DNA of 37,279 bases. It comes from a virus. Below the pieces are notes generated by a model that was not told the DNA's origin, made no database searches, and worked only from the letters and a program-made list of their open reading frames with translations. A program made the translations under genes and the position numbers. The stretch spans positions 1 to 37,279 of IMG/VR virus record IMGVR_UViG_3300033571_009716, one strand, 5' to 3'. The stretch's first letter is position 1. Each line of letters begins with the position of its first letter. This document shows positions 1 to 37,279 of this stretch, piece by piece.

Positions 1-1032
1 CCAAACGACTTCATCTGTTTTCCAATCTTTAAAGAAACCTAAAATTTCACCATTGAAAGCATGTCTATGTCCTTGTTTTTCAAGAATACCATAACCCTCA
101 CACATCTCTAACAAGCCCGAATACTTATTAAGACCTGTTCTAAAGTTTAAATACATCTCAGTCTCAAGGAATGGTGGCACAAAACGATTTTTAGTCGTAA
201 ATGCTCTCAATGTAAGTCCATTAATGTCCTTTGATAGAGGTGTAACCGTGTCATTAGAATCCTTATTCTTACTATCACTTGATCTTTCAGCCTTCTTTGC
301 CATCTGAACAATCACAGATGCCATATAAAGAGGTCCAGAACCACCAGCTTGTTTCTTTAAAGCAGAAGGATGAAGTTGTGATGGATCATCATAGATATGA
401 TTGGTAAAAACAACAGGACAATTAGCCTTTGATGCTACTTGCGTGATTGCTCTTAACATGCTTTTCAAAGCTTTTGCACGATTTCCCATATCAGGAGTAT
501 CAGAACCCTCATCGATCTTCTTTTGTTCTTGGGTTGTAATCAAATTACCAAGAGAATCGATGACAATAAGAACTTTGCCTTGCAGATTTTTTTCGATGAC
601 AGTTTGTAGAAACTTTACAACTTGATTTCTGCATTGTTCAGTCAATTGTGATGGGACATGTTTGATTTTTGAGGTGTCACATCCAAGTCTTTTTGCTGTA
701 TCTTCGTCTAATGCGCCTTCGGTGTCAAAATATGCAACGTGCATTCCTTTTTTTTGAGCATTTGCCATAATTTTATTAGCCATCAGTGTTTTTCCACAAG
801 ATTCTGGTCCAATAAAACCCGTAAGGCGACCCATTGGAATTCCCCCGTAGATAGAACCTGATATGATTGCGTTTAATGCCAATGATCCAGTATCAATCCA
901 TTCTTTAACGTTAGATAAACTGTTTTCATCAAGAAATGCTGCCTCTGGATTAAGATCATCTAGAACATTAAATGCATCCATGATATTTCCGGTATTAGTT
1001 TCTATATTTTCTTCAATTTTTTTCTTAGCCAT
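1..1032 (-). CDS. uvsX: UvsX recombinase (RecA family), C-terminus beyond window
   Basis: RecA-type strand-exchange protein that coats single-stranded DNA and drives the recombination-dependent replication of T4-like phages. I translated it by hand from the ATG at 1032; 344 codons are open to the window edge, so the C-terminus is missing. The Walker A loop GPESCGKT lies near residues 75-82 and Walker B (VLIVIDSLG) near 154-162. A DTEG segment follows strand 3, as in RecA and UvsX. It is the last gene of the minus-strand replication block. A hairpin at 1052-1082 lies only about 20 bases before its start, so its expression may depend on read-through or on a promoter packed into that short gap. 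Its partners UvsY and UvsW are at 17.3-19.1 kb. Confidence 0.93.
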   Translation of the reverse strand, partial: MAKKKIEENIETNTGNIMDAFNVLDDLNPEAAFLDENSLSNVKEWIDTGSLALNAIISGSIYGGIPMGRLTGFIGPESCGKTLMANKIMANAQKKGMHVAYFDTEGALDEDTAKRLGCDTSKIKHVPSQLTEQCRNQVVKFLQTVIEKNLQGKVLIVIDSLGNLITTQEQKKIDEGSDTPDMGNRAKALKSMLRAITQVASKANCPVVFTNHIYDDPSQLHPSALKKQAGGSGPLYMASVIVQMAKKAERSSDSKNKDSNDTVTPLSKDINGLTLRAFTTKNRFVPPFLETEMYLNFRTGLNKYSGLLEMCEGYGILEKQGHRHAFNGEILGFFKDWKTDEVVW

Positions 1033-1051
1033 ATACAATATATTAACAGAA

Positions 1052-1088
1052 AACCTCAGACTGTCAAAGACAATCTGAGGTTTTTTTT
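1052..1088. terminator. Intrinsic terminator-like hairpin between the small acidic protein gene and uvsX
   Basis: Two 14-base arms (1052-1065 and 1069-1082) pair with one mismatch around a 3-base AAA loop. The plus strand then has a run of eight T (1081-1088), the classic intrinsic terminator form. On the minus strand, the one transcribed here, the stem is followed by TTTTCTGTT, a weaker U-tract. It can act on either strand. Because flanking genes are both minus strand, its likely role is to end or attenuate transcripts from the 1109-1510 gene before uvsX. Confidence 0.7.
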
Positions 1089-1108
1089 GATGAATACTGA
1101 AAAATTTG

Positions 1109-1510
1109 TTATTCGTCAAATAAATTAACTACTCTTTCAGTGGGTTCTGGTGCTGGTTGAGCAGCAGCCACATCTGCTGTGACAAATGCGTTTTGTGGGT
1201 TGAACATTTGTGCATATTGTGTCTGTAAACGGAAATCTAATGCGTCGATATCTGTTGTTGTTATTCTCGAAGAGTCGTATGTAAATACGACATCTGCGGA
1301 CTTATCTCCCAAGAACTCTCTGAAAAAGAGAGGAAGGAGTTGAACTGACATCTTTCCGGTATTGTCAGCAGGGACAATATGAAGAATGACAGGATTTTTA
1401 ATGTTCAAGTTTCCTTTTGTAGAAGGAGCTTCTTGACCAAGAATTGTCCTACCAATAGTGTCTAGGATTACGATTAATTTGTTTTCTGTTGTTGTTGTTG
1501 TATTACTCAT
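1109..1510 (-). CDS. Conserved-looking small phage protein with acidic C-terminal tip
   Basis: 133 residues, no family recognised with confidence. It starts with a Thr-rich stretch, has a compact hydrophobic core (for example PVILHIVPADN and QLLPLFFREFLG), then an Ala/Pro/Glu-rich linker ending in RVVNLFDE. The short linker with an acidic, hydrophobic tip recalls the protein-interaction tail of single-stranded DNA binding proteins. That, with its place directly upstream of uvsX, suggests a role in replication or recombination, but this is inference only. It is separated from uvsX by a hairpin and is divergent from the small plus-strand gene at 1567. Confidence 0.75.
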   Translation of the reverse strand: MSNTTTTTENKLIVILDTIGRTILGQEAPSTKGNLNIKNPVILHIVPADNTGKMSVQLLPLFFREFLGDKSADVVFTYDSSRITTTDIDALDFRLQTQYAQMFNPQNAFVTADVAAAQPAPEPTERVVNLFDE

Positions 1511-1566
1511 AATTGTTATATAAATTTAACATATTATGTATAATAGTCAATGGGTAAATATTAAAA

Positions 1567-1905
1567 ATGTTAAATTTTTCTAAATATTTTTATAAAATAC
1601 AAAAAAGTAATCCTCATATATCTGATGATTATGATCTTATTATTCAAATAGCTGACCCATCTAAAGGTAAAAATTATTATAAAACTTATAAATTTTCTGG
1701 TTATATATCTGAACAAGAAGCAAAAGAAAATGTACAAAAAAAATTAGAAGATATTAAAAAAGAACATGAAATAAAAACAAATGATATTATGTCACCTGAA
1801 GAATTTTCATCAGAAATGACAAAATTAAAAGCTTATATCAAAAGATCAAAAGATAATGAAAGATTATCTTTTAAAGATTTTGTAAAATCACAATTTCCAT
1901 CCTAA
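1567..1905 (+). CDS. Hypothetical protein
   Basis: 112 residues, rich in Lys, Asp and Glu, no membrane segment, no family recognised. The central part is predicted helical by eye (EQEAKENVQKKLEDIKKEHE). It is a lone plus-strand gene inside the minus-strand replication block; its 3' end overlaps the end of thyX by 18 bases in a convergent arrangement. No clear Shine-Dalgarno sequence precedes the ATG. The AT-rich coding style matches its neighbours. It may be a small accessory protein acquired independently. Confidence 0.7.
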   Translation: MLNFSKYFYKIQKSNPHISDDYDLIIQIADPSKGKNYYKTYKFSGYISEQEAKENVQKKLEDIKKEHEIKTNDIMSPEEFSSEMTKLKAYIKRSKDNERLSFKDFVKSQFPS

Positions 1906-2535
1906 TGCGTAAGAAATTTGTGGAAATTTTTCTATAAAAATTGATTTAATACCATTTGCTATTTCTCTATGTTCTTTTTGTGTGTCTTCTTTGGTTCTAA
2001 TTTCTAAATAATGAATCCAAGATCGAATGGAACCTGACATATACATTGTTGTTTGTGTGCTCAATGGAAGAATCATTCTTGCACATTCTTTTGCGATACC
2101 AGAATCAATAAGATGTTCATAAGCGGCAAGACAAGCTTTCTCTGCATTGTCAACGATACTTGCTTGGAATGATGTAAGTTGAACTTCCTCATCTCCCACT
2201 TGTCGATTTGTCTTTCCTTGCTTTCTAAATTCAATTGGTTCTAGTTTTGTTACTTCAGAATATCTTTGACTAAATTCTTGAAAAGAAAAGCTACGATGCC
2301 TTAATATTTGCGCTGCGATAGCTCTTGATGTTTGAATTTCTATACACATAGATGCCATTTCAAATGGACTCCAATGTTTATGTTTAATTAAATAATTTAT
2401 TAATTTTGGAGAAGATTCTTTGTTTAATTGATTACTAGGATTTGAAACTCTTGCACAATAAATAATTAAATCTTCTGGTGTGGATATTGTAGATTCAATT
2501 TGAGGCGTTGTTAATGATATTAATTTAGTTTTCAT
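1888..2535 (-). CDS. thyX: Flavin-dependent thymidylate synthase ThyX
   Basis: Makes dTMP from dUMP using FAD, NADPH and methylene-tetrahydrofolate, supplying thymidine for an AT-rich phage genome. The ThyX signature RHRX7S is present as RHRSFSFQEFS at residues 79-89, followed by QRY. At 215 residues the length fits the family. I chose the ATG at 2535 because it overlaps the TGA of the DNA polymerase gene (ATGA), the usual translational coupling. The open frame extends upstream to 2592, but that extension would overlap the polymerase by 61 bases and adds residues not typical of ThyX. Its 3' end overlaps the convergent 1567-1905 gene. Confidence 0.95.
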   Translation of the reverse strand: MKTKLISLTTPQIESTISTPEDLIIYCARVSNPSNQLNKESSPKLINYLIKHKHWSPFEMASMCIEIQTSRAIAAQILRHRSFSFQEFSQRYSEVTKLEPIEFRKQGKTNRQVGDEEVQLTSFQASIVDNAEKACLAAYEHLIDSGIAKECARMILPLSTQTTMYMSGSIRSWIHYLEIRTKEDTQKEHREIANGIKSIFIEKFPQISYALGWKL

Positions 2536-5102
2536 GAAAATAATTCTGTTAAATCTGTAGCCTCTTCGCACCCAATTGCGGGAGTAGGCCAACCAATAAC
2601 GTTAAATATCCTTGTTAATAGCGGAACTACGTTTTTTTCAAACATAAAACGATAATCAGGCTTAATCACTGCAAGTAACTCCTTTGGATATTCATCTATA
2701 AAACCCATTGTCTCATATGCATATATGTTTTTCTTGCAATAAAAAAATTTAATCTTAGTTCCATTAGCAATTGCTGGATATTTATCATCAATTTTTAATT
2801 TTTTAAGAGCATCATTAAAATTAATACAACTTTTAGCATGACCGGGAGTTCCTTTACCAAAACCACCATTACCATCAATCATATTGCTGTATTTTTCATA
2901 ATTATTAATCTTTTTTCTCGTAGCAATTTCAATTGTAGACATATTACAAAATTTTTCATATCCCTCTTGAAACAAATGAATCGCTATTTTTCTATTTTTA
3001 GCAATAATTGCTGATTCTATAACATTTTTAATCAATTCTTTAACTTCTTTTGATAAAGTTGCTTTGGCAACTTCAATCCCTTTGTATTCAAACTCTTCGG
3101 TTTTAACGCCATCTTTGTCTAAAATGTGAAGAATGTAGAATTTTTTAGCTTGAAGTAACGCAACGTCACATATTTTTTCTCGTTTAAAAACATAACGAGG
3201 GTCGATTGATTTAAATTCTAATTTAGCCCATTCGTTAATTCCATTATTTAAAACTTTACCATATTCATCGATAATATCGTATGCTTCTTTGGTGATTTCT
3301 CCGTCTTTTAGTAGAGAAGTGTTTTTATTTTGTAATATTTCTTTAAATGAAAAGAATTCACTGTCAGTATCTTGATAAATTAAAATATCTTCCAACTTAC
3401 CAGAAAACCCAGATCGTTTGGCATACTCATATATAATTTCTGGACCCTTTTTAACAACCGCTTGACCCGATAACGTTACACTTTCCGCATGATCAATGTC
3501 AAATAGAGGTGAAAATATGTTAGAAAATACACCATATATTGAGTTTAAAAATACTTTATACACATTTGACAATGTATCGTTATCATTAACCTCTTCTTGG
3601 TACTTTTGTTTATCTTCTGGTGTTTTTGCTTTTTTTAATTTGAGTTTAGCTTGTAATGTTTTATCTTTTGCCTTTACTCTTTCAGAGTATAATTTATCAA
3701 TAAGGGTAGGTACGACTCCTTTAAATCTTTGTGTATACAAAACATCAGCTTTTGTTATGCAAAGTTTCTCAGATTTAACTATTTCTTCAAATTTTTCATT
3801 AGTAAGATCTACAATTTTATTATTAGTTAATTTTAAAGTAATACCATCTTTACTTCGAGCAATAATTTTGCCTATTTTGGTTTCAGTTGATATATTTAAA
3901 GTAATAATTGTATTTGGATACAAACTATTAGCATCATACGTCACAACATCATCATATAAACCTTTTACTGGTTCATAAACAAAACCACCAGCAAAATCTT
4001 GTTTCACATTATCCACGTTAAATGTAGGAATTATCATGTTTTGTGATAATGCTTGATGTGCAACAGCACCAGTAATCATTGAAACTTTACCCATTGATTT
4101 TTGAAATGGAATAAATCCACGATATGCAAGATTTCTAATGAGTTGCAAGTATTTTAACTTGTTTTCAAGCATTACCAGCAAGCGTACGTCTTGAATATTG
4201 TAATCTGTAAACTTAAACCAATCAGTATCAGCAAGAGTTGATAATGATGTGCTACCAATAGCTATTTTAGACTCACCTAATTCATATTCTGATATATAAT
4301 TTAAAGACATTGACTCTCTTTTTCCACCACAAAGAGTTTCATAGAGATCCATATAATCGATAATACTGACACCCGCAACGTGCCATCTGTCAAGTTCTCT
4401 ACCTAATTTGTTAATAGATGCTTTTTCTTGTAACCAAAGCTTGTTAACTGGTGATAATTTTTCTTTATAATCATCTTCAAATATTTTCGACAATCTATTC
4501 ATGATGTATGGTATATCATACCCATGAACGTTCCATCCGGTAACAATATCAGGTGGGTCGTTTCTCCAAAAATTAACAAAACTCTTTAACAAATCTCTTT
4601 CATCTTTACATTTAATATAAGTTACGTCTTCTTCTAATGTGGAATAATTTTTACAACCCCAAGTATAATACTGTTTTGATAAAGAATCATAAACCGTTAT
4701 AAGGTTTACAGGATCACTAGCTATTTCTGGTGATGCAAAGTGATCAGTTGCATAAGTTTCAATATCAAGATAAAAAATTTTGAGTGGTTGTGTTCCAAAT
4801 CCCGGCTTATCAATATCATCTTTAAAAGTTTCAAGTAAAAATTGCTGTTGAATTTCAAGATTGTAAAATAATCTCGTAATTGGTGTCGTTTCAACGTAAG
4901 ATTTTCTAGCTTTTTGATTTTTAAATATTAACTTTTTAAGGGGAGTTTTAAAAACAGATGTAGCATCTGTACCGTGCTCAGATTCAATGTATAAATATGG
5001 CTCATAACTAGTAACACGAGTAATTCTGTTACCATCATCATCCCAAGTCCACAGGTGCATAGCACCATTTCGGGAATCATAATAAACGTTTCTATACGCC
5101 AT
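2532..5102 (-). CDS. 43: Family B DNA polymerase (T4 gp43 type) with 3'-5' exonuclease
   Basis: Replicative DNA polymerase, 856 residues, close to T4 gp43 (898). The proofreading domain shows Exo I YLDIET (111-116), Exo II VTGWNVHGYD (about 187-196) and Exo III YNIQDVRLL (301-309). The polymerase domain shows motif A DANSLYP (390-396), motif B KVFLNSIYG (about 516-524) and motif C YQDTDS (576-581). All catalytic carboxylates are present, so the enzyme should be active. No intein or split is visible. It lies between a glycosyltransferase gene and thyX in the minus-strand operon and is coupled to thyX by a 4-base overlap. Confidence 0.97.
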   Translation of the reverse strand: MAYRNVYYDSRNGAMHLWTWDDDGNRITRVTSYEPYLYIESEHGTDATSVFKTPLKKLIFKNQKARKSYVETTPITRLFYNLEIQQQFLLETFKDDIDKPGFGTQPLKIFYLDIETYATDHFASPEIASDPVNLITVYDSLSKQYYTWGCKNYSTLEEDVTYIKCKDERDLLKSFVNFWRNDPPDIVTGWNVHGYDIPYIMNRLSKIFEDDYKEKLSPVNKLWLQEKASINKLGRELDRWHVAGVSIIDYMDLYETLCGGKRESMSLNYISEYELGESKIAIGSTSLSTLADTDWFKFTDYNIQDVRLLVMLENKLKYLQLIRNLAYRGFIPFQKSMGKVSMITGAVAHQALSQNMIIPTFNVDNVKQDFAGGFVYEPVKGLYDDVVTYDANSLYPNTIITLNISTETKIGKIIARSKDGITLKLTNNKIVDLTNEKFEEIVKSEKLCITKADVLYTQRFKGVVPTLIDKLYSERVKAKDKTLQAKLKLKKAKTPEDKQKYQEEVNDNDTLSNVYKVFLNSIYGVFSNIFSPLFDIDHAESVTLSGQAVVKKGPEIIYEYAKRSGFSGKLEDILIYQDTDSEFFSFKEILQNKNTSLLKDGEITKEAYDIIDEYGKVLNNGINEWAKLEFKSIDPRYVFKREKICDVALLQAKKFYILHILDKDGVKTEEFEYKGIEVAKATLSKEVKELIKNVIESAIIAKNRKIAIHLFQEGYEKFCNMSTIEIATRKKINNYEKYSNMIDGNGGFGKGTPGHAKSCINFNDALKKLKIDDKYPAIANGTKIKFFYCKKNIYAYETMGFIDEYPKELLAVIKPDYRFMFEKNVVPLLTRIFNVIGWPTPAIGCEEATDLTELFS

Positions 5103-5132
5103 ATACTTATTATGGCATAAATTTACAAATGG

Positions 5133-6428
5133 TCAAGAATCTTGATCTGGATTGTTTAATATAAGTTTTGGAGCCATTTTTTTTCTTTCTTTTGAACCCC
5201 ATTCGGTAAAATACATTGCTTCATATTCGTCTAAATGGTCTTCTAACCACAATCCTTCAGTGAATTTTCTGGCTTTTTCTGATAATCTCATATATCGGCT
5301 ATGATCAGATGTTATATACTCAAGCTGTTGAATTAAATCATCACCAGTTTTGAATTTAAATTCAGCTTCTTCGTATGTACAAAGGTCTTGATATACTCCC
5401 GGCATACCTAAACCACCAGCTTCTATCATTTTAATATTAGATTTTGATTTATTAAAAACATTATCAATCAATGGTGCAAAAGATACGTTACAATTTGTAT
5501 CATAAAGACCTTTTGGATAATCATGAAGGGGTGACCAATCGATATATTCCATATCGCCGTTATCAATATATGGTTTTAGTACCAATGGGAAACAACCTTT
5601 CCATACAAATTTAAATTTTTTACGTGCTTTTATAATTGCATCGGTAACGTGTTTAAAATCATCATTCAATCCAGTGCGATTTAACACATCAACATGTGTT
5701 CCTGATCCAGAATACAATATTCTAGGACGTTTTTTGTTTTCGTCGTACAATCTTTCAATTCTTTCTTTCTCATAAAAACGATCTAACCAGAATTTAGGAG
5801 GATAATTTGGAATAACTGTTATGTTTTTATTACCTGTTTTATCTTGATAATATTCTTTCATGTATTTACAAGTAACAGTCATCTCATCCATTGTTTGCAT
5901 GATCTCTAAAATACTATCGGTGATATTTTGATCAACAAAAGCATCTTTACAACGATTGTAATCAGGAATATCATCTTTGAAGACGATATCATCGACTTCA
6001 TAAATTAATCTATATTTAAAATGACTCTGCGCTTTTTTTAATTCTTTAATAAAATCTCTTTGAATGGGTGTCGCTTGACGTTGCATTCTTATAGCTTTAA
6101 TGCCACCATAAAATCTTAAATCTAAAATCATTTGAGTAAGACCTGACATACATGCTTTAGTGTAAGCATTCATAAGAAACTCAGGCCAAACCATTCTCCA
6201 AAACCCACAACCACCATAATCGGCATAGTAATTGATGGCTCGTGGTAAATTTGCTTCTGGCATTTCCAATTTAGGTGGATCTGGTAATTTTACGGGGTGC
6301 ATACCAGCATAACTGTAGGTGGGCATACCTATTGGCATTGCTGCTGGTGGGTTTGGTATATTAGTTCTAACTGGATTGTATTGAAATACAACGTTATTAC
6401 CATTATTTTCTTTTATTTTTAATGCCAT
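5133..6428 (-). CDS. GT-B type glycosyltransferase (GT4-like)
   Basis: 431 residues. The C-terminal half has the GT-B nucleotide-sugar site: a strand with RILYSGSGTH (236-245), then FNKSKSNIKMIEAGGLGMP (325-343), which matches the conserved Lys and Glu/Gly/Pro region of GT4 enzymes. The first 60 residues are Pro-rich and probably disordered, which is unusual for a GT4 enzyme. A single sugar transfer to an unknown acceptor is expected. It sits between gp46 and the DNA polymerase gene, outside the main glycan block, and similar lone transferases occur in other T4-like marine phages (from memory). A TATAAATT element lies just before its start. Confidence 0.8.
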   Translation of the reverse strand: MALKIKENNGNNVVFQYNPVRTNIPNPPAAMPIGMPTYSYAGMHPVKLPDPPKLEMPEANLPRAINYYADYGGCGFWRMVWPEFLMNAYTKACMSGLTQMILDLRFYGGIKAIRMQRQATPIQRDFIKELKKAQSHFKYRLIYEVDDIVFKDDIPDYNRCKDAFVDQNITDSILEIMQTMDEMTVTCKYMKEYYQDKTGNKNITVIPNYPPKFWLDRFYEKERIERLYDENKKRPRILYSGSGTHVDVLNRTGLNDDFKHVTDAIIKARKKFKFVWKGCFPLVLKPYIDNGDMEYIDWSPLHDYPKGLYDTNCNVSFAPLIDNVFNKSKSNIKMIEAGGLGMPGVYQDLCTYEEAEFKFKTGDDLIQQLEYITSDHSRYMRLSEKARKFTEGLWLEDHLDEYEAMYFTEWGSKERKKMAPKLILNNPDQDS

Positions 6429-6433
6429 ATTTA

Positions 6434-6441
6434 AATTTATA
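6434..6441 (-). promoter_or_regulatory. Late-promoter-like TATAAATT before the GT4-like gene
   Basis: The minus strand reads TATAAATT five bases before the ATG at 6428. It is one base off the T4 late consensus TATAAATA. The sequence is simple and AT-rich, so chance occurrence is possible. Confidence 0.3.
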
Positions 6442-6457
6442 AGTCATGGTGTATTAA

Positions 6458-8251
6458 TCAACTAACTATTGTTGTAACACCATTAAATTTTTCTAATAAA
6501 ATTATGTTATCGCAATTTGTGATTTCAGATGATTTGTGAGATACAATATAAATTGATTCGTCATATTTTGCAACCTTATCTTTAAGTATTTCAAGAATTT
6601 TATCTGTTCCTTTTGCGTCTAAAGCGCAATCAAAAAGTTCATCATATATATTCAAAGAAAAAGATATACCAGAATGACACCTCAATACGTCTTGAAATGT
6701 AAAAAGTATAGCGGTATCAATTCTTTTACGTTCTCCACCACTAAAATTAAAATATGAACATTCTTTATTTTGTTCATTATAAATTGTTTCTTCAAACGTT
6801 TCATCAAACACACATTTACAGGGCGCATCAAGCGTCTGTAAATAATAGTTAAGTCTTGTATTAAGAATATTGATGATTTTTTTTACAATGTATTTTTTGA
6901 CTCCATCCTCAGACATAATAAACTTGACGGTATCAAGTATTGCCATGTCTTTTTTAATGTTTTTAAGCTTTTCTTCATTAATTTGTATTTCTTTTTTTAC
7001 ATTATCTATGTTTACTTTAGTTGATGATTTTTCTTTATTAATTTCAACAATAAATTGTTTGAAATTTTTAATGTCATGTTCACATTTAGAAATTTTATGA
7101 TCATTATCTTTAATGTCTAATTTAATTTGAATTAAATTTTTAATTTTTTTGTTAATCTTATCAATACCATCTTCTATTTTTTCTATTTTGTTTGCCCAAG
7201 AATTTTTTTGTTCATTAACGGTCGATTCTTCATTAGAAAATTTTATAATATCATTTTCAATATCTGTTAATCTTTTATTAACAGATTCAATATCGTCTTT
7301 GCAATATTCTCTATTGCAAGTTGGGCATGTATTACCTTTATCTTTTATTTTTTGTTTTTCTTTTTTAAGTTGATTGATTTCAGCAGATATGTTTGAACTT
7401 TTTAATATAGTATCTGTTTTGTTTTTAGAAAAAGTTTTGATTCCTTCCTTTAAAAGAAAAATTTGTTCTTCTAATTTTTTAATATCGTTATTACACTCAT
7501 CCACGGATGGAAATTTTTTATCTTTACATTCTTTAATTGTCTTTTCATTTGATTTAATATTGTAATTCCAATTATCAATTTTTTCTTGTTTCTTTTTATC
7601 TTCGTTTGCTAATTGAATTTCAAATGTATTTAAATCTCTTTGAAGATTAATAAAAATATTACTAATAATATCATTTTCTTTTTTTGTATCATTGTAATCA
7701 CTTCTAGTTTTTAATAAAATTTCACTAAAAATGTTTAATTGAAGTATTCCTTCAATAAATTTTCTTTTTTCTGTCTTTTTTTGCGCCATAAACGGAATGG
7801 TGTTATTTGCAGACATAATAACTGCATTGTTAAACACTTCTTCGTTAGCACCTATAAGAGTTTTGATAAATTCATCGTTTTTAGGTAAAGTTGATAATGT
7901 AATATCCTGATCATTACATAAAATTTCTATTTTTGTTGGATCTAAAGTTCTTGTTATTTTATATTTGGTTGTTAAAGAATCTTTTACAGTAAATTCTAAA
8001 ATAGCCTGACATTCTTCTTTATTTTTGTTATGTTGTATCTTATCTTTTTTTAATTCTCTAATTGTGTTTCCAAATAAACACCAAAAAATTGCATCTGCTA
8101 TTGTACTTTTACCAATTCCATTTTTACCACCCTTATCTTTATTTTCTCCTGTGATTACAGTAATACCTTTGGCAAAATCAATTTTAATTGGATTGTTTCC
8201 AATGGAAAGGAAATTTTTTATCTTTATAGAGTTAAAGATTACATTCTTCAC
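6458..8251 (-). CDS. 46: Recombination nuclease ATPase subunit gp46 (SbcC/Rad50-like)
   Basis: 597 residues, close to T4 gp46 (560). An SMC-type ATPase that pairs with gp47 to resect DNA ends for recombination-dependent replication. The N-terminal Walker A lies at about 35-50 with the core GKNGIGKST. A long coiled coil (about 180-440) is interrupted by a zinc hook CPTC at 309-312. The C-terminal ABC signature NFSGGERKR is at 502-510 and Walker B LNIYDELFD near 533-541. The start is a GTG at 8249-8251; no in-frame ATG is available nearby. Its partner gene 47 lies 7.3 kb away, split off by the glycan gene block. Confidence 0.95.
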   Translation of the reverse strand: MKNVIFNSIKIKNFLSIGNNPIKIDFAKGITVITGENKDKGGKNGIGKSTIADAIFWCLFGNTIRELKKDKIQHNKNKEECQAILEFTVKDSLTTKYKITRTLDPTKIEILCNDQDITLSTLPKNDEFIKTLIGANEEVFNNAVIMSANNTIPFMAQKKTEKRKFIEGILQLNIFSEILLKTRSDYNDTKKENDIISNIFINLQRDLNTFEIQLANEDKKKQEKIDNWNYNIKSNEKTIKECKDKKFPSVDECNNDIKKLEEQIFLLKEGIKTFSKNKTDTILKSSNISAEINQLKKEKQKIKDKGNTCPTCNREYCKDDIESVNKRLTDIENDIIKFSNEESTVNEQKNSWANKIEKIEDGIDKINKKIKNLIQIKLDIKDNDHKISKCEHDIKNFKQFIVEINKEKSSTKVNIDNVKKEIQINEEKLKNIKKDMAILDTVKFIMSEDGVKKYIVKKIINILNTRLNYYLQTLDAPCKCVFDETFEETIYNEQNKECSYFNFSGGERKRIDTAILFTFQDVLRCHSGISFSLNIYDELFDCALDAKGTDKILEILKDKVAKYDESIYIVSHKSSEITNCDNIILLEKFNGVTTIVS

Positions 8252-8300
8252 CCTGATATATTAAATCAATATCCAGAATAATCAAATGTTTTATTTAAAT

Positions 8301-8873
8301 TTATTGTTTTGTGGCAATAATATTATATTCTTCTTTTATGATGGAATATCCTAAGTTTAATAATTTCATTAAACAATTATGTAAATTTATGCCACCCCAA
8401 GAAAGAGTTCCATCCGAATGAATAAATTCAAACATCAATATTTTAATATCAATTTTAGAAAAATCTATTGAATTGATTATTTGAACATCTAAGCCTTCAG
8501 TGTCTATATAAAATCTATCAATTACAGATAAGTTCAATTCTTCAAATAATTTATTTATATTAACTGCTTTTACTTTTTGTTTTATAAGATTGTTATGATT
8601 GTGTTGGTGTAAATGTGATTCAAATACTGATACATGACTTGATGTTAATTCGTTAGCGGGTAATACAATATCAATATATTCAACATCTGTAGGTGTAATT
8701 GCATAATTTAAAAAATTAACATTATCAACGTTTGCATAGTTATTTTTACATTCATTTAAAGAATATATATTAGCATCTATTAAATATAATTTTTCTATAT
8801 TATTAGAATTTTCAGTTATAAAATGATAAACATGATCATTTCCAGTATGACAGCCTATTTGTAATATTTTCAT
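8301..8873 (-). CDS. FkbM-family SAM-dependent methyltransferase
   Basis: 190 residues. Residues 4-13 (LQIGCHTGND) form the glycine-rich SAM motif I and Asp33 (LIDAN) is the ribose-binding acidic residue. The FkbM hallmark IDTEGLD is at 123-129 with MFEF following near 147-150. FkbM enzymes usually O-methylate sugars or carboxylates in glycans. It is the last gene of the nine-gene glycan block, overlapping the preceding gene by 4 bases and separated from gp46 by 49 bases. It may cap or terminate the glycan built by the upstream transferases (inference). Confidence 0.82.
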   Translation of the reverse strand: MKILQIGCHTGNDHVYHFITENSNNIEKLYLIDANIYSLNECKNNYANVDNVNFLNYAITPTDVEYIDIVLPANELTSSHVSVFESHLHQHNHNNLIKQKVKAVNINKLFEELNLSVIDRFYIDTEGLDVQIINSIDFSKIDIKILMFEFIHSDGTLSWGGINLHNCLMKLLNLGYSIIKEEYNIIATKQ

Positions 8874-9733
8874 AATATATAAGAATTTTTAAAAAATGGT
8901 TCGCTAGGATAAACACCATCAATTGGCGTGTTTCTTAATTGATATTTATTGGGTTGGTAGCAAATTTCTTTATCATAAATACATGCTGTTGAACAGAATG
9001 ATGAGTTTGATGATATTATGTTTTTTGAAAAATGTAAACAAGCCCAATCTATGTAATATTCATTTTGAATAAGTTCTATATTAAACGAACTATCAATATT
9101 TTTAATAATATCTATTAATTTTAAACATTCAAAACTATCATCAGTAAAAACATAAATGTTTTTTATATTTTTATGATTTTTTATCATGTGATGAATGCAT
9201 TTTTCATAATATTCAAAAGGTAATCTTAAATCATATCCCAAATGACCATTGAAGTCGGTTCCTCTATAATGTATTGATATAGAATTTTTTTCAAAAACTC
9301 TACTAAAGTTTTGATTTAAAAAATCAATTATGTCTTTTTTTATTTTTATATCATTAAAAAAAGATTTAGAATATAATGGTGTATTATAAAACCATCCAGT
9401 TACAGAAATATTATCCGGTATATCTAATGTTTCGTCATTTAATAAATTTAAAGATTTATTTAAATTTAAACGATCTATTTTTTTAAGTTCTTCTATATCA
9501 TGAACAAATGATTCTGAAAAATAATTTACTATATTATTATTCCATGTGCTTTTATATTCATCTAATTCAAATATACTACTCAAATTAGTATCTGTGCAAA
9601 TGTTTAATTTATAATTTCTTTTTTTGCTGAAATTATGACAAAACATTAAATGGCATAAATGATTACCAAATGATTGATTTGCTCCAACTGATTTTAAATA
9701 CTCAGAATTGGTAAAAATGTTTTTTAGTGCCAT
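8870..9733 (-). CDS. Fucosyltransferase-like glycosyltransferase (GT11-like)
   Basis: 287 residues. An N-terminal NQSFGNHL (19-26) resembles the GxGNQ opening of GT11 alpha-1,2-fucosyltransferases. IHYRGTD at 154-160 matches their HxRRxD donor site with one substitution, VFTDD (195-199) matches the conserved FSDD-type strand, and SSNSSFCSTA (241-250) matches the SNSSFSWWAA-type motif. The likely donor is a GDP-sugar, by family. It overlaps both neighbours (FkbM methyltransferases) by 4 and 10 bases, so transfer and methylation are probably coupled steps. Confidence 0.72.
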   Translation of the reverse strand: MALKNIFTNSEYLKSVGANQSFGNHLCHLMFCHNFSKKRNYKLNICTDTNLSSIFELDEYKSTWNNNIVNYFSESFVHDIEELKKIDRLNLNKSLNLLNDETLDIPDNISVTGWFYNTPLYSKSFFNDIKIKKDIIDFLNQNFSRVFEKNSISIHYRGTDFNGHLGYDLRLPFEYYEKCIHHMIKNHKNIKNIYVFTDDSFECLKLIDIIKNIDSSFNIELIQNEYYIDWACLHFSKNIISSNSSFCSTACIYDKEICYQPNKYQLRNTPIDGVYPSEPFFKNSYIL

Positions 9734-10287
9734 TCTACGATTTCTTGGTTTTTTTCTTTAAAACTATTGATTATATTTTGCCTTTTATTTTCATCTTGTT
9801 GATTGTGAACATGAAATTCACAATATATCTTTTTAAAGATTATATTATTTTCTAAAATTTGTTTTAATACCGCATATTCAACACCCTCTGCGTCAAATTT
9901 TAAAATACACTCTTCGGTATTGATTTTAAAATCATTAATAATATCAATAATTGTAGTCGTTTCAATATTATAATGATTATATTTGTCTATTTTAATATTA
10001 AAGCGTCCCAAACTATCAGTTAAGAATTTTTCACCCATTATTGTCGCTCCAATATCTTTAATTTTATCGTTTCTAGTTATTAGAGTTGTTGTTTTTACTT
10101 CAGTATCTACTGCTTTTTTGATTAAAAATGAATTTTCTATGCTTTTAATATCTCTTTCCAAGTCTATCCAACATTCTGGATTAGCTTCTACGAATATTTT
10201 AACATCTTCATCGTTAATTGTTTCCTGTGTCTTTAACAATTTAAAACCATCTAAATTATTACACCCTATATCTAAAATAGTTTTCAT
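9724..10287 (-). CDS. FkbM-like SAM-dependent methyltransferase
   Basis: 187 residues. SAM motif I ILDIGCNNLDGF at 4-15, an acidic motif II (FVEANPE, 32-38), and the FkbM motif LKFDAEGVEYAVL at 129-141 followed by YCEFHVH. It is a second, diverged FkbM enzyme in the same block, with low similarity by eye to the one at 8301-8873, so they probably act on different positions or sugars. It overlaps the exostosin-like gene start by 4 bases and the fucosyltransferase-like gene by 10. Confidence 0.8.
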   Translation of the reverse strand: MKTILDIGCNNLDGFKLLKTQETINDEDVKIFVEANPECWIDLERDIKSIENSFLIKKAVDTEVKTTTLITRNDKIKDIGATIMGEKFLTDSLGRFNIKIDKYNHYNIETTTIIDIINDFKINTEECILKFDAEGVEYAVLKQILENNIIFKKIYCEFHVHNQQDENKRQNIINSFKEKNQEIVEWH

Positions 10288-11165
10288 TTATTTTTTATAA
10301 TCTTGACTATATTAACACAAGTGGCTTCTAATGTAAAGTATTTGGGATAAAAGTTCTTAATATTGTCAATTATTTTGTTGTATTTTTCATCACTGATTGA
10401 CTTTAATATAGAATCTATATGTGGAATATCATTTGCTTCTATTAAAACCGATATATCTTCCCAATTTATATCATCTTTAAATGGTATATGCGGTGTTTTA
10501 TTGTAAATGTATACTGGTACTGAATTTAATTGCATTGCTTCATACATCCTAAAGCTAGATGCGCCATATCCTCTTGGACATAAAGTAAATTTGCTTCTAC
10601 TTGTAATATCTAAAAACAAATCCTGTCTGTTTTCGTTTATTTCTGGTGACCAATGTTTGGGTTTTAACACATAATCTTTATTATCAACCAATGTATGAAG
10701 CATTTGCATCCTTATTTGATGTCCAATAGCAGCATTTCCCGGCATGTTTTGATTAACGCTTCCTACAAAACTACAAAATATATTTTTTTGTGTATTTTTA
10801 ATATTTTTTATAGGAGAAGATATAAGAGGTATTGGAATGGTATCAGGTTGATTGCCACCCGCTGAAAAATTTATTGTTTGTGGTGGTAATTTGTGTGCAG
10901 GTGCATCATCATGTTGCGAAACTGTAAAATATTTTTTATTCAAATCAAGGTTATTTAAAACTTGTTGTAAACTGTTAGATAAATCTGGTCTTTGATTGTA
11001 TATATGAGTCCATTTGATTGGTAGAAAATTCCACCCAGTAGAATCTATTTTATTTTTATTGTTTAAATAATAATTTATGAAATAAGATTCCAAATCATAT
11101 CCTTCGTGATATGGTGGATATGGTGGATTTACTAAACTTTCGTTGTGATATTTTTCATTAATCAT
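10284..11165 (-). CDS. Exostosin-like glycosyltransferase (GT47-like)
   Basis: 293 residues. The exostosin pattern is clear: CSFVGSVN (131-138) opens the C-terminal domain and SKFTLCPRGYGASSFRMYEA (191-210) is the characteristic donor-binding segment, followed by VPVYIYN. Bacterial and phage homologues add sugars to surface polysaccharides. The N-terminus is rich in Tyr, Pro and Asn. A 20-base gap separates it from the upstream epimerase-like gene; the downstream FkbM gene overlaps by 4 bases. Confidence 0.8.
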   Translation of the reverse strand: MINEKYHNESLVNPPYPPYHEGYDLESYFINYYLNNKNKIDSTGWNFLPIKWTHIYNQRPDLSNSLQQVLNNLDLNKKYFTVSQHDDAPAHKLPPQTINFSAGGNQPDTIPIPLISSPIKNIKNTQKNIFCSFVGSVNQNMPGNAAIGHQIRMQMLHTLVDNKDYVLKPKHWSPEINENRQDLFLDITSRSKFTLCPRGYGASSFRMYEAMQLNSVPVYIYNKTPHIPFKDDINWEDISVLIEANDIPHIDSILKSISDEKYNKIIDNIKNFYPKYFTLEATCVNIVKIIKNK

Positions 11166-11185
11166 TTTTATGTTTAAAATTGTTT

Positions 11186-11854
11186 TTAATTAAATTTTTT
11201 TAAAAAAGAATTTATTGTATCTCTATAATAATTTGAATTAAAAATGTAATAAGGATAAGATTCGTCTAATGGTATGTCAAACGTATTTTTATCGGTATTA
11301 ATTTCATATGTTGCTTTTTTACCTGTTATTTCTTCAATTAATTTAATTAATTCGCTTACTTTTATGTTTAAAGGATTAGCAATGTTAATAACTTTATTAG
11401 ATGCGACTAAATACATTAAAATAATTTTTTTAAAAACATTAATATCAATTAAATTTCTTTCATAATTTGAATATAATACAAAGCTATATTCAGAAAAAAC
11501 ATTTGAACATAATTTATAAAGAAGATTGTTTTTATTCCCACCATGTCCGATGATTTGTGAAACTCTAAATATAATCCAATCTTTACAATTAAGTTTAATT
11601 GTTTCTTCCATGTTTAATTTGTGTTTTAAATATAAAGAATTTTGTTTTGATGAATCATAAACATCACATGTGCTAAAGTATATAATTTTTTTAAAATTAT
11701 TTTCTTTTATTGTTTGTAATAATAAATTTTTTTCTCTTGTAAATTCCTTTGTATCTGTTGATAGTGAGTTTGAAACACCACTTCCAAAAAAAATAAAATT
11801 ATTGTTATCTATTTCTTTTAAACTGTTAGCAATAAGACCATTACCAATAATCAT
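11186..11854 (-). CDS. NAD-dependent epimerase/dehydratase-like protein (extended SDR)
   Basis: 222 residues, shorter than typical sugar epimerases (about 300). A reduced Rossmann glycine motif GNGLIA sits at 4-9, the STCDVY segment (61-66) supplies the active-site Ser/Thr, and YLKHK (75-79) is the catalytic YxxxK. Such proteins modify nucleotide sugars (epimerisation, dehydration, reduction). The N-terminus begins directly in the first strand, so the start could lie slightly upstream, although the 4-base overlap with the neighbouring gene favours this ATG. It is expected to make the activated sugar used by one of the flanking transferases. Confidence 0.75.
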   Translation of the reverse strand: MIIGNGLIANSLKEIDNNNFIFFGSGVSNSLSTDTKEFTREKNLLLQTIKENNFKKIIYFSTCDVYDSSKQNSLYLKHKLNMEETIKLNCKDWIIFRVSQIIGHGGNKNNLLYKLCSNVFSEYSFVLYSNYERNLIDINVFKKIILMYLVASNKVINIANPLNIKVSELIKLIEEITGKKATYEINTDKNTFDIPLDESYPYYIFNSNYYRDTINSFLKKFN

Positions 11855-12498
11855 ATATTTTTTTTAAATTGATCTAATGTTAATTTTATTAACTTGATTT
11901 TTTTTTCAACGCCTACTGCAAAATTAGCATGTAATAATACAATATCGTTTGGAATGTTAATTTTATCTTCGCCTTCATATCGAACACCATTAAATCCGTA
12001 ATTAAAAATTTTATGTGAAAACAATTTAATGTTTAAATTATAATTTTTTATTCTTAATAATACATTTGCCGCATCTTGATCGTGTTTAAAATTATCTAGT
12101 TTATCATATAAATCTTTAAAGAAAAATTTTGTTTTATCTGATACTTTACAACAAAATATTCCCATACATGCCGTTCCAACGTCTGATTGAAATATTATAT
12201 CAGAATTTCCCATTTCTGTTAAAAATAAATCTTTGTATGGTTTAATAAAAATTACATCAGGATCGGTAAAAATGAAAATATCATTATTTTTTAATTCATC
12301 AAAAGCATTGTTTATAAATTCAACTTTTTTTTTCATTGATTTGTCGAATCCTTCTGATTCATATTCTGCCGATTTACATTCTTGTGGAATATATCTTATT
12401 ATTAAATCTATTGAAGAATCAAATGGAAAAGAATTTAAAAAATATTTTAAAAATATTTTATGACTATCACTAAAAAACGTGTAATGTTTTATTTTCAT
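11851..12498 (-). CDS. GT-A nucleotide-diphospho-sugar transferase-like protein
   Basis: 215 residues. The metal-binding DxD motif is DPD at 79-81, in FIFTDPDVIFIKP, and HDQDAAN at 139-145 is the second conserved motif of the nucleotide-diphospho-sugar transferase group (GT77/GT8-like folds). HAN near residue 191 may be the late metal-binding histidine. Donor and acceptor cannot be told from sequence. It overlaps both neighbours by 4 bases. Confidence 0.68.
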   Translation of the reverse strand: MKIKHYTFFSDSHKIFLKYFLNSFPFDSSIDLIIRYIPQECKSAEYESEGFDKSMKKKVEFINNAFDELKNNDIFIFTDPDVIFIKPYKDLFLTEMGNSDIIFQSDVGTACMGIFCCKVSDKTKFFFKDLYDKLDNFKHDQDAANVLLRIKNYNLNIKLFSHKIFNYGFNGVRYEGEDKINIPNDIVLLHANFAVGVEKKIKLIKLTLDQFKKNI

Positions 12499-13268
12499 AT
12501 CACTTTAAGTAATTTTTTTTCTAATTCTTCTTCATTAAGAAGTGGGTTTAAAAACATACCATATGGTTGTCTTTTTACAAGATTCTCGTATATAAATTTT
12601 TTCCAATTTTTAGAATATGGTGATTTTTCCCATAATTTTGTATTATGTAAAGCTTCTGGTGAAAATTCGTTCCATTTTAAATCATGTTTTTCATGACAAA
12701 GATAAACATCTTTATTTCCTATAAAAGATTTACTTTTATTGTACATTTCTAATGAAAACGCAACATCCCATAAATGTTCAGCATATACATAATCGTTAAA
12801 ATTTTGTTTATTTTCTAACCACCATGTTTTTTTAACGGCCCAAGCATCAAACCCTGCTATTTCTATTCTAAATGGTACAATATTGTTAATATTTTCTATT
12901 GGATAACAATCATGTCTTGAAAAAAAATAAGTTTCATATTCACCTTTTAAAATGAGTTTTATTGTTTTTTCTGCTAATAAAATGTCGCTGTTTAAAAAGA
13001 TAAAATAATCACAACTAGTATCGGCTAATATATCAAAAAAATCTTTAGCTATTGGTTTTTCAGAAGTAGAATTTTGAATAATATCTTTGCATTTTCTTTT
13101 TAAAAAAGGAAGATGTTTAAACCCACAAGTTTTATTTGTTTGATCTATATATGTTATATTGTATAAATTTATCTCATTGTATTTACGAGTTAATGCGTTT
13201 AAAACTTCAATACATTGATTTTGACGTTTATAAGATTGAAAAATATTAATTCCGATTGATATTTTCAC
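12495..13268 (-). CDS. GT-A type glycosyltransferase-like protein
   Basis: 257 residues. A GT-A like N-terminal strand (ISIGINIFQSYKR) is followed by CDYFIFLNSDILL (86-98), where a DxD motif is expected; here it is NSD, keeping one aspartate. Later segments IAGFDAWAVKK and YAEHLWDVAFS resemble acceptor-side regions of GT2-like enzymes. It is coupled to its neighbours by 4-base overlaps. Function is inferred from fold-level features and context only. Confidence 0.6.
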   Translation of the reverse strand: MKISIGINIFQSYKRQNQCIEVLNALTRKYNEINLYNITYIDQTNKTCGFKHLPFLKRKCKDIIQNSTSEKPIAKDFFDILADTSCDYFIFLNSDILLAEKTIKLILKGEYETYFFSRHDCYPIENINNIVPFRIEIAGFDAWAVKKTWWLENKQNFNDYVYAEHLWDVAFSLEMYNKSKSFIGNKDVYLCHEKHDLKWNEFSPEALHNTKLWEKSPYSKNWKKFIYENLVKRQPYGMFLNPLLNEEELEKKLLKVI

Positions 13269-14041
13269 GGCTTTATTGTTTTTAGTTTGTTTAAAAGTTC
13301 TTTTTCTGTTGGTTCGGGTATTTGATTTACAGTTAATCCGTGTTTTTTAAAAAAAAGTTTCCATTGGTTATTAATTGTTTCTTGTCTTGAACCATCTGGA
13401 CGTTCGGTTTGTAATCGACTTGTTGCGTCTGGATTGTTTTCTATATATTCATCTGAATTTTTAATATCAGCAAACCACCAAAACAAAGAAGAATAATCTT
13501 GTTGAGATTCTCTATAAGCCATATCAATATCAAAAGGATCTCTAAATTGAGTATCATATAATCCATTTTTAAGAAAACAAGAATGATGGTGATATGTAAA
13601 TTCATTACACATGTTTTTATAAAAAGATACACCAATATCTTTTGAATAATTTACAGACAATTTTGGTGTTCTTTTATAAGGTGAACCCGAATCCCAAGAC
13701 ATACTAACATATGAAAAATATTTAATTCCTGATATTTTTGAAGTTTCTATATACTTTTTAAATATATTAGAATTTTTAATAATCATATCATCTTCTATGA
13801 TGAAAATATGTTCGCATTCTCTATTTAGAAGAAAATTAATGGCATCATTTCGACATACGGCTGGATAATAATTTTGATTATGTTGTATCCAATGACAAGC
13901 GTATTTTCCCTCATATTGATTTCCACCATTAACAACAACTAATTCTTCAATATTTGAAAGCGGAAGCGATTCATATAAAGCTTTAAAATATTTTTCTGAA
14001 TTATAAGTTGTTATACCAACGCCAATTTTATTTGTGTTCAT
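13265..14041 (-). CDS. GT2-like glycosyltransferase, paralogue A
   Basis: 258 residues. A family-2 type opening KIGVGITTYNSEKYFKALYE, then CEHIFIIEDDMII (76-88) with the acidic EDD metal site at 83-85, and FWWFADIKNSDEYI in the C-terminal half. The same skeleton, including FRWFADIENSTLYI, occurs in the next gene (14028-14849), so the two are clear tandem paralogues. The C-terminal tail (KKHGLTVNQIPEPTEKELL) is also shared in form. It overlaps its upstream paralogue by 14 bases. Confidence 0.78.
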   Translation of the reverse strand: MNTNKIGVGITTYNSEKYFKALYESLPLSNIEELVVVNGGNQYEGKYACHWIQHNQNYYPAVCRNDAINFLLNRECEHIFIIEDDMIIKNSNIFKKYIETSKISGIKYFSYVSMSWDSGSPYKRTPKLSVNYSKDIGVSFYKNMCNEFTYHHHSCFLKNGLYDTQFRDPFDIDMAYRESQQDYSSLFWWFADIKNSDEYIENNPDATSRLQTERPDGSRQETINNQWKLFFKKHGLTVNQIPEPTEKELLNKLKTIKP

Positions 14042-14849
14042 TATAAATCTTTTTTAAACTTTCAATTACTTCTTTTTCGGATGCTATTGTTTCGGGTCTT
14101 CCATAACCCTGAACAACAGAAAATTTATTTTTACTTAAAAAATAATCTAATGCTCTGACAAAATTTTTCATATAATCATCTTGTGATCTTATTTTACTTT
14201 GATCATGATTTTTAACAATATCTTGTATGTAAAGCGTTGAATTTTCAATGTCAGCAAACCATCTAAACGGAGGATGATATCCTGCTTTTATTATTTGGTA
14301 TGTATGATCTACGTGCTCAAGTGCATTGTAAAAATATTCATCCATGTATCCACATTTATCAATAACATCATAATGATAATAACTAAAAGCACCTAATACG
14401 TTAGAAAATAGACTTATTCTTATTTTATTTGGATAATTTATAGTTGTTTGTATAACGGGGCGACCAAGATGATCCAAATTATGATTACCATGTAAACCAA
14501 AATTAAAATGTTTAATTCCCGTTTCATTTGAAGCTTTAATATATGCATTAAAAACATTATTATCTTTTATAATAATGTCATCTTCCATTAAAAAAATGTG
14601 TTCACATTCACAATCCATCAAATATCGCAATGCTTTATTTTTAGCAACAGCTACACCCTCTTTTCCATTGGTTTTAATGTAACGTATGGAATTTTCTTCC
14701 GAATCTATTAAATCTTTTATAGACGTATTACCATCATCAACAACTACAAAACATTTATCATTGATAGTTTTTATCGAAGAGTAGCATTTTTTGAAAAAAT
14801 CTGGTCTATCACATGTTATTAAACCAAGTCCTATTTTATTTTTTTGCAT
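14028..14849 (-). CDS. GT2-like glycosyltransferase, paralogue B
   Basis: 273 residues, the most canonical of three tandem paralogues. GLGLITCDRPDFFKKCYSSI opens the Rossmann-like nucleotide-binding half; FVVVDDGN (34-41) is the conserved GT2 aspartate strand; CEHIFLMEDDIII (82-94) carries the EDD metal motif at 89-91. FRWFADIENSTLYI matches paralogue A. Uses a nucleotide-diphospho-sugar donor by family; the acceptor is unknown. Overlaps the neighbours by 14 bases on each side. Confidence 0.82.
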   Translation of the reverse strand: MQKNKIGLGLITCDRPDFFKKCYSSIKTINDKCFVVVDDGNTSIKDLIDSEENSIRYIKTNGKEGVAVAKNKALRYLMDCECEHIFLMEDDIIIKDNNVFNAYIKASNETGIKHFNFGLHGNHNLDHLGRPVIQTTINYPNKIRISLFSNVLGAFSYYHYDVIDKCGYMDEYFYNALEHVDHTYQIIKAGYHPPFRWFADIENSTLYIQDIVKNHDQSKIRSQDDYMKNFVRALDYFLSKNKFSVVQGYGRPETIASEKEVIESLKKIYNEHK

Positions 14850-15585
14850 AATTTTTCTGTATATTTTCTAAAGATGCCATTAATTCCTCGTTGGATACTG
14901 GTTTTGGATCATTTTGAGTGGGTATGTATTGATATTTGCTTAAGAAATAAGCATATGCCATATTAACACTTTGATCTGCATTATCTATTTCTTTATAATT
15001 TGGTTTTGTTATGTTTGATTCCGATTTAACTAAACCTTCTTTTATAATTGGAATATAACCAACGGGTGGAAATACTTTTTTATCTATCATTCTTTTGATA
15101 TAATCTAAAACATCAAGATCTTTTGTATTAAAAAATCTTTCATCAAAAAATCCTATATTTGAAACTATACCATTAAACAAATATATAAAATCACTGTTAA
15201 TTTTATTACTAAGATTTAATGTAATATTATGTTCATCATCTTCAATTGAAAGAGTTGTTTTTTCTGGTCCGAGAAAACACCAAGTTCCAAACACTTCTGC
15301 GTTTTTTATTATTTTGCTAAAAATTTCAGAATCGGTTAAACTGTGATTTGAATTAATTAAAAAATAATGTTTTAAACCTTTTATTCTAAAATAATTAATT
15401 GCCCAATTTCTTAAAGTTGCAAATGGTATAGTCGAGCTAAATTGTTTTTTATCACAATCAGGGAGTTTATTACTAGTATTTGAGATTACGATTATGTTTT
15501 CAATTTCATTTGGAATTGATTTATAACATAAATCAAGGTCATTTTGACTATAAACGTCTATAATTGCTATTCCTATATCTTTCAT
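14836..15585 (-). CDS. GT2-like paralogue C, metal-binding motif lost
   Basis: 249 residues. The layout matches paralogues A and B: an opening IGIAIIDVYSQNDLDLCYKS, a central LKHYFLINSNHSL (71-83), and a C-terminal tail AYFLSKYQYIPTQNDPKP much like the tail of paralogue B. Where the others have EDD, this has NSN (78-80), so all acidic residues of the metal site are gone. It may be a catalytically dead transferase kept as a partner or scaffold, or one with a different mechanism. It is first in the nine-gene block and overlaps the end of gp47 by 4 bases. Confidence 0.65.
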   Translation of the reverse strand: MKDIGIAIIDVYSQNDLDLCYKSIPNEIENIIVISNTSNKLPDCDKKQFSSTIPFATLRNWAINYFRIKGLKHYFLINSNHSLTDSEIFSKIIKNAEVFGTWCFLGPEKTTLSIEDDEHNITLNLSNKINSDFIYLFNGIVSNIGFFDERFFNTKDLDVLDYIKRMIDKKVFPPVGYIPIIKEGLVKSESNITKPNYKEIDNADQSVNMAYAYFLSKYQYIPTQNDPKPVSNEELMASLENIQKNYAKK

Positions 15586-16622
15586 ATTAAAGAATTATAC
15601 ATCTCTTTTATATATTCTACAACTTCTTTTTTATTTTCTATATCCAATGTTTCAATGTATTCATCAATGCTTTTGAGTAAATTAGAACTATCAAGTTCCG
15701 CATCTTGGCGTGTTTCTATGCTTGTTTTTTCGGCATCATAATCTATTCTTAATGTTTTAGGGCTAAATGATGCTACTTTAGCTGCGTATGAATTTATTTC
15801 ATCTTCTTCAATATCATTATCGATAACAATACTAACAAAATTGTTTTTAACTATATTCTCATCTATATCTTTTTTTATAGATAATTTATAATGTTTGGGT
15901 GAAATATCATTTTCTATAAATTGAAAAGTATTGTTTAATATGTCAAAAATATAAATTCCTCTGATATCATGTATATCGCCAAAATTGTGTTGATATGGAC
16001 TTCCTAAGTATGTAATTGATTTATTATTTTCATAATTTCTGTTATCTTTTTTGTGGAAATGACCCGAAATTATACAATCACCAATATCAAACATATTTTT
16101 ATATGAATGTCCGTGTTCACACACTTTATATGTGTTCATATAAAAAGAAGATATTTCAAAATGACCAAATATTATATCACAATGAGGAACTTTTGTAATA
16201 TCATATCCCCATGGAACAAGTCCTATTGTTTTATTATAGTTAGTTTTAAGAATTAAAAGTTGATTATCAATTATTTTAATATTATTCCAACCGTCCAGTA
16301 GCGTAATTGAATTGATATCACTAGAATCTTTTTTAAAACAATCGTGATTTCCTGTTGAAATATAAATGTTAAAATCTTTAAAATACTCAAAAAATTGTTT
16401 AGCAACTGTTAAAGTTTCAACTGAAATTTGACTTCTATTGTGAAATATATCACCGGGGATAATAATTTCGGTAATATTGTTTTCCTGATATAAATTTGAA
16501 GCCCATTTAGCAAAATCTAAAGAAATTTTATGAAAAATAGAACTATCTTGTCCTATGCCAAGATGAATATCTGAAAAACAACCTATTTTTTGACTTGCTA
16601 TTATGTTACAAGACTCTGGCAT
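15582..16622 (-). CDS. 47: Recombination endonuclease subunit gp47 (SbcD/Mre11-like)
   Basis: 346 residues, like T4 gp47 (339). The metallophosphoesterase nuclease motifs are in order: FSDIHLG (16-22), GDIFHNR (57-63), GNHD (91-94), GHFE (153-156) and GHFH (187-190). With gp46 it forms the end-processing nuclease of T4-type recombination. In T4 genes 47 and 46 are adjacent; here gp47 is translationally coupled by a 4-base overlap to a glycosyltransferase-like gene and gp46 follows 7.3 kb later. Confidence 0.95.
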   Translation of the reverse strand: MPESCNIIASQKIGCFSDIHLGIGQDSSIFHKISLDFAKWASNLYQENNITEIIIPGDIFHNRSQISVETLTVAKQFFEYFKDFNIYISTGNHDCFKKDSSDINSITLLDGWNNIKIIDNQLLILKTNYNKTIGLVPWGYDITKVPHCDIIFGHFEISSFYMNTYKVCEHGHSYKNMFDIGDCIISGHFHKKDNRNYENNKSITYLGSPYQHNFGDIHDIRGIYIFDILNNTFQFIENDISPKHYKLSIKKDIDENIVKNNFVSIVIDNDIEEDEINSYAAKVASFSPKTLRIDYDAEKTSIETRQDAELDSSNLLKSIDEYIETLDIENKKEVVEYIKEMYNSLI

Positions 16623-16652
16623 TAATCTAATGTATCATATAATTTACATTTA

Positions 16653-17366
16653 TCAATCATAATCTCGCATTCTTTCTTTCATGATGCTAATATTATTGTT
16701 TTTATGTAAATTTCCAGAACATTCTGACATAAACATAAGTTCTCTTGAGTATTTTTCATGTGTTTCATGTACATGTTTTTCTTTTTTAATTCTATTTCTA
16801 AAAGCATTGAAAGCAATTCGAGTAAAATATGAAAATGGATTAGTTCCTTTATCTCTATTATATTTTTTGGCAATTAAAGCTTTCATCATACGTATGACAC
16901 CATCCCCAACCATCTCTTCTCTGTAACTGTAATTAATAAAATTTGGAGCATAACTTAATTTATGTGATATTTTACTTACCATTAAAGCTAAATTATCAGA
17001 CATTTTACCAGTGTCATAATAATTCATAATTTCTTGATCAAATTCAGCAGGTTGAACATAAAATTTTGCTTTGTCACCCGTTGTTTTTCTGCCTCTTTTT
17101 TTAGGTTTATCTTCTTCTGATGTTACATTTTTATCTTTTTCAATGTCTTCGGTAACATCATTATCATCATCATCATCATCATCATGATCATCATCATCAT
17201 GATTAATATCATCGTCATCATCTGTAATTGGTTCATATCGATCATCAAAATTATTAAACGACAAATCATCATCCTCATCATCAAAAACGGGTTCTATGTT
17301 GTTATCAAGAAGTTTTTTTCTTTTGTTATATTTTCGTTGTGCTATATATGTATTTTTCTGTTTCAT
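16653..17366 (-). CDS. 55: Late-transcription sigma factor gp55, with Asp-rich N-terminal extension
   Basis: 237 residues against 185 in T4. The sigma region 2-like core is at about 147-206: EEMVGDGVIRMMKAL, then DKGTNPFSYFTRIAFNAFRN and a basic RIKKEKH. This is the gp55 pattern, which directs host RNA polymerase to TATAAATA-type late promoters. The extra length is a strongly acidic N-terminal segment (about residues 27-75) with long runs of Asp encoded by a GAT repeat, then a basic KPKKRGRK patch. The start region overlaps the end of uvsW by 41 bases in another frame; the first ATG gives a basic N-terminus (KQKNTYIAQRKYNKRKK). Confidence 0.9.
   Translation of the reverse strand: MKQKNTYIAQRKYNKRKKLLDNNIEPVFDDEDDDLSFNNFDDRYEPITDDDDDINHDDDDHDDDDDDDNDVTEDIEKDKNVTSEEDKPKKRGRKTTGDKAKFYVQPAEFDQEIMNYYDTGKMSDNLALMVSKISHKLSYAPNFINYSYREEMVGDGVIRMMKALIAKKYNRDKGTNPFSYFTRIAFNAFRNRIKKEKHVHETHEKYSRELMFMSECSGNLHKNNNISIMKERMRDYD
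17158..17223. repeat. ATC/GAT trinucleotide repeat coding for Asp runs in gp55
   Basis: Nearly pure ATC triplets on the plus strand, read as GAT (Asp) in the sigma gene. Slippage would add or remove whole Asp codons without a frameshift. Confidence 0.85.
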
Positions 17367-18744
17367 AAAGTTTTATCCGTTCTTTTGCGTGAGTTTTTCC
17401 ATATTTTGTATTGTCAGCAATATCAAAAATAATAGCCATTGATTTTGTTGGGTGTAAACGTAATGCCCGTCCTATTGATTGCATAATTTTAATTTTAGCT
17501 TTTCCCGCCGAAGCAAAAATAATATTATGTAAATTTGGAATATTAATACCTGTGCTAAATATTTTTGAAACGGCAACTGCAATTATATCATTTCGTTCTT
17601 CCATTAATTTTCTAATTTTTTCTCGTTCTTCGATTTCGGTTGATCCTCTTATAAAATAAATTGGACGTTTATCTTCACATATTTCTTTTAATGCAATTTC
17701 AATATTTATCCCATGATCTATTCTATCGACCATAATAATGGTATTATTATCTAATTTAGATGCAAGTTTAGCTATTATGTTGTTTCTTCTGTCATTATTT
17801 ATTAAATATTCTATTTCATTATTATATGCTTCTGCTGGTTTTGTTACATTTTTTGTAAAATTTGGTATATTACTATGTTCTATATCAAGAACCATTATTT
17901 TAAAATTAGAAACGTAATTTTTTTCTCTAAGATCTTGTGTTTTTTCCTCATATATTACTGGTCCGATTTTACCAATAATATTCCACTGGTCTATTAAAGA
18001 CGATGGCATAGTTCCCGTAAATCCAAATTTATAATCAGTATTTATAAGTTGAAATATTTTATTAATTTCATTACCTTTACGTAAACCATGGGTTTCGTCT
18101 ATAAGAAGAATATCAACTTTATCTAAAATCGATAAATCAGTTTTATCGCTTAATAATATTTGAGTTCCAGCTACAATTGTAGTTGCATCTGGTGTTGGTA
18201 TATTGTTACCCGACCATTTTGTAACTTTTTCCACTCCATAATCTTCAAAATCTTGTGCTGTTTGTGTAACTAATTGTAATGACGGCACAACAACTAACGC
18301 TAAAGCATCAGGTTTGTTCATATTCAACCTTAAGCTTTCAATAACACCAGCCATTATAAGAGTTTTACCACCAGCAGTTGGAATAATAATCACACCTCTA
18401 CCTTTTTTTATAGCTTTTTTGATAGATTTGTCTTGATGATCACGATAAACCATACAATATTTTTTAATAATTGGATCGTCAAATCCATTTTTAAATTTGT
18501 TTTTTAAATTAAAATCTATTTCATATGATAATTGTTCAGAATCTAAATATGCTGTTATATTTTCAAGCAACCCAAGATCAAATCTACCTGATGGTGTAAT
18601 TGCATATAATCTAGCTGGTGTGAATTTATTACCTCTCCCATACGCTGGATTTGCGATAGAAAATTTATTTCTAATAAAATTTAAAACACCAGAATCGGTT
18701 TTAATTTCGCCTTGTTTATCATTTAATAAATTTAAATTAATCAT
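17326..18744 (-). CDS. uvsW: UvsW-type superfamily 2 helicase
   Basis: 472 residues, near T4 UvsW (about 500). It unwinds R-loops and branched DNA, switching origin-type to recombination-driven replication. Walker A PTAGGKT is at 122-128, the DExH box reads DETH (216-219), motif III is FGFTGTMP (234-241) and motif VI is QSIGRALR near residue 430. The C-terminus overlaps the sigma gene by 41 bases and the N-terminal ATG overlaps the uvsY stop by 4 bases, so uvsY-uvsW-55 form one coupled transcript. Confidence 0.93.
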   Translation of the reverse strand: MINLNLLNDKQGEIKTDSGVLNFIRNKFSIANPAYGRGNKFTPARLYAITPSGRFDLGLLENITAYLDSEQLSYEIDFNLKNKFKNGFDDPIIKKYCMVYRDHQDKSIKKAIKKGRGVIIIPTAGGKTLIMAGVIESLRLNMNKPDALALVVVPSLQLVTQTAQDFEDYGVEKVTKWSGNNIPTPDATTIVAGTQILLSDKTDLSILDKVDILLIDETHGLRKGNEINKIFQLINTDYKFGFTGTMPSSLIDQWNIIGKIGPVIYEEKTQDLREKNYVSNFKIMVLDIEHSNIPNFTKNVTKPAEAYNNEIEYLINNDRRNNIIAKLASKLDNNTIIMVDRIDHGINIEIALKEICEDKRPIYFIRGSTEIEEREKIRKLMEERNDIIAVAVSKIFSTGINIPNLHNIIFASAGKAKIKIMQSIGRALRLHPTKSMAIIFDIADNTKYGKTHAKERIKLYETEKYIYSTTKI

Positions 18745-19139
18745 GTTGTTTCCATTACCATTAATTTGGTAGCATTGCTTATATCGTAAGTTGTTGAACT
18801 GAATATTTTTTCAACTTTTTCAAGATATTCGATTATAATATCTATATCTTTTAATTCTTCGTCAATTTTTTTAATTATATCTGAAGATTCTACTTTTTGT
18901 TTTATAGAAACTTTTGGAATACCAGTTGGTATGTTATCAACCGATAATTTTGCTAAAACTTGTTCTTTTAGTTCTTTCTTTTTTCTTTCTAAACCAAGTT
19001 TATGTCTTTTTTGTTCCATTAGCCGAGAAACCCATTTATGTTTAACAGCAGGGAGCATTAATTGCCTATCAAGAATATTGATTTGGTCAATTTTTGTATC
19101 TTCTTTGATTTCTTCGAAATATTTATTAAACAATTCCAT
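18741..19139 (-). CDS. uvsY: UvsY-like recombination mediator
   Basis: 132 residues against 137 in T4. It loads UvsX on gp32-coated single strands. The highly charged helical pattern fits UvsY: KHKWVSRLMEQKRHKLGLER near 34-53, a Lys-rich middle and a C-terminal helix with LEKVEKIFSSTTYDISNATK. Position directly upstream of uvsW, with a 4-base overlap, supports the call because uvsY and uvsW are neighbours in T4-like genomes. It is the first gene of the long minus-strand operon; the 31 bases before it separate it from a divergent plus-strand gene. Confidence 0.85.
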   Translation of the reverse strand: MELFNKYFEEIKEDTKIDQINILDRQLMLPAVKHKWVSRLMEQKRHKLGLERKKKELKEQVLAKLSVDNIPTGIPKVSIKQKVESSDIIKKIDEELKDIDIIIEYLEKVEKIFSSTTYDISNATKLMVMETT

Positions 19140-19147
19140 AAATTATT

Positions 19148-19155
19148 TATAAGTA
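19148..19155 (+). promoter_or_regulatory. Late-promoter-like TATAAGTA
   Basis: One base off the T4 late element TATAAATA, 15 bases before the ATG at 19171. The same octamer recurs at 26355 and 35598, each time just before a plus-strand gene. Confidence 0.5.
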
Positions 19156-19170
19156 CTTGTAATATAACAT

Positions 19171-19398
19171 ATGTTTAATAAATTTCAAGTGTTAGTTAAT
19201 CAATTATTATCAGAAGATAATAGCGCAGGTGCCGTATTTGGAAACGCAACGGCAGATCCTAATAATAATATTGTAACAACTGATGATATAAAAACAACAA
19301 TGGCTATTGCTGGTGGTACTAAAAAAACTAAAAAAAAGAAAAGATTTTTTCCAGTTGCAAAAAGAAAATTACCAGAAACCGTTATAATTAAACGTTAA
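19171..19398 (+). CDS. Small basic protein with possible capsid-targeting N-terminus
   Basis: 75 residues. The first 15 (MFNKFQVLVNQLLSE) resemble the amphipathic capsid-targeting leaders of T4 internal proteins, ending in LSE, which fits the L/IxE cleavage rule of the gp21 prohead protease. The C-terminus is very basic (TKKTKKKKRFFPVAKRK), suggesting DNA binding. Together they suggest a protein packaged inside the head (inference). A late-type promoter element precedes it and its stop shares one base with the next start. Confidence 0.72.
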   Translation: MFNKFQVLVNQLLSEDNSAGAVFGNATADPNNNIVTTDDIKTTMAIAGGTKKTKKKKRFFPVAKRKLPETVIIKR

Positions 19399-19838
19399 TG
19401 GATACTGGACATTGGATTTTAAAAGAAGGTGTTAGTATTACCGATAAATCTTTTGGATTTATATATGAAATAACAAATACAATATCTAATAAAAAATATA
19501 TCGGTAAAAAACAATGTTCATCTCGTGTTAAACGTAAACCTTTAAAAGGTAAAACCAGAAATAGAATTGATTTTAAAGAATCGGATTGGAAAACATATAC
19601 AAGTTCATCAAATGAACTTATAAAAGACATTCAAAAATACGGAAAAGATAAATTTGAATTTAAAATATTAAAAGTATGTGATTCTAAATGGGCTTTAGCG
19701 TATTTTGAAGCTAAAGAACAAATGGAAAAGGATGTTTTATTTAGAGAAGATTACTATAATGGCATTTTAAACATGAGAATAGGTAAAGCACCTAAAGAAG
19801 AACTAAAGAAATTTAACAATAATAAGGTAATTATATAG
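19398..19838 (+). CDS. GIY-YIG-like nuclease domain protein
   Basis: 146 residues. GFIYEITNTISNKKYIGKKQ (about 17-36) matches the GIY...YIG core, WKTYTSSSNEL (about 67-77) matches the following W-x-Y-x-S-S block, and a Glu in YFEAKEQ could be the metal ligand. Such proteins in T4-like phages are related to homing or repair nucleases. It has only the catalytic domain, with no obvious DNA-binding domain. Not inserted in an interrupted gene here, so homing activity is not demonstrated. Start shares one base with the preceding stop. Confidence 0.68.
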   Translation: MDTGHWILKEGVSITDKSFGFIYEITNTISNKKYIGKKQCSSRVKRKPLKGKTRNRIDFKESDWKTYTSSSNELIKDIQKYGKDKFEFKILKVCDSKWALAYFEAKEQMEKDVLFREDYYNGILNMRIGKAPKEELKKFNNNKVII

Positions 19839-19841
19839 ATT

Positions 19842-20384
19842 ATGAGCCACTGTATTTATTGCAATTCTACCACATACGGTAAACCATGCATTTTTTCTCC
19901 ACAAAACGTTCATGTTCATTTTGGAGAACCAAATAAATGTATTTATTGTGGCTCAAAAGTACTAGGCGGTGGGTGTTTATTTAATCCTTTTGGTAAAAAT
20001 CATATTAGAGGGCCAGAATATCTTGCCAACGTCAAAGAACAAGTTGAAAAATCAGTAATTTTAAATTATCTTTATGAAAATATTAGTAGAGATTCTTTTA
20101 ATGGTCATTTAACACCTCTTAGTCGTTTTTACAGACGTTTGCGTGATATTGTTAGTAGTGCAAGTCAACCTCTACTTGAGGCTTTGAACCTTCAATGTAA
20201 ACCAACATACGCTAATTTGTCAAAAGAACATAATATTAAAGCATTTGAAGTAAAAGAAAGACTTGTTGAGCAATACAAACAAATTAACAATACTTTAAAA
20301 CATGCAAATTTGTCATTTCCACAAGAATTGGTTGAAGAAATTTTAATAGATGCTATAATTTCAGCTAGTGAAGAGAAAGCATAA
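19842..20384 (+). CDS. Protein with two tandem zinc-ribbon-like motifs
   Basis: 180 residues. Two copies of CxxC-x8-C-x7/8-H occur in the first 60 residues: Cys4, Cys7, Cys16, His24 (or His26) and Cys33, Cys36, Cys45, His54. Each looks like a small zinc-binding knuckle (CIYCNST / CIYCGSK). The remaining 120 residues are helical and carry no recognised domain. Role unknown; nucleic acid or protein binding is plausible. It starts 3 bases after the GIY-YIG-like gene. Confidence 0.72.
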   Translation: MSHCIYCNSTTYGKPCIFSPQNVHVHFGEPNKCIYCGSKVLGGGCLFNPFGKNHIRGPEYLANVKEQVEKSVILNYLYENISRDSFNGHLTPLSRFYRRLRDIVSSASQPLLEALNLQCKPTYANLSKEHNIKAFEVKERLVEQYKQINNTLKHANLSFPQELVEEILIDAIISASEEKA

Positions 20385-20850
20385 ACAGTATTTTATATAC
20401 TATTTAAAAGAAAACATTTTTATTTTTGATGTATTCGATTATATCGAAGAGTTAGCGGCAGATTATGTTGATTACTGCTTTGAATGGAAAATGGTAAAAG
20501 ATAATTTTGTTTCCGAAAAAAATATAACTATTAAAGAATACGTTGAATCTTGTGCAGATGATACCGTATTAAGTATAGATTTTTTTAAAAATAAAACAAA
20601 TTCAAAATTTTTATGTTATTTTAAACCTAAAAAAGAATTAAATCTTTGGTCAAATTATTTTAAAAATCCTAATAAATTTATTAAAAAAAGCAAAAATATA
20701 TTAAAATGTAAATTACTCAATTTTAAAGAAGTACCAGAAGAATTAAATTTGTTTCAAAATATAAAAGGACGATTTAATAACATTCCATGTATTTTACCTA
20801 CAGGAGAAGATGAAGATTTTTTACTTAAAAATTTAAAAAAAATGAAATAG
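20368..20850 (+). CDS. Hypothetical protein, probable GTG start
   Basis: About 160 residues, no family recognised. Acidic N-terminal third with many aromatic residues (FIFDVFDYIEELAADYVDYC), Lys/Asn-rich middle. The only upstream start is GTG at 20368, overlapping the preceding gene by 17 bases; the next in-frame Met is about 40 codons in, so the N-terminus is uncertain. Its stop is followed at once by a consensus sigma-70 promoter for the next region. Confidence 0.6.
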   Translation: MKRKHKQYFIYYLKENIFIFDVFDYIEELAADYVDYCFEWKMVKDNFVSEKNITIKEYVESCADDTVLSIDFFKNKTNSKFLCYFKPKKELNLWSNYFKNPNKFIKKSKNILKCKLLNFKEVPEELNLFQNIKGRFNNIPCILPTGEDEDFLLKNLKKMK

Positions 20851-20855
20851 CTCTC

Positions 20856-20884
20856 TTGACAAAACAATACTACATCGGTATAAT
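20856..20884 (+). promoter_or_regulatory. Consensus sigma-70 promoter (TTGACA-17-TATAAT)
   Basis: TTGACA at 20856-20861, exactly 17 bases, TATAAT at 20879-20884: both hexamers match the bacterial housekeeping consensus perfectly. The predicted transcript starts near 20891, giving about 140 bases of untranslated leader before the gene at 21032. This should be read by unmodified host RNA polymerase, so an early transcript is expected. Confidence 0.85.
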
Positions 20885-20996
20885 ATCAATGTGCGGTTTT
20901 TATAAGATATTATAATATTTTTAATACAATAAAATTAAAATAATACCTTTTTATATTAAATTTATAATTGAATTAAACCTACATATAATATATTCA

Positions 20997-21025
20997 TTGA
21001 AAAATTTAATTTTTGTTGTTATAAT
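20997..21025 (+). promoter_or_regulatory. Strong sigma-70-type promoter abutting the start codon
   Basis: TTGAAA at 20997-21002, 17 bases, TATAAT at 21020-21025, six bases before the ATG at 21032. Transcription would begin at or next to the A of that ATG, giving a leaderless message if this start is right. An alternative ATG at 21041 would have only a 9-base leader and no Shine-Dalgarno. Confidence 0.7.
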
Positions 21026-21031
21026 TGACAC

Positions 21032-21805
21032 ATGAACACAATGGTCATAGGTGATGTGCATAATCACATTAAAGCTGCTGAAGAATTAGCGTCTCGCTAT
21101 GAAAAATCACACAAAATAATTTTTGTTGGTGATTATTTTGATGATTTTTACGATACTCCCGATATAGCCGCCGCTACTGCTATGTGGTTAAAAGAATCTT
21201 TACATAAACCAAACAGAATTCATTTGTATGGTAATCACGATCTTCATTATTCACCATTCTGTGAAGTTAATGGTAAAAAACTTTATATGTGTTCTGGATA
21301 TGAGCCTATAAAAGATGAAAGTGTAAAAAAAATTTTAAACTCAGATGATTGGATTAAAATGAAACTTTATCATTTTGAAAGTGGAATTCATTTTACTCAT
21401 GCGGGTATTGCAAAAGAATTTTTTGAACATCCTATTAACGGCTTAACCAATGAAACTATTTTTGAAACTATAAAAAAAACCGAAACAAATTTTTATAACA
21501 GAGAACAATCAGATGTTATCGGTGGTGCGGGGTATTGTAGGGGTGGTACTAATCCAGTTGGTGGTATTACTTGGAATGATCACAATATGGAAGCAAACCC
21601 AATACGAAACATTACACAAGTTTACGGGCATACGCCAGTGAACAATATTGATATTTTGGAAGATAACAATGGTACTAATGTATGTATTGATTGTGGATTA
21701 TCAGAAATATTAGAAATTGATGTTGATGGTAATTTTAGTATCGTAGAAACAGAATTTGACAATTTCTATGATCCATATAAGAATATTAATAACAAATGGG
21801 GATAA
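21032..21805 (+). CDS. Calcineurin-like metallophosphoesterase
   Basis: 257 residues. The phosphoesterase motifs are complete: GDVHNH (7-12), GDYFDD (33-38), GNHD (67-70), a FTHAG block in the middle and YGHTP near 200. These give a two-metal site for a protein phosphatase or nucleotide/nucleic acid phosphoesterase; the substrate is unknown. It lacks the extra domains of gp47, so it is not a recombination nuclease. It is first behind two strong host-type promoters and precedes the lysis group, ending where the lipoprotein gene begins. Confidence 0.85.
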   Translation: MNTMVIGDVHNHIKAAEELASRYEKSHKIIFVGDYFDDFYDTPDIAAATAMWLKESLHKPNRIHLYGNHDLHYSPFCEVNGKKLYMCSGYEPIKDESVKKILNSDDWIKMKLYHFESGIHFTHAGIAKEFFEHPINGLTNETIFETIKKTETNFYNREQSDVIGGAGYCRGGTNPVGGITWNDHNMEANPIRNITQVYGHTPVNNIDILEDNNGTNVCIDCGLSEILEIDVDGNFSIVETEFDNFYDPYKNINNKWG

Positions 21806-21807
21806 AT

Positions 21808-22101
21808 ATGAAAATGAATAGTACAATATTTTTTATTATAATTGGATCTTTGTTAATAGCTGGCTGTGCCGCCATTGAAAAGAAAAAACAAACACCACCT
21901 AGCGTATCAACAGAAAAAGTTATTCAATCATTAAATGATACTAAAATCGATCTTGAACAAGCAGGACAAGCTAACACAAAAGTTGCAGCAAATATAGATA
22001 AAGCTTTAACACTCGCTGAAAGACTTGATGTTCTTTTGGATCAAATTGAAAAAGAACAACAAAATTTAACAACTAAAAATGTTATTAAACCCATAAAATG
22101 A
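21808..22101 (+). CDS. Small lipoprotein, possible outer spanin
   Basis: 97 residues from the ATG at 21808, chosen because GGGG at 21798-21801 gives it a Shine-Dalgarno at good distance; an ATG at 21796 in the same frame would overlap the previous gene. The N-terminus is a hydrophobic signal with lipobox LIAGC, so it should be lipidated and exported. The mature part is a short helical stretch with heptad character (Leu/Ala/Ile). In this place, two genes before the holin candidate, it could be the outer-membrane half of a spanin pair, or an Lpp-like spacer. Confidence 0.75.
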   Translation: MKMNSTIFFIIIGSLLIAGCAAIEKKKQTPPSVSTEKVIQSLNDTKIDLEQAGQANTKVAANIDKALTLAERLDVLLDQIEKEQQNLTTKNVIKPIK

Positions 22102-22631
22102 AAAATTTATTACCATTATTATTTTTACTGACAATTAGCACAACAAGTTTTGGACAATTTTGGAAACCAAAAGCAAAACCAAGTCCAACACCTGTTTTGG
22201 CTACAAAACCAATTTTGTCATCAAAAAATAACTCTCTACAGGAAGCAAAAGCTGTTATCAAAGAACTTAATAATGAGCTTACCGCTGCAAAAACAACTAA
22301 TGCTGAGTTAAAAACTAAATTAAATTCAGCTAATAGTAAAGTTAAAGAAGCCGAATTGAACACACAAAAAGTTCAAAAAAATGCAGATTCTTTAAAAGCA
22401 TGGGGGATAGAACAACAAGATCAAGCATTTCAATGGATGGACAAATATACCAAGACAATTAAAAGATATCATCGTCTTAAAAACGTAGCAGCTGTTGTGG
22501 CTGGTCTTTTTGGCGCAATGTTAGGCATGTGGTGCATGAGATTGGTCCCTCCCGTTTACGCAGCATACGCACTTGCATTACCTATTGCGGGTGCTGTATT
22601 GGCTTTTGGGACTGTTTGGATGTTTTTCTGA
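22098..22631 (+). CDS. Exported coiled-coil membrane protein of the lysis group
   Basis: 177 residues. Residues 1-20 are a clean signal peptide ending SFGQ. A Pro/Lys-rich linker (22-40) is followed by a long coiled coil (about 45-100) and two hydrophobic segments near 129-147 and 152-176. Overlaps the lipoprotein gene by 4 bases. The exported coiled coil recalls spanins, but the C-terminal membrane pair differs from the usual single N-terminal anchor of inner spanins. Function in lysis or envelope attachment is inferred from position. Confidence 0.68.
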   Translation: MKNLLPLLFLLTISTTSFGQFWKPKAKPSPTPVLATKPILSSKNNSLQEAKAVIKELNNELTAAKTTNAELKTKLNSANSKVKEAELNTQKVQKNADSLKAWGIEQQDQAFQWMDKYTKTIKRYHRLKNVAAVVAGLFGAMLGMWCMRLVPPVYAAYALALPIAGAVLAFGTVWMFF

Positions 22632-22661
22632 TAAGTATTATCAGAAGGACATTCAAAAGTA

Positions 22662-23132
22662 ATGTGGGACAAAATAACAACAATAGGACAATCGTTAGCA
22701 GCAATGCTAACACATGATAAAGCACCACCAAATACTCCACCTGAATATGTGGAGGAAATGAAATCAATCAACATTTTAAGAAGTAAAAAGTTTTTTATTG
22801 TTTTTACTTCTATATTGATGTTACTTGGGTTTTATAGTGTTAGTGTTTTTATTTTATTTTTAACTGCAACAGTACCTATTATTACAACACCATTTGTAAC
22901 AATATTCGTTGAAACGATAAAAATATTTGCAATCATTATTTCAGCATATCTTGGATTACAAGCAGCTATTGATTTTAAATATAATAGTTCATCCAATGTT
23001 AATTTAAACAGTGAAATTAAATATGCGAAAGAAGAAGTTCAGCAAACCATAATAGAAATATATGCTGAAAAGTATAAAGATGATCCATCTTATGCTCCAT
23101 TAAAATGGGTGGAGGAACAACCACATGAATAA
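22662..23132 (+). CDS. Two-segment membrane protein, holin candidate
   Basis: 156 residues with two predicted membrane helices (about 43-68 and 75-100) joined by a short turn and a charged C-terminal tail. No holin family motif is certain. It directly precedes and overlaps by 8 bases the M15 endolysin, and a small double-spanning protein in that place is typical of holins. A Shine-Dalgarno-like AGAAGGA lies about 13 bases before the ATG. Confidence 0.65.
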   Translation: MWDKITTIGQSLAAMLTHDKAPPNTPPEYVEEMKSINILRSKKFFIVFTSILMLLGFYSVSVFILFLTATVPIITTPFVTIFVETIKIFAIIISAYLGLQAAIDFKYNSSSNVNLNSEIKYAKEEVQQTIIEIYAEKYKDDPSYAPLKWVEEQPHE

Positions 23133-23598
23133 TTGGCCTAAACAAAATTTCACTTCAATGACCGCTTTTTATGGTTCAGTTGGAGAAAACATGACACAAA
23201 TACAACTCCCTTATGAAATGTATTTGGCGTGGGATGAAAAAGCTAAAGTTAAAAAAATATCTTGTAATAAAAAATGTGCAGAGTCTTTACATGCCATTTT
23301 TGAACAAACATTAAAAACATATAGTTTAAAAGATATACAAAAATTAAAACTCAACAGTTTTGGGGGTTGTGTTAATGTTAGAAAAATGCGTGGCGGTTCT
23401 GCTTGGTCCATTCATTCTTGGGGTGCTGCTGTTGATCTAGATCCTGACAGAAATAGACTTAAATGGGGAAGAGATAAAGCAGTTTTTGCTAAAAAAGAAT
23501 ATGATGCATTTTGGAATATTGTAGAAGATGAAGGTTGGGTTAGTCTAGGAAGAGTTAAAAACTATGATTGGATGCATTTTCAAGCAGCCAATCTTTAA
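23125..23598 (+). CDS. M15-family peptidase, endolysin
   Basis: 157 residues. The zinc peptidase pattern of the VanY/M15 family is present: SIHSWGAAVDLD with His97 and Asp104, and DWMHFQ with His151. These cut the peptide stems of peptidoglycan. No signal sequence, so access to the wall should need a holin, which the preceding gene may supply. GGAGG about 8 bases before the ATG is the clearest Shine-Dalgarno in the region. The 3' end overlaps the convergent bilin reductase gene by 4 bases. Confidence 0.88.
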   Translation: MNNWPKQNFTSMTAFYGSVGENMTQIQLPYEMYLAWDEKAKVKKISCNKKCAESLHAIFEQTLKTYSLKDIQKLKLNSFGGCVNVRKMRGGSAWSIHSWGAAVDLDPDRNRLKWGRDKAVFAKKEYDAFWNIVEDEGWVSLGRVKNYDWMHFQAANL

Positions 23599-24263
23599 TA
23601 TACAGGAAAAAGAATTGTATCGATAAATTCTCTGGCTTTGGCTGCACCGATATAAGCTGATAGTGCTTTTGAAGTTTTATCATTTTTTCTTTGATTAAAA
23701 GAATAATCATTTTGAATGGCTATTGATTTTTTAACATCATTAGGTTCCAAATAGCAACCATTTAAATTTTGATTTTCTACAAAATTAACATATTTCATAA
23801 ATAAACCAGTAAATTCTTTTATTAAAACTTTTTGATCTAAATTTTTAGGGCTTATACATATAAAATTTTCCGAAAAGAAATTAGCCCATTCGGGTAACTT
23901 TCTTTCATTTTCGATATATTTTACTTTTAATTCTTTTAATCTAACAGGTAAAATTAAATTGTTATAAGGACATTTAGTAAAATCACAAAATACACCAGTT
24001 ACTATATTGTTCAATGCGATTACATCGAAGCCGTATATGGGTATATTTTTAAAATAAGATGGAAAAAATGTGCAATGTAGTACTTCTATTTTGCCATTAA
24101 TACTTTTAAAGTATTCTAAATGACCATAACGAATTGATGGGTTAAAATAAAAATTATTTTCCCAAATAATATCTTCGTTATTTTCTATCTCACTGCGATA
24201 TTTAATTTTTTGAAAATATTTATCGGCTATTTCTTTGTGCGAATTATATAATTCTTTAATCAT
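23595..24263 (-). CDS. pcyX: Ferredoxin-dependent bilin reductase, PcyX-like
   Basis: 222 residues, the size of phage FDBRs. Alignment by eye with cyanophage PebS is gap-free over two key stretches. His63 (in LHCTFFPS) sits where PcyA has its catalytic His88 and PebS has Asn88; Asp80 (in YGFDVIAL) matches the essential Asp105, the 17-residue spacing being the same; Asp195 (in RKNDKTSK) matches Asp206 of PebS. The C-terminus LSAYIGAAKAREFIDTILFP is family-typical. The enzyme should reduce biliverdin with electrons from ferredoxin. Keeping the histidine points to the PcyA/PcyX branch. The product cannot be fixed from sequence; viral PcyX enzymes are reported to make phycoerythrobilin. The start overlaps the heme oxygenase stop by 4 bases. 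Confidence 0.88.
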   Translation of the reverse strand: MIKELYNSHKEIADKYFQKIKYRSEIENNEDIIWENNFYFNPSIRYGHLEYFKSINGKIEVLHCTFFPSYFKNIPIYGFDVIALNNIVTGVFCDFTKCPYNNLILPVRLKELKVKYIENERKLPEWANFFSENFICISPKNLDQKVLIKEFTGLFMKYVNFVENQNLNGCYLEPNDVKKSIAIQNDYSFNQRKNDKTSKALSAYIGAAKAREFIDTILFPVY

Positions 24264-24793
24264 CCCATGATTTTATCTAAAATTTTATTATGATTTTCGT
24301 AAACTTTATTTACTTCAAAAATAAATTGATCTTCATCTTCAGGTGAAATAACAAGCATAGATCTAATTTTTGTAATTGTTTCCTTTGTATTGTTATATTT
24401 TAAAGAAGAATTGTATTTTATGTGTTTAGAAAGCATTTGACCACCATATACGTCTTTTAACCATTCGACATATACAACAGGAAGAAGCATTAAATCTGAT
24501 TTTTGACCTAATTCATTCATCCATTCAAAATAATGTAAATCGTTGATTGTAAAAACACAACCATCTTTAGCATATTGCATAAGATCATTATTCATCAAGA
24601 ATGATCTAATAAGTTCTCCCGATAAATTCAATCTTTGTTCAATATACATGAAAATTGGTAAAAGATTTTGTAGATATAAAAAATATTTTTGATCGGGAAG
24701 TTCACCTTTTAGTAAAGATACATGAAAAGAATGATTTTCTGAAGAATCATGCAGGTCTTTTGTTTGATGTTTAAGTTTTTCTTGAAAATTCAT
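24260..24793 (-). CDS. ho: Heme oxygenase
   Basis: 177 residues, shorter than cyanobacterial HO1 (about 235). Opens heme to biliverdin, CO and iron with ferredoxin as likely reductant. LKHQTKDLHDSSENHSF at the N-terminus is the heme oxygenase opening with proximal heme ligand His15. YVEWLKDVYGGQMLSKHI is the distal helix with its flexible GG pair. The C-terminal membrane anchor of animal enzymes is absent. First gene of a two-gene operon; the bilin reductase follows with a 4-base overlap, so biliverdin is passed straight to it. The operon is minus strand inside a plus-strand region. Confidence 0.92.
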   Translation of the reverse strand: MNFQEKLKHQTKDLHDSSENHSFHVSLLKGELPDQKYFLYLQNLLPIFMYIEQRLNLSGELIRSFLMNNDLMQYAKDGCVFTINDLHYFEWMNELGQKSDLMLLPVVYVEWLKDVYGGQMLSKHIKYNSSLKYNNTKETITKIRSMLVISPEDEDQFIFEVNKVYENHNKILDKIMG

Positions 24794-24925
24794 ACGTATA
24801 TAAATGTTAATCTATTTTAACAAAATGTCAACTAAATATTAATATGATAAATTTTTTATTAAAAATGTTTTTGTCATTAGAATTTCCAATACGCTTTTTA
24901 AAGATAGAAGAGTAAGTAATATAAT

Positions 24926-25312
24926 ATGAGTAAATTTTTAGAAATTTGTGAAAAAGTGCAAAAGCATCTTCTTGAGCAAGGTGAAAATATCAATGCTAAT
25001 GCAGCACCAGCTGACGGAGCTTCCAATGTAGCTCCCGGTCAGCCAATTCCAGATACCGCTGGAGCACCACAAATAGATCCAAACTCTGCAAGTGAAATTA
25101 AAGTAGTCACAAACGATCAAATCAAAACATTTGTAGCTGCGATGAAAGATTTTTATCAATCAGGAAACGCCATGAGTGGCGATGCCGTAGATCAAATAAA
25201 CAAACTTCCATCAACAGCTACAGATGAAGACATTTCAAAAATTGTCGAAGTATTAACACGAATTTTTCAAGAAACAAATCTTCCTAAAGATACATCTCAA
25301 ACCGATTCTTAA
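24926..25312 (+). CDS. Small acidic protein with possible capsid-targeting N-terminus
   Basis: 128 residues. The N-terminal MSKFLEICEKVQKHLLE is amphipathic and ends in LLE, a possible gp21-type cleavage site (L/IxE). A disordered Ala/Pro/Gly/Asn-rich stretch (20-55) follows, then a helical C-terminal half. Similar architecture is seen in the proteins at 19171 and 26368. An internal head protein or head-core component is possible. No family recognised. Confidence 0.68.
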   Translation: MSKFLEICEKVQKHLLEQGENINANAAPADGASNVAPGQPIPDTAGAPQIDPNSASEIKVVTNDQIKTFVAAMKDFYQSGNAMSGDAVDQINKLPSTATDEDISKIVEVLTRIFQETNLPKDTSQTDS

Positions 25313-25356
25313 TAAATAAGTTGATTTTTTCTAGTTTATTAGTTAATATAATAAAC

Positions 25357-25641
25357 ATGAACAATACAAGTTATAACATTCAAAGTCTTTCAAAGAGTGA
25401 AGTAAAAAATATTCTTGAATCTTTATTATTTGCAGCATCAGTCGATGTTTGCGCTGATTGGTTTAAAGAAAATTCTATAGAAGCACTTAATATTGCAAAA
25501 AAAATAAGGCTTATGTTTCCAGATGTTACATTGGAAAATGTATATGTTTATGATAGTGATGAAAAAGATAAATTTAATGACGAACATACAAACGAAATAA
25601 TTAAATTTTTCCCAGAAATAAAAAAAGAAAAAATTAAATAA
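25357..25641 (+). CDS. Hypothetical protein
   Basis: 94 residues from the ATG at 25357; the frame is open further up to a TTG at 25321 but the extra residues are AT-rich leader. Contains VDVCADWFKENSIEALNIAK and a repeat of acidic/aromatic residues toward the end (EIIKFFPEIKKEKIK). No domain recognised. Followed after 5 bases by the kinase-like gene. Confidence 0.65.
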   Translation: MNNTSYNIQSLSKSEVKNILESLLFAASVDVCADWFKENSIEALNIAKKIRLMFPDVTLENVYVYDSDEKDKFNDEHTNEIIKFFPEIKKEKIK

Positions 25642-25646
25642 TAATT

Positions 25647-26327
25647 ATGAAAATTGCCGTAATTGGAACTCAAAATACAGGAAAATCAACATATATTAAT
25701 GATTTTTTAAAAAAATGGACAATGTATAAAACCCCCGATACGTCATATCGGGATTTAATTAAAGAAAAAAACCTTCCTCATAGTAAAAACGGAAACGAAG
25801 ATAGTCAAAAATTAATTATGGATTGTTTAATTGATCAAACAATTGAATACTCTAAACAAGATTATGTTATTTTAGATCGTTGTGTTCTTGATGTATTAGC
25901 ATATTCAACGTGGCTGTGTTTAAATGATAAAGTATCTGAAAAATTTTTAGACCAACAACGAATATTGGTTAGAGAAACATTAAAATTGTACGATGTTTTG
26001 TTTTTTATACCTTTAACTAAGGCTGCAATTGAAATTGAAAACAATGGAACAAGAAATATTGATCCAATTTATAGAGAAGAAATTGACAATATCTTCAAAG
26101 CATTTCAAGAATCTTATCACAGAGGAGATGGTAGAATTTTTCCAAAAGATGACACACCAGCGGTGATTGAAATTTTTGGTAGTCCAGAAGAAAGAATAAA
26201 ATTAACAGAATTTTATGTTAATCAAGATGGTAAAGGATATGGTGAAGATGACAATTTACTTAATCAAGTCATAGGTGCATCTGAACAAGACCTTAAAAAT
26301 ATTGAAAGAGATATGGGGATTATATAA
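25647..26327 (+). CDS. P-loop ATPase/nucleotide kinase-like protein (NadR/AAA_28 type)
   Basis: 226 residues. Walker A GTQNTGKST (7-15) at the very N-terminus, then YVILDRCVLDVLAYS with the DR pair at 77-78, which in this group replaces Walker B and binds nucleotide. The overall pattern fits NadR-like nucleoside kinase domains common in T4-like phages. The substrate (ribosylnicotinamide, a nucleoside or another small molecule) is not clear. C-terminal 40 residues are acidic with no motif. Confidence 0.75.
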   Translation: MKIAVIGTQNTGKSTYINDFLKKWTMYKTPDTSYRDLIKEKNLPHSKNGNEDSQKLIMDCLIDQTIEYSKQDYVILDRCVLDVLAYSTWLCLNDKVSEKFLDQQRILVRETLKLYDVLFFIPLTKAAIEIENNGTRNIDPIYREEIDNIFKAFQESYHRGDGRIFPKDDTPAVIEIFGSPEERIKLTEFYVNQDGKGYGEDDNLLNQVIGASEQDLKNIERDMGII

Positions 26328-26354
26328 TTTTAATAATAATTGTCAAATATTAGC

Positions 26355-26362
26355 TATAAGTA
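26355..26362 (+). promoter_or_regulatory. Late-promoter-like TATAAGTA
   Basis: Identical to the element at 19148, five bases before the ATG at 26368. By T4 late geometry the transcript would begin at or beside the A of that ATG. Confidence 0.5.
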
Positions 26363-26367
26363 ATAAT

Positions 26368-26808
26368 ATGCTTAAGAAATTTGATTCATATTGTGACAAT
26401 ATTATATTAGAAGGTAGAAATTCCGACGATAAAAAGAAATTTAAAGTCAATATTGAAACAGCTAAAAACCATATTAAAGATATTGGTAACAAATATCATC
26501 ATTATGTTCACGATAAAGGACATTTTGAAGCTTTGTTAGATGAATTAAACCCAAATGACATTTATACTCCTAAAACTTTCATACAACATATTAAAAGTGC
26601 AATGAAAGGTAAAGGTAAGGGTCAAATTGCAGATGGATATGCTAAAATATTATATACATTTTTAAATGATCGTGTAAATTCACCATTTGAAGAATATAAA
26701 GAAACTGAAGATAAAAACGATAATCAACCTGATGGTGATCATGATAAAGAATTAGAAGATGATGGTGGTTATGATGAAAACTTACCCGATGATTTGGGTA
26801 TAAATTAA
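26368..26808 (+). CDS. Hypothetical protein with possible capsid-targeting N-terminus
   Basis: 146 residues from the ATG at 26368, preferred over an upstream in-frame ATG at 26275 that lies inside the kinase gene. N-terminus MLKKFDSYCDNIILE ends in ILE, fitting the gp21 cleavage rule. The middle is basic and helical, with a KGKGKG patch, and the last 40 residues are strongly acidic (DHDKELEDDGGYDE). No family recognised. Possible internal head protein. Confidence 0.65.
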   Translation: MLKKFDSYCDNIILEGRNSDDKKKFKVNIETAKNHIKDIGNKYHHYVHDKGHFEALLDELNPNDIYTPKTFIQHIKSAMKGKGKGQIADGYAKILYTFLNDRVNSPFEEYKETEDKNDNQPDGDHDKELEDDGGYDENLPDDLGIN

Positions 26809-26850
26809 CATATTTCTTGCTTTAGATTTTTATTTTGATAAGATTGTAGG

Positions 26851-27810
26851 GTGAGTAGATTACCTGCAACTTTTGTACTGAATAAATTTTATGCATATTC
26901 GCATGAACCCACGTACCGAAAGTACGATGGAACATATAATGCAGGGTGTCCTATTTGTAAAGAAGGTAAGAGTTTAGGTAAAAAGAAAAGATTGTTTTTT
27001 TACCCAGATTCAAACACTTTTCATTGTTTTAATTGTTCACAAACATGGTCAGCTTATTCTTGGATTAAAAAAGTTTGTAATGTTACAAAAGAAGAATTAG
27101 ATTACGAGATAGCCACAAATAGTTTTTCTTTAGATGTTGATAAAAAAATGGATTTTTTATCTATAAAAAAGAAAGAACTTCCCGATTTACCTTATGATTC
27201 AATTAATCTCTTTGATGAAATTCAAAAACAATATTATAAAGATAATTCAGATTTTAATAAAGCATTAAGATATATCCAAGAACGAAAATTGGACACGGCT
27301 GTTAATAAATCACCTACTTTATTTTTCAGTTTGACTGATTTTCTTCATAAAAATAGGATATGTATACCGTTTTACAACACAAACAAGAAAGTTGTTTTTT
27401 ATCAAACTCGTTGTTTAGATAATTCTATTCCAAAATATCTTGGAAAACAAGGATACGACAAAACTCTTTTTGGTATTGATAGGATAGATCCTCATATCCC
27501 GGCTATTTTTATTTTTGAAGGACCAATAGACGCTATGTTCGTGCGAAATGGCGTATCTGCGGCTGGATTAAATTTAACCGAAACACAAGAAACACAACTT
27601 GCATTATTTCCTTTTCATGAAAAAATATGGGTATTAGATAACCCCAAATTTGATGAAACTGCTGAGAAAAAAACAAGAGAATTTGTTCTTGAAAAGAAAA
27701 AAGTTTTTAAATGGAAACCAGAAATGTCGTATAAAGATTTTAACGAAATGGCTATGTTTGAAGATTTAAATGAAATCAGTTATAAAGTAATACTTGATAA
27801 CTTATATTAG
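26851..27810 (+). CDS. 61: DNA primase, T4 gp61-like, GTG start
   Basis: 319 residues (T4 gp61: 342). Makes RNA primers for lagging strands with the helicase. Zinc ribbon Cys33, Cys36, Cys59, Cys62 (CPIC and CFNC) is followed by a linker and a TOPRIM domain with IFEGPIDAMF (about 224-233) and VLDNP (about 268-272). The Glu and Asp metal ligands are kept. Starts with GTG; no ATG is available before the zinc ribbon. Ends in a 4-base overlap with the convergent gene at 27807. Confidence 0.85.
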   Translation: MSRLPATFVLNKFYAYSHEPTYRKYDGTYNAGCPICKEGKSLGKKKRLFFYPDSNTFHCFNCSQTWSAYSWIKKVCNVTKEELDYEIATNSFSLDVDKKMDFLSIKKKELPDLPYDSINLFDEIQKQYYKDNSDFNKALRYIQERKLDTAVNKSPTLFFSLTDFLHKNRICIPFYNTNKKVVFYQTRCLDNSIPKYLGKQGYDKTLFGIDRIDPHIPAIFIFEGPIDAMFVRNGVSAAGLNLTETQETQLALFPFHEKIWVLDNPKFDETAEKKTREFVLEKKKVFKWKPEMSYKDFNEMAMFEDLNEISYKVILDNLY

Positions 27811-28442
27811 TATTGAGTCCAACCCGAAACTTGTTGTTCAGTATCACGAAGTTTTTTAGGAGCAGTAATAATATAGGTATTAAGAATTTCTTTTAATTTT
27901 TCAATTTCACCAGCAATACGAGTTATCGAATCTGATGCTTTACGTGTTACACCACGAAGAAGACTTCCAGTGCGATCACCGTCTGCAAGAATTTTATGAA
28001 GAGATTCGGTTGATGGATCATTTAAGAAACTAGCAAATTCATCAAGCTTATTTGACCATTCTTTGATACTATTGATAGTTTCTGATGTTACGTCAGGTGA
28101 TACGCCTTGTGTATCAAATTGTTTTGGATCGGTATCTGGTTCTACTGATTTATCAAAAGATTCTTTATCTCCTTCTGGTGTAAATTCAGAAGGTTCTTTT
28201 TGAATAGATTGTTGATCAGCAGCATTATTAGCTACGGGTGCTGGTACAGGAACTTCTTCTTGTTCTTTTAACAAAGAAGATAGAAATCTTGAAACAAAAG
28301 GAACGTGCGATTCACCTAATTCCATTTTTGACATGTTTTGGGTTAAAATTCTATTAACTTCTTTTTTAACCTTTACGTCTGTTTTAGGAACAATGGATTT
28401 TTTCATATTTTTATTTCGCTTGACTTTATTCTTGCAGTTCAT
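27807..28442 (-). CDS. Hypothetical protein, disordered N-terminal half, helical C-terminus
   Basis: 211 residues as given; starts at 28406 (Met13) or 28334 (Met37) are also possible. The first 36 residues are basic. VSRFLSSLLKEQEEVPVPAP recalls the leader-plus-Ala/Pro linker of the protein at 24926. An acidic Ser/Pro/Asp-rich middle (about 75-120) is followed by helices with charged heptads. No family recognised. The only minus-strand gene between the bilin operon and the window end. Confidence 0.65.
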   Translation of the reverse strand: MNCKNKVKRNKNMKKSIVPKTDVKVKKEVNRILTQNMSKMELGESHVPFVSRFLSSLLKEQEEVPVPAPVANNAADQQSIQKEPSEFTPEGDKESFDKSVEPDTDPKQFDTQGVSPDVTSETINSIKEWSNKLDEFASFLNDPSTESLHKILADGDRTGSLLRGVTRKASDSITRIAGEIEKLKEILNTYIITAPKKLRDTEQQVSGWTQY

Positions 28443-28472
28443 TAGTATATTTACATATATTTACCTTTAATT

Positions 28473-29147
28473 ATGTCAAATCTATCAAGTAATTATCTTT
28501 TTGTCATCGCAACTCAACATAATAAACATGATTTTTGGGAAAAATCTCAAATTGCTCTGTATTTGGATAAATCGGGTAATAAAGATAATGCAATAATTGT
28601 ATATGAAAACAAAAAAGGTCTTCCAGCCTTATATAATTCATTTATTAATAAAGAAAATAAAAACAAAAAAATTATTTTTGTACATGATGATGTGTTAATT
28701 GAAGATCTTTTTTTACAAGAAAAACTTGATATTGCTTTTGAAAAATATGATATTGTAGGTTTAGCTGGATCAAAAAAATGCGATCTTTCAAGACCACCAG
28801 CATGGCATTTAATGTCAGATCGTCAGTATCACGTTGGAGAAGTAGCACATTCTAAAGATAAAATATCATGGACAACGTGTTTTGGTACTACAAATTCTAG
28901 AGCTTTAGTGTTAGATGGTTTATTTATTGCTGTTGATATTTCAAAATTACTAAAAACAAATACAACATTTGATGAAAGATTTAATTTTCATCATTATGAT
29001 ATTACTTTTTGTTTAAGAGCTAATAAAAATAAACTTAAAATGGGTATTTATCCGATTAGAGTTGTACATTATGGGTTAGGTGATAGTATGAATACCAAAG
29101 AATGGTATGCGAGTGCTGAATTATTTAAAGAATATTACGTAAAATGA
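28473..29147 (+). CDS. GT-A glycosyltransferase-like protein
   Basis: 224 residues. IIFVHDDVLI (67-76) carries the acidic DxD-type site as HDD, followed by YDIVGLAGS and a C-terminal FDERFNFHHYDITFCLRA, which matches the acceptor-side region of the group related to StrF (glycosyltransferase 2-like family 5). It stands apart from the main glycan block, on the opposite strand, among replication genes. Overlaps the next gene by 4 bases. Confidence 0.75.
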   Translation: MSNLSSNYLFVIATQHNKHDFWEKSQIALYLDKSGNKDNAIIVYENKKGLPALYNSFINKENKNKKIIFVHDDVLIEDLFLQEKLDIAFEKYDIVGLAGSKKCDLSRPPAWHLMSDRQYHVGEVAHSKDKISWTTCFGTTNSRALVLDGLFIAVDISKLLKTNTTFDERFNFHHYDITFCLRANKNKLKMGIYPIRVVHYGLGDSMNTKEWYASAELFKEYYVK

Positions 29148-29515
29148 AATATAAAGATAACAATTTATTTGATTTTATAAATTATGTTTTAAAAAATAGT
29201 AATAACCATCTTAAAAATTATAAACCTCCAATTTTTCTTATTAATAGATGGTTATCAATGGCAACTCCGTCTTTTGTTAAAATTTTAAATTTAACAACCA
29301 ATAAATGGTGTACTAATATTAACGATTTTGACATATCAAAGTTTTATCGAACAGTTTTACCAAAATATGGAAAAAAAATTTCATATATAAAGAAAAATAT
29401 CAAAGAAAAAGAATTGCAAGAAGACGTTAATATGGCATTTATAATGGAATGTTCACAACGTGAAATAGATTCTTTCAATCAAACACTTGCAGAACTTAAC
29501 ATATGTGCTAAATAA
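29144..29515 (+). CDS. 62: Probable clamp-loader small subunit, gp62-like
   Basis: 123 residues against 187 in T4. The pattern LFDFINYV...KPPIFLINRWLSM near 8-38, then ILNLTTNKW and VLPKYGKKISYIKKN (70-84), resembles the small clamp-loader subunit of T4-like marine phages, where a conserved NRxLS block is followed by a short basic helix. The short length and weak similarity leave room for doubt. It is not beside gp44 or gp45, which are absent from this window. Confidence 0.58.
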   Translation: MKYKDNNLFDFINYVLKNSNNHLKNYKPPIFLINRWLSMATPSFVKILNLTTNKWCTNINDFDISKFYRTVLPKYGKKISYIKKNIKEKELQEDVNMAFIMECSQREIDSFNQTLAELNICAK

Positions 29516-29523
29516 ATGCACAT

Positions 29524-29925
29524 ATGGCAACTATACCAAGACCCAAACAAGAAGATCTCATAGGCGGAAAAGTTCAAATTGAAAATTATCAAAGTCAATC
29601 ATTTAATCTTGATGGTTGGAAATTAACAAAAGTATTAGATGATATATTAATGTGTCAATATATAGATCTTAACGAGAATGGCACAGAAATTAAAAGAGGT
29701 AGCATTTGGGTTCCTATTAATGTTATTAATTTCACTTGGAGGTTAGCAAAAATAATTCTTGCTGGACCTGATTGCAGAACCGTTAAAGAAGGCGATATTG
29801 TAGTGTTCCCAAATGATAAAGGCATACAAGTATCTAATCTTAACGGATTAAAAAATATCGTATTTTTAAACGAATCTAGAATTTTTGGTGTTTGTGAATC
29901 AGAAGAAACAAATACTGAAATTTAA
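29524..29925 (+). CDS. GroES-like co-chaperonin (possible gp31 analogue)
   Basis: 133 residues. The C-terminal half follows the GroES beta-barrel: WRLAKIILAGPDCRTVKEGDIVVF (residues about 72-95) with the AGP...GDIV pattern, then NDKG and a final VFLNESRIFGVCE resembling the terminal ESDILAVVE strand. The mobile loop that binds GroEL would be in the less conserved first half. T4 gp31 replaces GroES for capsid folding, and this could do the same. Confidence 0.55.
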   Translation: MATIPRPKQEDLIGGKVQIENYQSQSFNLDGWKLTKVLDDILMCQYIDLNENGTEIKRGSIWVPINVINFTWRLAKIILAGPDCRTVKEGDIVVFPNDKGIQVSNLNGLKNIVFLNESRIFGVCESEETNTEI

Positions 29926-29930
29926 AAATA

Positions 29931-30383
29931 ATGGCAATTGATAATCCGACTAACAATGGATCTAATGTAACGGATTTTAAAAGATTCTTACAATTAAATG
30001 TTGCTGAAGTTGTTTTTGTCAGAAGAAGACGAGCCAAAGATCCATCAGTAACATCCAGAACACGAAGGATGATTTGCACTTTAAATTTTAAAATTCTTAA
30101 TTCTGAGTTTGGAAAAAGAATTTTAAAATTTAAACCAGCCAGACAAAACGCAGAATATTCAGCCGCAAGTAGAGGATTAATTACAGTTTGGGATATTATT
30201 ATGCAAAATTGGCGAGATATTAATGTACAGACGGCGGTTATTATTCAAAAACCAATAACAAACGCAATAGCTTTGCCAATGTTAGTTAATAATGAAAATG
30301 AACTGGCAACGTTTATAGATTATTACGATAAAAAAATTGCAAAAATGACTGTGGGTGAAAAAAGAAAATTCATGGATAGTTAA
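29931..30383 (+). CDS. Conserved-looking hypothetical phage protein
   Basis: 150 residues. An Arg-rich RRRRAKDPSVTSRTRR stretch (31-46) precedes MICTLNFKILNSEFGKRI, and VWDIIMQNWRDINV is a hydrophobic patch with two Trp. By memory, a similar pattern occurs in structural-module hypotheticals of T4-like marine phages. The basic stretch suggests contact with nucleic acid or an acidic protein. No function assigned. Confidence 0.7.
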   Translation: MAIDNPTNNGSNVTDFKRFLQLNVAEVVFVRRRRAKDPSVTSRTRRMICTLNFKILNSEFGKRILKFKPARQNAEYSAASRGLITVWDIIMQNWRDINVQTAVIIQKPITNAIALPMLVNNENELATFIDYYDKKIAKMTVGEKRKFMDS

Positions 30384-30384
30384 T

Positions 30385-30759
30385 ATGACAATATACGGCA
30401 CACCACTAGAAAAAGCTTGCAAACATCTTTTACAAAAAGATATTACAATTTTTATTAAAAATAAAATTTATAAAAAAGGAAAACTTTTACTTTTTTATCA
30501 AAGAAATTTTTACATAACATTTGTTATGAATACTGATAAAAAATTAAAAGATAAAGTAGAACTCCCCATACCATATCATGTAGAATCACATGAAGATGAA
30601 AATTTAATATATTTTGATTATAGAATTAAAACTTTAGCTAAACACGCACCCGAAATTGAAACAAATTTAATTGTATATCCCAAAAAAATAGCTGGAAATA
30701 AGTTTTGGGATAGTATATTATTAATAAATGCAAACTCAAGCGACGAAACTGATATATAG
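30385..30759 (+). CDS. Hypothetical protein
   Basis: 124 residues from the ATG at 30385, one base after the previous stop; a GTG at 30355 in the same frame would overlap it. Beta-rich, with many Lys, no membrane segment. IYKKGKLLLFYQRNFYITFV and LPIPYHVESHEDENLIYFDY are alternating strand-like stretches. Lies between the Arg-rich protein and a zinc-binding small protein in the tail module. No family recognised. Confidence 0.65.
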   Translation: MTIYGTPLEKACKHLLQKDITIFIKNKIYKKGKLLLFYQRNFYITFVMNTDKKLKDKVELPIPYHVESHEDENLIYFDYRIKTLAKHAPEIETNLIVYPKKIAGNKFWDSILLINANSSDETDI

Positions 30760-30985
30760 TGTATTTTCTGGTACATATTATGATGTATTAGAAAAAGATA
30801 TAAAATTATTAGATATTGGACAAATTCCTTTAAAAGCAAAACCATCTAGTAGTTGTAAAAAATGTATAGGGCGTGGTCACATTGGAAGGGATATTAAAAC
30901 ATATGCTTTTGAAATTTGTAATTGTATTAGAAAAAAAATAGATTTTGATTACATTAAAACATTAGTGCCAGAGAATAATGTATAA
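30728..30985 (+). CDS. Small zinc-binding protein (DnaJ-like knuckle)
   Basis: 85 residues. Cys43, Cys46, Cys64 and Cys66 (CKKCIGRG and CNC) form a likely zinc site, the CxxCxGxG portion resembling a DnaJ zinc-finger half. The 5' end overlaps the previous gene by 32 bases in another frame; no later ATG is in frame before the cysteines. Perhaps an assembly factor of the neck-tail module; inference from position only. Confidence 0.65.
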   Translation: MQTQATKLIYSVFSGTYYDVLEKDIKLLDIGQIPLKAKPSSSCKKCIGRGHIGRDIKTYAFEICNCIRKKIDFDYIKTLVPENNV

Positions 30986-30994
30986 TAATAGCCA

Positions 30995-31012
30995 TTCTAC
31001 TAATAAGTAGAA
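30995..31012 (+). promoter_or_regulatory. Perfect 7-bp hairpin just before gp15
   Basis: TTCTACT (30995-31001), loop AATA, AGTAGAA (31006-31012): a perfect short inverted repeat ending four bases before the ATG at 31017, where it could hide the ribosome-binding region. It also contains AATAAGTA (31002-31009), a late-promoter-like octamer. Confidence 0.4.
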
Positions 31013-31016
31013 CTGG

Positions 31017-31772
31017 ATGAAAAATTATACATTTGGTTTTGAAGTACAAACACTTTTAGAACAATTTATCGGTGCTTTTAATGATGTTATTATCAAAAGA
31101 TATGATCACACAAATACCGTAGTTGGACCCACGAGTGGATTTAAAGTATTGTATGTTTATTCACCAAAACAAAGAGTAGTTGCTTCTTTAACCACACCAG
31201 CACCGGGCGGTATGACCGTTCCTGTAATTGCGGTAAGCATTGCTGGTATTTCCAGAGATCAAGCTAGAGTTTTTAATAAAAATGAAGGTTTTGATATACC
31301 TTTTCCAAATTATACAAATGATGGACTTTTAACAAAAAAAATATTACAACCCGTTCCCGTGAACATAACCGTGAACATGTCAATTATTACAAGATATCAA
31401 TTGGATATGGATCAAATATTGACAAATTTTATACCATATTGCGATCCATATATTATCATATCTTGGAAATTACCAGATGGAGATGGTGATCCAACTACAC
31501 ATTTAAACAATGAAATACGTTCAGAGGTTTTATGGAGTGGAAATATAAATTTACAATACCCTGAAAACTTACAACCAACTGCGTCTTTTAGAATAACAGC
31601 AGATACAAGTTTTATAATAAAAGGTTGGCTTTTCAAAACATCAAGTGAAACTGTAAAGAAAATATATACTATTAAATCTGATTATTTTGAAACTGATTTT
31701 TCAGATAACACAGGAAAATTAATTTTAGACTACGATGCCGTTTTTGGTAATCATAATTTACCTAAACAATAA
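31017..31772 (+). CDS. 15: Tail sheath stabiliser, T4 gp15-like
   Basis: 251 residues against 272 in T4. It caps the contracted or extended tail and joins it to the head. Matches to T4 gp15 by eye: a start with F..LLEQFIGAFNDVIIKR, then SIITRYQLDMDQILTNFIPY (128-147), which closely follows the T4 SIFTRYEDDMFQIVEQILPY, and a later FIIKGWLF strand matching FEVNGWMY. Placed upstream of the portal gene, though T4 has genes 16-19 in between, absent here. A hairpin lies before its start. Confidence 0.78.
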   Translation: MKNYTFGFEVQTLLEQFIGAFNDVIIKRYDHTNTVVGPTSGFKVLYVYSPKQRVVASLTTPAPGGMTVPVIAVSIAGISRDQARVFNKNEGFDIPFPNYTNDGLLTKKILQPVPVNITVNMSIITRYQLDMDQILTNFIPYCDPYIIISWKLPDGDGDPTTHLNNEIRSEVLWSGNINLQYPENLQPTASFRITADTSFIIKGWLFKTSSETVKKIYTIKSDYFETDFSDNTGKLILDYDAVFGNHNLPKQ

Positions 31773-31775
31773 ATA
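31768..31775 (+). promoter_or_regulatory. Late-promoter-like AATAAATA
   Basis: Seven of eight bases match TATAAATA, seven bases before the ATG at 31783. It overlaps the stop region of gp15. Confidence 0.4.
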
Positions 31776-31782
31776 TTAAATC

Positions 31783-33660
31783 ATGTATGATTCATTTACA
31801 ATTTTAGCAAAACCTTCTGTAAGAAATGCTAGTCCAAATCAATTGTATGTTTTTTACAATGAACTTTCATCAACACAAAATTTAGATTTTATAATTAAAG
31901 GTGGAACTTTTTTTGAGCTTAGAAATGTTTATGTGAGCGCATCAAATCAATTTATGTTTGATGGAATTACATTTTTTAATCCATTTTCATCAGTTAAAAA
32001 TTTATCATCAGAAAATGTTGGATTCAGTGGTATTGTTGTTCCTGTATTTTTATTTACTGAAAATTATGTAACTTTTACATTACCACAAACACCAATGACA
32101 TCTGGATTTTTAGATGTTATAATAGAAAACGAAGCGGGTTATGGTAAATTAACAACAAATACTAAATTACCAGAATTGAAAAGCGGAATTCAGATTAATT
32201 CTTACGTACCTCCAACACAAACTCCGTCAAAAACACCCGATTATTCATCAACACCCACTCAAACACCAACTACTACGCCTACACCAACCAAAACACCAAC
32301 AAGAACTGCTACTAAAACACCCACACAAACGCCCACAAATACACCTACAACCACACAAACTCGTACACAAACACCAACACCAACTAAAACACCCACATCA
32401 ACTAAAACGCAAACACCTACCAATACTCCAACACAAACAAAGACTCAAACATCAACCCCCACACAAACACCAACAAGAACAGCCACTAAAACACCCACAC
32501 AAACACCCACCCCCACACAAACCCAAACTCCTACACAAACCCAAACTCCAACACAAACACAAACTCCCACATCCACCCAAACACAGACACCCACCCAAAC
32601 ATCAACTCAAACACCAACACCAACAAATACACGCACCCAAACACCAACACGTACTCAAACTCAAACACCAACTCCAACAAAAACTCAAACCCAAACACCA
32701 ACTCCAACTCAAACACCCACAAACACTCAAACTCCAACTCAAACTCCAACTCCAACTCAAACTCCAACACAAACACAAACACAAACACAAACACAAACTC
32801 CAACACAAACTCCATCTGTTTCCGAAAGCGCAACTCCTACACAAACGCCTACACAAACGCCTACAAACTCACAAACACCTACAAATACGCCAACACCCAC
32901 ACAAACACCCACAAATTCACAAACACCTACAAATACGCCAACGCCGTCACAAACGCCTACAAATTCACAAACACCTACAAATACACCAACGCCAACTAGA
33001 ACACAGTCAATATTCCCAATATATGATAATATGGTTGCTTATTGGAAATTAGATGATACATCATGGATAGATTCAACAGGAAATAATTATAATTTATCAT
33101 CCGGTGGTTCTGTTTATAATACAAACGGGTTGATTAACCAAGCTGCTATATTTAATTCCAGCGGTAGAGATAGTTATTTGTATAATAACTCTATAGGAAT
33201 AAATGGTGATTTTACAATTTCGTCATGGGTTAAATATTTCCAATATTCACCAGTAGAAAGACCACAAGTAGCATGGACGCTAGGTGGAAACACTGGTAGT
33301 AATCTCAGTTTATATCTATTCAGTCAGAATAATATAGTGTTTACTGATAGTTATCGCTCAACTAATGTCGTTCAACTTACCGTATTAAACACATGGTATC
33401 ACATCGCTGTTACATACACGGCGGTTACAAACAATTATAAATTGTATACAAATGGTGCATTAGTAACATCGTTTAACGCACTTGCTAGTGTCAATTGGTC
33501 AGGTTTATCTCTATCACAAACAACAATAAATAATATAGCGGGTCAATTTGGTATGAATGGTGCAATTGATGAAGTTGGTGTATGGAATAAACCATTATCA
33601 CAACAAAGTATAATTGATTTATACAATAATGGCGTAGGTTTGACTTATCCGTTTATTTAA
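31783..33660 (+). CDS. Mucin-like Thr/Pro repeat virion protein with LamG-like C-terminus
   Basis: 625 residues in three parts. Residues 1-140 form a beta-rich domain with Ig/IPT-like look. Residues about 143-408 are an almost pure TPTQ/TPTN/TPTPT repeat, without aromatic residues, expected to be extended and disordered or heavily glycosylated. Residues about 415-625 look like a concanavalin/LamG-like jelly roll: YWKLDD near the start, GDFTISSWV, TWYHIAVTY, LYTNGALV and IDEVGVWNKPLS. Such domains often bind sugars. Placed between gp15 and the portal with a late-type element before it, it is probably displayed on the virion for host contact. Confidence 0.82.
   Translation: MYDSFTILAKPSVRNASPNQLYVFYNELSSTQNLDFIIKGGTFFELRNVYVSASNQFMFDGITFFNPFSSVKNLSSENVGFSGIVVPVFLFTENYVTFTLPQTPMTSGFLDVIIENEAGYGKLTTNTKLPELKSGIQINSYVPPTQTPSKTPDYSSTPTQTPTTTPTPTKTPTRTATKTPTQTPTNTPTTTQTRTQTPTPTKTPTSTKTQTPTNTPTQTKTQTSTPTQTPTRTATKTPTQTPTPTQTQTPTQTQTPTQTQTPTSTQTQTPTQTSTQTPTPTNTRTQTPTRTQTQTPTPTKTQTQTPTPTQTPTNTQTPTQTPTPTQTPTQTQTQTQTQTPTQTPSVSESATPTQTPTQTPTNSQTPTNTPTPTQTPTNSQTPTNTPTPSQTPTNSQTPTNTPTPTRTQSIFPIYDNMVAYWKLDDTSWIDSTGNNYNLSSGGSVYNTNGLINQAAIFNSSGRDSYLYNNSIGINGDFTISSWVKYFQYSPVERPQVAWTLGGNTGSNLSLYLFSQNNIVFTDSYRSTNVVQLTVLNTWYHIAVTYTAVTNNYKLYTNGALVTSFNALASVNWSGLSLSQTTINNIAGQFGMNGAIDEVGVWNKPLSQQSIIDLYNNGVGLTYPFI
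32214..33008 (+). repeat. Low-complexity Thr/Pro/Gln coding repeat
   Basis: About 265 codons of ACN and CCN with CAA (Gln), giving TPTQ-like motifs, no cysteine or aromatic codons. It includes an ACACAA run near 32768-32798 and ends with regular 48-base units. Confidence 0.9.
32848..32991 (+). repeat. Three tandem 48-bp units within the Thr/Pro repeat
   Basis: Units 32848-32895, 32896-32943 and 32944-32991, each coding for PTQTPTNSQTPTNTPT or a one-residue variant (PSQ in the third). Recent unit duplication is likely. Confidence 0.85.
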
Positions 33661-33680
33661 TTGATATTTGTTAAAATTAC

Positions 33681-33688
33681 GATAAATA
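33681..33688 (+). promoter_or_regulatory. Late-promoter-like GATAAATA before the portal gene
   Basis: Seven of eight bases match TATAAATA, nine bases before the ATG at 33698. Confidence 0.45.
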
Positions 33689-33697
33689 TAAAGCATT

Positions 33698-35566
33698 ATG
33701 CCTGATTTATTACCAACAAGCAACAGACAACCGGATAGTGGAAAAAGTTTTGTATCATCTATTTTATCAAAACTTCCTTATGTTAATTCTGCTATAGAAG
33801 CCGATGTTAATAATCCAAAATATGAATTATTTCAAAGGCTTTCTAAGAAAAGAGAATTAAGATTAATGCAACAATCGGTTATTGCTGGACCGTACATGGG
33901 AGATAACGCAATGACCCAATATGGACAAAGTTCATTTGGTTCAAATCAACAATATCACAAATACATTTATGCTCAAGTTGATGTTGATAAAGTAAGAAGA
34001 ATTGCAGAATATAGAAGAATGGCTGCTTATGCGGAAGTTAGTGATTGCTTAGATGAAATTTGTGATGAATTTATCAACAAAGATGAAAATGGAAAAGTGG
34101 TAAAAATTAAATTTTCACCTTTTGCTAAATTAGATACAGAACAAAGAGTAGAAATTGAAAAAGAATTTTACAAATTTGTCAATATATACGAATTAGAAAC
34201 AAAAGGTTGGGGGTATTGTAGACAATTGCTTGTTGAAAGTGAAGTTTTTTTTGAAAACATTATACATGAAGATAAAAGAGAATTGGGTATTATAGGAGCA
34301 ATATGCGTTCCATCTGAACTCATTAATCCAGTATATGATAATATTCAAAATAATATAATACAAAATTTTATATTTCAAAAACCAATTAGTTTGCAAAATA
34401 ACAATGCAGCTGCACCGCTACAGCAACCCAACACACCACCACAACCCGCAAATTCCCTCCAACAACAACTTATAACATTTGAAGGTAATCAAATTACATA
34501 TTTTAATTCGGGATTATGGAACGAAGATAAATCAATAAGAATACCATTTATTGAAAATTGTCGCAGAGCATACAAACAACTTTCTTTAATTGAAGATTCT
34601 ATAGTAATATATCGAATGGTTCGTGCTCCAGAGCGTCTTAAATTTAAAATTGATGTTGGTAATATGCCACCTTCAAAAGCGGAAGCTTATCTAAAGCAAT
34701 TAATGCAATCATATTGGAATAAAAAAACATATGATGATGCTTCACCGGGAGGTCAATCTGGTGCAAATATGTATAATCCACAATCAATGTTGGATTCATA
34801 TTGGTTTGCTAGAAGAAACGGTGAAGTTGGATCAGATGTAGAAATGCTTCAAGGTGGACAAAATCTTGGAGAACTCAAAGATTTAATGTATTTTGTTAAT
34901 AAACTCTACAAATCACTTAAAGTCCCACTTACTAGACTTAATCCAGAAGATGGATATAAAGATGGTAGTGAAATATTAAGAGAAGAATTAAGATTTGCCA
35001 AATTTATTGTTCGTTTGCAAGCAAGATTTGCAGAAGGATTAAAAGATGCGTTCATTACCCATTTAAAACTTAGAAAATGGTGGCCTGAATTTAAATTACA
35101 TGAATCTTATTTTCATTTAGAATTTAACGCACCGTCTAATTTCTTTGCAATTAGAAAAAACCAAGAACTTGAACTTAAACTTAAGTTGTTTAGTGATGTC
35201 GCTCAAAGCGAATCAATATCAAAAACATTTGCACAACGTCATTATCTTGAATATAGTGATTCGAAGATTAGTGAAAACATGGAATGGTTGCGTAAAGATG
35301 CTGCACTCACATGGGAATTGGCTCAAATATCACAAACTGGACCAAATTGGAGAGAACATCTCGCAGCAGCTGAAGAAGCAGCAACAAGTGCTGCTGGAGA
35401 AGCCCCTCTGGGTGGAGGTGGCGGCGGATCAGCTATACCAGAAACTACACCTTTGGGCGGAACTGGTGAAACTGGTACACCACCGCCCGAAACAGCGGCA
35501 ACACCCGAAGCTGGAGCAGTTCCAGCAGGTGGAGCAACACCACCGCCAACGGTTTCTTCTACTTAA
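33698..35566 (+). CDS. 20: Portal vertex protein, T4 gp20-like
   Basis: 622 residues against 524 in T4. Forms the dodecameric ring through which DNA enters the head. The gp20 core is recognisable: SIVIYRMVRAPERLKFKIDV, then VGNMPPSKAEAYLKQLM, the WFARRNGEVGSDVEMLQGG block, GQNLGELKDL and YKSLKVPLTRL. A Gln/Asn/Pro-rich insert interrupts the core near residues 228-265, and about 75 residues at the C-terminus are a Gly/Pro/Ala/Thr-rich tail absent from T4. The prohead protease gene (21) that follows gp20 in T4 is not next; a fibre-like gene is. Confidence 0.93.
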   Translation: MPDLLPTSNRQPDSGKSFVSSILSKLPYVNSAIEADVNNPKYELFQRLSKKRELRLMQQSVIAGPYMGDNAMTQYGQSSFGSNQQYHKYIYAQVDVDKVRRIAEYRRMAAYAEVSDCLDEICDEFINKDENGKVVKIKFSPFAKLDTEQRVEIEKEFYKFVNIYELETKGWGYCRQLLVESEVFFENIIHEDKRELGIIGAICVPSELINPVYDNIQNNIIQNFIFQKPISLQNNNAAAPLQQPNTPPQPANSLQQQLITFEGNQITYFNSGLWNEDKSIRIPFIENCRRAYKQLSLIEDSIVIYRMVRAPERLKFKIDVGNMPPSKAEAYLKQLMQSYWNKKTYDDASPGGQSGANMYNPQSMLDSYWFARRNGEVGSDVEMLQGGQNLGELKDLMYFVNKLYKSLKVPLTRLNPEDGYKDGSEILREELRFAKFIVRLQARFAEGLKDAFITHLKLRKWWPEFKLHESYFHLEFNAPSNFFAIRKNQELELKLKLFSDVAQSESISKTFAQRHYLEYSDSKISENMEWLRKDAALTWELAQISQTGPNWREHLAAAEEAATSAAGEAPLGGGGGGSAIPETTPLGGTGETGTPPPETAATPEAGAVPAGGATPPPTVSST

Positions 35567-35597
35567 ACAAATTATTTATTTTAAGGAAGATAAATAA

Positions 35598-35605
35598 TAT
35601 AAGTA
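35598..35605 (+). promoter_or_regulatory. Late-promoter-like TATAAGTA
   Basis: Third exact copy of the octamer seen at 19148 and 26355, ten bases before the ATG at 35616. Confidence 0.5.
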
Positions 35606-35615
35606 TTCCAGAAAC

Positions 35616-37279
35616 ATGGCATCACAAGAACCACCATCAGTAGGTAGTAATTTTTATTTAAAAAAATTAGATGAAAACACAAATTATCTAGCCTATAATA
35701 ATAATTTTATTGATATAAAATCAGTAGAACCTAGTCTAGGTGTACCAACTTCATCAAATTTCCCATTAATAAATTCTGTATATTACTTTCCAGTAATAGC
35801 AAATAAAGCAACGTATAAAGATTCAAGAAGATTTACAACTGGAACAACACCAGTAGTATATTTAGATGGTAATATTGGCATAGGAACAACAAATCCTAAT
35901 AAAACATTAACAATTGTTGGTAACGTAAGTGGTACAAAAAATATAGTAATAGGCGTTGAAAACATTTCAACAGAAGATACATCTTCAATATTAGGAGGTC
36001 AAGACAATAAAACATACGATGAATTTTCAATTATCGGTGGTGGTATTGGTAACATTATTAATGCTGGTTTTGGTTTTATTGGTGGTGGCTTTTATAACGA
36101 AATAAACAATTATAGCGGTTTAATAGTAGGTGGCACTCAAAACGTAATTAATGGAAACGCATCAAATATTAATGGCGGTGGACACAATACAATTGATGGC
36201 GCATCTTCAAACATTAACGGTGGTACATACAATTGTATAATAAGTGATACGGGCGTAATTGCTGGTGGTTTTTCTAACTGCATTGATGCTGGTACTAGTT
36301 CAGTAATCAGCGGCGGTACATGTAACACAACATCTGGAAATTATACAACAATAAGCGGCGGTGGTAATAACTTTTTATCGGGTGATGGGACAACAATTGG
36401 TGGTGGTTCATGTAATAATTCAATTGGATATCAAACGACAATTAGCGGTGGCTATAAAAACACATCAACAACTAATTTTTCAACTATAGGCGGCGGTGTT
36501 TGTAACACCTCTTGTAGTACATATGGAACAATTGGTGGCGGTCAATGCAATACAATTTCTTCTTATTATGGCTCAACGGTTGGTGGTGGTATTTGTAATA
36601 AAATATTTTATGGAATAAATTCAACCATAGGTGGCGGTTATCGCAATTATTCTAATGATGATGGATCTACAATAAGCGGCGGTAGTACCAATTATAATAA
36701 TGGTAATCATGGCACAATAGGAGGTGGTATCTCCAATGCTGTTTTTGGAAAGTATTCAACTGTAGGTGGTGGTGCATTCAATCAAATAGATCCACTTGGT
36801 TGTTTTTCAACAATTAGTGGCGGATATGGCAATTATACAAAAGAAAATTTTTCAACAATTGGCGGTGGTTCCAATAACAGTGCAACTAAACAGCATTCAA
36901 CCGTTTCGGGCGGTTGTGGAAACAGTAATTCCGGTGCATACAGTTTTATTGGTGGTGGTGTTGGTAATAATAATACTTGTTCAGAATATTCAGTAATAGT
37001 TGGAGGAAAAGGCAATGTAATTTCTACTATTGGTCCTTTTCCCGAAGATTCTTATTCGGGAGAAGGTGCCTTTATCGGTGGTGGTCTTTATAATAAAATT
37101 TTTCACAATGAATTAGGAGATTATCCCGATTATGACGAATTAACTAATGATGAATCTTTTTCAGTCATAGTTGGTGGATCTAGAAATTGTATATACGGTA
37201 TACACTCCGGTATTATTGCTGGTAGGAATAACACATTGAGTGGCAGTAATAGTTTTATATTAGGTTCTAATATTACAAC
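35616..37279 (+). CDS. Beta-solenoid tail fibre or adhesin, C-terminus beyond window
   Basis: Translated by hand from the ATG at 35616: open for 554 codons to the window edge. After about 85 residues comes IGIGTTNPNKTLTIVG, a motif often found at the start of tail-fibre and chaperone-linked repeats. From about residue 135 a 13-20 residue motif recurs, of the form STIGGGxxN (also TISGGxxN, SFIGGGxxN), typical of trimeric beta-helical head domains such as YadA-like adhesins. More than 20 copies are visible. Scattered single cysteines follow GGG. It is a probable host-recognition fibre or head decoration; it replaces gene 21 as neighbour of the portal gene. Confidence 0.85.
   Translation, partial: MASQEPPSVGSNFYLKKLDENTNYLAYNNNFIDIKSVEPSLGVPTSSNFPLINSVYYFPVIANKATYKDSRRFTTGTTPVVYLDGNIGIGTTNPNKTLTIVGNVSGTKNIVIGVENISTEDTSSILGGQDNKTYDEFSIIGGGIGNIINAGFGFIGGGFYNEINNYSGLIVGGTQNVINGNASNINGGGHNTIDGASSNINGGTYNCIISDTGVIAGGFSNCIDAGTSSVISGGTCNTTSGNYTTISGGGNNFLSGDGTTIGGGSCNNSIGYQTTISGGYKNTSTTNFSTIGGGVCNTSCSTYGTIGGGQCNTISSYYGSTVGGGICNKIFYGINSTIGGGYRNYSNDDGSTISGGSTNYNNGNHGTIGGGISNAVFGKYSTVGGGAFNQIDPLGCFSTISGGYGNYTKENFSTIGGGSNNSATKQHSTVSGGCGNSNSGAYSFIGGGVGNNNTCSEYSVIVGGKGNVISTIGPFPEDSYSGEGAFIGGGLYNKIFHNELGDYPDYDELTNDESFSVIVGGSRNCIYGIHSGIIAGRNNTLSGSNSFILGSNIT
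36020..37230 (+). repeat. STIGGGxxN-type solenoid coding repeats
   Basis: Degenerate units of roughly 40-60 bases coding for S/T-x-I-x-G-G-G-x-x-N. DNA identity between units is modest, so the repeat is old or under protein-level selection. Confidence 0.8.

Follow-up and report, generated by a model that had tools for sequence, protein, structure and literature searches.

A putative modular adhesin fibre with UspA1-type repeats in a portal-adjacent insertion slot of uncultured T4-like phages

What kind of protein is encoded directly behind the portal gene of a T4-like phage, at a point where the earlier note on this DNA had expected the prohead protease (gene 21)? With its 37,279 bases, the stretch analysed (the window) takes in an entire IMG/VR virus record, and its right edge is therefore the end of the contig. 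The gene in question abuts that edge (35616-37279, plus strand): its reading frame begins with an ATG at 35616, separated by 49 bases from the portal stop, and remains open at the right edge (35616 to >37277), giving 554 codons in the window. The portal gene (33698-35566, plus strand; 622 aa) is of the T4 gp20 type (PF07230, E 1.3e-99; phrog_213), and the fibre gene lies immediately 3' of it, as the earlier note had described. A gp20-type portal, a gp15-type tail sheath stabiliser (31017-31772, plus strand; PF16724, E 4.7e-18) and a gp55-like late sigma factor (16653-17366, minus strand; phrog_234, E 4e-27) are all encoded, and by these sequence markers the virus is a T4-like phage, with a portal 28-33% identical to those of annotated phages over 69-79% of the query (20 best matches). 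Past the Pfam domain, the last ~60 codons of the portal gene specify a C-terminal tail rich in Gly, Pro and Thr. Elsewhere in the window, a minus-strand block (5133-14849) carries glycan-type genes, viz., a glycosyltransferase (phrog_7162), two FkbM methyltransferases, a GT47 exostosin and a Nucleotid_trans protein, along with a family-2 match just under the cut-off and an SMC-like gene (6458-8251) situated among them; a weak match to a GroES-like co-chaperonin (phrog_3188, E 6.7e-5) was seen at 29524-29925, and no tRNA was found in the window.

The complete gene was recovered from a further IMG/VR contig found with the portal (L002), which is identical to the window at 12,606 of 12,606 shared bases (window 24674-37279), represents the window's own virus, and extends 1,960 bases past the right end. 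There the fibre gene occupies 10943-14188 and codes for 1081 aa, and the frame that follows is again fibre-like, with further W-x-x-V-Y repeats, before being cut by the end of L002. Gene 21 therefore lies neither in the fibre frame nor just behind it, and the sequence beyond the edge, where the earlier note had proposed to look, supplies a distinct C-terminal domain (termed HNL in this analysis). The N-terminal domain (residues 1-115; 35616-35960, plus strand), presumed to be the virion-attachment part, is 44-57% identical in six relatives, which identifies the product as a conserved protein and not a chance frame. A search with the whole fibre, of a kind that detects close relatives only, recovered a single locus belonging to the same virus, and annotated phages match only residues 943-1081 (five records). 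No Pfam or PHROG family matches the window part of the fibre at E <= 1, and NCBIfam yields nothing for the full 1081-aa protein at E <= 0.01.

The central region (35982-37259, plus strand; residues ~123-548) is composed of 26 turns, mostly of 15 residues each, 25 with the form GGxxN and one AGxxN. The search pattern was [GA]G..N, giving 27 matches, with one turn matching twice; as glycine is part of this pattern, the GG count depends on it. The stricter GG..N has 26 matches, against a mean of 2.8 and a maximum of 10 in 2000 shuffles. The earlier claim of more than 20 GGG-N turns thus holds for the double glycine and fails for the triple, with only 12 literal GGG..N matches in the window fibre. 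Nine proteins with 180 matches between them give the consensus S-x-[IV]-x-G-G-x-x-N-x-[AIV]-x-G, in which the GG and N are set by the search pattern. The window repeats by themselves match the UspA1 head structure (3pr7) with E 1.3e-16, the full protein does so with E 7.7e-16, and a reversed-repeat decoy has no hits up to E 1. A profile of eight relatives recovers 3pr7 with E 3.1e-34 and another UspA1 structure (3ntn) with E 5e-9, its best stretch (positions 551-793 of 829) probably resting largely on the repeats of longer relatives. In the available text of PMC9543794, UspA1 stands apart among left-handed parallel beta-rolls in having irregular repeats of 15 residues and an additional G at position 9; the fibre fits this description, with a spacing of 15 residues in 18 of 25 intervals and a second glycine in 25 of 26 turns. 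The Pfam YadA head model was not among the hits for the window fibre.

An AlphaFold model (eight alignment rows) also places these repeats in a beta-solenoid, with block means of 80-91 for residues 131-270 and 69-86 for residues 291-440, an overall mean of 69.6 and a poor N-terminus. With the UspA1 homology, this bears out the solenoid that had been proposed from the repeats. Structure comparisons give a more diffuse picture: Foldseek against the PDB has no match to the fibre model at E <= 0.001; VIA structure matches are to other beta-solenoids (8c50, Z 16.4, rmsd 8.6; 3p4g, Z 14.9, rmsd 3.8), with UspA1 absent among the matches listed and no clear single fold relative; and a viral structure library returns nine matches at E <= 0.001, seven being uncultured Caudovirales phage proteins (one of these labelled MTD-N) with TM-scores on the query of 0.22-0.54. 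The model is of a single chain; left-handedness and a trimeric state of the domain would follow from the UspA1 homology.

The regions flanking the beta-roll show that related fibres differ by whole modules. A scan of viral contigs with the N-terminal domain recovered eight loci, namely the seven already known and one on a contig of 225,756 bases that matches the L009 locus exactly (12,330 bases); the domain is always in the first gene after the portal (eight of eight contigs found), and its end (residues ~63-110, with a GNIGIG motif) also matches other fibre genes. The seven proteins sharing this N-terminus contain 10 to 34 GG..N matches and are 601 to 1255 aa long except for L010, which is cut (525 aa), and in this sense the repeat number is variable, as the earlier note had supposed, with the difference that these are distinct viruses and not strains of one. 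The L002 protein carries ~310 residues of stalk absent from L004 and L005, with nine W-x-x-[VITF]-[YF] motifs placed 14 residues apart in seven of eight intervals; the AlphaFold model of the stalk and C-terminal half is unusable (mean pLDDT 33.5). The HNL domain forms the C-terminal end in L002, L004 and L005, whereas the L009 homolog ends in Phage_tail_C (PF24243, E 4.2e-11). The same N-terminus joined to different ends, along with gain or loss of the stalk, supports the reading of a modular fibre. Neither a YadA membrane anchor nor Peptidase S74 has a Pfam hit in the full protein at E <= 1, and the latter is likewise absent from the eight relatives at E <= 0.01.

Eight of 12 long relatives have matches to the beta-roll, the largest of the frames concerned reaching 2971 codons, which indicates that this domain is a module reused in the large proteins of the group; in 6 of the 12, large ORFs with such matches are over 20 kb away from the portal. 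Two such frames, G010 116928-120347 (2971 codons) and G005 135716-139828 (2186 codons), have many matches to the same beta-roll and are 23-29 kb from the portal. Closer by, a frame with at least 10 GGxxN lies within five genes after the portal in 9 of 80 loci (best 80 of 201). In one relative (L090), from a MAG contig that bears the label Chitinophagaceae, the second gene behind the portal is a frame of 2184 aa containing 44 GGxxN; this single contig, which might be mis-binned, is a weak hint of a Chitinophagaceae host.

The gene order of relatives accounts for the position of the protease. Loci were surveyed using degenerate patterns of the window portal, and the best 80 of 201, which are no random sample, were retained. 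The usual order is portal, Ad2 adaptor (phrog_211), head closure (phrog_218, PF08722), protease (PF03420), scaffold candidate and major capsid protein (PF07068). The protease is downstream of the portal in 34 loci (best 80 of 201), invariably with 2 to 12 ORFs in between, as a rule those for Ad2 and head closure; the expectation that gene 21 follows gene 20 directly is contradicted by these 34 loci, each with at least two intervening ORFs. In T4 itself, genes 67 and 68 lie between 20 and 21. A missing or displaced protease is ruled out by this same order and by the presence of the gene in 12 of 12 long contigs tested.

The distance between the portal and Ad2 genes is the variable element. Ad2 is downstream of the portal in 39 of 80 loci (best 80 of 201) and upstream on the other strand in four; the other 37 stop short of any Ad2 gene. 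The gap spans only 6-26 bases in 22 of the 39, and 328-9,516 bases with 1-10 frames (mechanical frames of at least 60 aa) in the other 17. Several loci appear, from their ORF lengths, to be copies or near-copies (L013/L014, L023/L030, L058/L059, L077/L078 and L054/L055/L072, with L002 being the window's virus), and the counts are therefore of contigs, not lineages. ORF clusters were chain-linked, and neither 'f0', which merges several families, nor 'f7', which is joined by repeats, was taken as a true family. The portal-Ad2 slot is thus an insertion site with fibre and lectin genes among its inserts. Annotation rests on ten slot genes from six loci scanned against Pfam: three have LamG; PA14, GLEYA, glycine-rich and RCC1 domains also occur; and five have no Pfam hit. 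In the closest relative with the whole stretch (L004), the order is portal, fibre, sulfotransferase, glycosyltransferase-like gene (our label, as the matched phrog_8954 carries no function), Ad2, head closure and protease. A minus-strand pair of sulfotransferase (PF13469) and glycosyltransferase-like genes adjoins the fibre or portal in L003 (12113-13857), L004, L009, L011 and others. We found no published account of an adhesin slot between portal and Ad2 in the literature searched, which is no proof that none exists.

The fibre gene is preceded by a candidate late-type promoter (35590-35606, plus strand), with ATAAATA at 35590-35596 and TATAAGTAT at 35598-35606. Over the full window, ATAAATA shows no excess (24 found versus 41.6 expected); what is unusual is where it stands in relation to late genes. 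It occurs within 60 nt upstream of the starts of portal (36 of 77), protease (19 of 37) and Ad2 (17 of 43) genes, against a background of 1.5%, with corresponding counts of 0 of 40 for head closure, 2 of 27 for capsid and 3 of 30 for scaffold-candidate genes. TATAA[AG]TA, a pattern picked after viewing the sequences, is found within 60 nt upstream of six of seven GGxxN fibre genes (background 0.7%). The position of ATAAATA before late genes, the TATAA[AG]TA matches at fibre genes and the gp55-like sigma factor in the contig make the earlier proposal of a late promoter here plausible and, as a prediction, likely.

The notion that the repeats offer a ready substrate for recombination fares less well. 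The 26 aligned 45-nt DNA units have a mean identity of 49% (maximum 71%), exact repeats reach at most 16 nt, and Tandem Repeats Finder (TRF) detects no array in the fibre gene; what stands of the idea is a set of diverged direct repeats in six families, with members 60-95% identical to a reference copy, and the case for it is weak. A recent tandem duplication is ruled out by the DNA identity and the lack of a TRF array. The neighbor between the sheath stabiliser and portal genes (31783-33660, plus strand) codes for a T[PQ]T-repeat stalk with a C-terminal lectin-like LamG domain (PF13385, E 1.8e-15) and is probably a second adhesin beside the portal; its DNA, with tandem repeats comprising a 27-nt exact repeat and TRF arrays, is more repetitive than that of the fibre gene and suits the recombination idea better. 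T[PQ]T-rich genes precede the portal in several relatives.

Taken together, we consider it probable that the gene encodes a long, modular, late-expressed virion adhesin fibre for binding the host surface, situated in a portal-adjacent adhesin island. The conserved N-terminal domain would fix the fibre to the particle; the ~26 turns of UspA1/YadA-type left-handed beta-roll would form a stiff rod or head; the 14-residue W-x-x-V-Y repeats should form a coiled-coil stalk; and the small C-terminal HNL domain, resembling the end of a capsid decoration protein, would be the tip. The gene occupies the insertion site that separates portal and head-tail adaptor genes, at which this group gains and loses fibre and lectin genes, accompanied in some relatives by those for a sulfotransferase and a glycosyltransferase-like protein. 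The most likely role of the fibre is attachment to the host surface, or to glycans on it, at adsorption.

The role of the beta-roll within such a fibre admits other readings. It might be a spacer that sets the length of the fibre without itself binding, with only the C-terminal domain touching the host. The range of repeat numbers behind a common N-terminus, the separate variation of the C-terminal module and the gain or loss of the stalk stretch would all suit this; however, the relatives of known structure in the available portion of PMC9543794 are adhesin heads from bacteria, and rod and binding part are inseparable by sequence alone, which leaves the spacer a possible but doubtful reading. 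Alternatively, the target of the repeats might be ice or some other ordered surface, by analogy with an ice-recrystallisation inhibitor of grass that has a related fold: the eight-relative profile does match that protein (3ult, E 1.6e-5), and LbR_Ice_bind (PF21300) exceeds its cut-off in one relative (L003, 31.9 versus 30 bits). Yet the profile matches UspA1 far better, L005, L010 and L038 fall below the cut-off, the window protein has no hit to this family, and the shared signal may merely reflect the shared fold, all of which render this very improbable.

A further alternative concerns the place of the fibre on the virion, and arises from the distribution of the HNL domain. This domain is also found inside the Ad2 protein of eight loci, all among the 22 with no portal-Ad2 insert (best 80 of 201); they are L049, L050, L052, L053, L054, L055, L060 and L072, with one copy each except for two in L053, that in L060 being truncated where the contig stops. 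These Ad2 copies were among the sequences behind the HNL profile, the Ad2 match having first been found by BLAST with the fibre alone. The profile matches the end of a PDB entry named 'Capsid decoration protein' (9nx3, E 9.3e-4), and the HNL-bearing Ad2 proteins match phrog_2647 ('head decoration'). Its presence in a neck adaptor and its likeness to a capsid decoration protein suggest that the fibre could sit on the head or neck, not the tail, as a whisker- or decoration-like element at the portal/neck vertex or capsid that aids attachment to surfaces or glycans and is not the tail receptor-binding protein. The portal and neck genes flanking the slot favor such a placement, but gene position is weak evidence for virion place, the L009 homolog ends in Phage_tail_C, and the beta-roll repeats also occur far from the portal in half of the long relatives; we regard it as unlikely. 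More broadly, we tentatively suggest that the two flanks of the portal may be a second host-recognition cluster in a group of uncultured T4-like phages, wherein UspA1-type beta-roll adhesins are exchanged and the HNL tip switches between free fibres and an Ad2 loop, such that some slot-empty phages would carry the tip on the neck. If HNL does alternate between fibre and neck adaptor, it would be a testable case of one binding module at different virion sites.

The portal-Ad2 interval is an easily recognised slot for seeking the host-binding genes of this group in metagenomes, and through its repeats the fibre ties the 15-residue beta-roll of UspA1, itself an unusual head among bacterial adhesins, to fibres of uncultured phages. 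Its closest known counterpart is the head of Moraxella catarrhalis UspA1 (3PR7), a YadA-like left-handed parallel beta-roll, with which it shares ~15-residue repeats, a double glycine, an Asn four residues after the first Gly and a preceding S-T-I. Unlike UspA1, the phage protein lacks the YadA membrane anchor, and its beta-roll follows a phage N-terminal domain and is joined behind to a presumed coiled-coil stalk with an HNL tip, in a T4-like phage gene adjoining the portal. T4-type portals distant from annotated phages and a T4-like structural block are also features of the Far-T4 phages of freshwater viromes, as given in the accessible text of PMC4360716. The host recognition cluster of pelagimyophages and cyanomyophages, as outlined in the part of PMC7029224 at hand, is a hypervariable region within the structural genes, with tail fibres and glycosyltransferases, between VrlC and the neck gene gp14, and concanavalin- and YadA-domain proteins are reported there in the structural operon; both are variable islands with fibres, but the present slot lies between portal and Ad2. 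In the consulted text of PMC3909814, marine phages have tail fibres with YadA-like domains, of T7 type with an N-terminal PF03906, one having a C-terminal YadA part; common to these and the window fibre is a YadA-like part in a phage fibre encoded in a variable host-recognition region, while the latter differs in having no known fibre family match and its beta-roll in the middle. YadA-like parts in phage fibres are thus already known from that source, and it is the location seen here that is informative.
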